In this document: positions 1 to 64,000 of the stretch, one piece after another
How the letters are laid out: every line of letters begins with the position of its first letter
How positions within the stretch are numbered: the stretch's first letter is position 1
Assembly: GCA_963575745.1 (NCBI GenBank)
Contig: CAUYUJ010017961.1
Span: 94,501 to 158,500 of the forward strand
DNA length: 64,000 nt
DNA from: Prorocentrum cordatum
Lineage: Eukaryota; Sar; Dinophyceae; Prorocentrales; Prorocentraceae
Direction: 5' to 3'
Position numbers and translations under genes: made by a program
The notes under the pieces: model-generated
Databases searched by the model: none
What the model saw: only the letters and a program-made list of their open reading frames with translations
Told to the model about the DNA's origin: nothing

Positions 1-54
1 GGTCCTGACCCTACATGCAGACCCTACCAACGCACAGGCCTTAGCCCCACATAC

Positions 55-184
<130 letters not shown>

Positions 185-954
185 ACCCTCCATGCTCCAA
201 GTTTACAGACTATCGCCATACTACAGACCCTAAGAAGAGCCACGCATAAAAGCATAATCTTACCCACCCTTAGCACCCAGGACATAATTTTTGTTGCTAA
301 GGCCCTCATCTGGCTAAGAAGGCTCCAAGAGGACCCAGAGAGCGGTCACTGAGGGGGCCCAACGATTCACCCGCGCGCGCCTCGATCTAACCGCGACCCG
401 CCCACGACCACCTCTTCGCGACCCATCGGCGCCGCCGACCGCCCGCGACACGCCCGCGCCGCGACCCGCATGCGCCGCGAACCACCTGCGCCGCGACCCA
501 TCCGCTGGGACGACGACGACATCGACAGACTGAATCCCTCACAGTGGATCTCCACTACAGCCACGCACCCAGGGACACTGCAAGGCCATTCGCACCGCAT
601 TCTGATCAGAAGTAGGGCAGGGGCTGGGCGAACGGAGGTGACACGAGGCAAATAATATGCTGAGGGTGGGGGTGGCCGTTTCTGAGCGAGAGGAAAGGTT
701 TGACAGATTGACAAGTTGGCGGTTGGCGTCAGCCGACACATGCCATCCAAAAAACTGTTTATCTCGCTAGCCACTTGGTCCATGCCGGAGCGAGGCCGTG
801 GAAATGTGCGTTCATCCAGTGGGGCGCTCTGATATCCAGCTTTGACGGCTTTCAACAGCTTGGACACCCGAGGATTCCTGCCGAGCCCCAGGAGCTTGAC
901 GAAGCCATCAGCGCATATCCGATGCCCACATAGAATGTAGTCCACAGCCTTCGC
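185..954. other. Unassigned sequence
   Basis: GC-rich, not repetitive. Open frames on both strands have Arg/Pro-rich compositions typical of random GC-rich DNA. I see no domain or RNA gene. Confidence 0.5.
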
Positions 955-1195
955 TGGTCGTCGTCGTTGGTCGCCGTCGTCGTTGTCGACGTCGTCGGCC
1001 GGTGTCGTCGTCGTCGTCGTCTGTCGTCGGCGTCGTCTCGACCGTCGTTGCCGTTGTCGTCTTCTTCGCTGGTCGTCGTCGTCGTCGGCCGTTGTCATCG
1101 TCGACGTCGTCGTCGTCGTTGGTCCTGGTCGTCGCTGTCGGCCGAGGTCGTCGTCGTCGGCCAGCGCCGTCGTCGCTGCTGGTCGTCGGGGGAGG
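955..1195. repeat. GTC/GAC triplet-rich low-complexity tract
   Basis: Degenerate GTCGTC repeats. They open every frame on both strands (poly-Val, poly-Ser, poly-Asp/Thr/Arg), so the long ORFs here are artefacts. Bases 1196-1700 that follow are unassigned. Confidence 0.9.
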
Positions 1196-1699
1196 CAGGG
1201 AGGAGCAACATCGGGCGAACGCGCGGCCTTGTTCGGATGGTCGGGCGTCTGGCCGTTCACGCCGATGATGCCCTGGTGGGCGCGCAGGGTGCGCAGCCGC
1301 TCGAAGACCTGTGCAGCGGCGCCCCCACTCATCCAGGGATGGCCTACTATCCATACCGACCCCGTCGCGTCTGCCCTGCGCGGGCGGAAGAAGGTGAAAC
1401 GCTACGAAAAGCGGGGTGCGGGAGGTCTTCTGGGGTGCGGGGAGATGCCTACTATCCATTATTATTGGAGGGCCCTCTGCCAGTCCGCCCCCCCTCCTCA
1501 TCCACTTACTCCTCCCCATCATCACCCTCATCCTCTTTCTTATCCTCCTCCACCCCCGGCCGGTTTGAATCCCTGGCGACGTTCCGATCCTGGTCGGGTT
1601 TCGTGATGGAGGCGAGCTGCGCGCGGTCCTTCACGAGGGCCTCGAAGCTCTCGCTGGGCTGGTGGAAGTGCTTGAAGCATGATGCCCTGCCCCGCTCTG

Positions 1700-1990
1700 C
1701 ATGGGGCTGCGGAGGACAAGGGCGAGGATGAAACTGAGGGGGGCGAGGACGAGGAAGATGAGGGGGAGGGGGAAGACAGGAGAAAGGACGGAGGGAAGGG
1801 AGCGGGCAGGGGGAGGAAGAAGACGGGGGAAAGGACGGAGGGAGGGGAGGGGGCAGGGGGCGGGGCAGGGCGACGACGAGGGCGAGAAGCAGGAGGACGA
1901 TGAGGGGGGAGCAGGGAGAGGAGGATGATGATGAGGAGAGAGATGAGGACGCGGAGAAGGAGGATGAGGGAGCGAGGGAAGAGGGGGGGA
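1700..1990. repeat. Polypurine GGGGA/GGA low-complexity tract
   Basis: Almost pure purine on the plus strand. Poly-Pro/Ser and Glu/Gly ORFs here are compositional. Confidence 0.85.
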
Positions 1991-2034
1991 AGTAAGGCAT
2001 GAGAAGCGGGGGAACACCGTTAGGGCAGATTTCG

Positions 2035-2090
2035 GGTGGGTCGGGCGGGCGGACCCTGACGGGCGGGTCGAGCGGGCGGTTCGCGAATGC
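2035..2090. repeat. Stray copy of the GGGCGGGTCGGGCGG repeat
   Basis: Contains GGACCCTGACGGGCGGGTCG and neighbouring GGTCGGGCGGGCGG, the same unit that forms the array at 19040-19515. Confidence 0.75.
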
Positions 2091-2204
2091 GTGAGTCTTG
2101 CACGCATGGCCAGGAAGTCTCGATCGAGATCGCAGCGCCTAAGAAAATGATCCCAGTGCGACCCTACCTGGGAGTTGGAGCCCCTAGGAAAGCAGCATTA
2201 GTAG

Positions 2205-2600
2205 TAACAGTAAAGCTAAGCTATAAGCTAAAGCTAAGCTAAACGTTAGCTAAACTACAGTTAAGCTAAATCTAAGCTAAAGCTAAGCTAAAGCTAAACC
2301 TAAGCTAAAGCTCAGCTAAAGCTCAGCTGAAGCTAAGTTAAGCTCAAGCTAAGCTAAAGCTAAGCTAAAACTAAGCTAACGCTAAGCTAAATCTAAGCTA
2401 AAGCTAAGCTAAAGCTAAGCTAAAGCTAAGCTAAAGCTAAGCTAAAGCTAAGCTGACTATAAGATGCAATTGAGATAAAGCGAAGCTAAACCTAAGCTAA
2501 CGCTAAGCTAAATATAAGCCAGAGCTAATCTAACGCTAAGCTAAAGCTAAGCTCAGGCTAAGCTAAAGCTAAGCTAAAGCTAAAGCTAAAGCTCCCAGGC
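2205..2600. repeat. 11-bp satellite, unit CTAAGCTAAAG
   Basis: About 400 bp of CTAAGCTAAAG units with 6-bp AAGCTA variants and a short break near 2457-2480. It is rich in AGCT palindromes and much lower in GC than its surroundings. No coding potential. Confidence 0.93.
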
Positions 2601-3479
2601 GACTGGGGAAACCGCTCCCAGGGGACTGGGGGAACCGCCCAGGAGGGCGAGTTGCACTGCCCGGCCCCTTTAAGAAAGAGAGTAAGAACCCTCTAGGCAG
2701 AGCCTAGGTAGGAAGTAAAAAACACCCCCAGGCGAGAGCGCGATTCCTGAAAGGTGAGGGCGTTGCGCCTGAATACATATTCATGATCATCTCTCCCTCC
2801 CTCCTTCGCCCCCCTCGCCCCCTCCCTCCCTCATCCTTCCTTATTACACCTCTTGATCTGATCCCTCATCCTCCTCCTGCCCCTCCCTGCCCCGTGGGTC
2901 CTGCGAGACTGCGCGCCCCGTCGGATAGAGCACGGGCAGCGTTTGGCGACGAGCACCGCGAGCGTGTCCCGCACTCTCTGCTCCAGCTCGTCGTCGTCGT
3001 CGGTCCGCCGTCGCGGTCGCCGGCGAGCTTTCCGAGGAACGATCTCTGAGACGGGGCCTCGAAGATGCGGCCCTGTGGGGCGTGGCCCCAATGATGGGCC
3101 TCCTGTCCAGGGGCCCCTCAGGACCACATCCCTCAGGACTGGATTTTCGGGGCCCCGACTGGGTGCGGCGCAGGAGGAGCTGCTGGGGGATCCACTTTCT
3201 TGTCGTTGCCTCTATCGGATAAGGCGCGCCGCTTCTGGGCTGGGGGGTCAACTCCTCTCTCGTCACCGCTATCGGATAAAACTGCCCTTCGAGCCAACAT
3301 GGCTGGGGCGCCAGACGTGGGGCTGGGGCGCCATGGCGAGGCCGCGAATAGAGGAGTTGGAGGCGGTGGAGGACGAGGTCCAGGTGGAGACGGGAGAGGA
3401 CGAGAAGGGTGACGAGAAGGAGGAAGAGGAGGAGAAAGGAAGGGGGAGGCTCGAGGCAATGGGGCCACCACGTCAACGA
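2601..3479. other. Unassigned sequence
   Basis: Starts with an imperfect 27-bp duplication (GCTCCCAGGNGACTGGGGRA, 2592-2640). Nothing else is recognised. ORFs overlap on both strands and lack domain-like sequence. Confidence 0.5.
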
Positions 3480-3592
3480 GATGGAGGAGGAGGAGGAGGA
3501 GAAGGAGGAGGAGGAGGATGAGGAGGAGGAGGAGGGGGGAGGAGGAGGAGAAGAAGGAGAAGGAGAAGGAGGAGGAGGAGGAGGAGAATGAG
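3480..3592. repeat. (GGA)n tract
   Basis: GGA/GAA-rich run reading as poly-Glu/Gly on plus and poly-Ser/Leu on minus. Confidence 0.9.
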
Positions 3593-3661
3593 GGCGCCCG
3601 CGTCGGGGTCACCACGTTAACGAGGTACGAGCCTCCAGTGCCTCCATCATCCCCTCTCTAA

Positions 3662-4312
3662 TCATCTCTCACCTCCATCGTCTTCATCCTCATCTCTCAC
3701 CTTCCCTCGTCTCCTTCTCCATCCCTCACCTCCCTCATCTCCTCCCTCCTCCTCGCCCATTCTTTCCAGTGGGGCCACCTTGTGAGGTATGCGCGCCACG
3801 TAGATCATCTTAGACTTGTCCTTGATCACCTTAGACTTGTCCATGATCACCTTAGACTTGTCCTTGATCACCTTAGACTTGTCGTTGATCACCTTAGACT
3901 TGTGAAGGATCACCTTAGACTTGTCGTTGATCACCTTAGACATGTCGTTGATCACCTGAGACTTGTTGATGATCACCTTAGACTTGTGAGGGATCACCTT
4001 AGACTTGTTGATGATCACCTTAGACGTGTTGATCACCTTAGACGTGTTGATCACCTTAGACTTGTTGTTGATCAACTTCTTAGTGGAATCATCCTCATCA
4101 GAGTCACTAAGTTCAGTGATCGAAGCTGGCATGCTCGGGCGGACTCTGGATGGCCAAAACGGCTGTGGCATGACCCCGCTCCGAGGGGTCATTGGTGGTG
4201 GCCCCCGAGAGTCGGTCGTAGAGGGAGGGGGAGGACGAGGAGGACGAGGAGGAATATGACGACGGCGCGACGTCACCGGAAGGGGGTCCAGCGTTTTTCC
4301 ACCGACCCGCAT
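3662..4312 (-). CDS. Hypothetical protein with KSKVI octapeptide repeats
   Basis: A 216-residue frame with an ATG at 4312. The first 60 residues are Pro/Arg-rich, followed by an acidic serine patch (ITELSDSDEDDSTKK) of the kind seen at CK2 sites. About a dozen 6- to 8-residue repeats of the type KSKVI-N/I-D follow, and the C-terminus is acidic/glycine-rich. The repeats come from the 24/18-bp minisatellite at 3803-4075, whose period is always a multiple of three, so the plus strand is open there too (HLRLV repeats). It lies just downstream of the ORF at 4352-5098 on the same strand and could be a further exon of the same gene. Family not recognised. It may equally be satellite DNA that happens to stay open. 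Confidence 0.3.
   Translation of the reverse strand: MRVGGKTLDPLPVTSRRRHIPPRPPRPPPPSTTDSRGPPPMTPRSGVMPQPFWPSRVRPSMPASITELSDSDEDDSTKKLINNKSKVINTSKVINTSKVIINKSKVIPHKSKVIINKSQVINDMSKVINDKSKVILHKSKVINDKSKVIKDKSKVIMDKSKVIKDKSKMIYVARIPHKVAPLERMGEEEGGDEGGEGWRRRRGKVRDEDEDDGGER
3803..4075. repeat. 24-bp/18-bp minisatellite GATCACCTTAGACTTGT
   Basis: About thirteen units of GATCACCTTAGACTTGT plus a 7-bp variable part (24 bp), shortening to 18 bp near 4020-4050. All periods are multiples of three. Confidence 0.95.
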
Positions 4313-4351
4313 CGAGCCCAGAATCTGGCAGCAGTCGAACCGCTCACGGAC

Positions 4352-5098
4352 CTATGCGGCACGCTCGGGACGCTCACCACTCGCCCTGAATTTGATCTTC
4401 AAGTTGATCTCATCTGCTCTCTCCTCGGGGTCCGATGTCACCCTCCCTCTTCTCCCCGCCTCCTCTCCCTCTCCCTGTCGCTCCGTCCCTCCCCCTCTCT
4501 CTTCCTCCCTCCTCCCGTCGTTCATGATTTTTCCCGCCTCCCTCCTTTCTCTTCCATCCCTCATTTTTTTCCCCCATCTCTCCGTGAGCTCCACAGGAAT
4601 GACTATCACGATGTTACCCGTATCGATTTTGTTCACGGTCACGTCTCCGACTGGGTCGAGGATGCTGCTGTTAGGGGGATCCTCCTCTCCGGGCTGCCGG
4701 TTCTGGATCGAGAGGTCCCCGTTGTCAGCAACTTGAAAAGTACAAGGGGGGCGACGCGTGTGGAAAAAGGAAGAGGAGGAGGAGCAGGAGGAGGAATAAA
4801 GGGAGGAGGAGGAGGAGGAGGAGGAGGAGGAGGAGCAATAATGAGGAGGAGGAAGAGGAGGAGGAGGAGGAGGAGGAGGAGGAGGAGGACATGGAGGAGG
4901 ACATGGAGGAGGACATGGGGGAGGACATGGAGGAGGAGGAGGAGGAGGAGGAGGAGGAGGACCTTCCACCACGACCCTCCTGCGCGGGCGCTTCTTGGGC
5001 GCAGGCTCGGCCGCCATCGCAGCGATCTCTGCCGAAGGGGGCAGCATGCGCGGCGGAGCGGGGCCGGCGTGCGACGAAGCGGGGGCCCCCGACGCCAT
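4352..5098 (-). CDS. Hypothetical protein with basic, poly-Pro and poly-Ser tracts
   Basis: A 248-residue frame starting at a true ATG (5098). The N-terminus is Ala/Pro-rich and leads to a basic cluster KKRPRRRVVVEG near residue 35, a plausible nuclear localisation signal. Poly-Pro and poly-Ser tracts encoded by GGA repeats follow. After them comes a non-repetitive, balanced stretch (about residues 115-165) containing VADNGDLSIQNRQPGEED and VNKIDTGNIVIVIPVEL, and then an Arg/Glu/Gly-rich tail. The balanced stretch is the only part that looks selected. No family recognised. It could be an exon of a host gene, together with 3662-4312, or a chance frame. Confidence 0.3.
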   Translation of the reverse strand: MASGAPASSHAGPAPPRMLPPSAEIAAMAAEPAPKKRPRRRVVVEGPPPPPPPPPPPCPPPCPPPCPPPCPPPPPPPPPPPLPPPHYCSSSSSSSSSSSLYSSSCSSSSSFFHTRRPPCTFQVADNGDLSIQNRQPGEEDPPNSSILDPVGDVTVNKIDTGNIVIVIPVELTERWGKKMRDGRERREAGKIMNDGRREEERGGGTERQGEGEEAGRRGRVTSDPEERADEINLKIKFRASGERPERAA

Positions 5099-5152
5099 TT
5101 TTCCTGCGATCCCCGAACAGCCTCGGAACAGAGGAGCGGAGGAGGGGCGCCG

Positions 5153-8100
5153 TCACCGTCGTCGTCGCCGTCGCCCTCGCCGTCGCCGAGTGCCGTCCTC
5201 TCCACGTCGCGGAGTGCCGTCCTCGCCGTCGCCCTCGTCCTCGTCGTCGTAATCGTCGTGCTCGGCGTCGCCATCCGCGGCGTCGGCGGCGGCGACGACG
5301 ACGACGAGGGGTGAGAGAGGGAGGGGGAGCGAGGGTGATGGAGGAGGGAGGGTGAGTGAGGGAGGGAGAGTGAGCGAGGGAGGGAGGGTGAGCGAGGGTG
5401 AAAAGAAGAGGGAGGATGAGGAGGAGGAGGAGGAGGAGGAGGAGGAGGAAAAGGAGGAACCTGAGGGAGGGAGGGGGGGAGGAATAGGAGGGAGGGAAGA
5501 AGGCTGAGGAGGGAGATGAGGGAGGAGGGAGGGGGGGAAGGATGAGGAGGATGATGAGGAAGATGGGGAGGGCGGAAGATGAAGGGGGGAAGGAAGGACG
5601 AGGATCAAGATGAGGGAGGGAGGGGGCGAGGAGGAAGGAAGATGAGGGAGGAAAATGAGTGAGGGAGGGGGGGGAGGGGGATGAGGAGGAGGGGGGAGGA
5701 GGAGGAGGAGGAGGAGGAGGAGGAGGAGGAGGAGGAGGAGGAGGAGGAGGGGGAGGAGGAGGAGGAGGAGGAGGAGGAGGAGGAGGAGGAGGAGGAAAGA
5801 CGGAGGAAAGACGGAGGAGGAAGAGGAGGAAGAGGAGGAGGAGGAGGATGAGGAGGAAAAAGACAAATATTGGTCGGGTGTTGCGCCTCTGTTGGAGTGT
5901 TGATTGCAATGAGCCTGCGTTGCTCGGGGCTTGGCCACTCCGGGAGCGTGCCTGTCCCGGTCCGGGGGGGGACTCGGAGGAAGGGGGGCATCGAGGACCT
6001 GCCTCAGATCCTCGGGAAGAGGCCCAGGAGGAGAGGAGGAGGAAGGAGGAGAAAGACCAGGGGGAAGAGGAAGAGACGGAGAGAGAGAACCCCTGGGCTC
6101 GACCGAACCTCCTCCTGTGTCGGCTCTCTCGGCCTCGGTCTGAGATCGAGCAGGGCTTGGAGGAGCGTTGACTGACCGATCGCCTTCTGAAGGCGGCCCC
6201 TCCGAAATCGACGGCAGACCCGTCCGCTCTGATCCCGGCTGCGCCACGACCGATCCGGCACGAGATTGGTCTCCCCGGGACGGCCTTCGGGGAAGGCCGA
6301 GGGGCCCCGTGACCGCAAGGGCCTGGGGTCGGGACTCCGGCTCGGGATCGTCTCTCGGAGCGGGTCCTGGTCCTGGAACCTGGGGCCCAGCATCGAGGTC
6401 GGCTTGGGCCGCCTCGTCCCAGGCGCTGTCAGGCGGAGCCCCTTCCCGTTGGACGTCCACCGCCGTCGCACGGCGAGCCTGGACGGCCTGCAGGAGTTCC
6501 TGCCAGCGCGGATCCTCGGCCAGCTGAAGGCCGTACTCTTCTTCTGGACTGGCCAGTCGGATCTGCTCGGCCGAGCACTTCCAGAGCCTGGCCCGGACAG
6601 CCACCCAGACCGTGCCCCCCTCGGCCAGAACCACGACCCCGGGACCCGTCCAGCCCGCCCGGCGTCGTCCGAGGGCGTCGGCACGAGACGACATGCGGGT
6701 AAAGTGACGCCAGACAAACACCCATTGACCTGGGGTGAACCCACGGTTCCCTGGAGTCCTGGCCCGACTGGCTCGAGAGATGTTGTCCCGAGCGGTCGCC
6801 TCCATCGCCATCCTCCGGGCGGCCGCCCGGATGGCGTGGGCCCGGGCAAACTCGGCCCTGGCCTCGTCTTGTTCCGAGGATGGGCTGGTGACATCTTGCC
6901 ACCCTGGCAGCGCCTTGTGGTCGTCAGAAAGCAGCTCATGAGGGAGTCGAGGGTTTTCTCCGAACACGAGTTGGAGAGGAGAGAAGCCCCCGCGATGCCA
7001 AAACCGATTCTTATGGGCGACCAGCTCGAAGATCAAGTCGTCCAGCTCCTGAAGGCTAGCTGGAAGGGCGGCCCCGGTTTCTAACTCGGCCCGGACCCGC
7101 TTCTTGACCCAGCCCCCGCGGCGTTCCACCCTGCCGTTTTGCCACGGAGAGTCGGCGTCGCAAACATGGTGACAAACTCCCCACTGCTCCAGGCCCTGGG
7201 CAAACCTGGCTCCAAACTCGGAGCCACCATCAGAAATCAAAAGGTGAGGGGCCCCCAAGGGCCTGACCCAGGACCGCAGGAACTCGGACCACACGGCAGC
7301 CGCAGTCGCACTCCCTACTCTCGAAACTACCTGAAGATTGGAACCATGATCAACTATGTTCAAGTACGGGTACGTGGTTCCCTGAAACTCCAGATAGAAG
7401 AGGTCCACTCCGACGATGTGGTTAAAACGAAACGTTCTAGGAAGCGCCACTTTCCGATGGGCTCCCGATCGAGAGCTCTCGGCACAGTCGGAGCACGCAA
7501 ACTCACGGCGCACCCATCTGATGAGTCGTTGTTTCGCTCCCCCGGCCCGGAGCTCTCTGACGAACTTGCGATTGTCGGGGTGCCCCATGTTGCAATGAAG
7601 CTTGTAGATCAGCCACTTCTCGTCCTCTGAGGGCCCCGGGTCGGGTGGTTCTCTCCCGGGGCCGTCCGGCTTGGCCCCCTTGGAGGGCCTTGTCTCTGGC
7701 TCGTCGTCACTCTCGCCAGAGGCGTCGGGGCCCCCGGCTTCCTCTCTAACTTCCCCGGCCTCCGCAGCACCAACATCGTCGCCTTCCGCCAGCTCCGCCC
7801 AGGTAGCCTGTCGGGACTGGGAAGCCCCGGACCAATGCTCGGAAACGGCCCGGGCCACGGTCCTGACGAAGGCGGGTGGGTGCCGGCCTGCTCGGGCGGT
7901 CACTGAACCCCCCTCGAGCACCGCGTGCTCGCGACCCCCCATGCACAGATGTCCGTCCAACAGGCGAAGGGCGCGTGGGTGGTTCGACAGAATGCCGGTC
8001 GGCTTCTTGTTAAGTCCTCGGGCGTCTACTTGTAAGCCGAACTGGCACATATCAACCCTAACCCGCTGCACCCCCGGGAGTCCCCAGACACACTTCAGCA

Positions 8101-11100
8101 CGAAAGTCCCCCATGATGAGGCGTAGAGGGGGTGTTCGAACGCGAAGTTGCGTCCGTGGCGTACCTGATAGGACGCGATCTCCATGCAGAGTATCAGATC
8201 CCGAAGCCCCTCGGACATCAGTCGGTCCCAGTCGGCCGGATCCATCCGATCACGATTGATTCGATGCATGGCCGAGAACGCGCGACATTCCGAACACAAC
8301 CATATCATCTGCGGGCGATCGGATCGGATAGCTCTCCACAGCTGCTCCACGTCCTCCTTACTGGAGGAGTCCCATCCTACTTTGCGGCCCCACGAGGACC
8401 TCACTCCCAAAGGAGCCCCCAGCTTCTCGACCACTGGGGCCATGCGAGGAGGAGAGAAGACCTCCATAAACACCACCCTGGGCCTGGAACTGCGACTCGA
8501 CGCGACGAAGGAGCCTTCCCCGAGACACCCGGTCGCCTTGACAGCTGCCTCGCCGAGAGCTTTCCTAACCCGAGAGCCGCAGGCAACCTCATGGTCGTCA
8601 TTAGTCAGATCCCCATCGAGCCAATCGAGGCCCGCAAGACCTTCTTTGGAGGAGGAGGTTGGGGAGGATAAAGGACATGTTCGGACGCTCTCGCGAGCGC
8701 CAGCGTCAGAAGCAGTGCGCGCACAGCCGGAAAAAGCATGAGCAAATCCCTGCGCTCCGGCTCGGGTGCCTCGCCCTGAGCCGCAGAGAGGTGCTAGCAA
8801 CTCTGGAGGCGCCCCTGCACCTAGATCTCGGTGCTCCCGACCTCGTCGACCACCTCCCAGTGCACCTCGATATCCTGCCCGCTCGCTGGCTGCTGAACCT
8901 CGGTCGCGGAGGTGGTCGTCGTGGTCTGGTCGGCCTCGGCCCCCGACGACATAGCACCCGCCTGTGAGCCCGAAGCCTCCGCCTGGCTGCTCGTTGCCTG
9001 GTTGTTGGCCATGTGCACCAGGCCCATCACCGCTGCGCCGATCTCGACGACCATGTGGGTGAGCTGCGCCACTGCCTGCTCCTAGTTCGAGACCGAGATC
9101 GACATCGCACTCATGTGATTCGAGATCTCGTCGATCACGTCGCCCATCGGCTCCAAGCCCTCGAGGATGCGGCGAATACGCACCACTCCTTGGGAGATCT
9201 GCTGCATCCCTTCCTCGACTTGGCTGGGGTTCTGGAGCTGATGGCGCGAGTACTCCCCGATCTGCTCCACAATCTCGCGAACTCGCCCGAGCTGCTGCAT
9301 GCCCTCTGGGATCTGGTACAGGTGCCACTGCAGGGTGTTGAGGTAGCCGTTCAGGTCGTTCACCGTCTGGAGCGCCGCCGTCCCCGCCTGGAAGCCGGGG
9401 TTCTGCTCCAGGGCCCGCGCCGCCCGGTCCGTCGAGTCCGCTGCGCGACGGGCTGCCTGAGCAGCGGACTCTGGTCGCTCTGCGGGCACATCGCCATCCT
9501 GCCGATCGCCTCGCCTCACGAACGTGCCATCGATCTTCTTGCCGCAGAATCGGCACTTCTTGCCGGAGCCGCATTGATTGCCGTACCCGATGAGCTCCGA
9601 GTGGTTGCAGAAGGGAGGCGGCTTGGATGGTAGCCGAGCCCTCTCTGGTATGGCCTTTACCTTTGGCGGAGGGAGTCCGTGCACTGGTCCAGTAGGTGCT
9701 GCCGCTGCTGCCGGTACTGCCGCAGGCGCTGTAGCTCCCTGACTGTGGTTCGTCATGCCCTGGTCCTCGTCGTCGCCGTAGTTGGTCCTCGTCGTCGCCG
9801 TAGTTGGTCCCTGGAGGCGCCCCTGGGTTCGGCGAGCCTCGGTCTCCCGGGGCCTGAGGCGGCAACGCCCTCGATGGCCCCTGTGCCTGAGGAGTCGGTC
9901 CCACCAGGCCCTGAGGAGCCTGCGGTTGGGACGCCTGCATCATCGCCGCCTGGGGAAGGGGGCCGCGCCATCGCTGCCCCTGCCGCTCCGCGCAGCACAG
10001 GCTGGGGCATTCCGCTCGAGGCGGCTGCTGGGCTCGCACCCGGAGGAGGGTGTAGCCGCGGAGGCGGCGGGCGGTGCCCCGTCCGCCAGGTGGCCCACGA
10101 TCGCGTTGCTGGGGGTGCCCGCCGGTCCGGCGCGGGCAACTGCCTGAGCCCACGTCATCCGCTGAAGAGGAACTTGACTTGGCACGCCTGGCTGCTGAGG
10201 CGCTGCTGTCGTCTGCGGCCGACCCGGGGTCGGCACTGGCGCTGCTTCCGCACGGGCCTGCTCCTCCGAGATCCGACGCTGCACCTCCTCGTCCCACCCC
10301 TCCGGGACAGGCCAGGCTGGTGGGCCCTGCGGAGGACCCTCCGCCGGATCCGCGTCCTCGTCGGCGTCGTTGCCGTTGTTGTCGCCTGCGGGCGTCGGAG
10401 CACCGACGCCTCGGAACCTGGGAGCTGCTCGGGCCTGCAGGACCAGCGCCATGCTCCACAGGAGGCAGAGGATGCCCATCTCTGCTGAGACGATGGACCT
10501 CGATGGTAGCCCGCGGGCTGGGTGCACGTGAAAGCCTGAAAGTCTTTCGCCTGAGACTCGAGCCAAAAGAGGCCGCGGAAAGGATGCATGCCAGGCCCCA
10601 CGGGCCCACGATGGCATCGAGAGCTCCGGTCTCCCCGCGGTCTCCGGCGCGATGGACCTTAGCGCGACAAAACGATCCTGAGCCCGTTGCCTGTTCGAGG
10701 CGGGCCCGCTGGGCCCAGGACCCGACGAGGAGGATAAGGAGGGCAAAGACGAGCGGTGCGAGCGAGCACGTGAAATTGTAGAACCCCTGGCGGCTACCGA
10801 ACTCCGATCTGCTCGACATCCTCCTGGGCCTGGCACCTGGCCTAGTCGAACGAAGCCTGGACCTGCTTCTATAAGGGGGGAGGTTGAGGGAGATCATGTA
10901 GCTCGCAATCGTTCCGTCAGCCAGCATCTTCGGAGGCTTCCCACTACCAAATACGAATGAGCTCTCCGTGAGAAAGGGGTATCGCTTCAGAGCTGAGGCT
11001 GGCGCGGTCGCAGGCTCCTCGAGCGGTCGGGCGATCTCGACCATCCGATGCCCAGAGCCTAAACGCGTCATGTCTACCGTGGTCCGCAGAGCTCCTGACC

Positions 11101-11674
11101 GCCGCAATTTGCTCCTCGGTAGATCAATGACGCTCTCAAGAAATTCGAGCAAATTCACGCTGAGAATGTGCGGCGCAGACTCTCCAAGGACGGCGGTGTC
11201 TACGATGCCGAAAACTCCGCCGAGGCATAAAGGAAAGAGCACAGCACTGATCACCTTGGCGGCGCCTCCTACACCGCGCGCTCCTCGAACGCGGGCACGG
11301 TGCTCTGGAGGAATCTCGACGAAACGGAGGCCGTGCACCGCGAGCGCCTCGGACTCGCGGTTGAGGGCCTCCACGCCCGCCAAGTCGGTGCCGGCGCCGG
11401 GGTCGATGAGACCCTGGGTGGAGGACGCGGCCAAAAACACCGAGTTGCTCGTGATCTCCTCCTCGACCTCGCGCCAGGCGGGCACGCTCCAGCCGCCCAT
11501 CGTGTTGGAGGCCACTCCCTCGAACATATACGCAGAGGCACTGCGCCGAGGAGGAGGAGGTCTCCTGCCGCCTACGTCCTTCTTGGCTGGCTCCTTCTTG
11601 GCTCCGCCGGCATTGGGGCACTCACGTCCCCAGTGCCCCTTCTCGTGACACAGCTTGCACGTGGTGACCTTCAT
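5153..11674 (-). CDS. Copia-like retrotransposon pol polyprotein (zinc knuckle, protease, methyltransferase-like, integrase), truncated before RT
   Basis: One open frame of 2173 codons from the ATG at 11674. A CCHC knuckle (C6-x2-C9-x4-H14-x4-C19) for nucleic-acid binding is followed by a retroviral-type aspartic protease with the active-site loop GLIDPGAG (D91). Residues about 285-950 are largely out of frame (see 8821-9756). Residues about 1065-1260 resemble a class I methyltransferase. The integrase has H1360, H1365, C1394 and C1397, then catalytic D1424, D1482 and E1517 with 34 residues between the last two. A Pro/Ser linker follows, and from about residue 1930 the frame is only GGA-derived poly-Ser/Leu. 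No reverse transcriptase or RNase H is present, although Copia order places them after integrase. This copy is therefore 3'-truncated and not autonomous. Gag lies immediately upstream in a different frame. Confidence 0.85.
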   Translation of the reverse strand: MKVTTCKLCHEKGHWGRECPNAGGAKKEPAKKDVGGRRPPPPRRSASAYMFEGVASNTMGGWSVPAWREVEEEITSNSVFLAASSTQGLIDPGAGTDLAGVEALNRESEALAVHGLRFVEIPPEHRARVRGARGVGGAAKVISAVLFPLCLGGVFGIVDTAVLGESAPHILSVNLLEFLESVIDLPRSKLRRSGALRTTVDMTRLGSGHRMVEIARPLEEPATAPASALKRYPFLTESSFVFGSGKPPKMLADGTIASYMISLNLPPYRSRSRLRSTRPGARPRRMSSRSEFGSRQGFYNFTCSLAPLVFALLILLVGSWAQRARLEQATGSGSFCRAKVHRAGDRGETGALDAIVGPWGLACILSAASFGSSLRRKTFRLSRAPSPRATIEVHRLSRDGHPLPPVEHGAGPAGPSSSQVPRRRCSDARRRQQRQRRRRGRGSGGGSSAGPTSLACPGGVGRGGAASDLGGAGPCGSSASADPGSAADDSSASAARRAKSSSSSADDVGSGSCPRRTGGHPQQRDRGPPGGRGTARRLRGYTLLRVRAQQPPRAECPSLCCAERQGQRWRGPLPQAAMMQASQPQAPQGLVGPTPQAQGPSRALPPQAPGDRGSPNPGAPPGTNYGDDEDQLRRRRGPGHDEPQSGSYSACGSTGSSGSTYWTSARTPSAKGKGHTREGSATIQAASLLQPLGAHRVRQSMRLRQEVPILRQEDRWHVREARRSAGWRCARRATRVRCSGSPSRSGLDGPGGAGPGAEPRLPGGDGGAPDGERPERLPQHPAVAPVPDPRGHAAARASSRDCGADRGVLAPSAPEPQPSRGRDAADLPRSGAYSPHPRGLGADGRRDRRDLESHECDVDLGLELGAGSGAAHPHGRRDRRSGDGPGAHGQQPGNEQPGGGFGLTGGCYVVGGRGRPDHDDHLRDRGSAASERAGYRGALGGGRRGREHRDLGAGAPPELLAPLCGSGRGTRAGAQGFAHAFSGCARTASDAGARESVRTCPLSSPTSSSKEGLAGLDWLDGDLTNDDHEVACGSRVRKALGEAAVKATGCLGEGSFVASSRSSRPRVVFMEVFSPPRMAPVVEKLGAPLGVRSSWGRKVGWDSSSKEDVEQLWRAIRSDRPQMIWLCSECRAFSAMHRINRDRMDPADWDRLMSEGLRDLILCMEIASYQVRHGRNFAFEHPLYASSWGTFVLKCVWGLPGVQRVRVDMCQFGLQVDARGLNKKPTGILSNHPRALRLLDGHLCMGGREHAVLEGGSVTARAGRHPPAFVRTVARAVSEHWSGASQSRQATWAELAEGDDVGAAEAGEVREEAGGPDASGESDDEPETRPSKGAKPDGPGREPPDPGPSEDEKWLIYKLHCNMGHPDNRKFVRELRAGGAKQRLIRWVRREFACSDCAESSRSGAHRKVALPRTFRFNHIVGVDLFYLEFQGTTYPYLNIVDHGSNLQVVSRVGSATAAAVWSEFLRSWVRPLGAPHLLISDGGSEFGARFAQGLEQWGVCHHVCDADSPWQNGRVERRGGWVKKRVRAELETGAALPASLQELDDLIFELVAHKNRFWHRGGFSPLQLVFGENPRLPHELLSDDHKALPGWQDVTSPSSEQDEARAEFARAHAIRAAARRMAMEATARDNISRASRARTPGNRGFTPGQWVFVWRHFTRMSSRADALGRRRAGWTGPGVVVLAEGGTVWVAVRARLWKCSAEQIRLASPEEEYGLQLAEDPRWQELLQAVQARRATAVDVQREGAPPDSAWDEAAQADLDAGPQVPGPGPAPRDDPEPESRPQALAVTGPLGLPRRPSRGDQSRAGSVVAQPGSERTGLPSISEGPPSEGDRSVNAPPSPARSQTEAERADTGGGSVEPRGSLSPSLPLPPGLSPPSSSSPPGPLPEDLRQVLDAPLPPSPPPDRDRHAPGVAKPRATQAHCNQHSNRGATPDQYLSFSSSSSSSSSSSSSSSVFPPSFLLLLLLLLLLLLLLPLLLLLLLLLLLLLLLLLLPPPPHPPPPPPSLIFLPHLPSSSPPPSLILILVLPSPLHLPPSPSSSSSSSSFPPSLLPHLPPQPSSLPPIPPPLPPSGSSFSSSSSSSSSSSSSLFFSPSLTLPPSLTLPPSLTLPPPSPSLPLPLSPLVVVVAAADAADGDAEHDDYDDEDEGDGEDGTPRRGEDGTRRRRGRRRRRR
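5300..5880. repeat. GGGAG/GGA polypurine array
   Basis: Purine-only tract with GAGGGAGGGTGAGCGAGG units at 5330-5400 and pure GGA at 5690-5800. It is read by the end of the Copia-like frame as poly-Ser/Leu/Pro. The element's coding sequence loses identity at about 5900, so the array replaces its reverse transcriptase end. Confidence 0.9.
7000..7600 (-). other. Integrase core (rve, DDE) of the Copia-like element
   Basis: Asp codons at 7403-7405 (GVDLFYLEF) and 7229-7231 (LISDGGSEF) and the Glu codon at 7124-7126 (NGRVERR). The HHCC zinc-binding segment is just upstream. The catalytic triad is intact. Confidence 0.9.
7900..8480 (-). other. Methyltransferase-like domain of the Copia-like polyprotein
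   Basis: Pol residues about 1065-1260. Seen in order: a motif-I-like VFMEVFSPPR (E1071), a GWDSSS segment where a second acidic/Asp motif would fall, LCSECRAFS (C1130, positions 8285-8287) in the place of the C5-methyltransferase PCQ loop, and GRNFAFEHP (1174-1182) in the place of the ENV motif. Domain order and spacing fit a class I SAM-dependent methyltransferase. The assignment is inference, because the key P before Cys is Glu and ENV is FEHP. Confidence 0.45.
8821..9756 (-). pseudogene. Out-of-frame middle segment of the Copia-like polyprotein
   Basis: In the frame shifted by the 22-bp duplication there is coherent protein sequence. It includes a zinc-binding-like CNHSELIGYGNQCGSGKKC followed by RFCGKK, then a helical, coiled-coil-like stretch (LNGYLNTLQWHLYQIPEGMQ to MGDVIDEISNHM). 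A TAG stop at 9082-9084 interrupts it, and it continues as AQLTHMVVEIGAAVMGLVHM to a stop at 8821. The main pol frame is open across the same bases only as Arg/Gly/Ala-rich noise. The coherent frame returns to the pol frame near 8700-8820, implying a second indel. This is a damaged part of one ancestral polyprotein, not a separate gene. Confidence 0.6.
9761..9804. repeat. Perfect 22-bp tandem duplication that shifts the pol frame
   Basis: TGGTCCTCGTCGTCGCCGTA plus GT occurs twice back to back (9761-9782 and 9783-9804). Since 22 is not a multiple of three, it moves the downstream coding sequence into another frame. On the minus strand both sides read coherently only if one copy is ignored. Confidence 0.9.
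11360..11674 (-). other. Zinc knuckle and aspartic protease region of pol
   Basis: CKLCHEKGHWGREC is a CX2CX4HX4C knuckle (11674-11618). The protease loop IDPGAG carries catalytic Asp at 11402-11404; Pro stands where Ser or Thr is usual (D-S/T-G-A). Confidence 0.75.
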
Positions 11675-11688
11675 CAGCTGTTCCTGCG

Positions 11689-13248
11689 TCAGGAAGCGTC
11701 TCCGCCCAGGTGGAGGCCTTCGTCCAGCTCCGCCTCCGCGCCCAGGTCGGTCTCGCCTCGTCCTGCCTCGGCCCTCCGGCCTGGGAGGAGGCAGTCCTCC
11801 TCCGCCTCGGCCCTTGGGCCCATGGAGCCGAAGTACTCTCGGTCACGCCGTGCAGCTCGCTTCAGATCTTTGTTCTGCTTCCAAGAGCGGTTGTTCGTCA
11901 ACTCCGCCATGACCAGCTCGATGTCGTCCTCGCCGACGTCCATGTCGTCGATCTCCGCCATCAGCGCCTCGACGTCCTCCTCATCCAGCTCGTCGCTGCC
12001 CTCGTCGCCCTCGTCGTAGTAGTCCTCGTCGGCCTCTTCCTCCTGGTGGCTGCCACCGTCGTGGAACCGACCTGCTGACCGACCGAGGTGAGCTGAGGAG
12101 GAGGGAGGAGACTGAAAACCAGGAAAGGCGTCAGAGCGTGCACCCGGACCGGAGTCCTCAGGGGATGCCGACGTCGCCAGCATGCTGCCTGGCCCGGCCA
12201 TGCCCGGCAGCAGCTTCTCGGTCCCGGCCGAAGAGTCGAGCTGGCGCAGCGCCCACTTCACGTTGTGGTACGTGAGGTCGCCGCGCGTCAGCGTCCGGAG
12301 GTTCTGGATGCCCTGAGGAGTCAGGTTCGCACCTTCCTCCAGGAACAGCCCCTTCAACTTGTCGGACATCCAGAGGTCGTGTCCCTCGGCCTCGGTGTAC
12401 TCCGCCTCACGGCGGCTCACGAACTGGGTCAGCGTCTCGTTCTTGGGGTCCCGAAATGCGTCGTACAGCGCCTTTCGCCCAGCTCGCCGAAGCTCATCTC
12501 CTTCCCGTTCGCCAATCATGAGGTCCATCCTCTTGAGAATGATGTCCAGCCACTTGCTCGATGTTAGATCATCGTCTGGTATGTCCTCGAACCTGGCCTG
12601 CATCGACCACTCGAACAGGCGCATGATTTTTTCTGATCTGCGCCACACTGCTACGTCCGTATTGTCATTCCATCTCTTGATCGAGCGCTTCCACTGCCGA
12701 TAGTGTGCCCAGCCCGGCCATGCGGGTGGATCCGTGTAGTCTCCGCGGCCACCAGGCCAGCTGCTCGATTCCCACCAGCCATTCCACTTCCGATCCTTCC
12801 AGTCGGAGGTGTCGTTCCAGTCCGAGGTGTCCTTCCAGCCCTCGGACTTGTCCTTCTGGTCCTTCCAGCCTTCTCGCCAGCCAGTCGTCGTCTCTCCTGC
12901 TGCGCTGTCTCTCGGCTGCGAGTCGGCTGGCCGTCCGTGTCCACTGGCCCACGGGTCGTCCTGGTCAACCCATGGGTCTCGCTGCTGCTGACCAAAATGG
13001 TCTCTGATGGTCTGCTTGACCATGCTCTGGACGCTCTTCAAGAGGGCGTCCGTGTCTATGCCCGCGCCTGCCCTCGGCGCCGCTGCAGGTGATGTCCCCG
13101 GCGCCCCTGCCGAAGATCCTGCAGCCGTCTGCCCCGCTGGTCGCGCCTCAGCGGCGCTGCTGCCCGCTGGGACAGCCTCGGCGCCTCTCGTCGCCATACC
13201 TGCACATGTGTCGTCATCCTCCGCGGGCATCCGCCGTGGATCCTCCAC
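11689..13248 (-). CDS. Gag-like protein of the Copia-like retrotransposon
   Basis: A 519-codon frame. The annotated first codon is GTG; the first ATGs are at 13230 (residue 7) and 13197 (residue 18), and one of these is the likely start. Residues about 1-110 are Ala/Pro/Gly-rich, with a Gly-Trp-Lys-Asp repeat region (GWKDTSDWNDTSDWKD). A folded-looking capsid-type core follows from WKRSIKRWNDNTDVAVWRRS through LKGLFLEEGANLTPQGIQNL. Next come a highly acidic segment (DELDEEDVEALMAEIDDMD) and a basic tail. From residue about 476 the frame looks shifted: the same bases read one base back give the RG-rich region that joins the pol zinc knuckle. It stops 14 bp before the pol ATG. It would package element RNA in virus-like particles. 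Assignment rests on position and architecture. Confidence 0.7.
   Translation of the reverse strand: MEDPRRMPAEDDDTCAGMATRGAEAVPAGSSAAEARPAGQTAAGSSAGAPGTSPAAAPRAGAGIDTDALLKSVQSMVKQTIRDHFGQQQRDPWVDQDDPWASGHGRPADSQPRDSAAGETTTGWREGWKDQKDKSEGWKDTSDWNDTSDWKDRKWNGWWESSSWPGGRGDYTDPPAWPGWAHYRQWKRSIKRWNDNTDVAVWRRSEKIMRLFEWSMQARFEDIPDDDLTSSKWLDIILKRMDLMIGEREGDELRRAGRKALYDAFRDPKNETLTQFVSRREAEYTEAEGHDLWMSDKLKGLFLEEGANLTPQGIQNLRTLTRGDLTYHNVKWALRQLDSSAGTEKLLPGMAGPGSMLATSASPEDSGPGARSDAFPGFQSPPSSSAHLGRSAGRFHDGGSHQEEEADEDYYDEGDEGSDELDEEDVEALMAEIDDMDVGEDDIELVMAELTNNRSWKQNKDLKRAARRDREYFGSMGPRAEAEEDCLLPGRRAEAGRGETDLGAEAELDEGLHLGGDAS
11815..11821 (-). promoter_or_regulatory. Candidate -1 frameshift heptamer GGGCCCA between gag and pol
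   Basis: In the gag frame the codons read ATG-GGC-CCA, giving the X_XXY_YYZ pattern G_GGC_CCA at Gag residues 476-478. A -1 slip here leads directly into the pol frame, which reads a GPKGRGGGG basic region, then RRRFLTQEQL and the zinc knuckle. A simple one-base indel would look the same. Confidence 0.35.
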
Positions 13249-13504
13249 CGCTCAGCGGTGCGAGCGGAACCTGGCCCAAGGCGCGCGAGCGCGGGCGCCC
13301 GGCCGTCACGGCCTCGCGCCCTTGCCCATGGCCCCGGGCCCGATCCCGCTCCGCTACCAACTGTGGCAGCAGGAGAGGCAAGCGAAATGTTTTCCCTTGA
13401 GCCACAAGTGGAACGGACGTCACACATGATGGTCCTCTGACCATCTGTCCCTGAGTGAAACGCATATGCTAAACCTATATCACAAAATATGGCCCCCAGC
13501 AACA
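13249..13504. other. Upstream flank of the gag ORF
   Basis: The place where a 5' LTR or leader would lie. I cannot define LTR ends because the matching 3' part of the element is missing. Confidence 0.3.
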
Positions 13505-13619
13505 ATGGAGGACTAAGGAGGACTAGGGCGGCATGGAAGACAAAAAGGAGGACGCACGAATCTCAAACACTGCAGAATGCGCAAGAACTCACCCGGTTGC
13601 CATTGACAGACTCAGGGCG

Positions 13620-15635
13620 AGCCTCAGGACATAGTAAGGATTCCTGAATATTCAACCATGGCTCCAGGAGCCGATGCGGCAAGCATATGCCAAACGATCA
13701 TGAAGCATCTGTGCGAGAACGCAGCCGATGACGTGAGCCTCAGGACATAGTAAGGATTCACAGGTATTCGGCACTGCTCCAGGAGCATCTGCTTCAAGTA
13801 AACAGGTGTCATCATCGGCACATGTACCAAAAATGCAAACGTGTGAAAGGAACACCGTGAGTCCGACACGCCCTCCCTGGTCGCGAGGGGGCGCGTTTGA
13901 GGCCTCGCCGATGGACAAAGAGTCACCGTGGAAGGGCTACGCTCGAAAACTGGCGCGCAAACGCACGGTCGGTGCGACGCGCCTCAGGACATAGTAAGGA
14001 ATTCTCGGAGTACTCAACATGGCCTCAGGACCCGATGCGGAGATAATTCTGTCGTCATCACTGGCATGCGACCTGCAAATCACGAAAAAAGACAAGAAAA
14101 TCACAACCTACCAGAGAACACCGTGAATTTGCTATGCTCCGCCTGGCCGCGGGGTGTCGAAGCTATGTGGAGCGTGGCAGCGCAGATGGGCAAATAATGA
14201 CCATGAGCCTCAGGACATAGTAAGGACTTAGAGATGCTCAACACTGGTCCACGAGCAAATGCTTCCAATCAACAAGTGTGTTCCCAGCAAATGTGCCCTC
14301 CACGAGACAACCTCCTGAACTCTTCTGTGCAAGAAGACACCGTGAATCCGACATCCTGCCCAATAGGTGCAAAGCAAGAAACAAACATGTAGGCCAAACC
14401 GATGGGCACGGAGTCACCACAAAGAAACAAACTCGATAACTGGTACGCATGCTGCCCTACAAGTGTAGCCACCGACACGATAAGCAACATGCCGTGATCC
14501 ACCATCACAGCAAGCGTATCGTGCCTCTGCGGCCCCAAATAGCTAGCACAGTAGGCCGTGCGAACACTGCGGTTGGCGATCTGGGACGCCGCGCTTCCCA
14601 CATTCACACTCAGGACATAAATGCATGCATACATGGAGGTCAGCACCTATGCGAAGAAACTAATACGCATGGTGTCGGGTAAATGATCACGCTGGCATGA
14701 TGGGGCACGTGCCGTGATCCACCATCACAGCGCGCGCATCAAATCTCGATGACTATCAGCATGGATAGCGGGGGCGACAGCGGGGATGAGGAGGAGGATG
14801 AGGAGGAAAACGTTGAGGGCGAGGATGACAGCGCGGACGAGAAGGGGGAGAGCGAGGAGGACCAGGAGGACGGGCAGGAGGACGACGAGGGCAAGGAGAA
14901 AGAGGCCAAGTATGACAACGAGGACATGGAGGACTAAGGAGGACTAGGGCGGCATGGAGGACAAAAAGGAGGACGCACGAATCTCAAACACTGCAGAGTA
15001 CACAAACGCTCACCCGGCTGCCATTGACGGACTCAGGGCGCGCCTCAGGACATGGTAAGCATTCCTGAATATTCAGCCATGGCTACAGGAGCCGATACGG
15101 CGAGCATGTACCAAACGATCATGAAGCATCTGTGCGAGAACGCAGCCGATGCCGTGAGCCTCAGGACATAGTAAGGATTCACAGGTATTCGGCACTGCTC
15201 CAGGAGCATCTGCTTCAAGCAAACAGGTGTCATCATCGGCAAATGTACCAAAAATGCAAACGTGTGGAAGGAACACCGTGAGTCCGACACGGTCTTCCTG
15301 GTCGCGAGGGGGCGATGGACAAAGAGTCCCCGTGGAAGAGCTATGCTCGAAAACTGGCGCGCAAACGAACGGTTGGTGCGACGCGCCTCAGGACATAGTA
15401 AGGATTTCTCGGAGTACTCAACATGGCCTCAGGACCCGATGCGGAGATAATTCTGTCGTCATCACTGGCACGCGACCCGCAAAATACGAGACATCCCACA
15501 AAAATCACGACCTACCAGAGAACACCGTGAATTCGACATGTTCCGCCTGGCCGCGGGGAGTATTCGAAGCTATGTGGAGCATGACAGCGCAGATGTGCAA
15601 ATAAGTAACATGAGCCTCAGAACATAGTAAGGATT
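13620..15635. repeat. Eight copies of CCTCAGGACATAGTAAGG within degenerate ~115/230-bp modules
   Basis: The box starts near 13623, 13739, 13982, 14208, 15043, 15158, 15385 and 15614. Each is followed by a diverged module containing CTCCAGGAGC, AACAGGTGTCATCATC and GAACACCGTGA-like blocks, so the 1.42-kb unit is itself built from older repeats. Confidence 0.85.
14749..14937 (+). CDS. Small acidic ORF, 62 residues
   Basis: An ATG-started frame that is about half Glu/Asp (DEEEDEEENVEGEDD, ending YDNEDMED). It ends at the junction with the second copy of the 1.42-kb duplication. Composition resembles acidic tails of histone chaperones, but this is probably a purine-rich low-complexity tract. No family. 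Confidence 0.15.
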   Translation: MTISMDSGGDSGDEEEDEEENVEGEDDSADEKGESEEDQEDGQEDDEGKEKEAKYDNEDMED

Positions 15636-15880
15636 TAGATATGTTCAGCACTGCTCAAATAGCCTCTGCTTCCAGTAAACAAGTGTCATCCTCCGCACAT
15701 ACGCCCACTACAGCACAACACGCTAGACTCTCCTGTACAAAATAACATCGCAAAACCAATGTATCCAGTGGGAGCAAGGCAAGAGGTGACAAATTTTACC
15801 TGGCCGATGCACAAGGAGTAGGAGTGGAGCACGCGCTGTCCTGCAAGTTGAACCCACGGCAAGATAGGCCACATGCCGTG

Positions 15881-16507
15881 ATCAATTGAGCCGACAATGC
15901 GTGCAAATGCGTCCCGACTTGCATGAAGTCCAGGTCTCCTTTTCCGGCCTCGCCGCGCCCCTCCCCCCATCCCATCCCCTCGACGCGAGTAAAGTTGCCA
16001 GAATCTGAACAGAACCTGCCCCCCGGAGAAAAAAAATCGTCGGAGGCCTTGGGCCAGCGGCGGGGCCTCTCGCGCGGGCCCCTTGCCCAGACCCCCGACG
16101 CCATGATCTGTTCGCAACGTCCAACCCCCAGAGGAATTGACCCACTCTCTGGGGCCAGTTGCTCGTCCCAAAACGCTTTTTGATGGTCCTGGGGCGCGGA
16201 ACGGCGAAAAAGCGCAGTGCTCTGAAGATCTGGCGGAGGTTCTGGGTCCACGACGCGGCGATGCTCTCCTGAATTGTTCGCAACCGCTTCAACATTGGCC
16301 GACGCGATTGGTCTGCGACGCGAGGTGCGGCCAGTCGCGCCCCCACCGAACTCGCGCCCGCGAGCCCCGGGCGCCTGCTTCGACTTGCCCGGCACCGAAG
16401 GCGCCCCGCAACGCTCCTGGGCGAAGGGCGGGGGCGCCCATCCTCCTCCACTCCTCTTATTCCCTGTTCCTCCACAACAGCTCTTCCTCCACCTCTTCTT
16501 TAACCTC
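15881..16507. other. Unassigned sequence with minus-strand open frames
   Basis: Minus-strand frames such as 15882-16475 contain less biased stretches (IAASWTQNLRQIFRALRFF). They lie downstream of the non-LTR remnant at 16690-18815 and could be its 3' region. No domain recognised. Confidence 0.3.
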
Positions 16508-16677
16508 CTCCTCCTCCTCCTCCTCCTCCTCCTCCTCCCTCCTCCTCCCTCCTCCTCCTCATCCTCCTCCTCCTCCTCCTCCTCCTCCTCCTTCTCCTCC
16601 TCCTCCTCCTCCGCCTCCTCCTCCTCCTCCTCCTCCTCCTCCTCCTCCTCCTCCTCCTCCTCGTCCTCCTCCTCCTG
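16508..16677. repeat. (TCC)n array
   Basis: About 170 bp of TCC units with small interruptions. Long poly-Ser, poly-Pro, poly-Glu and poly-Arg ORFs here are artefacts. Confidence 0.95.
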
Positions 16678-16689
16678 ACACTCTCCTCC

Positions 16690-18815
16690 AAGCGACGATG
16701 TGGCGATGCAAGCCAGCCCTCGCATCTGCTTCCGGGTCCTCGGCGCTCAGCTGGGTCGCGGGCCCGCCTCCACTGCTGCGCTGCGCGGCCGTGGCCCACC
16801 CGAGCGCGCCCAGCGCCAGGCCGCCCAGAGCAACGAGGCACATCTGGGCGGCGCGTCGCACGACCTCTGCCTCCAGACCAGCGCGCACCCTGCGGACGGA
16901 CAGCGCGGACACGCGGGGGCACCAGGGCGCACCTGGCGGCACTCTGCGCCCTCTGGGAGCAGCGACGTGAACGTCTGCAGCGAGCCTCTGCCCGCAAGCG
17001 GCCGCCCTGCTCCATAGCGAATGGGAGCGCGCTGGCGACGAAGTGCTGCAGTTTGTCCTGTTCGCCATCCCGCGCCGCCGCGGCCCGGGTTTCGCGCGCG
17101 CGACCGCCAACAGGGACCGGATCGCAACGTCCAGAAAGAACCAGCGGCTGCCTCCAGGCCACCATACCAGGCGGGTGCATAAGCCTGTCATGGGCCGTGC
17201 CCGTGTCACCGATTTCGCGCCGCTCCGGGATGGCGGCCTCCAGCGCCGCGACAGCGAGCTGCTCGAAGATGCGTCGCGAGCACCGCCACGGCGACCGCAT
17301 GGCACCGCAGCGGCCCCGCCCCCGCGCTGCACACCGTAGGATGATGCAGGTGGGAGGCCAGCGGTTCCCCGCATGGGTCATCATCACGTTTGCTCTGCAG
17401 CGCACACGCCTTGCCAGCCTGTGCCCGCCCTGTGCCCAGCGCCCAGGGCGCCTCTTGGTGGCTCACGCCCACTGCGAGCTGGCCATGCGCAGTGCCGGGC
17501 GGTCCGGCACCGTATACTTAGACCACAGCGTGCCCGTGCCTGGGCATCCCCTCTCCAGCAAGCACGTCTGGCGATGGACATCCATCTCCTCGTGTAGCGA
17601 CGAGGCGGCCAGAGCACCGAGGCCTCGGAGCATGCGGCCGTAGGGGCGGCTGCGCTGGGCAGGGGGCGGGCCAGCCGGCAGCGCACCCGCAGACGGCCCA
17701 TCAACATGTGTTGGGGCTGCACCGACATTCACGCGGAATTTGAACACCTGATTTGTGACCGGATCATGATGCCGAGGCCCCGCCTCGTACCGCCGCCGGG
17801 CAACCGCTGTGAAGGAAACCGCACCGTCGCGAACCTCGACGCCCGTGACCTTGAATCACGGCGGCGCGGGCTGCCTCCTCCTCCTCCTCCTCCTCCTCCC
17901 TTCCTCCTCCTGCTCCTCCTCCTATTCCTCCTCCTCCTCCTCCTCCTCCTCCTCCTCCTCCTCCTCCTCAGGCCAGCCGCAACACCCTCTTCCCAGCCAT
18001 GCGGAAAGCGACTGGGCCTCCCGCGCATGCACCAAATTCCTTGACAGGAATGCCGCCGCCGCGCGCCCCCGTGACGGGAGGCCGAACAAAAGCCCGGCGA
18101 GCGACAGCCCGCCGAGCGAGCCCGGGAGGGTCGCTTGCTGTCGGGTTTGGTGCTCCAGCGGGCCAGTGAGCAGCGCCTCCAGCGCCTCGAAACATGCCCT
18201 TGCCAGCGGCCTCGCGCGCTCCTCCATGTACCCCCACGGACAGATCCGGACGACATAGTCAAGAGCCCAGCACGGAGAGCGCTGGATGGTGGTGTACGCC
18301 GCAAGGTCTGCCTCGGCATGCACACGCGCGCGCACCACGCGCTCCAGCCTGGTCAGGTCACGGCACGCTGCATCGGCGCGCTTCTGCGCTGATCGCACCA
18401 TTGCAGCCCCACGGCCCGAGCACCGCCTCACAGTCGGCCATGAGCAGCTGCGCCAAGCTTCGGCAAGGCCACCGTCTCGCGGAGAACGCGGTTTACGAAA
18501 CGCTGGATCTCCCCTGGGAGGGAATCTGGAGCTACCACGGTGTCCCAGCTCGGAATCAAGACCTTGCATTGTGACGGCTGTAAGCGGTGCCCGTGTTCCT
18601 CAAGCTTCTCCTCCAAGACGGGCCACTGCTCCAAGAGCCTCCCCAGCGGACAAGCTAGGTAGGTGTCGTCGGCCACGCCGATCCGCGACGGCGCGCAAGG
18701 TCTCCATCTCGTCAAAGATACCCTCGAGATACAACGGCAAAGAGGGCTTGGGCCAAAGCGGGAGCCCTTGGAAGCCACCCCGGCTGGAGTGAGCACACCC
18801 CCTTTGCGCGGAAGA
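16690..18815 (-). pseudogene. 5'-truncated non-LTR (LINE-type) retrotransposon remnant
   Basis: Read on the minus strand from 18815. A GLPLWP-type RT motif B comes first, then LPLYLEGIFDEMETLRAVAD in one frame. After a frame break, IGVADDTYLACP follows with both catalytic Asp codons of the RT motif C (18665-18670), then LEEHGHRLQPSQCKVLIPSW. A thumb/connection-like part follows (LDYVVRICPW and TLPGSLGGLSLAGLLFG, about 18350-18080). A TCC array (17876-17970) interrupts the element. Downstream frames contain short C-terminal-like pieces (GCPGTGTLW near 17530; FLDVAIRS near 17130). No endonuclease or RT fingers are present, so the element is cut at about 18815, next to (TTTAGGG)2. Several frameshifts make it dead. 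Confidence 0.6.
17876..17970. repeat. (TCC)n array inside the LINE remnant
   Basis: About 95 bp of TCC repeats separating the RT thumb-like part from the C-terminal part of the element. Confidence 0.9.
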
Positions 18816-18838
18816 GGACCGAGGAGGGCGAGTAGGGG

Positions 18839-18852
18839 TTTAGGGTTTAGGG
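18839..18852 (+). repeat. Interstitial telomere-like (TTTAGGG)2
   Basis: Two perfect TTTAGGG units at the junction between the truncated LINE and a repeat module. Confidence 0.75.
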
Positions 18853-18965
18853 TCTAACAGGGCAAGGCCAGGAATACCTACCTGCATAGGCACTCACCTG
18901 CGGTGGCTATCAATCCCCCCCGCATCTCCACCCCCACATAAAGATCATCTCTCCTCTCATGTTAT
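18841..18965 (+). repeat. ~120-bp module, copy 1 (copy 2 at 21556-21678)
   Basis: Both copies start at TTTAGGGT-TAACAGG and share CACCTGCGGTGGC, TCAATCCC and ATAAAGATCATCTCTCCTCT in the same order. Confidence 0.8.
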
Positions 18966-19039
18966 ACCGTGGTTGTAGCATATCATAGCATACCATAGCA
19001 AGCCTGGGAGCAAACGCTTAGCAAAGAGGCGGCGGCCGC

Positions 19040-19515
19040 GCGCGCGCGGGAGACCCTAACGGGCGGGTCGGGTCGGGTCGGGCGGGCGGACCCTAACGGG
19101 CGGGTCGGGTCAGGTCGGGCGGACCCTAACGGGCGGGTCGGGTCGGGAGGGCGGGACATTCAAGTATGGTGCGTGTACACTTGACACGCGTGAACCCTAA
19201 CGGCGGGTCGGGTCGGGCGGGCGGACCCTAACGGGCGGGTCGGGTCGGGGTCGGGCGGACCCTAGCGGGCGGGTCGGGTCGGGCGGGCGGGACATTAAAG
19301 TATGGTGCGTGTGCACTTGACACGCGTGAACCCTGACGGGCGGGTCGGGTCGGGTCGGGTGGGCGGACCCTAACGGGCGGGTCGGGTCGGGTCGGGTGGA
19401 CCCTAACGGGCGGGTCGGGTCGGGCGGGCGGGACATTAAAGCATGGTGCGTGTACACTTGACACGCGTGAACCCTAACAAGCGGGTCGGGTCGGGTCGGG
19501 CGGACTCTAGGGTTC
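19040..19515. repeat. GC-rich higher-order repeat, ~136-141 bp
   Basis: CCTAACGGGCGGGTCGGGTC-type short units are punctuated three times (near 19153, 19289 and 19430) by GGGACATTAAAGTATGGTGC followed by GTGTACACTTGACACGCGTG. The long ORFs (PDPTRPLGS) come from the repeat. Confidence 0.92.
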
Positions 19516-19820
19516 GCCCGACCTCAACGTGCTTTGCTATGCAACGCCTCTCCTATGCTATGCCAGCATAACATATATTAGCACAAAGGCGAGTTCCACA
19601 ACATCTGGGTAACCGCAGCCTCTAGCGTGGCTGTCGCATAGCACCAGAGCGTGCCGAAACAACACAATGCATCCAGATAGAGACAAATGTAGAACTGTGA
19701 ATCGTATACACTTCCAAGCTCCGCCCCCCCAAAAAAAATAAAGCTTATACTTATATTGTAATTTACAATGGAAAGTGCACATCATAAACGAAGAATGATC
19801 AGGATATAATATGTTTCGCA
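19516..19820. other. Unassigned sequence
   Basis: Mixed composition with no repeat or gene seen. Confidence 0.5.
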
Positions 19821-20095
19821 TAGGATTCTGGGTGGTTCACATAACGGGTCGTAAAGATCCCCATAACAGGCTCGATCCAAGGGTGCGCCTGGGAGCACGC
19901 ATGATCAGGAAATAATGTGTTACTCAGGATTGTGGTTGGTTTACATAGCGGGTCGTAAAAATCCCCCTTGCAGGCTCGATCCCGGAGTGCGCCTGGGAGC
20001 ACGCATGAACAGGAAATAATATGTTTTGCATAGGATTGTGGGTGGTTTACATAGCGGGTCGTAAAGATCCCCATAGCAGGCTCGACCTCAGAAGT
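19821..20095. repeat. 105-bp tandem repeat, three units
   Basis: GGATTNTGGGTGGTTYACAT starts units near 19822, 19927 and 20033, each followed by GGGTCGTAAAGATCCCCAT and CAGGCTCGA. A 35-residue peptide periodicity on the minus strand follows from 105 being a multiple of three. Confidence 0.9.
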
Positions 20096-20139
20096 TCACA
20101 AGACATCAGGAGGCATGGGGAGGTAGACTTTGAGGTTTA

Positions 20140-20836
20140 ATAATCATGGGGATTAGAGATCCACTAGCCCAAACTTGCAGCCCACTTGACCGTGTCCCAC
20201 CCACCCATGACCCAAGACATATTGATCTCGATGCGGTATCAACACGCGACTCGCAAAACGACGACGAGGACGACACCGATGACGACGACGTTGATATTGC
20301 TTCTGGGCGGCCGTGGTCGCCCCGCCGCGCTGGTTCCGTGGCGCTCGAGCGCGCCGCGGAGTGACCGCGCGACGGGGCGGCCAGATCCGTTCGGAAACCC
20401 ACGGGGCCATGTCCAGCCTCCACGGGGCGGCCCCTGGGGAAGGGCACGGGGGCGCCTCTCAACCCGAAAGGGTCGAGGTCGCGCCCGTACCTTTCGCGAA
20501 GGACAGTATTGACGCCATGCCTGGCATGCCGAGGCCATTAATGTCTGCCACGAGTCTGGGCGAGGGGAGTACCCTGCACTTTCGCAGGCTCTCCCAGCAC
20601 GCCACTCCCGGTACTCCGGGAGTTTGCAAATCCTCCCAGAACGCCATTCCTGGCGCTCCGAGGGCAAGGATCTGCGTGATTTGCAGATCCTCCCAGAACG
20701 CCATTCCTGGCGCTCCGAGGGCAAGGATCTGCGCGAGGGGTGCGCCAAAATGGGGGGGGGGCGGCCGAAGGAGGGACTGAAGGGACGCGGAAGGCATTTC
20801 AGGATTTTAATCTTTATAGGCTCTTAGTTTTTAGGG
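20140..20836 (+). repeat. ~700-bp module, copy A
   Basis: Opens with a 150-bp block (CCACTAGCCCAAACTTGCAG through GACGACGACGTTGATATT) and ends TTTCAGGATTTTAATCTTTA followed by TAGGCTCTTAG. The middle differs from copy B. Confidence 0.88.
20618..20740 (+). repeat. 58-bp tandem repeat, two units (third at 21409-21470)
   Basis: TCCCAGAACGCCATTCCTGG then CGCTCCGAGGGCAAGGATCT, twice in module A and once in module B. Confidence 0.9.
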
Positions 20837-21567
20837 TCCACTAGCCCAAACTTGCAGCCCACTTGACCGTGTCCCACCCACCCATGACCCAAGACATATT
20901 GATTTCGATGCGGTATCAACACGCGACTCGCAAAACGACGACGAGGACGACGCCGATGACGACGACGTTGATATTGTTTTCAAAACGACGACGACGCGGC
21001 CGCGCAAAGGCACCTGGGACGTGGCTGCAACGGCGATGCGGCCCGCGCGCGTGCCGACGCGATTTGAAGAACCACGTTTTTTGACGCGAGTCCCTGTGCG
21101 ATGCAGGGACGCCGCCCAGCGGCGGAGAGGTTGCACGCAAGATCCACGTTTATTGACGCGAGTCCCTGTGCTACGCAGGGGCGCCGCCCAGCGGCGGCGA
21201 AGTTGCACGCAGTGGTTGCCCAAGGCGCGCGGGACGACTCGTCGCCCCGAAGAGAGGGATCCCCCTGTGCATCCTCGGGACTGCGCCGCGGCGCGCAAAG
21301 GCCGATGCAAGGGCGATGCGACGCGCGCGCGCGAAGCGACATCGCATGCTCCCCGCAGCAACTTGGCGCTCCGAGGCCAAGGATCTGCGTGAGGGGCGCG
21401 CCCTGGGATTTGCATATCCCCCCAGAACGCCATTCCTGGCGCTCCGAGGGCAAGGATCTGCGTGAGGGGTGCGCCAAAATGGGATGGGGCGGCCGAAGGG
21501 GGGACTTTAGGGGCGCGGAAGGCGTTTCAGGATTTAAATCTTTATAGGCTCTTAGTTTTTAGGGTAT
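20837..21567 (+). repeat. ~730-bp module, copy B
   Basis: Directly follows copy A with nearly identical first 150 bp and last 190 bp but a different centre. The shared end block also has a relative at 22108-22140 (AGGATTTAATAATTATAGGA). Confidence 0.88.
21072..21218 (+). repeat. 74-bp tandem repeat, two units
   Basis: TTGACGCGAGTCCCTGTG, CGCCGCCCAGCGGCGG and GTTGCACGCA recur in the same order. Confidence 0.88.
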
Positions 21568-21678
21568 AACAGGCTTGGCCACGATTACAACTTGGCCACG
21601 AACCCACCTGCGGTGGCCGTCAATCCCACCCGCAAGCCACCCCACCATAAAGATCATCTCTCCTCTCCTTGTAACAAC
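21556..21678 (+). repeat. ~120-bp module, copy 2
   Basis: Homologous to 18841-18965; starts at TTTTTAGGGTATAACAGG. A GAC/GTC triplet run at 21699-21727 follows it. Confidence 0.8.
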
Positions 21679-21794
21679 ATCGGCCGCAGCGAGTGCAACG
21701 TCGACGACGACGACGACGGCGACGACGGATGTGCGATCCAGTGGGCACGCGAGTGCTCGAACGGCTCAAGGGACCGCAATTTGTAGTGTAAAAC

Positions 21795-22110
21795 ACAAGA
21801 GATTCTGCACGCATGCTCAGGATGGAGCGTGCTCAGGATGAGGAAATGCTATTTTTTGCAATAGATGGAGCGGGTTTACATAACCGGGTCGCAACGGGGA
21901 CCGCCCACTTTGTGCTGTAAAAAAATATTTTTAAAAAATCATGCACGCATGTTCAGAAAATGCTATTTTTTGCCGTAGATGGAGCGGGGTCGCGACGGGG
22001 ACCGCCCACTTTGTGCTGAAAAAACTATGAAATTCTGCACGCATGCTCAGAACATGCTATTTTTTGCAGTAGATGGAGCCGGTTTGCATGGTGACCGTTT
22101 TGGCAGTAAT
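21795..22110 (+). repeat. Three copies of a ~90-130-bp repeat
   Basis: TGCACGCATGYTCAGRA, ATGCTATTTTTTGC and AGATGGAGC recur near 21803, 21943 and 22035. The first two also carry CAACGGGGACCGCCCACTTT-type blocks. Confidence 0.88.
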
Positions 22111-22299
22111 TAGGATTTAATAATTATAGGATTAAGAATTTAAGGTTTACACAACGTATTAGCGTCTGCGGGTGTCGCCACGGTGTTAATTGGTCCCCGC
22201 CAGTCGGCTTGGCTACGATCCTTCGTAAAACACGTGGGATTCGAGATTTCGGGCTGCCGATGCCGCGATCCCTCGTGAAACACGTTGGATTCGCGTCGC

Positions 22300-22600
22300 C
22301 ACGGCTTGCGCGGAGCGCTTGTCGGGCCACCCCGAAGGCGCTTCCGCTCGTGCAGGCTCGCACGGAATGCTTGCCGGGCCGCTCCAGCGCCGCGCCCGCT
22401 CGCGCAGGCTCACACGGAATGCTTGTCGGGCCGCTCCGGAGCCGCTCCTGCTCGTGCCGGCTCGCACGGGATGCTTGTCGGGCCGCTCCGGAGCTGCTCC
22501 CGCTTGTGCCAGCTCGCACGGAATGCTTGTCGTGCCGTTCTGGAGCCGCTCCCGCTCGCGCCGGCTCGCTCGGAGCGCTGGGCCCGTCAGGCGCTCGCGC
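22300..22600 (+). repeat. ~54-bp tandem repeat
   Basis: About five units of GGCTCGCACGGAATGCTTGT plus CGGGCCGCTCCGGAGCC. The period near 54 keeps frames open on both strands, so the 140-380-residue ORFs here are not credible. Confidence 0.9.
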
Positions 22601-22702
22601 GAGCTTGCGCCGGGCTCGCTTGCATCGTTCGGCATGGTATCGTTTCATTGTCTTTCGCAATGGCACCATTCGAGCTTGCTCAATTGTTTTTCGTCTTGAG
22701 GG

Positions 22703-22715
22703 TTTAGGGTTTAGG
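22703..22715 (+). repeat. Interstitial telomere-like TTTAGGGTTTAGG
   Basis: Second TTTAGGG doublet, again at the edge of a repeat block. Confidence 0.65.
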
Positions 22716-23635
22716 AGGGACGGGAAGAGCAGGGAGCGAGGTGGGCCTAAAGGAAGGAGAAGAGAGAGAGAGAGAAAGAGAGGGGCCACCAATGACTCGA
22801 GTGACCCTCTTTCAGGGGGACGTAAGACCTGGGTACAGTGGACTCGGAAATCCCCGACGAGGTCGTTTAAAAAAATGACGAGGCCAAGCCTGCATTTTGA
22901 CGAAGCCTCCCGCTGCAGACATCCCACGAAACTCCTCCTCGTCAAAATCCGAGGCGCGGTCGTCAAAAAACGATGGCGAACCCGAGTCCTGGCAAACCCG
23001 GGTCGTACGCTCCCCCGACTCTTTAGAGTCGCGATTCCTAAGGTAAGGGATTGTCAAAACTTGGAGAAGGGTTTGCGCAGGGTTCTCGAAGGGAGTGCTT
23101 CGACTGGCGTTTGGAGGTTTTCGGAGAGCTCCCTAGCTTCAGGCGCAAAGCAGAGTGTAGCGGGCATGGCGAACGCAGCCTCCAAAAAGGGAGGGAAGAG
23201 AAGCGAGGAGGGCGAGAAGGGAGGGAGAAGAGCGGGGAGCGATGGAGGGGCGAGGAGGCTCGAGGGGCGAGGAGAAGGGAGGGAGGGAAAGAGAATGGCC
23301 GCCGATATCTCAGGTGGGCCCCTCCCCGGACATAGGCCGACATGACGCGTTCAAACCGCGGCCCAAGAGGTTTCGACCTCTTCCCCAGGGGTTGCTTTCC
23401 GTCACCGATCCGGGTGCGATGGTACCAGGCCCCGAAAAGAACCCCCCCCAGGCAGAAATCTACATGAAACGCCGGGGGGGGGTTTGTGTCACCTGTTTGA
23501 AGTAGATGCAGAAAACAACGGACAGACAAAAGACAACAACAAAAAACGGATCTGGACCCGGCCCTGAACCCTCTCACCTTCGTCGTCCTCGTCGTCGCTA
23601 TCGTCCTCCTCCTCCTCCTCCTCATCCTCCTCCTC
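22716..23635. other. Unassigned sequence
   Basis: A (GA)n run at 22760-22782 and GGGA-rich patches. No domain-bearing ORF or RNA gene seen. Confidence 0.5.
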
Positions 23636-24085
23636 CTCCAACCCCGCCCGCCGTAGAGCCAGGGATTGGTTCGTCGACGGGCGGCACCTGGTAACGGGAG
23701 TTAAACTTCAGCTCAATTCGTTGGGTTTCTGTGGCGTGCGACGGTAATCGGACCTCGCATGCAGCACCCCATATATTGTAAGTTGTGCTTCCATGTTCAC
23801 TCAGCGCAGGGGGGGGCATCGCTGCGTCCTGCGTGACGCTCCTCCTCCTCCTTCTCCTCCTCCTCCTTCTCCTCCTCCCCCTCGTCCTCCAACCCCGCCC
23901 GCCGTAGAGCCAGGGATTGGTTCGTCGACGGGCGGCACCTGGTAACGGGAGTTAAACTTCAGCTCAATTCGTTGGGTTTCTCTGGCGTGCGACGGCAATC
24001 GGACCTCGCATGCAGCACCTCTTAGACTGTAACTTGTGCTTCCGTGTTCAATTAGCGCAAGTGTGGGCATCGCTGCGTCCTGCCT
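23636..24085 (+). repeat. ~250-bp unit, two tandem copies
   Basis: AACCCCGCCCGCCGTAGAGC starts copies at 23640 and 23892. Each has GGTTCGTCGACGGGCGGCAC, AACTTCAGCTCAATTCGTTG and GCATCGCTGCGTCCTGC, and each sits between CTC-repeat tracts. Confidence 0.92.
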
Positions 24086-24420
24086 CCTCGTCCTCCTCTT
24101 ATTATCATTATTATCATTATTAGCATTATTATTATTAGCATTATTATGATTTTTATTTTTATTCTTAGTATTATTAGTGTTATTTTAGTAATAATATCAT
24201 TATTATTATTAGTCTCAGTATTATTATTATGTTTCGTCTTAGTATTACCATTCGTAGTGTGACTATTAGTATTACTCTTCTTATTGTTATGATTAGTCTT
24301 AGCATTCGCATTCGCATTAGTATTATTGTTAGTATTTCTAGTCTTAATACTCTTATTATTCATATCATTATGATTAATATTACTAAAAATAATGTCATTC
24401 GAAATAGTATTCCCATATTA
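24086..24420. repeat. AT-rich ATT/ATTAGT low-complexity island
   Basis: About 330 bp dominated by TTATTATTAG-like units, in sharp contrast to the GC-rich neighbours. Confidence 0.85.
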
Positions 24421-24447
24421 TTCTTATTCCCAACCATCCTGTGGTGT

Positions 24448-24560
24448 TGGGTCCTCGTTTTGAAGAGACAGAGCCCCGCGTTTCCTTCCTTCCTTCCCTC
24501 CTTCCCTCCTTCATTCCTTCCTTCCTCCTCCCCCCTCCTCCCCACCCCCCCATTCCTGCC
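24448..24560 (+). repeat. Conserved leader of minisatellite array 1
   Basis: GTTTTGAAGAGACAG and GCCCCGCGTTTCCTTCCTTC, nearly identical to the leader at 42249-42300, followed by a (CCTT)n pyrimidine tract. Confidence 0.85.
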
Positions 24561-24562
24561 CG

Positions 24563-26065
24563 CATGCGGTTTCTCCACCCAGGGCAGCGCTTCGTAGCCC
24601 CATAGGGAGCTCCACCGAAGGCCCCAGTGGGGGTGCCCGCATGCGGTTCCCCCACCCAGGGCAGCGCTTCGTGGCCCCATAGGGAGCTACACCGAAGCCC
24701 CATGTGGGGGTCCCGCATGCCGTTCCCCCACGCAGGGCAGCGGCTTCGTAGCCGTCATTAGCGAGCCCACCGTAGGCCCCAGTGGAGGTGCCCGCATGCC
24801 GTTCCCCCACCCAGTGAGGGCAGCGCTTCGTAGCCCCATAGGGAGCCCCACCGTAGGCCCCAGTGGGGGTGCCCGCATGCGGTCCCCCCACAAGGGGCAG
24901 CGCTCCGTGGCCCCATCGGGAGCTCCACCGAAGGCCCCAGTGGGGGTGCCCGCATGCGGTTCCCCCACCCAGGGCAACGATTCGTGGCCCCATAGGGAGC
25001 TCCACCGTAGGCCCCAGTGGAGGTGCCCGCACGCGGTCCCCCCACCAGGGAAGCATTTCGTAGCCCCATAGGGAATTCCACCGAAGGCCCCAGTGGGGGT
25101 GCCCGCATGCGGTTCCCCCACCCAGGGCAGCGCTTCGTGGCCCCATAGGGAGCTCCACCGAAGGCCCCAGTGGGGGTGCCCGCATGCCGTTCCCCCACCC
25201 AGGGCAGCGCTTCGTAGCCTCATAGCGAGCCCCACCGTAGGCCCCAGTGGAGGTGCCCGCATGCCGTTCCCCCACCCAGTGAGGGCAGCGCTTCGTAGCC
25301 CCATAGGGAGCCTCACCGAAGGCCCCAGTGGGGGTGCCCGCATGCGGTCCCCCCACCCGGGGCAGCGCTCCGTGGCCCCATCGGGAGCTCCACCGAAGGC
25401 CCCAGTGGGGGTGCCCGCATGCGGTTCCCCCACCCAGGGCAACGATTCGTGGCCCCATAGGGAGCTCCACCGTAGGCCCCAGTTGGATGTGCCCGCACGC
25501 GGTCCCCCCACCAGGGCAGCATTTCGTAGGCCCCCATAGGGAAACTCCACCGAAGGCACCAGTGGGGGTGCCCGCATGCGGTTCCCCCACCCAGGGCAGC
25601 GCTTCGTGGCCCCATAGGGAGCTCCACCGTAGGCCCCAGTGGGGGTGCCCGCATGCCGTTCCCCCACCCAGGGCAGCGTTTCGTGGCCCCATAGGGAGAT
25701 CCACCGTAGGCCCCAGCGGAGGTGCCCGCATGCCGTTCTCCCACCCAGTGAGGGCAGCGCTTCGTAGCCTCATAGCGAGCCCCACCGAAGGCCCCAGTGG
25801 GGGTGCCAGCATGCGGTTCCCCCACCCAGGGCAGCGCTCCGTGGCCCCATCGGGAGCTCCACCGAAGGCCCCAGTGGGGGTGCCCGCATGCGGTTCCCCC
25901 ACCCAGGGCAGCGCTTCGTAGCCCCATAAGGAGCTCCACCGAAGGCCCCAGTGGGGGTGCCCGCATGCGGTTCCCCTTACCCAGGGCAGCGCTTCGTAGC
26001 CCCATAGGGAGCTCCACCGAAGGCCCCAGTGGGGGTGCCCGCATGCGGTTCCCCCATCTAGGGCA
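24563..26065 (+). repeat. 76-81-bp minisatellite array 1, about 20 units
   Basis: Core TTCGTGGCCCCATAGGGAGC, TCCACCGAAGGCCCCAGTG, then GGGGTGCCCGCATGCGGTTC. The same core makes up the array at 42346-43830 and a single unit at 44971-45035. Long ORFs (WGLRWSSLWGHEALPWVGEP and others) come from the repeat. Confidence 0.95.
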
Positions 26066-26069
26066 GCCC

Positions 26070-27370
26070 ACGGACGAGGTCTCGCTCAGATCTGCGCGGT
26101 GCCTCACTCCGCTGGACCCACCATCGGCCCTTGAAAATGGTGGCAGCTTCGCAAATCGCCATGTTGGTCTCCCCAACAATCCCCGAAAGTAGTGACAATT
26201 TCGCAGATCGCAGCTCCCCAGGGACGGCGAGGTCCCGCTCAAATTTGCGCGGGCCTCACTCCGCTGGACCCACCAGCAGCCCTCGGAAGTGGCGACAGTT
26301 TCGCAGATCGCAGCCCCCCAGGGACAGAGAGGTCACGTTCAGATCTGCGCGGTGCCTCACTCCGCTGGACCCACCAGCAGCCCTCGAAAGTGGCGACAGT
26401 GACGCAAATCGCAGCCCCCAAAGGACGGCGAGGTCCCGCTCAGATCTGCGCGGTGCCTCACTGCCTCACTCCGCTGGACTCACCAGCGGCCCCCGGCAGT
26501 GGCGACAGTTTCGCAAATCGCAGCCCCCCAGGGACAGAGAGGTCACGTTCAGGTTTGCGCGGTGCCTCAGATGACTCCGTTGGACCCACCAGCAGCCCTC
26601 GAAAGTGGCGACAATGTTGCAGATCGCTGCCCCCCAGGGGCGGCGAGTTCCGGCTCAGATCTGCGCGGTGCCTCACTCCGCGTTTGTGGTGGGGGGACCA
26701 GGCCCACCAGCAGCCCTCGAAAGTGGCGACGTTTTCGCAGATCGCAGCCCCCCAGGGACGGCGAGGTCCCGCTCAGATTTGCGCGGTGCCTCACTCCGCT
26801 GGACCCACCAGCAGTCCGTCGAAAGTGGAGGCAATTTCGCAGATCGCAGCCCCCAAGGACGGCGAGGTCCCGCTCTGATCCGCGCGGTGCCTCACTCCGC
26901 TGGACCCACCAGCAGCCCTCGGCAAGGGCGACAATTTCGCAGATCGCTGCCCCCCAGGGACGGCGAGGTCCCGCTCAGATCTGCGCGGTGCCTCACTCCG
27001 CTGGACCCACCAGCAGCCCTCGAAAGTGGCGGCAATTTCGCGGATCGCAGCCCCCCAGGGACGGCGAGGTCCCGCTCAGATCTGCGCGGTGCCTCACTCC
27101 GCTGGACCCACCAGCAGCCCTCGAAAAGGGCGACAGTTTCGCAGATCGCAGCCCCCCAGGGACGGCGAGGTCCCGCCCTGATCCGCGCGGTGCCTCACTC
27201 CGCTGGACCCACCAGCAGCCCTCGAAAGTGGCGACAAGTTTGCAGATCGCTGCCCCCCAGGGACGGCGAGGTCCCGCTCTGATCCGCGCGGTGCCTCACT
27301 CCGCTGGACCCGCCAGCAGCGCTCGAAAGTGGCGACAGTTTCGCAGATCGCAGCCCCCCAGCGACGGCGA
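26070..27370 (+). repeat. ~105-bp minisatellite array, about 12 units
   Basis: CGCAGATCGCAGCCCCCCAG, GGACGGCGAGGTCCCGCTCA and CTCCGCTGGACCCACCAGCA recur every 100-120 bp from 26200 to 27347. Confidence 0.95.
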
Positions 27371-27384
27371 AGAGAGGGCAGGAG

Positions 27385-27455
27385 GCGAGAGGAGGCGGGA
27401 GGCGGGAGGAGGAGGAGGAGGAGGAGGAGGAGGAGGAGGAGGAGGAGGAGGAGGG
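27385..27455. repeat. (GGA)n tract
   Basis: Pure GGA run directly after the 105-bp array. Confidence 0.9.
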
Positions 27456-28195
27456 ACGCGACCACAGTGCTCTATGCAAAACGAATACCCAGCCAAGGAG
27501 GGTTGGGAAAAAAAGAAGCGCCAGGCTCACCACGTAGATCGTGATGAGCATCACCAACCCGCCGAAAGCGGGCGGCCCCCACACCTCCCTGTCGCACCCC
27601 GAGTGCGGGGACACAAGCTACCCCACGTCGCCGTGCGGGGCACACGGCGCGTGGTTTCCGCGCGTGGGCAACCTGGCCCCCCCCCCCCCTTGCCCAAAGG
27701 GGGCCAGGCGGTACACGTTTTGAGCCGTGCCGCAGGCCGACCCCCCCAGCCACACCCGTGCCCCGCGACGTCACGGGAAGGCCAATACAGAGGCCGGGGC
27801 CTGCCCCCACTAAGGCAGGTACCACGCAGGCCGACGCGGACCGAGATCCACGCCAGCCCAAGGGGGGTACCCTCGCGGCCCCAAAACGCCAGGTCCCCGA
27901 GGGACCTGAGACAGCAGACCCGTACCACAGCGGGTCCACCGCTAGAGCACAGGGGGGCCGCCCCAGGCCCATCAAGGCACCGACGCCCCTGGCCCGCCGC
28001 GCCGCCCCACCGCAGGCGACGTCTTGGCGGATTTCACTTCAGCCCAGGAGCCCTGACGTGCCGCCCACACGCCGAGGTGCCCTCCTGGGGGCTCCTCCTC
28101 CTCCTTATTTTCCTCCCTCTCCTCCTCTCCCATTCTCTGAGGCAGGGAAAAGGACAAACGGGAACGAGGAGACCGAGGAGGAGAAGGAGGGATAG
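27456..28195. other. Unassigned GC-rich sequence
   Basis: Open on both strands with Pro/Arg/Gly-rich translations. A C-run at 27676-27688. No domain. Confidence 0.45.
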
Positions 28196-28374
28196 GAGGA
28201 GGAGGAGGAGGAGGAGGAGGAGGAAGATGACGATGAAGAGCCCCCCTGGCTCTACCCCGGCGGTCCGCGCAGCAGAACTGCGGGTCTGGCGGCGCGCTGT
28301 AGTGGTCGATGTCCACCTGCGCGCGTTGAGGGGGCCGTCCTCCTTCTTTTCCTCCTCGTCCTCCTCTGCCTCAC

Positions 28375-28495
28375 CCAGCGACAATCCTCCTCCTCCTCCT
28401 CCTCCCTCCTCCTCCTCCTCCTCCTCCTCCTCCTCCATTCCTCCTCCTCCTCCTCCTCCTCCTCCTCCTCCTCCTCCTCCTCCTCCATTCCTTGT
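28375..28495. repeat. (TCC)n array
   Basis: Two TCC runs separated by ATTCC. A short GGA run lies at 28196-28225. Confidence 0.92.
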
Positions 28496-28499
28496 CCTT

Positions 28500-29412
28500 C
28501 TGAATAACTAACTCCTCCCTGTCGCACCCGGATCCTGGGTCGCTGGCAGCGTTCGCTCCACGCTGGCAGCGGGGTCGCCGCCGGTCGACACGACGCGAAC
28601 CTGCCGCACACGAGAAGCGTGCACCGTCCGTGCACCTTTCGGGCCCGCGGTGGGAGCTTTCAGGGGCCGCTGGGGGGCCCCCGTAGGGCCGCCTGCCTGC
28701 TGTCGCCGATCCCCCCTCATCACTGCACCGACCTTGCAGACGTGCTGCAGCGGACTTTTGCGTGCATCTCGGGCAGTGCAAAGCCCTGAAGCAGCGAGAG
28801 AAAAACGAAGTGAGTTTCTCGTGGATTTGTCCTAGTCTTCATTCCTAGCCACAGAGCCATCCGCACGAAATTCACCTCCGAATCCGGAACGAAATTCTCC
28901 AGGACACTCCAGGCCCATCCCATCGTTGTCCGAGCGAAATCCGTTCAGCGATGTTGGCGCCATGACCCTTACGTTTTTCTCTTGCACACCTTTGTTCTAG
29001 AGTCTGGAGCCCTGTATTTTCACCGTCGTTCGCTTGTTCGCTCGTCGAACCCTGGGCCAGCCCACCCGTTTCTCGTCATGATGGCCACGACGGCCCCAAG
29101 AGAACACCGGGACAGCTCCGAGAACACCCCCCCTCCTCACCCCGCTGCCCCTGGCCCTCGCCTGGAGCCAGGGCATGCGTGCCACTTGCAGCCCCCCGCT
29201 GCCGTCCGCACGAGTCGGCGAGTCCGAAGGGTGTGGTTTGCAAAGGGTGTGGTTTGCAGCACGCACCCTGGGGGGGCGGGCGAGGACCGACAGAGCTCTC
29301 CGTCGCGCCCCGAAGAGGCCCGACGAGGGCCACTGGGTGCCCCCCAAGCCCTAGCCGACGCACATCGAAAACCACACCCCGACGTGATTGACCACACCCT
29401 TTGTAGTCGTAA
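28500..29412. other. Unassigned sequence
   Basis: No repeat and no recognisable gene; the ORFs are short and overlap on both strands. Confidence 0.45.
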
Positions 29413-29555
29413 GTCGGACATGTCCCCCTACAGGCGGAATCTGGCGAAAAGTAAGAAAATAGTCCAAACATACACCCAAAATGCTGAAAAATAATCCCCA
29501 TAATATGCTTTAAAAGTATGTTTGAACATTCCTCCTGTAGAAGGACAGGCCCGAC
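29413..29555. mobile_element. MITE-like element, copy 1 (143 bp)
   Basis: Imperfect terminal inverted repeats of about 24 bp. The left end reads GTCGGACATGTCCCCCTACA; the right end, reverse-complemented, reads GTCGGGCCTGTCCTTCTACA. The interior is A/T-rich and non-coding. A second copy with the same ends is at 47080-47195. Target-site duplication not clear. Confidence 0.7.
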
Positions 29556-30499
29556 ATAATTGTAGTCGCCCATGGAGCAAGACACAGGCACAACAAATGC
29601 ATAAACATAAACTTTGGAGGCCCGCGCGGATTGCTCGGACCGGCGATGGAACCCCGTCCCTGCCGCGCGGAGCATGCCAGGGGCGGCACCAGAAGGGGCC
29701 GAGGAGGGGGCCTGGCGCCGATCCGAGAAATCCGAGCGGAGCGTTGACAGTATATGTTTATGCAGTTTTGCTCCTCCTCCTCCTCTCCCTCCTCCTCCTC
29801 TTCGTCCTCCTCCTCTTCGTCCTCCTCCTTCCACCCTCCAACTTATGGTGGTGGTGGTGGTGAAAAATAAGCCCATCAAAGACGACCCCAAGTCAGCCCA
29901 AGATCCCCAGCTTGAAGTATGTCCCTTTCCCCATGTTTGGCATCACCTTGGCGCGTTGCCGATCTTCAGGGTTCCCTCAGTTTTTAGGACGCATCCCTAG
30001 CATCGTCGTCGCTTTCTGCTTGCCCATCCTGTGGATAGGGATAAGTTCGATTCTGGTTACAAGGGCTCCCCACGATGGCCCCAGAGGGATGCGAGAGGAC
30101 AAGGCTGAAGGCCCCACGAGCTGTCAGGTGTTGGTCCTGACGAGCGCATGACAGGCCACACCAGCACGGCCAAGCCGCATCGCCGAGGAGATGGGAAGGA
30201 CGAAGAGGAGGAAGACACCCTCCCCATCGAACTTATAGTGGTGGTGGTGGAGAACAGGCCCGTCAGTCTTGGAACGTCTTCGACCGTTGCTGCCCCCCCG
30301 TGGCCTTCCGTCCGAGGGGGAGGCGCCCGCGCACGGGGCGGCCGTGCCTGCATGACCCGCAACTCCGCGGGCAACTGCGGCGGCGGCGCCGGGCGCGCCC
30401 ACGGCCGGAAGTCGGGGCCCCTGGGCGCCGCCTGGTCGACCTCGCGGCCGCCGCCGCCGCCGAGGCCACCGCCGCCACTGTCAGGAAGCCCTCGACCGC
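29556..30499. other. Unassigned sequence with a diverged internal repeat
   Basis: CTTATRGTGGTGGTGGTGG occurs near 29841 and 30231, followed by similar sequence. CTC runs at 29770-29825 and CCGCCG runs near 30445-30475. The segment 29625-29700 resembles 46705-46800 (GCCAGGGGCGGC). No gene. Confidence 0.45.
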
Positions 30500-31015
<516 letters not shown>

Positions 31016-31030
31016 TATCATCATAACATC

Positions 31031-31190
31031 ATGGCCGCGAACCGGACCGGAAACCGAAAACCGGCCCTCGAACCGAAACGGCCGAACCGGACCGGCCCTC
31101 GAACCGAACCGGCAGAACTGGACCGAACCGGCCCGACTAACCGAACCGGCCGAACCGAACCTGCCAAACCGAACCGGTCCCGCCAGCGAG
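31031..31190 (+). repeat. CCGAACCGG repeat, copy 1 (copy 2 at 32650-32870)
   Basis: Degenerate 5- and 10-mers of CCGAA/CCGGAC. The two blocks bracket the inverted C-rich/G-rich arrays in the same orientation. Confidence 0.9.
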
Positions 31191-31254
31191 CCCTGCAAGA
31201 GAAATCCAAGCGGACTCCCGCAGGAAGGCCCCCAGCACCCCCCCAAAAAAAACA

Positions 31255-31605
31255 GCACCCCATGGACCCCCCAGCACCACCCAGAACCCCCCAGGACCCC
31301 CCAGGAACAGCCGGGAGCCCCCAGGATCCCATGAGACCCCCCAGAAGCCCCCAGAGGCCCCCAGAGCCCCCAAAGGCCCCCAGAGCCCCCAGAGCCCCCA
31401 GAGGCCCCCAGAGCCCCCAGAGCCCCCAGAGCCCCCAGAGGCCCCCAGAGCCCCCAGATGCCCCAGAGCCCCCAGATCACCCAGAGCACCCAGAGCCCCC
31501 AGAGGCCCCCAGAGGCCCCCAGAGCCCCCAGAGCCCCTAGAGCCCCCAGAGGCCCCAGAGGCCCCCAGAGCCCCTGGAGCCGCCAGAGGCCCGAGAGGCC
31601 CCCAG
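31255..31605 (+). repeat. CCCCCAGAG minisatellite, left arm of a large inverted repeat
   Basis: 9- and 12-bp units CCCCCAGAG(CCC). The reverse complement forms 31885-32390. Confidence 0.93.
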
Positions 31606-31634
31606 GAGGAGAGGGAGGAGGAGGACACTAGGCA

Positions 31635-31880
31635 CATCATGGGCGATACCGCATCACAGATGTTGTCCAAGATGGCTTTCACCTTCATGGCATCGGGTTG
31701 CCCGCCGCCCTCCTCTGTCCAGCATGTCTTGCAGAAGCGGTAGTCGGCACAGTAAGGCCGCTTGGCCAATAGTATTCGTGTACTTTTGCAGGGAACGCCA
31801 TCTGCAGAACAGCGCAAAAGCTTGTCAACTCGTAAATTCTTGAACCGCTTTCGCTACGAGCGAGGAGGGAGGAAGCGAAG
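31635..31880 (-). CDS. Exon-like Cys-rich island
   Basis: Between the two minisatellite arms lies unique sequence with one coherent minus-strand frame of about 80 codons. It reads FKNLRVDKLLRCSADGVPC, then KSTRILLAKRPYCADYRFC, KTCWTEEGGGQPD and MKVKAILDNICDAVSPMMCL. Five Cys within about 30 residues (C-x6-C-x13-C-x5-C-x2-C) suggest a metal-binding module. There is no ATG at its start and it runs into the repeats on both sides, so it would be an internal exon or a gene fragment. Family not recognised. The balanced composition, unlike every neighbouring frame, is the only support. Confidence 0.35.
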
Positions 31881-31884
31881 GAAG

Positions 31885-32390
31885 CCTTGGGGGCTCCTGG
31901 GGGGATTGGGGGGGTCCTGGGGGGTGCTGGGAGGTGCTGGGGGGTGCTGGGGGCTGCTGAGGCGTGCTGGGATCCTGGGGGGTGCTGGGAGCTCCTGGGA
32001 GCTCTGGGGGCTCGGGGGGGCCCGGCTCTGGGGGCTGGGGGCCTCTGGGGGGTCTGGGGACCCGGAGCGCTCGGGGACTCGGGAAGCTCTGGGAGCTCTG
32101 GGGGCTCTGGGGGCTCTGGGGGCGTCTGGGGGCTTCGGGGGGCTCGGGGGGTTCGGTGGGCTTGGGAGGCTCCGGGAGCTCTGGGGGCTCGGGGGCTCTG
32201 GAGGTTCGGGGGGCTCTGGGGGCTTTGGTGGCCTCTGAGAGCTTTGGGTGCCTCTGGGAGCCTCTGGGTGCTTTGAGGGCTCTGGAGGCTGTGGGGGCTC
32301 GGGGGGCTCGGGGGGCTCTGGGGGCTTTGGGTGGTCCTGTGAGGTCCTGGGAGATGCTGGGGGATGCTGGGGGGGGGCTGGGGGGTCATC
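31885..32390 (+). repeat. CTCTGGGGG minisatellite, right arm of the inverted repeat; G-quadruplex-prone
   Basis: Reverse complement of the 31255-31605 units, with dozens of runs of four or more G. Bases 32391-32649 after it are unassigned. Confidence 0.93.
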
Positions 32391-32649
32391 ACTCTTCCTA
32401 CCCCTCCTCTTCCTCTCTCGTGCCTGCGCTCGCCCCCACTGGCGTCGCGGCTTCCAGCCGAGGCGGAAGCGCACGCGCCAGCGCCTGTGGGTGCTAGGGG
32501 GCCCGCCTCCCTCTTCTTTCCCTCCCTCCTCCCTCTCCTTTCCTTCTGCCATTGTCTGTTTCTCTCCTCTCTGTCCTGCCCCTGCTCCCTCTGTCCCCAG
32601 CATGACGCCTTGGTCAGCGGCGCGGGCCAGCGCCTCGTTGATGTCGACG

Positions 32650-32870
32650 TGGAACCGAACAGGCCGAACCAAACCCCCCCGGCCGAACCGAACTGGCCGA
32701 ACCGGACCGAACCGGACGAACCAGGCGGCCGAACTGGACCGGCCGAACCGAACCGGTCGAACCCAACCAAATGAACCGAACCCGACGGCGATCTGAGCCG
32801 GACCAGCCGAACCGACACGAACGAAAGCGCGCCGAACCCGACCGAACCGAATCGAACCGCGGCCATGATG
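32650..32870 (+). repeat. CCGAACCGG repeat, copy 2
   Basis: Same family and orientation as 31031-31190. Confidence 0.9.
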
Positions 32871-32954
32871 TCATAGTCATCATCAGCATCATCACCATCT
32901 GCATAATCAGAATCACGGCTACCCCCAGCTTGGGGACACGAGGTGTCACACCGT

Positions 32955-33310
32955 CGAAGGACTTCGGAAGCCGTCCTGCGGACTTTTCCTAGGCCGTCTT
33001 GGAGGCCTATTAAGCCGTCTTGGGGCCGTCGTGGTGCTTTCTTGGGGCCCTCTTGGGCCACCTAGGGGCCCTCCTGGGCCGTGCTGTGGACTTCTCGACC
33101 GCCTGGGGGTGATATTGGATGCGTCTTGGGTCACACTGATCTGTGAGAAGACCCAAACTGCGAGAACACAATCATGACTTGAAACCCCTATGGAAAAAAC
33201 AATGATGCCACCCTGATGCCGTCCTGAACAGTAGTGGGGCCGTCCTGAGGCAGTCTTTAACCGTCGTGGCCCGTCCTGGGGCACTCTTGACCATTTCGGG
33301 GCTGCGTGCA
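32955..33310 (-). repeat. GGCCGTCTTGG minisatellite, inverted relative to 52970 and 62440
   Basis: Degenerate GGCCGTCTTGGAGGC/GGGGCC units. Their reverse complement (CCAAGACGGCC) makes the arrays at 52970-54240 and 62440-63900. Confidence 0.8.
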
Positions 33311-33369
33311 ATGGTTCTTGGACTCAGGGGGGGGCATTACAAACTGAACCCACATGCCCACAAAGTGAC

Positions 33370-33720
33370 GGGGCCCTCATATGTGGTACCCCTGGCACAC
33401 GCACATACATATATACACACAGGTATGCACATACGTACGGACATAAATATGATATGTTACATCACGTTAGTACCTAAAAGTGTACGATCTCTATATATAT
33501 GTATGTGTATATGTAGATGCATGCACAATTATACATTCACACATGCATGCATACATACAGACATACAGCTGCATGCACGTACAGACATACATACATACAC
33601 ACATACATGCATTTATTCATTTATACATACATTCATACATACATACAGACACACAGACAGACGCACATACAAATTCAAAATATACGCAAACGCAAATGTG
33701 GATTACACAGTCAGGGTTTA
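33370..33720. repeat. (ACAT)n-rich tract
   Basis: Degenerate ACATAC/ATGC tetranucleotide repeats. TYIH-type ORFs are artefacts. Confidence 0.9.
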
Positions 33721-34114
33721 CCTCTCGCACGCAAATGCATACACACCTGTGACGTACCTCATTTTCTGCTCTCTGATCTGAGCGGCGCTCGTGATTTGAA
33801 CTTGCGTCTCATATCTGCGCGGTGTGTTCACACCAGGCTTGATTAGCCATGCGATAAAGGTGTTTGCTGTGGCGACCATACAACCTTTCTGTGGCGGCCT
33901 CACAAATGGTTTCTTCCTCTGCCGCGACCAGGGCCGATATGCCCTTTTTTGTGAAGCGTAAACAAATGTCAAACCGATGTCTGCTGCGGCGGGCTACAGA
34001 AAAATATTCGTTGCTGTGGTTACCAATGGAACAAATCTTTGTGTGCGGTTTTGTCTGGTCGGGCAAGTACACGCCCAGGCGTTCATGTCAGAGCGGGGGA
34101 CCGGGCACGCTGAA
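33721..34114. other. Unassigned sequence
   Basis: No repeat and no recognisable gene. Confidence 0.5.
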
Positions 34115-34259
34115 TCGGCGGCGACGATAGGGGCGAATAGCCCAAGGGCGGGCATTACACGTAGTAGCCCGGGAGTCTTTTCGAAAACATAGATCATCGG
34201 CACCCCTGGATACATGTATCGCTCTCCCTTGGGCTATTCGCCCCTATCGTCGCCTCCGA
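34115..34259. repeat. Perfect 29-bp inverted repeat with 77-bp spacer
   Basis: Left arm 34120-34148 (GGCGACGATAGGGGCGAATA...) and right arm 34226-34254 are exact reverse complements. With one mismatch the arms extend to about 34 bp. It could be a hairpin, MITE or foldback element. Confidence 0.93.
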
Positions 34260-34748
34260 CTGAAGCGCACCAAATAGAAGTCCCCCTCCGCGAGGACGGC
34301 GAAGAACTCATTCTGCGCAACGACCACGTCACCTGCCTCGGCGCGCACGCACCTGCCTGATCTGCTCCAACGCCTCCGCGCGTACGTCCCCGCCAGCAAG
34401 CTCCGCCGGGCTGCTCTTGGCCCCCTCAAGCGCCGGCACCCGCGCGGGTACCCGCGCGGTGGCGGGGGGCTCGGCAGACGGCCTGGCGGCCCGCCCGAGG
34501 CCTGGGCGCCAGGCCCCGGGCAGCTGGGCCAACACGTAGCCCAGCCCGATGCAGATTGGCACGGCGATCCACCCGTCCGAATAGTTGTGCCCGCAGTGTA
34601 CCGTCGGGCACGCAGGACTGGTGACCCCACAGCTGCAAGCAGGGCAGGCGAATATGCACGGCGCGCAGCTCTGGCCAGCCGAACGGATTGCAGCGCCTAT
34701 GCCCACCCCACGGATGATCTCAACGAAACCGTGTTCGAGGAAATTCAT
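34244..34748 (-). pseudogene. Small Cys-rich, single-membrane-segment protein, frameshifted
   Basis: Starts at ATG 34748: MNFLEHGFVEIIRGVGIGAA, then a Cys cluster (CAPCIFACPACSCG, ACPTVHCG), a hydrophobic segment WIAVPICIGLGYVLAQLPG that could cross a membrane, and a Pro/Ala-rich linker. That frame ends at 34329 (QVRARRGR). In the adjacent frame the bases 34340-34244 give the better C-terminus GDVVVAQNEFFAVLAEGDF followed by YLVRFSRRRR. This implies a one-base shift, or an intron, near 34350. The last codons lie in the right arm of the 29-bp inverted repeat. Sequence is balanced and unlike chance frames nearby. It may be the first ORF of a retroelement or a host gene; I cannot decide. Confidence 0.45.
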
Positions 34749-34834
34749 GGACAAGCGTGGGCCTACGCTTGAGCCGAACGTACTGGTTCGGCGTCCATCC
34801 CCTTCTCTTCTTGCTCATACATTGAAATGCGGGG

Positions 34835-34919
34835 CGTCCATATAATATATTCTATATTAGTATATATATCTGTGTGTGTACTCTTATTATATAATATATC
34901 TATATATATCTATGTTATA

Positions 34920-34950
<31 letters not shown>

Positions 34951-34955
34951 GGTCA
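34835..34955. repeat. AT-rich (TA)n tract
   Basis: TATATA runs, the longest at 34922-34950. Confidence 0.9.
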
Positions 34956-35024
34956 AGCCGCCCCTGGTCATCATCCTTGCGACGTCTGCTCTGTGTCTTC
35001 CTCCTCCTCCCTCCTCCTCCTCCA

Positions 35025-35095
35025 TCCTCCTCCTCCTCCTCCTCCTCTTCCTTCTCCTTCTCCTCCTCCCTCCTCCCCTCCTCCTCTGCTGCATT
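35025..35095. repeat. CTCCTC pyrimidine tract
   Basis: TCC/TTCC repeats. The surrounding 34960-35190 is otherwise unassigned. Confidence 0.8.
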
Positions 35096-35194
35096 CGCAC
35101 GGGTATTCGACCTGGAAAAAACCTCATTAAAAAGATCCGTTGACAGATCACAAAGGGATATGCTAGAAAGTCTCAAAAGAAGAATTCTTGTTCG

Positions 35195-35289
35195 AAAGTA
35201 AAAAAAAAAAAAGAAAAGAGAAAAAAAAAAAAATGAAAAGTACACAAAAAAAACTAAAAAAAAAAAAAAAAAAGCAAAAAAAAAATACA

Positions 35290-35322
<33 letters not shown>

Positions 35323-35360
35323 TAAAAAAAAATACAAAAAATAAAAAAAAAAACAAAAGA
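35195..35360 (+). repeat. A-rich low-complexity tract
   Basis: Runs of up to about 19 A with scattered G, C and T, directly before the 57-bp array. Confidence 0.95.
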
Positions 35361-35369
35361 GCAGCCACA

Positions 35370-36010
35370 AAGGAATTCGAACGGAAAGCCTCACAAAAGG
35401 AATCCATTGGAAAACACCACACAGGGATTCTAGTGGAAAGCCTCACGCAAGGAATCCTTCGGAAAGCACCACAACGGGATTCTATGGGGAAGGCTCACAA
35501 AAGAAATCTGTTGGAAAGCCACACACAAGAATTCTATTGGAACGCCTCACAAAAGATATCCTTTGAAAAGCACCACGAAAGGATTATATAGGAAAGCAAC
35601 ACAAAAGAAATCCTTTGGAAAGCACCACAACGGGATTATATGGGAAAACCAAAAAAAACAGTTTTAATTAAACATTAAAATGAAAAAACAAAAAATGGAC
35701 AGAACAAAACACACACAAAAAAAACTTACTCCACCTCTCCTCCTCCTCCTCCGCCTCCTGTCCCGCCTCCTCCTCCTCCTCCTCCTCCTCCTCCTCCTCC
35801 TCCAAGGGATTATTATATTGGAAAGCCTCGCAACGGGAATCCTTTGGAAAGCACCACAAAGGGATTCGATCGGAAAACCTCACAAACGGAATCCTTTGGA
35901 AAGCACCACAAAAGGGATTATATTGGAAAGCCGCACGAAGGAATTCTATTGGAAAGCCGCGCAAAAGGAATCCGCTGGAAAGCGTCACAAAGGGATTATA
36001 CTTGAAAACC
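35370..36010 (+). repeat. 57-bp minisatellite, forward array (about 11 units)
   Basis: GGAAAGCCTCACAAAAGGAA, TCCTTTGGAAAGCACCACAA and AGGGATTCTATT. Interrupted by an A-rich and TCC tract at 35650-35805. The reverse complement forms 45170-46135. Confidence 0.92.
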
Positions 36011-36115
36011 AAAAAACCAAAACAAAACAAACAAACAAGACAACAACAAAAAACATGAAAAACCAAATAAACTAAGAAACCAAAGACCCAGGACTGAAAA
36101 ACCCCAAAAAACACA

Positions 36116-36262
36116 ACGACCCCCCCCCCCCCCAAAAAAAAAAAACTTTCCTCCACCTCTCCTCCTCTTCTCCCCACCCTCCTCTCCTCCTCCTCCTCCT
36201 CCTCCTCCTCCTCCTCCTCCTCCTCCTCCTCCTCCTCCTCCTCCTCCTCCTCCTCCTCCTCG
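36116..36262. repeat. C-run, A-run and (TCC)n array
   Basis: About 14 C then 11 A at 36120-36145, followed by about 80 bp of TCC (36180-36262). Confidence 0.92.
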
Positions 36263-36916
36263 CCCCCCACCACTCAGCCCTCAACCTTCACTTTCCCTTT
36301 CCCTTTTCCGCCCTGTGGGAGCCCCGTCAGGGGCGCCCGCCCGGCCGGGCCGCTCGGCACGGGCATTAAAAATAGCGGCCGGGCAGCCTAGCTATGCCCG
36401 GGCCGCGCGACGCCCCCTCCCCGCGGCCGGGGGCCTTCCGGCGGGCCCTCACCGCGCGGGGGCGGAAAGAAGCCTGACCATGGGCCCCCGGGGAGGGGTT
36501 CCCCCGGCGGCCTCCCCCTGGCTGGGCTGGAGAGCCGCGCGGGAGGGGGGGGGCCCCGGCAGCCCCGCGGCGAGCTGGGTGCTGCACGGGGGCAGCATTT
36601 GGGGGGGCCTAGCACGGGCGCCCCACGGGCACGGATGGCTTCCCAAACCCCCCGACGCCGCTGGGGGGGCGGGGAGCCGCGGCAGGGCATCAGGCAGGGG
36701 CGACAGCGGAAGGACAGGGGAGGGGGAGCAGGGGAGGAGGGGAGAGAAAAGGCAGGGGGGAGGGGCGGGCAAGGACGGGGAAGGGGGGGAGCGGACAGGG
36801 CAGGGGCCCCCCCAGAGGCACCGGCGCCTCCGGCCAGGCCACGACGACGACAAGCCGCGAAGCTGGCAAGGCGGTTCTGGGCCCAGGGACGTCGTGCTCA
36901 GCCCCCTCCAGATGGC
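36263..36916. other. GC-rich sequence downstream of the LINE stop codon
   Basis: Very GC-rich, no recognisable gene. It may be the 3' untranslated part of the LINE at 36917-40206, but no poly(A) or repeat tail marks an end. Confidence 0.4.
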
Positions 36917-38179
36917 CTACTGCGGCCCCAGCCAGCGCGCCACCTCCGCCGCCGCGGCCGCCAGGCTGCCGCGCTCGCCCAGCAGCCAGGCGCGGCGCTC
37001 TGGGGAGAGCGGCGCCGGTGCGCTGGTGCTGCCTGCGGCGCCAAGGGCCGCGGCCGCCTCGCTGCAGTCCTCCGCGAGGCGCTGGCGGGCCCCCCGCGCC
37101 CGGCCGCAGAAGCGGCGCGCGGGGACCTCCCCCGTGGCGCTGCATGCGGGGCCGGCCTGGAGCCGGAGGCGAACCCAGGCCCGTGTCTGGGCAAGACTGG
37201 CCCCGGACGCCGACACCTCGGCCGCGGTCGCGCACCGCCCGGCCGGACGCTGGAGGGCCTCTGCCTGCGGCCGGTCCTGGGCCCGCTTGGCCTCCTGCGC
37301 CTGGGCGGCAGCCCGGAGCGCGCTGCGGAATCGGCCCTTCGCCACTGGCCCCGCGGGGGGGGGCGGCGGGGGCGGGGCGCCCCAGCTCGCCGCCAGGTCG
37401 CGCAGGTGCGCCGACCAGGTGCCCTGCTCCTCCTGGGCCACGAGAAGCACTTGCCGAGCCGTCCCGCACCCGGGGTCGGCGTGGGCACGGGCGCGCAGGC
37501 GGATGGCACGCTCCCTGACGGTCGTGGCCAGCCGCGTTGGCCACGCCATGTGCCGCTGTAGCAGTGCGCGCGGGATGGGCCCCCGGACCGCCAGCGCCTG
37601 CCTGGCCCAGCACTCCTGGATCCTGTTGAACGTCGCCTCGAATCCGCCCACGCGCACGCACAGCTCGGCGCCGTAGAGCGCCTTCGCCAGGGTGCAGGTG
37701 ACGAGGCCCGTCGCGAGCTCCTCGAGGGAGAACCCCAGCTGCGCCATGACCTGGATGTGGCGGTGCCCGATCTCCCTGGCAGCGTGCTCCAGCGCTGCCA
37801 GGTGGCGTTGGCCATGCGCCGTCGAAGTACGGAGCGTTCCGAGGCATTTGTGCTCGTCGACGAACTCCGCGCCACCCGCGGGACGAATGTCCTGGAGGCC
37901 CCTGGCGACGATGGCGGTTTTCGTGGGCCCATGCCGGAGGTGGCCGCGGCGCCGCCTCGACGCCTCCTGCATCGCCTGGACGGCGACGCCACACTGGCCC
38001 CGCGAGCCCGCTTTGACGCGGACGCCATCCACGAAGGCACGGGGCCCTATATGCGGATGGGGGGGCGCCTCGTCGAGCAGGGCCAGGCGGGCCGCGTCGG
38101 ATGCTGCCGACGCCATGCAAGCGCCCCAGTCGGCGTGTCCATCGGTCATGAGCGCGGCCCACTGCAGTACCTCCTGCAC
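36917..38179 (-). CDS. LINE reverse transcriptase motif C and C-terminal region
   Basis: A 420-codon frame. Near the start, RAFVDGVRVKA occupies the place of the Y/F-x-DD catalytic box; the second Asp codon is GGC (Gly, 38024-38026), which should abolish polymerisation. GPTKTAIVARG and EFVDEHKCLGTLR match the following K-T and YLG segments of RTs. An Ala/Arg-rich C-terminal region ends VARWLGPQ. Just upstream, in another frame, IQYSVANADKIEEVASTPGV (about 38330) is the missing link to the 38291-38956 block. Confidence 0.75.
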   Translation of the reverse strand: MQEVLQWAALMTDGHADWGACMASAASDAARLALLDEAPPHPHIGPRAFVDGVRVKAGSRGQCGVAVQAMQEASRRRRGHLRHGPTKTAIVARGLQDIRPAGGAEFVDEHKCLGTLRTSTAHGQRHLAALEHAAREIGHRHIQVMAQLGFSLEELATGLVTCTLAKALYGAELCVRVGGFEATFNRIQECWARQALAVRGPIPRALLQRHMAWPTRLATTVRERAIRLRARAHADPGCGTARQVLLVAQEEQGTWSAHLRDLAASWGAPPPPPPPAGPVAKGRFRSALRAAAQAQEAKRAQDRPQAEALQRPAGRCATAAEVSASGASLAQTRAWVRLRLQAGPACSATGEVPARRFCGRARGARQRLAEDCSEAAAALGAAGSTSAPAPLSPERRAWLLGERGSLAAAAAEVARWLGPQ

Positions 38180-38290
38180 GTCCAGGGTGGCTGCGTCCGC
38201 GCCGTCGCGGCGTCGCCTGTGCGCCTGCAGGCCTTCCTGGGGGGGTTCAGTCCGAGGCCCACCCCAGGGGTGGACGCCACCTCCTCGATC

Positions 38291-38956
38291 TTATCCGCGT
38301 TTGCCACGCTGTACTGGATGGGGCTTAGCGCCCGGCCCTCTGGCATGCCCGCCTACCTGCGGCCGGGAGGGTCGCGTTGCGCCTCCGCGCCCCGTGACTA
38401 TCGCGAGCGTGCCCTTCATCGTGGCCTCCGCCAGGAGCCACTGGCGGCCTGTGACGCCGGCGCGGTCGCGCATGGCGACCAGGGTCTCCGCGCGATCCTG
38501 GCTGTCGAACGCCTCGGCTTCATCCGCGAACACCTCTGCAAACGGGCGGCCCTGCGCGGCACAGATCGCGGCAACCTCCTGGCCCATGAGCCCCGATGCC
38601 AGGCACTCGCCGCCGGCCTCCTGGAGCTCCCCCAAGCTGCCTTCCATGTCCTGCCGGCCACGGCCGCCCCAGAGTTCCTCGAGCAGGCGGCCCTCGGCGG
38701 AGCATAGGGCCAGGACCCTGTAACCGCCGTAGTCGATACGTGCCCGGCCGTCCTTGTGCATGTGGCAGTTGTCCTGGACCAGCCAGATGGTCGGGACTTG
38801 GCAGAGGCGGAGGGCCAGGGCGGACAGCGCCAGGAGCGAGTCTAAGGCGCCCAGGGGCGCACTGTGCAGCAGGGCGCACGGGAGGCCTCGGCACTGCGCG
38901 CGAGGCTTGATCCTCGCCAGCGCCTTGGTAAGCTCAGCGTGGGTGAAGCCCTCCAC
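38291..38956 (-). CDS. LINE reverse transcriptase, fingers and first palm part
   Basis: A 221-codon frame. It starts with FTHAELTKALARIKPRAQCR and GLPCALLHSAPLG, followed by VPTIWLVQDNCHMHKDGRAR and IDYGGYRVLALCSAEGRLLEE (RT1-2 region). RPFAEVFADEAEAFDSQ is motif A with catalytic Asp in FAD (38522-38524). The frame loses RT identity after GRGGATRPS, and the RT continues in another frame from 38179. Confidence 0.75.
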   Translation of the reverse strand: MEGFTHAELTKALARIKPRAQCRGLPCALLHSAPLGALDSLLALSALALRLCQVPTIWLVQDNCHMHKDGRARIDYGGYRVLALCSAEGRLLEELWGGRGRQDMEGSLGELQEAGGECLASGLMGQEVAAICAAQGRPFAEVFADEAEAFDSQDRAETLVAMRDRAGVTGRQWLLAEATMKGTLAIVTGRGGATRPSRPQVGGHARGPGAKPHPVQRGKRG

Positions 38957-39710
38957 GGGGTCCCAGCTGCTGGCTGAGGGCCTCCTTGGCGTCAGCTCGC
39001 TGCCTGTCCAGCCGCGCCCGCACGGTTTCCGCGTGTTGCTCGCCCCACTCGGTGTTCCACGGCGGGCCGTCGCGGCGCTGGATGCATCGCCAGGCTCCGT
39101 CCAGCACCCGCTCTGTCCCCACGCACATCCTGCCCTCGCGCTCTGGGCCCCGCATGACTGCGGGCAGGCCCACCGGGGGCCCGGCGGTGCATTCCTTCAG
39201 GACCGTCGCGGCGGCGGCTGGGTTGTTCTGCATTAGCGCCAGCAGCCGATGCCTCGCCGCGGCTGCCTGGGCGGCCCGCGCCTGGCCTCGCGCTTCGCGC
39301 AGGCGTTGCTGGGCGAGGGAAAGGGCGGCCGCGGTCGTGCCCGTGCGTCTTTGTTGGTGCTGCGCGGCCGCCACCGTGACCTGTCGGAAGGCTGCTGCTT
39401 CGGCTGCGCTAGCCCCGCGTCGCCGGGCCGTCTGCGGCGCCGAGGCGCGCCCGAGGTCCCCCGCGGCCGCTGCGAGGGCTGCAGTGGTCCGCCACACCCA
39501 GGCCGCGGCGTTCAAGGCTGCCCGGGCTTCCTGGGGCGCCGCCCGAGCCCACAAAGGGTCGTTGCACCTGGCAACCAGCTCCCCTCGCAAAGTGTCGAAG
39601 GCCTCGTCCGCCACAGTTGCCAGGGTGGCGTGCCACTGGCCCACGTCCGAGACGAAGCGGAGCTGCCCTGCGTCTTCGTCAGCCGACCCACGTGACCAGG
39701 TGGTGGTCCA
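38934..39710 (-). CDS. LINE linker region between endonuclease and RT
   Basis: In-frame stretch from SADEDAGQLRFVSDVGQWHATL through an Ala-rich helical region to RPV-type sequence (MQNNPAAAATVLKECTAG, VLDGAWRCIQRRDGPPW) and EALSQQLGPRGGLHPR, with the stop at 38934. Long Ala/Arg helices between endonuclease and RT fit elements of this type. No separate domain. Confidence 0.5.
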   Translation of the reverse strand, partial: WTTTWSRGSADEDAGQLRFVSDVGQWHATLATVADEAFDTLRGELVARCNDPLWARAAPQEARAALNAAAWVWRTTAALAAAAGDLGRASAPQTARRRGASAAEAAAFRQVTVAAAQHQQRRTGTTAAALSLAQQRLREARGQARAAQAAAARHRLLALMQNNPAAAATVLKECTAGPPVGLPAVMRGPEREGRMCVGTERVLDGAWRCIQRRDGPPWNTEWGEQHAETVRARLDRQRADAKEALSQQLGPRGGLHPR

Positions 39711-40206
39711 GGTCCCGCGGCCCGAGCACCGTGTCCCCTGCGAGGCAGAGGTCGCTGGTGCATCCAACCTCTCTGCACTGCGTGCCGTTGTGGACCTGGA
39801 CGGACCCGCGTCGGCTGTCCTGGGGCCCGATGACGACGTCCAGCCTGCGGCCGCGGGCGCGCGTAGCCACTGGCGCCGGGATTTTGTGGCGCAACCCCCG
39901 CTGGATCAACGCCGCGCTCACGGCCTCTGCTGTGTCCTCTGCCGGGTTGAGGTCGCCGGCTAGGTGGATCTGGGCCCCTGGGTGCCGGCGTTTGGCTGCT
40001 GCGAGGGCGCGGTCGCATTCGGACCAGAGCGCGTGGACCAGCTGCCTGCGGCGGTGCTCATTGACTCCCCGCTCGCGAGGGGGGATGCTGAAGCCGCGCC
40101 AGTAGTCGGATGCCCCAGTTTGCACCCAGCGCGTGCCCGGTCCGTCTGACCATTCGGGGATGCGGCACACTCTGTCAGCCGCGGCGCTGCCTACGAGGAC
40201 CGCCAC
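39679..40206 (-). CDS. LINE endonuclease domain (EEP/APE-like), N-terminally truncated
   Basis: A 175-codon frame. The core motif HLAGDLN (39946-39957) corresponds to the GDFN catalytic motif of exonuclease-endonuclease-phosphatase folds. RRLDVVIGP matches the R-x-D-x-x strand that follows, and the C-terminal DLDHHLVTWV matches the SDH motif carrying the catalytic His. Only about 83 residues precede GDLN, so the N-terminal Asn and QE motifs are missing. The domain would nick target DNA to prime reverse transcription. The next coding block starts in another frame at its end. Confidence 0.75.
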   Translation of the reverse strand: MAVLVGSAAADRVCRIPEWSDGPGTRWVQTGASDYWRGFSIPPRERGVNEHRRRQLVHALWSECDRALAAAKRRHPGAQIHLAGDLNPAEDTAEAVSAALIQRGLRHKIPAPVATRARGRRLDVVIGPQDSRRGSVQVHNGTQCREVGCTSDLCLAGDTVLGPRDLDHHLVTWVG

Positions 40207-40920
40207 CGCTCCGTAGTGCTGCGCCCGCGGCCCGCGGCGGGTACACGTTGAGAAGTGAGTCGTATACAGAATTGAAAATCCTTATAATTGCCGTTTTACT
40301 TAGTTTGTTGTTTTTTTTTTGTCTTGGTCTCCTTTGGGCGCTCTTTGGGTTCGTGGGCCCGCGGCTCATCCTAAAGCGCGCCTGGTTTGTGGGCCAGAGG
40401 CGTCTTCGAAGCGTGGTGGTTTCTCGGGGTGCATATGGGACGTTTACTTGGGTGCCTGCTTGTACGCCAGGGCTCTTCTGGATTCATCTGCCTTCCTCAG
40501 GATGTATCAGAGTTCGGTTTTTAGGGACTGACCCAGGTGTTCTTAGTTTTCCCTTCAACTTCTTCAGGATTCCAGGATGTCTAAATATTCAATCGGATTC
40601 TGCATGTTTTCCTCATCCTCGTCAAGGAATTTTCAGGTTGCCTTTGGCTTCCTCGGGATCCCACAGGGATATGCAGGACTTTCAAGGTTCAGTCGCACGT
40701 GCTCAGGACGTCCAGTTTCTTTGGGATATCGTTGGGTTGTTGAAACTATTGGGGGTTAGTCGGGGTGTTCCTGGTGCGCCGAGGATATCATTGGGTTTTC
40801 TTCGGCGTGGGGGGGCCATGCTATTCAGAATAGAACTCACGATGCGTTTAAATCTTCGGGCAACTTTGACCATAAAAAGAAAAATAACCATGCGTAGAGG
40901 ATGCAGGATCTGATACATTA
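40207..40920. other. Unassigned sequence
   Basis: Less GC-rich, with a T-run at 40311-40320. The 267-codon plus frame through it is hydrophobic and lacks a domain. Recurrent CAGGAT-like boxes suggest an old repeat. Confidence 0.4.
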
Positions 40921-42148
40921 CGCTATTCTAATACATTACAACACGCGAACACAATATACTAATACACTGCACACCTACCCCGTACTAGTACACGACGCGA
41001 CTACATTAATCCACGCTATCACGCTGTGCGCGTGACACTTACGTCGGAACCATTCATACGCGACGTTCAACGCTCGATCTTTATCGCGCGACACTTATCC
41101 ACGAATCCACTTCATTAGCACACCGCGCAAATGCATCGCTCGAACACACTACTCCACACTAGCACACTCTACGCGGCACGTAACGCGGGACTTTTCGTAC
41201 GCGATACTCAGCGCGCAACGCTTGGCGCGCGGCACATGTTACGAGACATTGTCAACTGTTTTAAACAGCGAACTGCATAGCACTTAATGCGCGATAATAC
41301 GCGGCATTTAATGCGCGACGCTTTCATTCATGCGCGACACTGAAGCACAACGCGTTCTACATTACAGCCCGTGCGCTACACATAATACACGACAGTATAG
41401 ATAGGACATTTCAACCACGGCAATGGGTAGTGTATTACGACTGCGCATGACTAAGACTGAGCACGCGATAATTAGCGCACGGCGCTCGGCCCATTACACA
41501 TATCGGCATCGCGCGACATCCCGCGCGCGACAATTACACCGTATACGCGACACTTTGCACACGACGTTTTGCGCGCGCCACTCAAGACACGACACCTAGG
41601 ACACTACGCTTAATACGCGACACTAAAAGGCACGACGCGTAAGGCACAACAATTTAAACGCGATGGGCAACCCACTACAGCTAACGCACTACACAAAAAA
41701 AAACAAACAAACAAGCAAACAAAAAAATCCACAAAGTAAACAATTCCATAACAACCACAAAATAACAAAAGAAAACAAAATATTAAAAAAAGCACCCCAC
41801 AAAAGAAAAAAAAAAACCAAAAAAAACCAAAAAAAAAAAAAAAAACAAAAAAACAAAAAGGCTAACGCACTACATTTTCCACGCGAGACCTGGTACACTA
41901 CGGCTCTTACGTTACACTATATACGCTACAATTGCTACAATGCATTAGGCGTGCGGCACTGAAGATGAGGCGCGAATGTCTTTGCATTACAGATCGCACA
42001 CGAGCTTATATTAAGTTGAAGGCACGACATAAGCTGCACTAAATGTAATACGACAGAAACGACGCTAAATCTGCCACTACAGTACGCGCCAAACGAATAC
42101 ACTACATTGCAACACGATGCGAATACACTACGCTAACACGCTAATATA
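40921..42148. repeat. Degenerate short-repeat region (CGCGACACT / ATACACTA words)
   Basis: About 1.2 kb made of recurrent words such as GCGCGACA, TACGCGACACT and ACACTACGCT, with an A-rich insert at 41690-41870. No gene. Confidence 0.65.
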
Positions 42149-42248
42149 NNNNNNNNNNNNNNNNNNNNNNNNNNNNNNNNNNNNNNNNNNNNNNNNNNNN
42201 NNNNNNNNNNNNNNNNNNNNNNNNNNNNNNNNNNNNNNNNNNNNNNNN
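42149..42248. other. Assembly gap (100 N)
   Basis: Exactly 100 N, a conventional gap length. The true size is unknown. It falls just before the leader of array 2. Confidence 0.99.
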
Positions 42249-42345
42249 GTTTTGAAGAGACGGTGCCCCGCGTTCTCCTTCCTTCTTTCCTTCCTTCCTC
42301 CCGCTGCCTCCTCCCCCCTCCCATCATCATCATCATCATCAACAC
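42249..42345 (+). repeat. Conserved leader of minisatellite array 2
   Basis: GTTTTGAAGAGACGGTGCCC, CGCGTTCTCCTTCCTTC, CCTT tract and ATC repeats; the first 60 bp match 24454-24510. Confidence 0.85.
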
Positions 42346-43830
42346 CCAATTCGGCACACCCCTCACACGTTTCGTGGCTCCATAGGGAGCTCCACCGAAG
42401 GCCCCAGTGGCCGCGGCCGCATGCGTCACCCACACCCATTTCGGCACACCCCTCACACGTTTCGTGGCTCCATAGGGAGCTCCACCGAAGGCCCCCGTGC
42501 CCGCGGCCGCATGCGTCCCCCACACCCATTTCGGCACACCCCTCACACGTTTCGTGGCTCCATAGGGAGCTCCACCGAAGGCCCCAGTGCCCGCGGCCGC
42601 ATGCGTCCCCCACACCCATTTCGGCACACCCCTCACACGTTTCGTGGCTCCATAGGGAGCTCCACCGAAGGCCCCAGTGCCCGCGGCCGCATGCGTCCCC
42701 CACACTCATTTCGGCACACCCCTCACACGTTTCGTGGCTCCATAGGGAGCTCCACCGAAGGCCCCAGTGCCCGCGGCCGCATGCGTCCCCCACACCCATT
42801 TCGGCACACCCCTCACACGTTTCGTGGCTCCATAGGGAGCTCCACCGAAGGCCCCAGTGCCCGCGGCCGCATGCGTCCCCCACACCCATTTGCGCCACCC
42901 ACACCCATTCGGCACACCCCTCACACGGTCGTGGCTCCATAGGGAGCTCCGCCGAAGGCCCCAGTGCCCGCGGCCGCATGCGTCACCCACACCCATTTCG
43001 GCACACCCCTCACACGTTTCGTGGCTCCATAGGGAGCTCCACCGAAGGCCCCAGTGCCCGCGCCCGCATGCGTCACCCACACCCATTTCGGCACACCCCT
43101 CACACGTTTCGTGGCTCCATAGGGAGCTCCACCGAAAGCCCCAGTGCCCGCGGCCGCATGCGTCCCCCACACCCATTTCGGCACACCCCTCACACGTTTC
43201 GTGGCTCCATAGGGAGCTCCACCGAAGGCCCCAGTGCCCGCGGCCGCATGCGTCCCCCACACCCATTTCGGCACACCCCTCACACGTTTCGTGGCTCCAT
43301 AGGGAGCTCCACCGAAGGCCCCAGTGCCCGCGGCCGCATGCGTCCCCCACGCCCATTTCGGCACACCCCTCACACGTTTCGTGGCTCCATAGGGAGCTCC
43401 ACCGAAGGCCCCAGTGCCCGCGGCCGCATGCGTCCCCCACACCCATTTCGGCACACCCCTCACACGTTTCGTGGCTCCATAGGGAGCTCCACCGAAGGCC
43501 CCAGTGCCCGCGGCCGCATGCGTCCCCCACACCCATTTCGGCACACCCCTCACACGCTTCGTGGCTCCATAGGGAGCTCCACCGAAGGCCCCAGTGCCCG
43601 CGCCCGCATGCGTCACCCACACCCATTTCGGCACACCCCTCACACGTTTCGTGGCTCCATAGGGAGCTCCACCGAAGGCCCCAGTGCCCGCGGCCCGCAT
43701 GCGTCCCCCACACCCATTTCGGCACACCCCTCACACGTTTCGTGGCTCCATAGGGAGCTCCACCGAAGGCCTCAGTGCCGCCGCCCGCATGCGTCACCCC
43801 CACCCATTTCGGCACCCCCCCCGCATTTCT
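42346..43830 (+). repeat. 90-bp minisatellite array 2, 16 units
   Basis: Very regular 90-bp units: CATTTCGGCACACCCCTCAC, ACGTTTCGTGGCTCCATAGG, GAGCTCCACCGAAGGCCCCA, GTGCCCGCGGCCGCATGCGT. Shares its core with array 1. The array ends ten bases before the candidate splice acceptor at 43840. Confidence 0.96.
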
Positions 43831-43840
43831 CGCACGGCAG

Positions 43841-44306
43841 GGTCATCACCACGGTGGCGTGCCAGGGGCGCACCATGCGCGAAGGCGACGGGGCGGGGGA
43901 ACGGCGCTCCGGGGGCGGCCAGACCTCCGGGGCGCGAGCAGTCCGCGGCCAGACCATCTCTCGGTCCTGTGGACTCTCGCCCTGGGCCGTCGGCTGCCCG
44001 GCGCGCTGCTCCCTCGGTCGACGTCGCCCAGGCGTGATCCTGGATTGCGGCCGCCACGAGGTAGGGAACGGCAAGAAGGAGGACGACGACTGGTGGCTGG
44101 AGCTCTACGCGCTGCTCTCGCGCGCCACGCGCCACGAGGACCTCCTGCTCATGCGGGCGCCGCGCATCGAGTTCTTCCTGGCAGGGCCGCCGCAGGGCTC
44201 GCGGAAGCAGCTGGAGCAGTTTGCGGCGCGCACGAAGCGGCGCAGGAGGGAAGCGACGGCCCTCGCCAGGGAGCTCGGCTTCACCGAGTTCATCCGCGAG
44301 GCCTGA
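43841..44306 (+). CDS. PIF1-like DNA helicase, 3' end (two exons)
   Basis: Exon 43841-43884 reads VITTVACQGRTMRE, and exon 44032-44306 reads VILDCGRHEVGNGKKEDDDWW, then LELYALLSRATRHEDLLLM, APRIEFFLAGPPQG and a basic/Ala tail ending GFTEFIREA. LYALLSRATR matches the superfamily 1 motif VI (Y-V-A-L-S-R-A/T) that contacts ATP with its Arg, and LLLMRAP the strand after it; CQGRTM fits motif V. These belong to the C-terminal end of PIF1-type helicases. A 147-bp GC-AG intron joins the exons in frame. The stop is TGA 44304-44306. An acceptor (CGCACGGCAG|G at 43840) precedes the first exon, so upstream exons, if present, lie beyond array 2 and the gap. It may be a live gene or an isolated fragment. 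Confidence 0.6.
43885..44031 (+). other. Candidate 147-bp GC-AG intron
   Basis: GAAG|GCGACG at the 5' side and GCCCAG|GCGTG at the 3' side. Removing it joins MRE-G-VILDCG, whereas reading through inserts 49 Arg/Gly/Ser-rich residues. GC donors are frequent in dinoflagellates. Confidence 0.55.
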
Positions 44307-44370
44307 CCTGAGGAGCGTCTCCCCCGAGCCGCGCCCTCTCTCGACTGCCCGACTAATTGTTTGGCCTCGC

Positions 44371-44621
44371 GCCGCGGACGACCCGCGCACGTCGCTGGGA
44401 CCCTCTCGGGGAGACCAGCGCGCGTCGCGGGAACTCCGTGCTGCGGGGGGCCCGGCGCCTCGTTCGCCCGTCGTCGCTCTGCCCAGCGGTCAGAGCTTGC
44501 CCGCTATCAGCCAGCCAGTTAGCTAGTCAGCTCTCTCTGCTTCGCGCAGCGGACGACCCGCGCGCGTCGCTGGGACCCCGCCCGGGGCGACCAGCGCTCG
44601 TCGCGGGGACTCCGCGCTGCG
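44371..44621 (+). repeat. 77-bp direct duplication
   Basis: GCNGCGGACGACCCGCGC through GGGACTCCGNGCTGCG occurs at 44371-44446 and 44543-44621. It lies in the 3' flank of the helicase fragment; 44622-44970 is unassigned. Confidence 0.85.
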
Positions 44622-44970
44622 CTGCGCCCGCAGCCTTGGATTTTGGAGTGCGCGGGCAAAGAGGAAGGACAAGAATAGCCGAAAGCTGGCGCGATCCTCG
44701 CAAGAGGCGTGCCGACATGGGCGTCGCGACGTGCGGACGCTGCCGTCGGGGTTCCCGCGGAAGCTGCCTGCGGCGGCCACGCCCAGTGTCACGTGTGTTC
44801 GGACAGGCATGCTCGACACTTACACTAGGCGGTTCCATGATCGCATTCATGCAAATACATTCACTCGCGCGCAGACCCATTCATACTCATATTCCCTCGC
44901 GCTCTGACTCGCCCGCGTTCTTTCTCTCGTAATCAGATCAATCGTATTCCTTTGCGTTGTGTACCCCACC

Positions 44971-45035
44971 ACATTTCGGCACACCCCTCATGCGGTTCGT
45001 GGCCCCATAGGGAGCGCCACCGAAGAAGATACTCA
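44971..45035 (+). repeat. Single orphan unit of the array 1/2 minisatellite
   Basis: CATTTCGGCACACCCCTCAT then TTCGTGGCCCCATAGGGAGC and CCACCGAAG. Confidence 0.9.
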
Positions 45036-45169
45036 CAATTGCGATACTCACAACTGCATATGGTTGGGTCCTTCGCCAGGATAATTTTATGAAGTGTCCT
45101 AAACTATTTGCGCCCCGCGTTTGCGCAGGGCTTGGGTACGTCGCCATGGTAATTGTTTTTTGTTTGGTT

Positions 45170-46135
45170 TTCCAAAAGAATCCCTCCGTGGTGCTTTCCA
45201 AAGGATTCCTTTTGTGAGGCGTTCCACTAGAATCCCGTTGTGGTGCTCTCCAAAGGATTATTTTAATGAGGCTTTCCAATAGAATTCCTTTGTGGTGCTT
45301 TCCAAAGGATTCATTGTGTGAGGCTTTCCAATCGAATTCCTTTGTGGTGCTTTCCAAAGGATTCCTTTTGTGAGGCTTTCCCATTGAATCCCGTTGTGCT
45401 GCTTTCCAAACTATTCCTTGCGTGAGGCTTTCCAATCGAATCCCTGTGTGGTGCTTTCTAAAAAATTCTTTTTATGAGGCTGTCCATTCGACTTCCTTTG
45501 TGGTGCTTTCGAAAGGATTCCTTGTGTGAGGCTTTCTAATAGAATCCCTTTGTGATGCTTTCCAAATGATTCCTTTCATGAGGCTTTCCAATAGAATCCC
45601 GCTGTGGTGCTTTCCAACGGATTCCTTGCGCGAGGCGTTCCACTAGAATCCCTATGTGGTGCTTTCCAAAGGATTCCTTTCGTGAGGCGTTGTAATAGAA
45701 TTCCTTTGTGGTGCTTTCCAAAGGATTCTTTTTGTGAGGCTTTCTAATCGAATCCCTTTGTGGTGCTTTCCAAAGGATTCCTGCTGTGAGGTTTTCCAAT
45801 AGAATCCCGTTGTCGTGCTTTCCAAAGGATTCCTTGCGTGAGGCTTTCCAATCATATCCCTGTGTGGTGCTTTCTAAAGGATTCCTTGTGTGAGGTGTTC
45901 CAATAAACTCCCTTTGTGGTGCTATCCAAAGGGTTCCTTTTGTGAGGTTTTCCAATCGAATCCCTTTGTGGTGCTTTCCAAAGGATTCCTTTTGTGGGGC
46001 TTTCTGATAGAATCCCTTTTGTGGCGCTTTCCAAAGGATTCCATGTGTGAGGCTTTCCAGTAGAATCCCTGTGTGGCGTTTTCCACAGGATTCCTTGTGT
46101 GAGGTTTTCTCATAGAATCCCTTTGTGACGGCAGA
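45170..46135 (-). repeat. 57-bp minisatellite, reverse array (about 17 units)
   Basis: GAGGCTTTCCAATAGAATCC, CTTTGTGGTGCTTTCCAAAG and GATTCCTTTTGT, the reverse complement of 35370-36010. 57 is a multiple of three, so minus-strand frames of up to 306 codons stay open with a 19-residue periodicity. Confidence 0.94.
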
Positions 46136-46317
46136 TGGTATGATCGAGAAGATTCCTACTGAAATTGGATGAGGTTCTAAGCAAACTTCAATAGAAACGG
46201 AGGAGGAAAAGGAGGAGCGACGGAGAGTGGGGAGCAGATGAGGGGGAGGGCGGAAGAAGAAAGAAGTGCAAAGCATCGAAGACAAGGCAAATGGTATGAT
46301 GACAGGGGGCGAGCTAT

Positions 46318-46345
46318 ATATAATAAATGAAATAAATAAATAAAT

Positions 46346-46375
<30 letters not shown>
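46318..46375. repeat. (TA)n / ATAA tract
   Basis: AATAAATAAATACA then TATATA to 46372. Confidence 0.92.
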
Positions 46376-46376
<1 letters not shown>

Positions 46377-47079
46377 CACGCGCACGACCGACACAACAAA
46401 CAAAGCCGTTCGACGTAGCGAACAGCTACAATGAAGCACAAAGGAAATACAAGCACAGCAATGAGGCACAGCGCCCTGAGTATTAGAACAGCAAGTGCAC
46501 ACCCCTGTAGGCTCCACTGCTGGGTAAGGTCGAGTCAAGGAGGGACCCCCATGACGGACAATCGCTGACCTCCGATGCAGCCAAGCAGCCTCTTAACACT
46601 AGGAGTTGGAGGCCGAAGAGGTCGGGGAGAATGTGGGAGGGAAAGAGTCTGGCGGGAGGGCAAGAGGACTCGAGCAAAAAAGATCACAAGCCGAAGCTTG
46701 ACGAGGTCCGCGCGGCTTTCTTGGATCGGCACTGGATCCCCGCCATGGCGCGCTGAACACGCCAGGGGCGGCGCCAAAGGCGCAGCCAGGGGGGCCCAAG
46801 CAGCGATACAGGAAGGCCGCGAGGAACTGACTTTTTATGCTTACAGATTTTCCTCATTCGAGAGAAAGCTCGGCGACTGCACTGGGGCATCATTGCCTGG
46901 TGTGCCTCGAAAATGCTTGGGGCAGCGTCAAATGGCGTATCGCTCGGAGCACTGCAGCGAGGCCTCCACGGCGATCCGAACAGAAAAGCACGCATCGGCC
47001 CCGCATACAGCACAGCGTGGGGAGTCAGATCGACACGATGAAGAGTACGCCACCGCGCTGGTATGAGGGGGAACGTTAA
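46376..47079. other. Unassigned sequence
   Basis: 46705-46800 resembles 29625-29700. No gene seen. Confidence 0.45.
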
Positions 47080-47195
47080 GTCGGGCGTGTCTCCCTACAG
47101 GCGGACTTTGGCCGAAAATTCCAAAAATACTCAAAAATACTCATATCTTTCGACTATCTTTCGACTTTCCTTCTGTAGAGGGACAGGCCCGACTG
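47080..47195. mobile_element. MITE-like element, copy 2 (116 bp)
   Basis: Left end GTCGGGCGTGTCTCCCTACA; right end reverse-complemented GTCGGGCCTGTCCCTCTACA. Same termini and similar A/T-rich interior as 29413-29555. Both copies are preceded by TAA. Confidence 0.72.
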
Positions 47196-47239
47196 AAGGG
47201 TAACGTCAGAGGGGTGGGCAGCTCAGAGGGGTGGGGAAC

Positions 47240-47282
47240 ATCGAGCTGCAATCGGCGATGCAATCGGCGATGCAATCGGCAA
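47240..47282 (+). repeat. 12-bp triplication GCAATCGGCGAT
   Basis: Three near-identical units. Confidence 0.9.
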
Positions 47283-47293
47283 TAGTCGGGGGC

Positions 47294-47444
47294 GCGCAAA
47301 CATGGATTAGCGATCCACGGATTCGGCGCGCGGTCGCCAAATCCATGGATCGGAAGAGGTACCCTCCCCAAAATGCGGCCGGTCACGCCTCCCATGGAAA
47401 CGGGACCCGTCGCTAATCCACGCCCCCTTGATCCATGTTTGCGC
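47294..47444. repeat. Inverted-repeat element, ~150 bp
   Basis: GCGCAAACATGGAT (47294-47307) and its exact reverse complement (47431-47444), with a second nested pair (TGGATTAGCG / CGCTAATCCA). Foldback or MITE-like. Confidence 0.75.
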
Positions 47445-48340
47445 TCGCCTGAAGTAGGTCCCCTGAGCCTGCATCCCCCGACGAGCCTCGTCGCTTGCTG
47501 CTCGGGTCATAGCCGGCGGCCGCGCGGGAAGCTCCCGGCACCCCCGGAGACGCCCCTCGGCGAGCGCCGCAGCGGCCGAAAGGCGCACCCCGAGGCAGGA
47601 AGGCCACCGGGGAAGCGCGGAAGACCGCCGAAGACCTCGAGCCTCGAGACTTCAACCCGCCCCCCGAGCTGATCCCCCGCCCCCCAGCGTGGCCCCCGAT
47701 CAGTGCGGGGCATCCGAGCGGCACGAGGAGGAGTCCGCCGCCGCGCTCGCGGCCCTGGGCGGGCGATCTGCGCTTCGCCCCTCGATGGCCACCTGGCCCT
47801 GCCCCTTTTTTAGAAGAGCGCCCTCTTCGGCCCACGCCCTGGCCCTCTTGTGCCCCACGCCACCTGGCCCACGCCCTTCTAGGCGAAGTACCTCGGGCTC
47901 GTCCCTTACCTCTTGTGGACCTGCGATCCGCCCAGCGGGGCCACTCCTCGTGTGCCACTTCCGAGCGCAGCCAGCAAGGAGCATTACAGCACGACCAGTC
48001 GGACGTGTGCCGCCTCAGTGGTTCAGGACCGCCGACTGCAGCCCGTCGGCATGTGGACGCGCGCGCGTGCGCGAGCGTGCGCGTGCGCGCGCGCGTCTGT
48101 GTGTAAGTGTGTAACTGTGTATGCGTAAGTGTGTAATTGTGTATGCGCGGAAATGTGGAAAAGTGTGTGCGCGTGTGCGTCCGCAGTCGCGTCCCTGGTC
48201 TGACGCTGCCCTGCTGCCGCCGCCCCTCGTTTTTGTCTATCGCTCTCTCTCTCTCTCTCTATCTCTCGCCCGCGCTCGCACGCGCTACCACCACTGACCC
48301 ACCGCGGAGCAGGGCTCGCGGCGGCCGAGGATTCTCTGCG
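47445..48340. other. Unassigned GC-rich sequence
   Basis: CGCGTG-rich at 48058-48105 and a (CT)n run at 48242-48262. No gene. Confidence 0.45.
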
Positions 48341-49260
48341 TGTGGTGTTGTGTTGTGTTGTGTTGTGTTGTGTTGTGTTGTGGTGTGTTGTGTTGTGGTG
48401 TGTTGTGTGTTGTTGTGTGTTGTTGTGTGTTGTTGTGTGTTGTTGTGTGTTGTTGTGTGTTGTTGTGTGTTGTTGTGTGTTGTTGTGTGTTGTTGTGTGT
48501 TCTTGTGTGTTCTTGTGTGTTCTTGTGTGGTGTTGTGTGGTGTTGTGTGTGTGCGTGTGTGCGTGTGTGTGCGTGTGTGGTGTGTGTGTGGGTGTGGGTG
48601 TGGGTGTGTGTGTGTGTGTGTGGGTGTGGGGGTGTGGGTGTGTGTGTGTGCGTGTGTGTGCGTGGGTGTGCGTGCGTGCGTGTGTGTGTGTGTGCGTGTG
48701 CGTTTGCGTGTGCGTGTGCGTGTGCGTGTGCGTGTGCGTGTGCGTGTGCGTGTGCGTGTGCGTGTGCGTGTGCGTGTGCGTGTGCGTGTGCGTGTGTGCG
48801 TGTGCGTGTGTGTTGTGTGTGATTTGTCTGTTTGCTTGTTTGCTTGTTTGTTGCTTTGTGTGTGGTTTGTATGCATGTGTGTGGTGTGATGTGTGTGTGC
48901 TGGTGTGCACGTGCGTATATCCGTGTGTGTTGTTGGTGTGTGGTTATCGATGTGCCTCTGCGTCTGCTTGTCTGCGTGTCTGTTTGTGTCTTTGTATCTA
49001 TGCTTGTATTCGTGCGTGTGTGTGCTTCTGTGTTGTGTGTTGTGTGTGTGTGTGTTGTGTGGCCTGCTGTGTGATGTGTGTGGCGTGTGTGGCGTGTGTG
49101 GTGTGTGGTGTGTGGTGTGTTGTGCGTTGTGTGGGTTGTGTGGGTTGTGTGGGCTGTGTGGGCTGTGTGGGTTGTGTGGGTTGTGTGGGTTGCGTCTTGC
49201 GTGTTGTGTGTTGTGCGTACTGTGTGGACGGTGCGTGCGTGCGTGCGTGCGCGTGTGGTG
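48341..49260 (+). repeat. TG-rich composite microsatellites
   Basis: (TGTTG)n at 48346-48400, 11-mers of TGTTGTGTGTT to 48545, (GTGTGC)n at 48700-48800, then TTTGCTTG, TGGCGTG and GTGTGGGTT blocks. Poly-Val/Cys and Thr/His ORFs are artefacts. Confidence 0.95.
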
Positions 49261-49365
49261 CCTCGGGCGACACCGTCACTTTGAAACATCAGCGTTGAGC
49301 ACCGGCTGGGGTTTTCATGATCCTCGCTTCTTGAGGAGGAGGAAGAGGAGGAGATCACCCGCAGG

Positions 49366-50189
49366 GTGAGATCACGGAGCAATCCCGAGCCCTTCCGAAC
49401 TCGGGATCCCCGAAGAGACCCCAGACCCCTAGCGCTGAAAAGGAGGAGGAGGAGGAGGGAGGGGGAGGGAGGGGGAAGGAGGGAGGAGGGAGGAGGAGGA
49501 AGAGAGGGGGGGGTGGAGGAGGAGGAGGAGGAGGAGGAGCCCTGCGCCGCTCGCTCCCGCCGACGCTGGCAGGGTGCCCCTCTCCTGCACGCGGCGCGCG
49601 CGCGGGCTGCCTCCCCACCCGCTCCGGGTGCCTCTCTCGGGGATATGGACAGACCTCCCTTTAGTAAAACGAGGTTTAGTGAAAACGACATGAGGCCCAA
49701 ACCTGGCGGGCGCAAGCCTGGGAAATAACGGCCGCGGCGCCCTCTCGAGAACCGAAAACGGACAATTCACTAATCGACGTGTCACTGTTGGGGGTTCTGT
49801 CCACCCCCGACTCTCCCTTGGGCGCCCGAGTTCTCCGGGGTAACTCGGGTCCGGGGCAACTCGGGTTCGGGTTCCCGAGAAGCGAACCCGAGCTAGCCCC
49901 TGGCCCGAGTCACCCCGGATGATTTTGGGGCTCGGGACGCCCGAGTTGCCGGTCCGGGGTAACTCGGGTCCGGGGTAACTCGGGCTCGGGTTCCCGAAAA
50001 GCGAACCCGAGTCAGCCCTGGCCCGAGTCACCCCTGATGATGCGGGGCTCTGATTTCCCTGCGCACGCTCGCCCTAGCGCAGCCACCCACTCGCCACGCC
50101 GTGTGGAAGCCGGCCAGCTCGTAGCCCGTTCTGGGTGAGATCACGGAGCAATCCCGAGCCCTTCCGAACTCAGGATCCCCGAAGAGGAG
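49366..50189 (+). repeat. 56-bp direct repeat pair enclosing a 115-bp tandem duplication
   Basis: GTGAGATCACGGAGCAATCC through GGATCCCCGAAGAG at 49366-49421 and 50134-50189. Between them: GGA tract (49440-49540), and CGGGGTAACTCGGGTCCGGG-type units duplicated at about 49815-49925 and 49935-50045. Confidence 0.85.
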
Positions 50190-50560
50190 GAGGAGGAGGA
50201 GGAGGAGGAGGAGGAGGAGGAGGAGGGGGAGGGGGAGGGGGAGGGTCGCTCGGCCACCGGGATAGGCAGTGTACTCGGCCACCGCAGGCGCCTCGGACGG
50301 CCGCTTTTGGGCGGCCGCCCCTCCGTGCGAGGTCCCTTGGGCGGCGGCGGGGGCCGCACGCCGCGAGGCCCGAAAAGCAGAAGGGAAGAGTGCCTGCGCG
50401 CGTCCTCCTCCACCTCCTCCTCCTCCTCCTCCTCCTCCTCCTCCTCCTCCTCCTCCTCCTCCTCCTCCTCCTCCTCCTCCTCCTCCCTCCTCCTCCTCCT
50501 CCTCCTCCTCCTCCTCCAACCTCCTCCTCCTCCTCCTCCCTCCTCCTCGGGGCGGCGGCT
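50186..50560. repeat. GGA tract and opposing (TCC)n array
   Basis: GGA at 50186-50245 and TCC at 50404-50550, a potential purine/pyrimidine foldback pair. Confidence 0.92.
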
Positions 50561-51904
50561 GGGGGCCTGGCCCACAACGCGGGCGGGGGCAGGGCAGAGG
50601 CCAATCTCGCTTCAGGGGGGGGGGCGTTCACGCGGCTCCTTCTGCGCAGTCCCCCGTGTGCAACGCCAGGAGGAATTAAACGCTGAGCGTGCCCCGCCGG
50701 AGCTCTCGCTGCAGTCACGCCACTCGGCCGCTTGCCCAAAAGTGTGCGGGGATCGAACCTCCTGGGGGACGCCCGTGCTGCGTGTGTTGACTCTGCTTCA
50801 TGCGAGGCGTGGGTTTATCCATGACCATCGCCTGGGGCATCGATGTTCGGGTGCCTTGGCAGGCGGTGGTGGATATCATATCCATGTCCTTGTCCAACGC
50901 CTGCCGACGTCCCCAGAGAGCGAGTCCCCCAGGCGATGGCGATGAATAGATCCCTGCCTCGCCTCCTCCCCTTCCTCCCTCCCTCCCCGCACGCTGACTG
51001 ACGGCACTCTCCAGGCTCCCAGCTGACTGCCTCCGCCGCGTCGCTGCGCGCATGGCCGCAATACCATGAAGTGTGTGCGGGGGGGCAAAGGGGCACAAGT
51101 GATTTAGCAACCGAGTGTCAGGAGCCAAATTCTGGGAGGCCTCCGCAAGATTATGGGAAACTACCAGACCCGATTAGTCAAGGGGCCATCAAGCCAGATT
51201 AAGCCCAACATTAAGCTGAGCCAACAACGGACTACGCCAGAGTAGGCGGGATCATACCAGATCGGGCCCGTTTTCGACCTCGGATATACCAGCGCAGATG
51301 CTGCCTTTGACTTCCCAGGAGCTGCATCCGAGCGAATGCACAAGCTGCAAGCACAAGTAAGGTCAACGCTCATCCCATCACCGAGGGAAAACGATAAGGG
51401 GGTCTGGCTCAGGGTAGGGGGGAGCACTTCCTTGGAACCGGCGACGCCATCGCCAATAGATCGACAGGCCCTCGACTGCAGAGCCGTATGTTTCTGGGCA
51501 GGCAAATTACTAGGGCGCGCAGGCCTCAGTGACGGATGGCCGGTCGGGGGGTCGATGAGCTACTCCCCCTCCTTGGGGAACGTAAGAACAATCATGTCAG
51601 CGCTGGCCTCCCAGGGAGTTGCTTGAGTGCCAACGGAGCACCAGAACCGCCCGAACACTACACTGACCAATCAGCCGTGGAACTACCGCCTCAGGGCAAC
51701 CATGAGTCAGGTCGGCACTCTCACGAGCGGCGGAAACATCCAATCAACGCCCTCGTGGTGTCTGGATTCCAGAGAGTAATCCCATAGATACGCGGTCGCA
51801 TGAATACGTTCCGCCCGTGGCATCCGCGAATACACACCCCGTATCGACAGTTCGCAGCGCAGGGGCCTGGCCCGCGAGGCCGTGCATATGGGCATGTCTT
51901 CCGC
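50561..51904. other. Unassigned sequence
   Basis: Non-repetitive; no ORF with domain-like sequence. It lies downstream of the fucosyltransferase fragment on its coding strand. Confidence 0.5.
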
Positions 51905-52588
51905 CTACGATGCTCGGGCCCACCGGTCATCACCCAAAGGGACTCGGTCGACCCGGTCGCTGACCAGACCCTTTTTGGGACCCCGAAGGCACCTGCCCCA
52001 TCTCGGCCATGGCCGGCCAGCCCGAGCGCAGTGGCGGACTGCGCGCGACAGCGCAGCTAGATACCACCAGCTGTCCAGGTTCCCAAAGGTCCTGGTGGGC
52101 TGTTGCTTGTCCAGCGGCTTGCGGACCTCATGGCACAGCAGGCAATATCTTGAGAGGGCCCAGTCTCGGCCCTTGACAACATGCAGTCTCGTCTTCCACT
52201 CGAAGTAGCGATTGTATGCTGCGTCGTCTTTGTCCAGGCGCATGAGGTGTTTTGCGAGGAGCTCCAGAGAGCCAAAATCATCAACATGGATGAAAGAATC
52301 TTTTGGCGCGACTGCCTCATAATCCGCTCTTTTAAGCCCACCCCACACCACAGGTACCAATCCAGAGTCGTAAGCTCTGCTTAGCTTCTCGGTGATGTAG
52401 CCATCACACCGCGAATTCTCAAAAGAAGCATAAAACTTGAACTGGTTCACGAATTCGGATAAACACATCTCATCTTCTCGCCTGTAGCTCCCACATGCTG
52501 ACTTCTCCCCACAAGCTCCGATGATCTTGCTTCTGCCCCTTGGCAAATCCACCACTGGGCGGTAGGCGCCAAGTGGAGCGGCATGCGG
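51905..52588 (-). CDS. Alpha-1,3-fucosyltransferase (GT10), C-terminal domain fragment
   Basis: The frame is open from 52588 (after TGA 52589-52591) to the stop at 51905 and has no ATG before the domain, so it is a 3' exon or 5'-truncated fragment. In order: SKIIGACGEKSACG, FKFYASFENSRCDGYITEKL, GLVPVVWGG, APKDSFIHVDDFGSLELLAK and YNRYFEWK. This series is the conserved GDP-fucose-binding C-terminal half of family GT10 fucosyltransferases (FYxxFENSxCxDYxTEK). CLLCHEVRKPL near the C-terminus fits the terminal Cys pair of the family. The enzyme would transfer fucose from GDP-fucose to N-acetylglucosamine-containing glycans in the Golgi. The last 80 residues are Arg/Pro-rich and may be read-through beyond the real end. 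The N-terminal half, with the membrane anchor, is not seen nearby. Confidence 0.8.
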   Translation of the reverse strand, partial: PHAAPLGAYRPVVDLPRGRSKIIGACGEKSACGSYRREDEMCLSEFVNQFKFYASFENSRCDGYITEKLSRAYDSGLVPVVWGGLKRADYEAVAPKDSFIHVDDFGSLELLAKHLMRLDKDDAAYNRYFEWKTRLHVVKGRDWALSRYCLLCHEVRKPLDKQQPTRTFGNLDSWWYLAALSRAVRHCARAGRPWPRWGRCLRGPKKGLVSDRVDRVPLGDDRWARAS

Positions 52589-52818
52589 TCATTCAAAAAT
52601 CCTCGGTGAGTGCTCTGGGAAGCCCCGGGAAACGGACGCAGCGGAGGCAGAAAGCGAGCCAACCCAATCAGGCCCTCGAGAGGCGCGCGGAGGCATCCAA
52701 AAAAGGAAGGCCCAGGGACGAGAGGCCCACCGAGAAACCCCAAGAAGAATCCAAGAGGCCTCTGGTCCACAACCCAGGCACGGTGGCAGGATTGGCCGAC
52801 GGCCTCTGGATCCGCCGC

Positions 52819-52841
52819 CCCCTGTCGATTCATCGCAGGGG
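52819..52841. repeat. Near-palindrome, copy 1
   Basis: Arms CCCCTG and CAGGGG around CGAT-TC-ATCG, one extra T on the left. Same element at 54376-54398. Confidence 0.8.
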
Positions 52842-52903
52842 TGCCTGGCGTGCTACACCCTCTCGGTTATGGTTTTGGTTCTTTTCCAAAAGAACTCCCC
52901 CTA

Positions 52904-52915
52904 GGGCTTCGGCCC
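52904..52915 (+). other. UUCG tetraloop hairpin in the leader
   Basis: GGGCTTCGGCCC forms a 4-bp GC stem closed by a C(UUCG)G tetraloop in RNA. Also at 62359-62370 in copy 2. Confidence 0.5.
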
Positions 52916-52969
52916 GTCCTGCGCGGGCCCCCGCAAGACCCATAGGACGCCGAAGACATCGCCCAATTC

Positions 52970-54240
52970 CCAAATGTTCCTCCAAGACGGCTCAAGATGG
53001 CCTCCAAGATGGCCACGTTGGCCCAACATGGCCTCCAAGATAATCCAAGATGGCCCCCAATTCCGCTCAAGATGGTCCAAGACGGCCTCCAAGACGGCCC
53101 AGGAGAGTCCAAGACGGCCCAAGACGGCCCAAGAGGCCCCCCAGAGGCCTCCAAGACGGCCCAAGAGGCCTCCAAGAGGTCCTCCATGAGGGCCCGAAGA
53201 GGCCAACATCATTGATTGTCCTGAGGTTTTCGAAGGATTTTGGCATTCGCTTCTTCTCGGCTTTCCGACGACCCAAGACGGCCCAAGTGGCCCCCAAGAT
53301 CGGCGCCCAAGAGGCCTCCAAGATGGCCTCAGGACTGCCCAAAAGGCCCACAAGACGGCCCCAAGATAGCAAGGACGACCCACGAGGCCTCTAAGACGCC
53401 CAAGATGGTCTCTAAGACGGCCCTGGAGCACCCCAAGAGGGCCCCAAGTCGGCCCAGAAAGGCCCCCCAAACGTCATCCGACGGCGTCAGACGGGCCAGG
53501 AACCCACAAAGATGGCCGAAGTTGGCTCGAAGCTGGCCCAAGACGGCCCAAGGGGCCTCCAAGAGGGCCTCCAGGAAGGCCAGAAAAGGCCAAAAACATT
53601 GATTGTCCGTAGGTGTTTGAAGGATGTCGGCATTCGTTTCGGCCTTCCGACGGCCGATACGGCCCGAGACCCCCCAAAGATCGCCAAAAGATCGCCCAAG
53701 AGGCCTCCAAGATGGCCCCAGAACGGCCCAAGAGGCCCAAGACGGCCCACGAGGCTTTTAAGACGCCCAAGGTGGCCTCCAAGAAGGCCCTGGAGCATTC
53801 CAAGAGGGCCCCAAATCGGCTCAGAGAGGCCGCCCCAAACGGCTCCCGACGGCGTCGGACGGGCCAGGGGCCCACCAAGACGGCCGAAGATGGCACTAAG
53901 ATGGCCCAAGACGGCCCAAGAGGCCTCCAAGAGGGCCCCCAGAAAAGGCCCGAAAACACCAACATCATTGATTAGACATAAGATGTTGAAGGATCGTAGC
54001 ATGTGCATGTTGTTCGGCCTTCCGACGGCCCGAGACGGCCCACGCGCCCCCAAAGATCGCCCAAGAGGCCCAAGACGGCCCCAAGAGGCCCCCAAGACTG
54101 CCCAACAGGCTTCCGAGATGCTCAAAATGGCCTCCAAGACGGCCCAAGAGCCCTCCAAGACGTCCCCCAAGAAGGCCCGAAAGGGTCAAAGTGGCCTCCA
54201 GGCGACCAAGGTGACCTTCAAAATGCCCACGTGTTCCCCG
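52970..54240 (+). repeat. CCAAGACGGCC minisatellite with ~380-bp higher-order unit
   Basis: Degenerate 11-15-bp CCAAGACGGCC/CCAAGAGGCCTC units. A unique-looking block (CATCATTGATTGTCC, TTTGAAGGAT, GGCATTCG, TTTCCGACG) recurs near 53210, 53597 and 53965. Confidence 0.9.
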
Positions 54241-54375
54241 AAGGCTTTCCAAACCGACTCGGGGAACACATGGTCTGATTGCTTGGCAGGTATCGCCTCA
54301 ACGTTCGGCCACATAGGCGTTTCCAAAAAGGCAGGGGGCGGCGGTGATTCGCCGTAGGCGTCCTCGATCCGCCGC

Positions 54376-54398
54376 CCCCTGTCGATATATCGCAGGGG
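54376..54398. repeat. Near-palindrome, copy 2
   Basis: CCCCTG-T-CGATATATCG-CAGGGG; the central 10 bp are a perfect palindrome. Confidence 0.85.
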
Positions 54399-54486
54399 TG
54401 CCTGGCGTTGTGGATGCTTGTTTCTTCCCCGCTGTTGCCCCTCTGTTCTGCGTTGTCCACGCTCATCAGAGGTTTGTCCAATGAAC

Positions 54487-55005
54487 TTACCACCCCGCCT
54501 TTGCCTCTCGCCAGCGCCGCCAGCTCCCGCGACCGAGCTTCCCCCCGGGACTGAGGCAGTCAGTGCCCTCGGAAGCCGTTGGACCCAGGATCCCTCCACG
54601 GAATACCAGACCAGAACCGAAACGAAGGCCGCCAGCGGTCCGAAAGGAAAACGGGCGCTGGGCGAGGCAAGGCGCGACTGAGAGGGCATCAAAACTCCCA
54701 AGAGCGCTCTTCCACGACTCCCCCTTCTGGCCCCGCCGAAAGCTCTGAAAACCGCCAGGCCAAATCGTAGGCCAACGGGCTTCCCAATAACTCAAGCCTC
54801 TGTAGGCGGCATCGGGAACCTGCATATCACTTAAAACCTGCTGGCCTTCGGAAATATAAATGCGCGCAGTGGCCGCGTCTTGCCACCTGCCCCTCTCTAG
54901 GGTTGCGGGCATCTTCTTGGTACGTCTGAAAAAAGATGTGGCCCCGCCTCGCCTCTGACTATAAGGCTTGAGTCGAAACTGCTGACAGTTCACTGCCGCG
55001 CACAA
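54487..55005 (-). CDS. Tyrosine recombinase, C-terminal catalytic part
   Basis: A 172-codon frame. RLKPYSQRRGGATSFFR carries the second catalytic Arg (the x-x-x-R box, with Tyr where His is common). ERGRWQD has the Trp often used in place of His. DAATARIYISEG carries the nucleophilic Tyr at 54856-54858. Spacing and order fit the YR superfamily. The protein would integrate circular element DNA through a 3'-phosphotyrosine intermediate. All catalytic residues of this part are present. A Gly/Ser-rich tail of about 110 residues follows to the stop at 54487. Confidence 0.75.
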   Translation of the reverse strand: MCAAVNCQQFRLKPYSQRRGGATSFFRRTKKMPATLERGRWQDAATARIYISEGQQVLSDMQVPDAAYRGLSYWEARWPTIWPGGFQSFRRGQKGESWKSALGSFDALSVAPCLAQRPFSFRTAGGLRFGSGLVFRGGILGPTASEGTDCLSPGGKLGRGSWRRWREAKAGW

Positions 55006-55185
55006 ATGTTCGAATTGAGCTGTGAAAACCCCACGCTGGAAGACAAACTGAACTGATCAGATGGCAGATGACGCAAGAGGAACGCCACCAATCCCACCAC
55101 CGAAACATCACCGACCACAACGGACTCTTGGCGATTGAAGCGCAATCCGCTTTTTGTGATCGGCAACACAATGACAAGTCTGGCG

Positions 55186-55790
55186 TTAACCCTGCCAGCG
55201 GCGCAGCGTGAGCATCTCGGAGGTCCGCAGGAAGCCGGCGAGCCCGATCACGAGCACAGCGGCTACATCGTTGCGGCCCCAACCTCGCGCTGCGGCCGCC
55301 ACTACTGCGAGCATCACCTCCGGCGACGGCAGGACCCGCTGCGGCAGCTTGAGATTCTGCCAGGCCCGCAGCAGTCTCCACGAGGCTGGCAAGATGCGCT
55401 TCTCTCTAAAAAAATTGCACCGCGGACAGCGCGTTGCCAGTTAGACCCTGGGGATGGCCCTCGGTCCATAACCACTCGATCCACTCTGCCAACAGGAGGT
55501 CCAGTTGGTCTACTTGACCAGCGCCTCCTGACCAAGAGAGGCCGCGGCTGGGCACCCACTCAAAAAAATGCCTCACCGCATTCGGATAGACTTCAAGCGC
55601 GCGAGGCTGCGCCAAGTTATGTGAGAGACGCCCCACTGCAGCTCGAAGAAGGCGACTTGTGGCTTGATCATGGGCGTCTCTGGCTCTTCTCGCAACTCGC
55701 GAAGGCATGGCGCTAAGTGACTGCCTCCGCCGCTCCCCTCGACGGAACGTCCTCGGGGTTGCGGTCGGTCTCTGCGCAGCCATGCAATGG
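55186..55790 (-). pseudogene. Tyrosine recombinase, N-terminal SAM-like part and first catalytic Arg
   Basis: The frame 55783-55406 contains the N-terminal core-binding helices (LAQPRALEVYPNAVRHFFEW, LDLLLAEWIEWLWTEG, LTGNALSAVQFF). After a frame break, 55392-55186 reads PASWRLLRAWQNLKLP, VMLAVVAAAARGWGRND and VLVIGLAGFLRTSEMLTLRR, whose FLRTSE holds the first catalytic Arg. About 180 bp without a clear frame separate it from the C-terminal block. The domain binds element ends. Confidence 0.65.
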
Positions 55791-55794
55791 TCGA

Positions 55795-56070
55795 GCGAGA
55801 GCAGCCTTGGTAAAGGCCACCAATACGTCGCACTGCGATATGCAGCAGCTAGAAGACGAACGACCTCGCGCGATCACTCCGAGGCCAGCTTGCGAGCATC
55901 AAATGATAGAAACGGGCACGCAGGTGGTGAGACGATCGAAAACTCCATCTCAAGGCTCGCGACGTAGCCCGAACTGCGAGATCTGCAACGAGCGATGCAT
56001 GTTTCCAGTCCCAGGTAGCAGTGGTCTTCCAGGTCCATCGGGCAACGCGCACGGGGCGCCGCGGCCAGAG
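55795..56070 (-). pseudogene. RNase H-like C-terminal motifs of the DIRS-like element
   Basis: WTWKTTATWDWKHASLVADL and ALRWSFRSSHHLRARFYHLM sit where DIRS-type RNase H has a W...HIN-LEL...ALRW and HL-DS series. In the next frame CDVLVAFTKAALARP and NPEDVPSRG match the K-G-R-S and N-P-A-D-x-P-S-R end. Weak match, several substitutions at acidic positions. Confidence 0.4.
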
Positions 56071-56309
56071 ATCGGGCCTCGTGGTTTCGACTGTGTCGAG
56101 CCTGATGTCGCTCCCGCGCGCCCAAGCGCGACGGGCCAACTCCTCCGCGATCACGATGCTCGGGTCGCTGGCAGCGCTCTCATCTTCCAATTTGTGCTGG
56201 CGAACAATGACTCCGTCCTCAAGTTCAGATTTGTGCATGTTGACGCTGGAGTCGGCAAACGCGGCACCACATCCGACTTCGCGCACCAGCTCGAAGAAGG
56301 GCACCTGGG

Positions 56310-56481
56310 GCAGGTAGCCAGCCTTCACTGCCCAGTGCGACATGACCCAGGCAACCACGGCACACTGGAAGCTATGGCCCAGCAGGGCGCAGCGGCATGT
56401 TTCCAGATCTGCTCTCTCCAGCTTGCGTGCCATGGTCGCCCGAGCGGTGATAGTATGCCCTGGAACGAAATCTAACAAGAG

Positions 56482-56535
<54 letters not shown>

Positions 56536-57440
56536 ACTGTTCGGGGGCCGCCGAGTGCCGCTAGGCTCCTCGATGCAGCTGGCGCCCTGCAACTGGCATG
56601 GCGCGTAGCGGTAGTTGAAATCCTGCCACCTTCGGAGCTCCGCCTGAGAACAGCATTGGGGACAAGTGGGATACTCCCCAGGAGCTCGACGAGGTATGCA
56701 CCGCAAAAAGGCAGACAGCCAGAAATCGCAATCCGCAGTCAGCATCTCCATACAACTTCGAGCCACTTCTCAACCAGCGACTGACTGAGCCAGGACCGCC
56801 AGGAATAGCAACTACCTTGACCTTGTCAATCATACGTGCCTCCCGCTGCCAATCACTAAGAAGCTGCTCATCAATCCAATGCAGTTCATCGCGTTCACAA
56901 TGAGTGATAGCACTGGCACGAATGCGAAATGGAGCCACACCAATGCGCAGAGAAATAAACTCCCTGGACTCGGCACCCATTCAGGTAACGTTCTCAATCA
57001 AAGAAACCATTGGACAGAATTCCCCCATAACCTCTTCCAACAGAAAGTTGATTCGCCCAATCCCGGAGAAGAGCCTGGATCGTCGACCCCGCAGGCCTTC
57101 GCGCTCCACACTGACGCGGGATACCACTCACCAAGAGGAGCCACTTTACGTGCAGCACCCTCTCCCGCGCGGCGATAGCCTCCGCATCGCCAAAAGCCTG
57201 CGCATTCCCCTTGCCCAGCACGTCGGGCCAGGCATACTTGGTGACCCGCTTTGCATCGGGGCCAATCTCTGCGGACGCGAAGAGCGCGGGCGCGAGGCCG
57301 AGAAGGTCCAAGGCACGTCTCGCACCTCCGACGCCGTCGAAGAGGGACCACAGCACCACCTCATCGCGGAAAGCAGGTGGCGAAGCGACGGCTAGCCGCG
57401 CGCGCCGAGGCGACTCCATCAGCCCGTAGACGCGCAGCTC
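56310..57440 (-). pseudogene. Cytosine-5 DNA methyltransferase domain, inactivated
   Basis: Motif I reads LWSLFDGVGGARRALDLLGL (57322-57351) with a motif-II-like SAEIGPDAKRV after it. Motif IV reads LVSGIPRQCG: the catalytic Cys of P-C-Q is CGT (Arg, 57114-57116), one transition from TGT. Next to it the frame breaks, and SAKACGVDDPGS continues in another frame. Motif VI is SLIENVT (ENV codons 56987-56995), followed by TGA at 56981-56983. APFRIRASAITHCERDELHW fits the R-x-R-x-YW segment. LLGHSFQCAVVAWVMSHW (56331-56397) is motif X (G-N-S/x-F). A (CT)n run lies between 56490 and 56532. The ancestral enzyme would methylate cytosines in DNA using SAM. In this copy three independent lesions make it inactive. 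Confidence 0.75.
56490..56532. repeat. (CT)n microsatellite inside the methyltransferase region
   Basis: About 21 CT units; read on the minus strand as an RERERE run that expands the protein. Confidence 0.95.
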
Positions 57441-57490
57441 AACAAACTGCACCGCGCTGCACGCTGGCGTCGGACACGGCGACCAAACCA
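57441..57490 (-). pseudogene. RNase H-like first motif (SDAS) just upstream of the methyltransferase
   Basis: One minus frame reads VAVSDASVQRGAV. D-A-S plus Gly is the first strand and first catalytic Asp of DIRS/LTR RNase H domains. It lies about 30 codons before methyltransferase motif I. Confidence 0.4.
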
Positions 57491-57637
57491 ACCACTGATG
57501 GGCACTCTCAGGTCGCAGCGCAGCAGTGGGAGCAGCAACGTCGCACGCACAACTCCTCTCGCACCCTACACGGAAGAGGTGCTGCTCCTCGGATGCGGAC
57601 CAAGAAGCGCCAGGGCTCCGCGAAGCACATCATCGAC

Positions 57638-58465
57638 TCACGTCTGAAGAGCAAGCATCTCACCCCAGCGGCCGGCCAACATCTGCATCCACTTTTGCGC
57701 CACGGTGCCCCGCTTCAATGTGGCGAGGGTCAGCGAGACCAGGCGACGGATGAAGTCGGCTGGTGGGCTCATGGTACCACGCGCTCCATCGATGGCTTCA
57801 CCCGGGGACCGAGTCTGCGTTTCTCGAAGCACGGCCTTCTGCTCGCCCCGCGGCGCCCCAAAGATCTCGTAGCGGCCGCGGGCCAGTTCGGCCGCCTCAC
57901 CGACGCCCTTCTCCTTGAATCAGGCGGCCTGCCACCAGTCAGTGATCTCAAGAATGTCCAGGTTGCCAATGTGCACCCGCCACGCTCGCCACAGGAAGAA
58001 GGAATTGAAGCCCCCCTTCCATCTCTCAGTGGGGACATCGCCGCGGCACGCTCGCCCAGGCGCGCAGCGGCATAGGATCGGCGCCCCGCTCTAAGGCGAG
58101 ACCCCCAAGAAGCCCTGGCGACCTGCCGGGGCACTGCACATGCAGGTCAACCGCCTCTAACCTCGGCACGCCGTCGCAAATGCGGCACGGATTGCCCCAC
58201 TTGGAGGGCTTCAGACCATGACGTGCCGAGCCGCGGCCGATGTAGCTCCCGGGCCTCTCGTCGTCGCACGCAACTTCAACCTGGACCCGCGCAGGCACAG
58301 CGCCCTCAGCAACGATGCGGCGTCGGCGAGCGGGAGGAACCTGTGCGCCCTCACGAAGTTCCTCCTCCACTGCCAGCTGAGGATGTCGAGGGTGCCAGGA
58401 GCGAAGTAGTCGTCGGTACACATGTTGAATCACTCCCGTCGCTGAACAACACCCCATCGGCACCG
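57638..58465 (-). pseudogene. DIRS-type reverse transcriptase, second palm, thumb and connection
   Basis: PMGCCSATGVIQHVYRRLL (58465-58405) matches the P-M-G-W-x-S-A-x-G-x-x-Q motif of DIRS-type RTs. The catalytic Y-x-DD box was not found in any frame. Near 57780-57640, FIRRLVSLTLATLKRGTVAQ and KWMQMLAGRWGEM match the helix and K-x-x-x-L-x-GRW segment after the thumb. The sequence between is in mixed frames. Confidence 0.6.
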
Positions 58466-58502
58466 CAGCTGCTGCCAGATAAACCAGACCCGCCCCTGGA
58501 AG

Positions 58503-59495
58503 TCAAGCTGCAGCCCTCTTCGCCAGATTGGAGATGGCCATATACTTGAGCCAAGCGTCGCACAAGCTGCGCACGTAGAAGCAGCACTTCAAATCCCCGA
58601 CGCCCCAGAGCAGAACCTCGCCAGACCTCAAAATGATGCCCTTCCCCTCGTCGCTGCGGGGCAGCATCGGCGCGTCGCCCTCGATGGTGTTCTGAATGAA
58701 GGTTGACGGGATAATGTTCATCGCCAACCGCTGGGGGCCTGCGCCTTTCGCATGATACCCCTTCTTCACACCGAACATGCCCTCCATGATCTGGCGGCCC
58801 TGAACCTCTGCTATCTCGTGGCATTCTATCGGTTTGAGGATGCCTCTCGCTAGCGCGTCGCCTGCGATCCGCCCCCGCACCTTGTTGGAGGCCCGGACCT
58901 TAGGCGCGGGCGGCAGCTCCCCGAGCTCGGACGGGCCCATCAGAATCAACCCTCGGCCGCGTCGATGGCCTTCACCGCCGCGCAAACCCCGAGGGGAAGT
59001 AGAGCTTCCAGCAACCGCGACCTCCTCGCCATCGTAAGTAGCGGCTGCTGAGACGGGCTCCGACTCCCAGTCGATACCGGGGATCTGGCCAGCACACTGG
59101 GCACAACAGACCCTCACTTCACACAGCAGGTTGCTTCGCGCCTCACGCTGGGTGGCGCTCGGAGGGCCGACAGGTTCATCGATCCAGCTGCGGTTGCAGT
59201 GGAAGTTGAGACCCTTCACAATGGCGTGCAACCAGTTGAGCTCATCCTGGGAAGCCGCCGAGGAGCCCCGACAGTCCTCTGGGCGGTCTCCGCGACACAG
59301 CGGTAAAGCCAGCGCATGAAACACGATCGGGAATGGTAGAAGGCCCCTTTCGTTCTCTCCGGCCGTTCGATGGCGAGCGCGGCTTCTCATCAATATCCCA
59401 ATCAGAATCAGCACGAGTGCTGTCATTGGAAGTCTGCATAGGAGCCGGGCGTGACAATATAAAAACGGAATCACCGGAATTACGCGTGGAGACAT
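58503..59495 (-). CDS. DIRS-type reverse transcriptase, N-terminal and first palm part
   Basis: A 330-codon frame. The first part has ELNWLHAIVKGLNFHCNR and a Cys pair (VCCAQC). The RT proper starts at KVRASNKVRGRIAGDALARG (residue about 205). It continues GPQRLAMNIIPSTFIQNTIE, GKGIILRSGEVLLW, then VGDLKCCFYVRSLCDAW with the motif A Asp at 58593-58595. This D-L-K-C-x-F-Y pattern, replacing D-x-x-x-F, is typical of the DIRS-like family. It would copy element RNA. The RT continues in another frame at 58465. The part is intact for its length. Confidence 0.7.
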   Translation of the reverse strand: MSPRVIPVIPFLYCHARLLCRLPMTALVLILIGILMRSRARHRTAGENERGLLPFPIVFHALALPLCRGDRPEDCRGSSAASQDELNWLHAIVKGLNFHCNRSWIDEPVGPPSATQREARSNLLCEVRVCCAQCAGQIPGIDWESEPVSAAATYDGEEVAVAGSSTSPRGLRGGEGHRRGRGLILMGPSELGELPPAPKVRASNKVRGRIAGDALARGILKPIECHEIAEVQGRQIMEGMFGVKKGYHAKGAGPQRLAMNIIPSTFIQNTIEGDAPMLPRSDEGKGIILRSGEVLLWGVGDLKCCFYVRSLCDAWLKYMAISNLAKRAAA

Positions 59496-59682
59496 GGCGC
59501 GGCGAACTCATTTCATCGGACTTACGCAAAGGTTCTGGGTAGAGCGCATCGCGCAGCATCTGCAGCAAGACGCCCCCGAAGTTCCCCGCTGCGGAGCCAG
59601 CGACTAGCCGCAGCAGGTCAAGTAATGAATTGGACGAGCCATCCATTGCATCAATCACGACGTGAGATTCGTCAGCATGCAA
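59242..59682 (-). CDS. N-terminal extension of the DIRS-like pol ORF
   Basis: A 146-codon frame (DLLRLVAGSAAGNFGGVLLQ, LRDALYPEPLRKSDEMSSPR). It overlaps the RT frame and has a balanced composition, but no known domain. It could be the start of pol or the end of gag. Confidence 0.4.
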   Translation of the reverse strand: MHADESHVVIDAMDGSSNSLLDLLRLVAGSAAGNFGGVLLQMLRDALYPEPLRKSDEMSSPRHVSTRNSGDSVFILSRPAPMQTSNDSTRADSDWDIDEKPRSPSNGRRERKGPSTIPDRVSCAGFTAVSRRPPRGLSGLLGGFPG

Positions 59683-61185
59683 GCGATTAAAACTGGAGGC
59701 GGCCCTCGAGGATTCTGACGAGGTCGGCGTCGAAGGAGGCGATGCCGCGTCAAGGGCTCAAAAGGCACCTCGACTACCTCAGCGTCGTCCAGGAGCGAGC
59801 CCCCCCTCGGCCCCGCGACTTCGACTTGCCGCCTGCCTTGCCCGCCTGCGACTTGCCCGACCTCGCTCCGGCCTTGCCCTTCCCCGACTTCTGCTTCCCC
59901 CCCCACTTGGATGGCCCCCCGCTGCCATTCTGCCGCTGGATCGGCAAGTCCCCGGCAGGCTGGGGGGAGGGCGAGCGCCGCGCTGCCTGCTGCTCCACGT
60001 CGTCGGCGAAAAGAACGCGCCGAACGGGCGAAGCTGCTCGCGTGCCCTCTCTGGCTGGTGGGCGTAGGATCGGCCTCCTGTCGGGGCCAGGGCTGAGGGC
60101 TCCGCGAGCCACACCTGCTGGCGACCCAGGCGCGGAGGCTGCGGGCGGCGGCGCCGCGGCGGGGCTGCCGGCGCGCGCCGCTGGCGATGGGCCGCGAGGA
60201 ACCGCGGCGGAGGCAGTCCAGGCAGCTCTCTTCCGCTCTCTCCACCGAGCCTTCCCCGAGGCCTTCTCGCGCATCATCAAGGAATTTGTCTTGGAGTGGC
60301 CGATTGTCAACTGTGAGTTGCCGGATGCAGGGGGTGGCCTCTGAGAAGGTGGCGCCCTGGGCTGCGCGCCCCCTTCTCAGCCTGACCCCGTACCCGGCGC
60401 TGCCTCCTCCTCTCTTCGCCTTGGCCGCGCTCTCGGCCAGGCCGTGCGTCCACTTGTGCTTGATCGCCGCGTCGTGCACCTCCCCCTGACGTGCTAGTCC
60501 AACTCCCAGGTCGTCGCAGAGCTCCAACTGCTGTTCCACCTGCCAGTGACCGTCCTTGGCGGCCTGCTCGATCACCTTCAGCCTCTGAATCAGAAGGTCT
60601 CCGAGATGGTCCAGCTCTCCTCGAAGTAGGGCGTCTAAGCACTCGCCCACCGTCCTCACCTCGCGTCTGCTCCCCCCCCGTCTCGCTCTGCGGGTGGCGC
60701 CCGTGCCACACGCTGGTGATGCATTGCACCACGGTCGCTGCAAACTCGCCCAGGCTCTGATATGGGTCCGCCCCCCCGCGCCGCGCAAGATATCGTCTGA
60801 TCTGCTCCATCCCGCTCAACAGGAGAGCACCTGGTGCCTCACGAGCGAGATGCGCAGCACCCGAGCTGCTGTCTGAACTTTTGCTGCGCTTTTTGCAACG
60901 ATGGCTGCGGCGCTTCGACCTTGACAGTGTTGCTTCCGCACGGTCCGCCAACGCCTCGCCAACGCCCCTCTTCGGCTGCAGCCGTCGTCTCAGATCCGTC
61001 ACCTTCTTCCGCAGCTCCTGGGACGATGGCGGCCCTGCTGGCATCCCGAGGGCGGGGGCAGGCGGAGGCGTCCCAGCGGCCGCACCAGCTAGGCCACGGC
61101 CTGACACCGAGCCGCGCTGCTGCACCCGACGAAGGTGGCCTCCACGAAGCACCCCATGCCGTCTCCTGGCCATACGTTCTGCACC
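59655..61185 (-). pseudogene. Gag-like protein of the DIRS-like element, frameshifted
   Basis: Frame 1 (to about 60690) gives ELRKKVTDLRRRLQPKRGV, a Ser/Lys-rich stretch and GMEQIRRYLARRGGADPYQS, then LGEFAATVVQCITSVWHGRH. Frame 2 (60665-60390) continues REVRTVGECLDALLRGELDH, LGDLLIQRLKVIEQAAKDGH and DAAIKHKWTHG, a helical capsid-type core. Frame 3 (60310-59775) carries a Lys/Gly/Ser-rich basic tail (SKWGGKQKSGKGKAGARSGK) suitable for RNA binding. No zinc knuckle is present, as usual for DIRS gag. Assigned by position, composition and continuity across the frames. Confidence 0.55.
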
Positions 61186-62297
61186 TTGAAGGTCGCCCTG
61201 CCCGCAGCGCTCCCGAAGTTATCGAGCGTGACTCCCTCCAGCAGGCATCCGGAAGCCAGACCCACGCGCTGGTAGGCCATGGGGGCCGAGGGGCCGTGCA
61301 CCCAGGGCCCCGCTCCTCCAGGCGGCGCCGCCAGATCACAGGCCCCTCCAGCGAAGCCTGCAGCCGCCCCAACTGCTGGCACCCAGCCAACGAGCCCGCC
61401 GCCCCCGACACCAGGCGGAGCGCCCGCATCGCCCACCGGGCCTCCTGCGGCTTGACGCCACGCGCCAGATCCGCCGAAGCCTCCGACGCCCAGGGCGCCT
61501 GCGCCCAGCACATGCACTCCAGGTCCTGCTGCGCCAGGCCCGCCAGGCGGGCCGCCGACGGCGGCAGCGGCCCCGCCGCCCCACGCTGGGGGGATAAGCC
61601 CGCCACAAGGACCTGCCGCGGCGGCGGGGACACCTGGGGGGCCTGGCGGCCCCGCTCCAGCGGCCGCTGCTCCAGCAGCTCCGCCTCCTGCAACGCCTGC
61701 TGCGCCTGGCGCGCCGCCGTGTGGCCCCCAGGGCCCCCGATGGCGGGCAGCCCCGCGCCGCCAGGGACTCCCGCAGCCCCTCCGCCGCCAGCCGCGCCCG
61801 GCACACCACCAGCGGCTCCCGCGACGATGGCGCCAGCGCCTCCAGCACCTGGAGCGGCTGCGCCAGCGGCACCACGGGGGGCGGCGGCCGCGGCACCAGC
61901 TCCACGGCCACGACCTCCACGTCGGCCGCCGCGCCCTCCAGCAGCGGGAGGTGGGGGGCCCGCGGCAGCGGCGGCGGCGGCCGCGGCTCCGCGCCCTCGC
62001 CCCGCGGCCGCAGCCTTCGCCCCAGCCTTCGCACGCGCGGGCCGAGGCGGCGCTGGCACAGCTGCAGCGGCCCCCGCAGGCAGTGCAGCGAAGCCGCCCC
62101 TGCGCCAGCGGCAGCCGCCGCCATCCCCGCCTCATCGCCGCCTGGTCGCGCTGGCGGCCGCGCGGGAGGCGGGGCGGCCCGCGGGCGAGGGCCTCCCAAG
62201 GGGGGCCCAAAGGGCCCCGCACCCCTGCAAGCAAAAAGCTATGGGCGAGGCGGCGAGCGCAGCACTGAGAACCTGGGGCCAGCGGACTTCGAACCAA
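61089..62297 (-). CDS. Upstream ORF of the DIRS-like element
   Basis: A 402-codon frame. Most of it (62297-61340) is Arg/Gly/Ala-rich and looks like random GC-rich translation. The last 60 codons are different: PMAYQRVGLASGCLLEGVTL, DNFGSAAGRATFKVQNVWPG and GMGCFVEATFVGCSS form a compact beta-type sequence ending at 61089, just before the gag block. This part may be the N-terminal gag domain. The upstream part may be a GC-rich leader. Confidence 0.35.
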   Translation of the reverse strand: MVRSPLAPGSQCCARRLAHSFLLAGVRGPLGPPWEALARGPPRLPRGRQRDQAAMRRGWRRLPLAQGRLRCTACGGRCSCASAASARACEGWGEGCGRGARARSRGRRRRCRGPPTSRCWRARRPTWRSWPWSWCRGRRPPWCRWRSRSRCWRRWRHRRGSRWWCAGRGWRRRGCGSPWRRGAARHRGPWGPHGGAPGAAGVAGGGAAGAAAAGAGPPGPPGVPAAAAGPCGGLIPPAWGGGAAAAVGGPPGGPGAAGPGVHVLGAGALGVGGFGGSGAWRQAAGGPVGDAGAPPGVGGGGLVGWVPAVGAAAGFAGGACDLAAPPGGAGPWVHGPSAPMAYQRVGLASGCLLEGVTLDNFGSAAGRATFKVQNVWPGDGMGCFVEATFVGCSSAARCQAVA

Positions 62298-62320
62298 TCC
62301 ACTTAAAGAATGAGATTATT

Positions 62321-63265
62321 CGGCTTTGGTTTTGGTTCTTTCCACAAGAACTCCCCCTGGGCTTCGGCCCGTCCCGCCGGCCACCTGGAGAGAGTACCCG
62401 GCTTGCCCGGAGCCGGCTGCCAAGGGTTTTTCCTGCTCCAGTCGGCTCCACAACGGCCCAAGATGGCCTCCAAGACGCCTCCAAGACGGCCTCCGAGACG
62501 GCTCAGATGGCCCCAAGATGCCTCAAAGATGGCCCACGATGCCTCCAAGACGGCCTAAGATAGCCTCAAGATGACCAAAGACGGCCCAAGAGGCCCCCAA
62601 GAGCCCCCCAAGACGCCTCCAAGAGGTCTTCAAGGAGAGACCAAAGAGGCCAAAATCGTTGTTTTTGCTTTAGATGTTTGAAGGAGTTTGGCATTTGCTT
62701 TTTTTCGGACTTCCGAAGACCTCAAGACGGCCCAAAAGGCACCCAAAATCGCCCCCCAGATCACTCACGAGGCCTCCAAGATGGCCCCATGACGGCCCAA
62801 AAAGGCCCCTAAGATGCCCCCAAGAGGGCTCAAAGACGGCCTAAGAGACCTCCAAGACAGCCAAGCTGGCCTCCAAGACGGACCCGAAGGCCCCAAGATG
62901 CCTCCAACTCGGCCCGAGATGCACCCAAAACGGCCTGAGATGGCCTCCAGATGACGGCCCAAGAGGCCTCCAAGAGGCATCCAAGACGGCCCAAGAGGCC
63001 TCCAAGAGGTCCTCCAGGAGGGCCCGAAGAGGCCCAAATCATAGATGTTCCTAAGGTATTTGAAGGATGTTGGCATTTGCTTCTTTTCGGCATTCCAACG
63101 GCTCAAGACGGCCCAAGAGGCCCCCAAGATCCCCCAAGAGGCGGGGTCCTCAACGGGGTCCTCATCGGCCCAAGGTTTGGACGCATGGGCGCTTCCAAAA
63201 GGCAGGGAACGGCGTAGGCGTCTTCGATCCGCCGCCCCCCTTTGCTCGCTGGCTGCTTGGCGTGC
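62321..63265 (+). repeat. Composite repeat, copy 2
   Basis: Leader GCTTTGGTTTTGGTTCTTTC with CAAGAACTCCCCCTGGGC (62321-62390), CCAAGACGGCC array (62440-63160), and tail with GGGCGCTTCCAAAAGGCAGG and CGATCCGCCGCCCCC (63160-63265). Copy 1 is at 52803-54417. Confidence 0.85.
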
Positions 63266-63905
63266 GTAAGGTTCACTGCTAACTGGCCGTCCCGAAAGGT
63301 TCTCAGCGGCCTCCGTCCAAACCCGCGGGACACCTGGGCGGCGCGGGCGATGCGCAAAGGCGTTCCACCCGTCTCCAGACTCCCAAGACGGCATCTAATG
63401 GCACTTCCCGATGGCACATCCCAAGATGCCTCCAGGACGGCCCCCATTGGCCCCACGATGGCTCAAGATGGCCCAAGATGGCCTCCAGACGGCCTCAACG
63501 CGGCCCAAGCGGCACCCAAATGGCTCCAGCACGACCTCCAGGAGGGCCCGAAGACGCCGAAATTTTGGGTCCCCCTCGATTGGTTAGAATCTGATTCGTT
63601 CTCGCCTAGTCGGACAGCCCAAGACGGCCCCGATCGCCCCGAGACGGCCCAAGAAACCCCGAAGTGGGCCCCAAGACGGCCCCAATATAACTCACGAAAC
63701 CCCCAGACGGCCCTAAAGCGCCCGAAGAGGACCCCAAGACGGCCCAAAACGACTCCAAAGACGGCCGTCGAAGGCACAAGAAGACCAAGAGTGTCCCGAG
63801 ACGGCCCAAGAAGCCCCCAAGAGGCACCTGGAGGCCCCTCAGTGGTCCCCAAGAGGCCCCGAGTAAGCCCGAAGGAGGCCCAGAGCTTCCCAAGAGCGCC
63901 TCGAG
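62440..63905 (+). repeat. CCAAGACGGCC minisatellite, second cluster
   Basis: Same family as 52970-54240. The higher-order block (TTTGAAGGA, TTGGCATTTGCTT, TTTCGG) recurs near 62670, 63055 and, weaker, 63560. The tail at 63160-63265 interrupts it. Confidence 0.88.
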
Positions 63906-63907
63906 AG

Positions 63908-63970
63908 GCCTCCTCCTCGACCTCCTCCTCCTCCTCCTCCTTCTCCTCCTCCTCCTCCTCCTCCCCCTCA
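63908..63970. repeat. (TCC)n tract at the window end
   Basis: CTCCTC repeats; 63971-64000 unassigned. Confidence 0.9.
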
Positions 63971-64000
63971 TCCTCCCCGATGTTCTCCCCCGAGGGTTCT

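Follow-up and report, generated by a model that had tools for sequence, protein, structure and literature searches.

A dead tyrosine-recombinase retrotransposon in Prorocentrum cordatum, probably with a Dnmt3-class cytosine-5 methyltransferase between reverse transcriptase and recombinase

A stretch of 64,000 nucleotides from the red-tide alga Prorocentrum cordatum (hereafter the window) very probably holds a dead DIRS/Ngaro-like tyrosine recombinase (YR) retrotransposon. Its Pol, of the SymbioDIRS-Dnmt3 design, would have carried a Dnmt3-class C5 methyltransferase (MTase) between reverse transcriptase (RT) and YR, together with a DUF4326 domain in the RT-like region. RT-like region, MTase, and YR follow one another on the minus strand between 59.3 and 54.8 kb (Table 1), and the element aligns with seven further P. 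cordatum protein models (blocks of 34–73% identity, E-values reaching 0), which rules out a chance resemblance. DIRS-type elements with a C5 MTase are not new, since SymbioDIRS-Dnmt3 was published in 2018 by de Mendoza et al. (PMC5890265), and the statement in the initial annotation that known DIRS elements carry an adenine-type enzyme, not a C5 one, had thus been overtaken. The window adds the dinoflagellate order Prorocentrales, for which we found no earlier report of such an element. It therefore bears on whether MTase-carrying elements predate the unusual dinoflagellate methylomes, a matter of timing left open by de Mendoza et al. (PMC5890265).

Table 1. Features of the element and its flanks, in window coordinates
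Feature	Position	Strand	Basis or remark
Short repeat X, upstream copy, candidate upstream end	63217..63265	-	Diverged outside common 14-bp core GATCCGCCGCCCCC
Upstream direct-repeat copy, candidate A1, with 11/21/32-bp tandem array	62320..63239	-	Self-comparison
Gag-like region, putative (by position)	59837..62142	-	Exons of P0007
RT-like region, first part	58098..59252	-	55% identity to P0001, 56% to P0003; stop at 58505
DUF4326 (PF14216) remnant, lying between motifs B and C of the RT	58028..58259	-	Aligned to P0001 aa 335–412; frame change near 58093
RT-like region, second part: motif C equivalent VHIGNLD and following stretch	57833..57976	-	tblastn to P0001, P0003; motif names by eye
RNase H-like first part, VSDASVQRGAVC	57370..57477	-	Motif-based; 58% identity to P0003 564–660 within 57663–57370
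C5 MTase remnant, Dnmt3-class	56344..57377	-	Family assigned through relatives
RNase H-like second part: DLxVRA, SQAGLGVI, NPxDxPSR, spanning frame changes	55737..55985	-	Collinear with P0008 from aa 869; motif-based
YR remnant	54856..55606	-	67% identity to P0004 at 55606–55391
Short repeat X/B, middle copy, with imperfect palindrome	54357..54408	-	54346–54408 vs 52790–52851, 87% over 63 bp
Downstream direct-repeat copy, candidate A2, with same kind of tandem array	52863..54379	-	Self-comparison
Short repeat X/B, outer copy, candidate downstream end	52790..52851	-	Self-comparison

A profile search, which scored only the 8000 candidates with the most shared words, returned eight proteins (P0001–P0008). 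P0007 is the gene model of the window locus, while the other seven are further P. cordatum models, which entered the comparison as automatic predicted proteins. Judged from these protein sequences, the element family is real. The RT-like region, DUF4326, and the MTase keep the same order in all six other models that are long enough, and the MTase lies between RT and YR in each of the three whose sequence extends to the YR (P0002, P0004, and P0008). The initial annotation had proposed a YR retrotransposon carrying a C5 MTase and a comparison with sister copies; both are borne out, the first as a family of which the window holds a remnant, the second in predicted proteins of the same genome. No relatives of the element were found in the viral contigs scanned. 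The Prorocentrum element may have gained its Dnmt3 separately from SymbioDIRS-Dnmt3, a question of origin compatible with our reading of the window; we consider this a real possibility but lean against it. None of the eight matches was a Symbiodinium protein, two independent acquisitions have been inferred inside Symbiodinium itself, and the word DUF4326 is absent from the main text of that account (PMC5890265). On the other hand, enzyme class and position in Pol are identical to those of SymbioDIRS-Dnmt3, and the search covered just the 8000 candidates.

Alignment to the relatives, including tblastn, revealed some ten changes of frame. In-frame stops number at least four (58505, 57922, 57441, and 56983), with a further one at 55408 adjoining a frame change. 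The window copy is a dead, decayed retrotransposon copy whose coding part does not form a single reading frame. The claimed order of RT, MTase, and YR motifs on one strand survives for motifs A, B, I, VI, and X and for the Tyr codon, but motif IV is missing; with that motif lost and the frame broken, this copy is not expected to methylate anything. Pfam matched one of ten window ORFs, to DUF3915 at a chance-level E of 0.19, and Rfam at gathering thresholds matched nothing in the window. The domains named here are identified by sequence through the relatives.

Might the locus instead be the host multi-exon gene that is annotated, encoding a domesticated or fused protein? One automatic gene model, P0007, does cover the element and a GT10 fucosyltransferase, fusing the two. 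Yet its joins skip the frame changes and stops, the MTase lacks motif IV, and a fucosyltransferase match at E ≤ 1 in Pfam is absent from all seven other models, all of which makes a host gene very improbable. Least probable of all is chance nesting, with a retroelement and an MTase gene or element of unrelated origin adjoining in this copy only: the window copy by itself is too decayed to decide the matter, but the order kept in six other models, and from RT to YR in P0002, P0004, and P0008, rejects it for the family at the protein-model level.

By sequence, the MTase of the family is Dnmt3-class, with a match to DNMT3B at E 2.6e-18, and it shares one model with the RT-like region in P0003, P0004, and P0005. 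In the window, identity to P0003 is 61% over 57443–57117, 47% over 57145–56744, and 62% over 56727–55978, while 57371–57117 is 73% identical to P0004. Motif I (SLFDGVGG) lies at 57347–57324, motif VI (ENV) at 56995–56987, and motif X at 56379–56344, all on the minus strand, and motif IX carries a (GA)n expansion at 56482–56532. Motif IV was destroyed near 57145–57100, where the Pro-Cys segment of the relatives, GSPCxDL, is missing; at this site one frame gives SGIPRQC and a second SGSSW*VVSRV. The positions of the MTase and RT motifs and of the YR Tyr codon were determined by eye, and the motif names are those we take to apply. Searched alone, the window fragment reached only E 0.2 against PDB. 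A search over 4592 candidates gave no match at E ≤ 1, probably owing to its restriction to candidates of 0.55–1.75 times the query length. An N6-adenine (Dam-like) MTase was absent from the Pfam matches (E ≤ 1) of P0001–P0008, which have the C5 enzyme instead. For P0003, P0004, and P0008, NCBIfam reported dcm below its cut-off along with weak LeuO and SufB matches, and PADLOC reported MTase families with a weak Cas5 match; PHROGs matched P0003 to three families of DNA methyltransferases and, weakly, to an unknown one. The AlphaFold models of P0003 and P0008 have mean pLDDT of 31.4 and 34.9, and only residues 971–990 and 1001–1010 of P0008 attain a block mean of 70–80. A fold search with these low-confidence models found DNMT3 for both, and Foldseek gave no match at E ≤ 0.001. 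CpG depletion, considered as a sign of self-methylation, was absent in the coding part (0.95, against 0.89 for the window); the repeats gave 0.70 and 0.60.

From their motifs, we presume that the RT-like and RNase H-like regions encode RT and RNase H. RT motifs A, B, and C and then a D/E-like stretch were read by eye in that order, with motif A (DLKCCFY) at 58595–58575 and motif B (PMGCCSATG) at 58460–58434 on the minus strand, and motif C in the relatives reads VYIDNLD, VYVDNLD, or variants. The relatives had no RT profile or structure match in Pfam or PDB. RNase H likewise gave no profile match and is assigned by motif, with P0008 showing VSDAS, DLEVRA, LMDSQ, and NPADHPTR. Neither of these enzymes nor a YR was among the matches of PDB sequence and profile searches, and the matches listed for the P0003 and P0008 models included no fold of the RT, RNase H, or rhodanese type, but the confidence of these models is too low for absence to count.

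DUF4326 was found by Pfam in seven of the eight family models (E 8.7e-11 on P0001 aa 335–412), and PHROGs placed a family of unknown function across this stretch of P0003 (E 7.1e-22). The domain appears to sit inside the RT-like region, between motifs B and C, and the MTase is apparently inside RNase H. A Pol with two nested foreign enzymes, DUF4326 in RT between these motifs and the Dnmt3 MTase splitting RNase H after its DAS strand and before its Glu helix, seems to us a possibility falling a little short of an even chance. If true, this would be an unusual Pol construction, physically coupling, in one retroelement family, the synthesis of DNA with methylation of the cDNA and with a nucleotide-signal function. 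DUF4326, a rhodanese/phosphatase-superfamily domain, is proposed to act on ADP-ribose products; the published view for viruses is that it probably takes terminal phosphates off ADP-ribose or products of it (PMC9503650). We found no published case in which DUF4326 separates RT motifs B and C and an MTase apparently lies in RNase H, and no literature link between this domain, discussed for viruses, and a retroelement.

The identity of the YR is moderately supported. Its core-binding part spans 55606–55391, the catalytic Arg region (FLRTSEMLTLRRW) 55413–55192 on the minus strand, a second box lies near 54970–54930, and the presumed Tyr codon is 54858–54856 (minus strand). The core domain of P0008 matched integron integrase and Cre in the fold search on its AlphaFold model, and PHROGs returned no family for the YR piece of P0004. 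The 59.8–62.1 kb region merits the original Gag-like label by position only: its two ORFs had no Pfam match, and none of the seven relatives matched it, the only match being P0007 of the locus itself.

Self-comparison of the flanks (E ≤ 1e-5, 60 bp or more) gave direct repeats only, with no inverted terminal repeats. The larger repeat aligns at 72% over 866 columns (62320–63137 vs 52863–53688), reaching 87% over 70 bp at its start, and at 74% over 88 columns (63164–63239 vs 54292–54379); the tandem arrays continue past 63.24 kb. This one copy suggests an element roughly 10.4 kb long with the order A-coding-B-A-B. In working relatives, element RNA would be turned into DNA via RT and RNase H, the Pol-linked MTase would methylate CpG sites of the cDNA, and integration would proceed from a circular copy that the YR recombines at a short repeat. 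For the family we infer circle integration and A-coding-B-A-B ends, and cDNA methylation would follow by analogy with the published yeast assays on Symbiodinium enzymes (PMC5890265). The initial annotation's proposal that the element could methylate itself coincides with the hypothesis published for SymbioDIRS-Dnmt3, and the idea of a cytosine-methylating retrotransposon has already appeared for Symbiodinium and Klebsormidium (PMC5890265).

By its description, SymbioDIRS-Dnmt3 shares with the P. cordatum family a Dnmt3-class C5 MTase in a Pol with an RT (in P. cordatum an RT-like region), a YR, and a dinoflagellate host, and the flanks of the window copy resemble its reported A-coding-B-A-B repeats (PMC5890265). 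It differs in being hosted by Symbiodinium, and the window copy is dead; the P. cordatum family further has DUF4326 in the RT-like region and an MTase apparently inside RNase H. Its YR is described in a separate ORF, whereas P0002, P0004, and P0008, all automatic models, join MTase and YR within one predicted protein. DIRS elements with an N6-adenine MTase share the Gag-Pol-YR plan, its Gag being putative in P. cordatum, and an MTase as accessory Pol domain, but here the enzyme is C5 and no inverted terminal repeats surround the copy (PMC3783388). Ngaro-type YR elements have repeats in A-pol-B-A-B order, which the candidate repeats of the window copy would share; the P. cordatum family adds DUF4326 and an MTase, which the passages on these elements ascribe to DIRS only (PMC3783388). 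KnitGypsy-Dnmt3 likewise has a Dnmt3 domain in a retrotransposon Pol and reportedly a DIRS-like repeat structure, but its domain composition is Gypsy-type and its host a charophyte (PMC5890265). Finally, phages and large DNA viruses encode proteins with the same Pfam domain, DUF4326, there frequently joined to a SLOG, Macro, or NADAR domain (PMC9503650), whereas that of P. cordatum lies in a retroelement Pol.

On the minus strand of the window, from ~59.25 down to 54.86 kb, lie fragments of a single retroelement Pol and recombinase. This element is an ordinary dead copy of a kind already published. By sequence, the predicted protein P0007 is evidently this locus's own gene model: it aligned to window fragments between 62142 and 51993 (10 of 14 at 90-100% identity), while its residues 1-88 had no counterpart in the window in that alignment. 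This match assigns the window to Prorocentrum cordatum. P0007 additionally includes an adjoining fucosyltransferase exon (PF00852, E 6.8e-39), a C-terminal GT10 exon that this public model fuses to the dead retroelement. The recombinase remnant ends ~2.4 kb upstream of the exon, and the joint annotation is probably a false fusion. Elsewhere in the window, a 2229-aa stop-to-stop ORF had a weak zinc-knuckle match that stayed below the Pfam cut-off (PF13696, E 0.0021), and reading by eye gave a LIDPGAG motif resembling a protease and motifs resembling a DDE integrase; the ORF is probably a further retroelement, of DDE type.

Coordinates of features in the window
Feature	Position	Strand or orientation	Remarks
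Direct repeat, upstream copy (A1)	62320-63239	same as downstream copy	internal short tandem arrays
Direct repeat, downstream copy (A2)	52863-54379	same as upstream copy	internal short tandem arrays
Imperfect palindrome	54374-54401		28-bp, 20/28 positions
(GA)n expansion, MTase motif IX	56482-56532	minus	~25 units
GT10 fucosyltransferase C-terminal exon	51993-52480	minus
2229-aa stop-to-stop ORF	5156-11842	minus

Decay of the copy is extensive. Approximately 10 frame changes separate the relative-aligned blocks between 59.25 and 55.19 kb, a count in which one or two may be natural ORF borders and two short blocks were placed by eye. In-frame stops were observed at 58505, 57922, 57441, and 56983, with another at 55408 beside a frame change. 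The Pro-Cys segment of the C5 DNA methyltransferase (MTase), motif IV, is gone, and a (GA)n microsatellite inside the Glu-Arg-Glu codons of motif IX has added an ER repeat while keeping the frame. From its sequence, a working Pol cannot be expected of this copy.

A first search with the reverse transcriptase (RT) piece found P0001 of Prorocentrum cordatum as the sole relative at E<=1 (57% identity, E 3.8e-80). A profile of the window read-through and P0001, scored against 8000 candidates at a threshold of E<=1, identified eight proteins, all labelled P. cordatum: P0007 and seven relatives, which are predicted, mostly partial, and known here from protein models. Pfam found DUF4326 (PF14216) in all seven relatives (E 8.7e-11 to 5.4e-17) and not in P0007, where the model cuts the domain; in the window it is still readable, interrupted by a frame change. 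PF00145 was matched at E<1e-3 in P0003, P0004 (E 3e-4, narrowly missing the Pfam cut-off), and P0005, weakly in P0006 (0.19), and not by Pfam in P0002 or P0008. Alignment shows MTase sequence in all six relatives extending that far, without motif I in P0002 and without the middle in P0006. Because the MTase precedes the tyrosine recombinase (YR) in P0002, P0004, and P0008, the three relatives reaching it, the initial annotation's placement of the MTase between RT and YR was borne out in the protein models, rather than contradicted by sister copies lacking it there.

The feature worth following is DUF4326 in Pol, together with the way the two accessory domains appear to be nested. By eye, RT-like motifs run in the order DLKCCFY, PMGW, VYIDN, and a SLGEAIDG-like stretch, and RNase H-like motifs in the order VSDAS, DLEVRA, LMDSQ, NPADHPTR, names we assign presumptively from familiar families. 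In relatives keeping these parts, DUF4326 lies between the motif A/B region and VYIDN, and the MTase between VSDAS and DLEVRA. DUF4326 may thus sit inside the RT-like region and the MTase inside the RNase H-like region, a hypothesis because the motifs were read by eye and few relatives keep key parts whole. Motif B and the following stretch are whole only in P0001 and P0003, and partly lost or altered in the P0002, P0004, P0005, P0006, and P0008 models; the second RNase H-like part is complete only in P0008. No profile match confirmed RT or RNase H, and structure predictions of P0003 and P0008 were poor (mean pLDDT 31.4 and 34.9). At the motif C equivalent, each of the seven relatives (P0001-P0006, P0008) has VYIDN or VYVDN, with Asn in the place of the second Asp that most RTs have.

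The initial annotation's supposition that a C5 MTase in a DIRS-type element was new fails, because Dnmt3 in a DIRS-type Pol was published in 2018 for Symbiodinium (de Mendoza et al. 2018, PMC5890265). That paper also describes purifying selection, CpG methylation in yeast by two such Dnmt3 domains, and a proposal of cDNA self-methylation. In P. cordatum, DNMTs were more abundant in the nuclear fraction, according to a nucleus study citing de Mendoza et al. (PMC10449503), and the main text of the genome paper contains no word starting "retrotranspos" or "methyltransferase" (PMC10666404). DUF4326 is described as a rhodanese-phosphatase clade in viruses (PMC9503650); by title, none of the seven papers found to name it concerns retroelements. 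Among the main texts of openly available papers, we found nothing on Prorocentrum DIRS/MTase retrotransposons or dinoflagellate rhodanese retrotransposons, nor any earlier report of such an element in the host order, Prorocentrales.

Both direct repeats flank the coding region and are candidates for the element ends. A short repeat with core GATCCGCCGCCCCC occurs at 63.2, 54.36 (B1), and 52.8 kb (B2); a 20-base pattern over part of it, with <=3 mismatches, was found twice in the window (54357, 63217) vs 0.01 expected. The core at both ends would match the expected trace of YR insertion. However, similar arrays run on to ~63.9 kb, and a small array lies near 33 kb. The palindrome overlapping the repeat core is possibly a recombinase binding site. 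In element orientation, the candidate repeats read A1 - coding - B1 - A2 - B2, resembling the A-coding-B-A-B order reported for SymbioDIRS-Dnmt3, the Symbiodinium element, and Ngaro.
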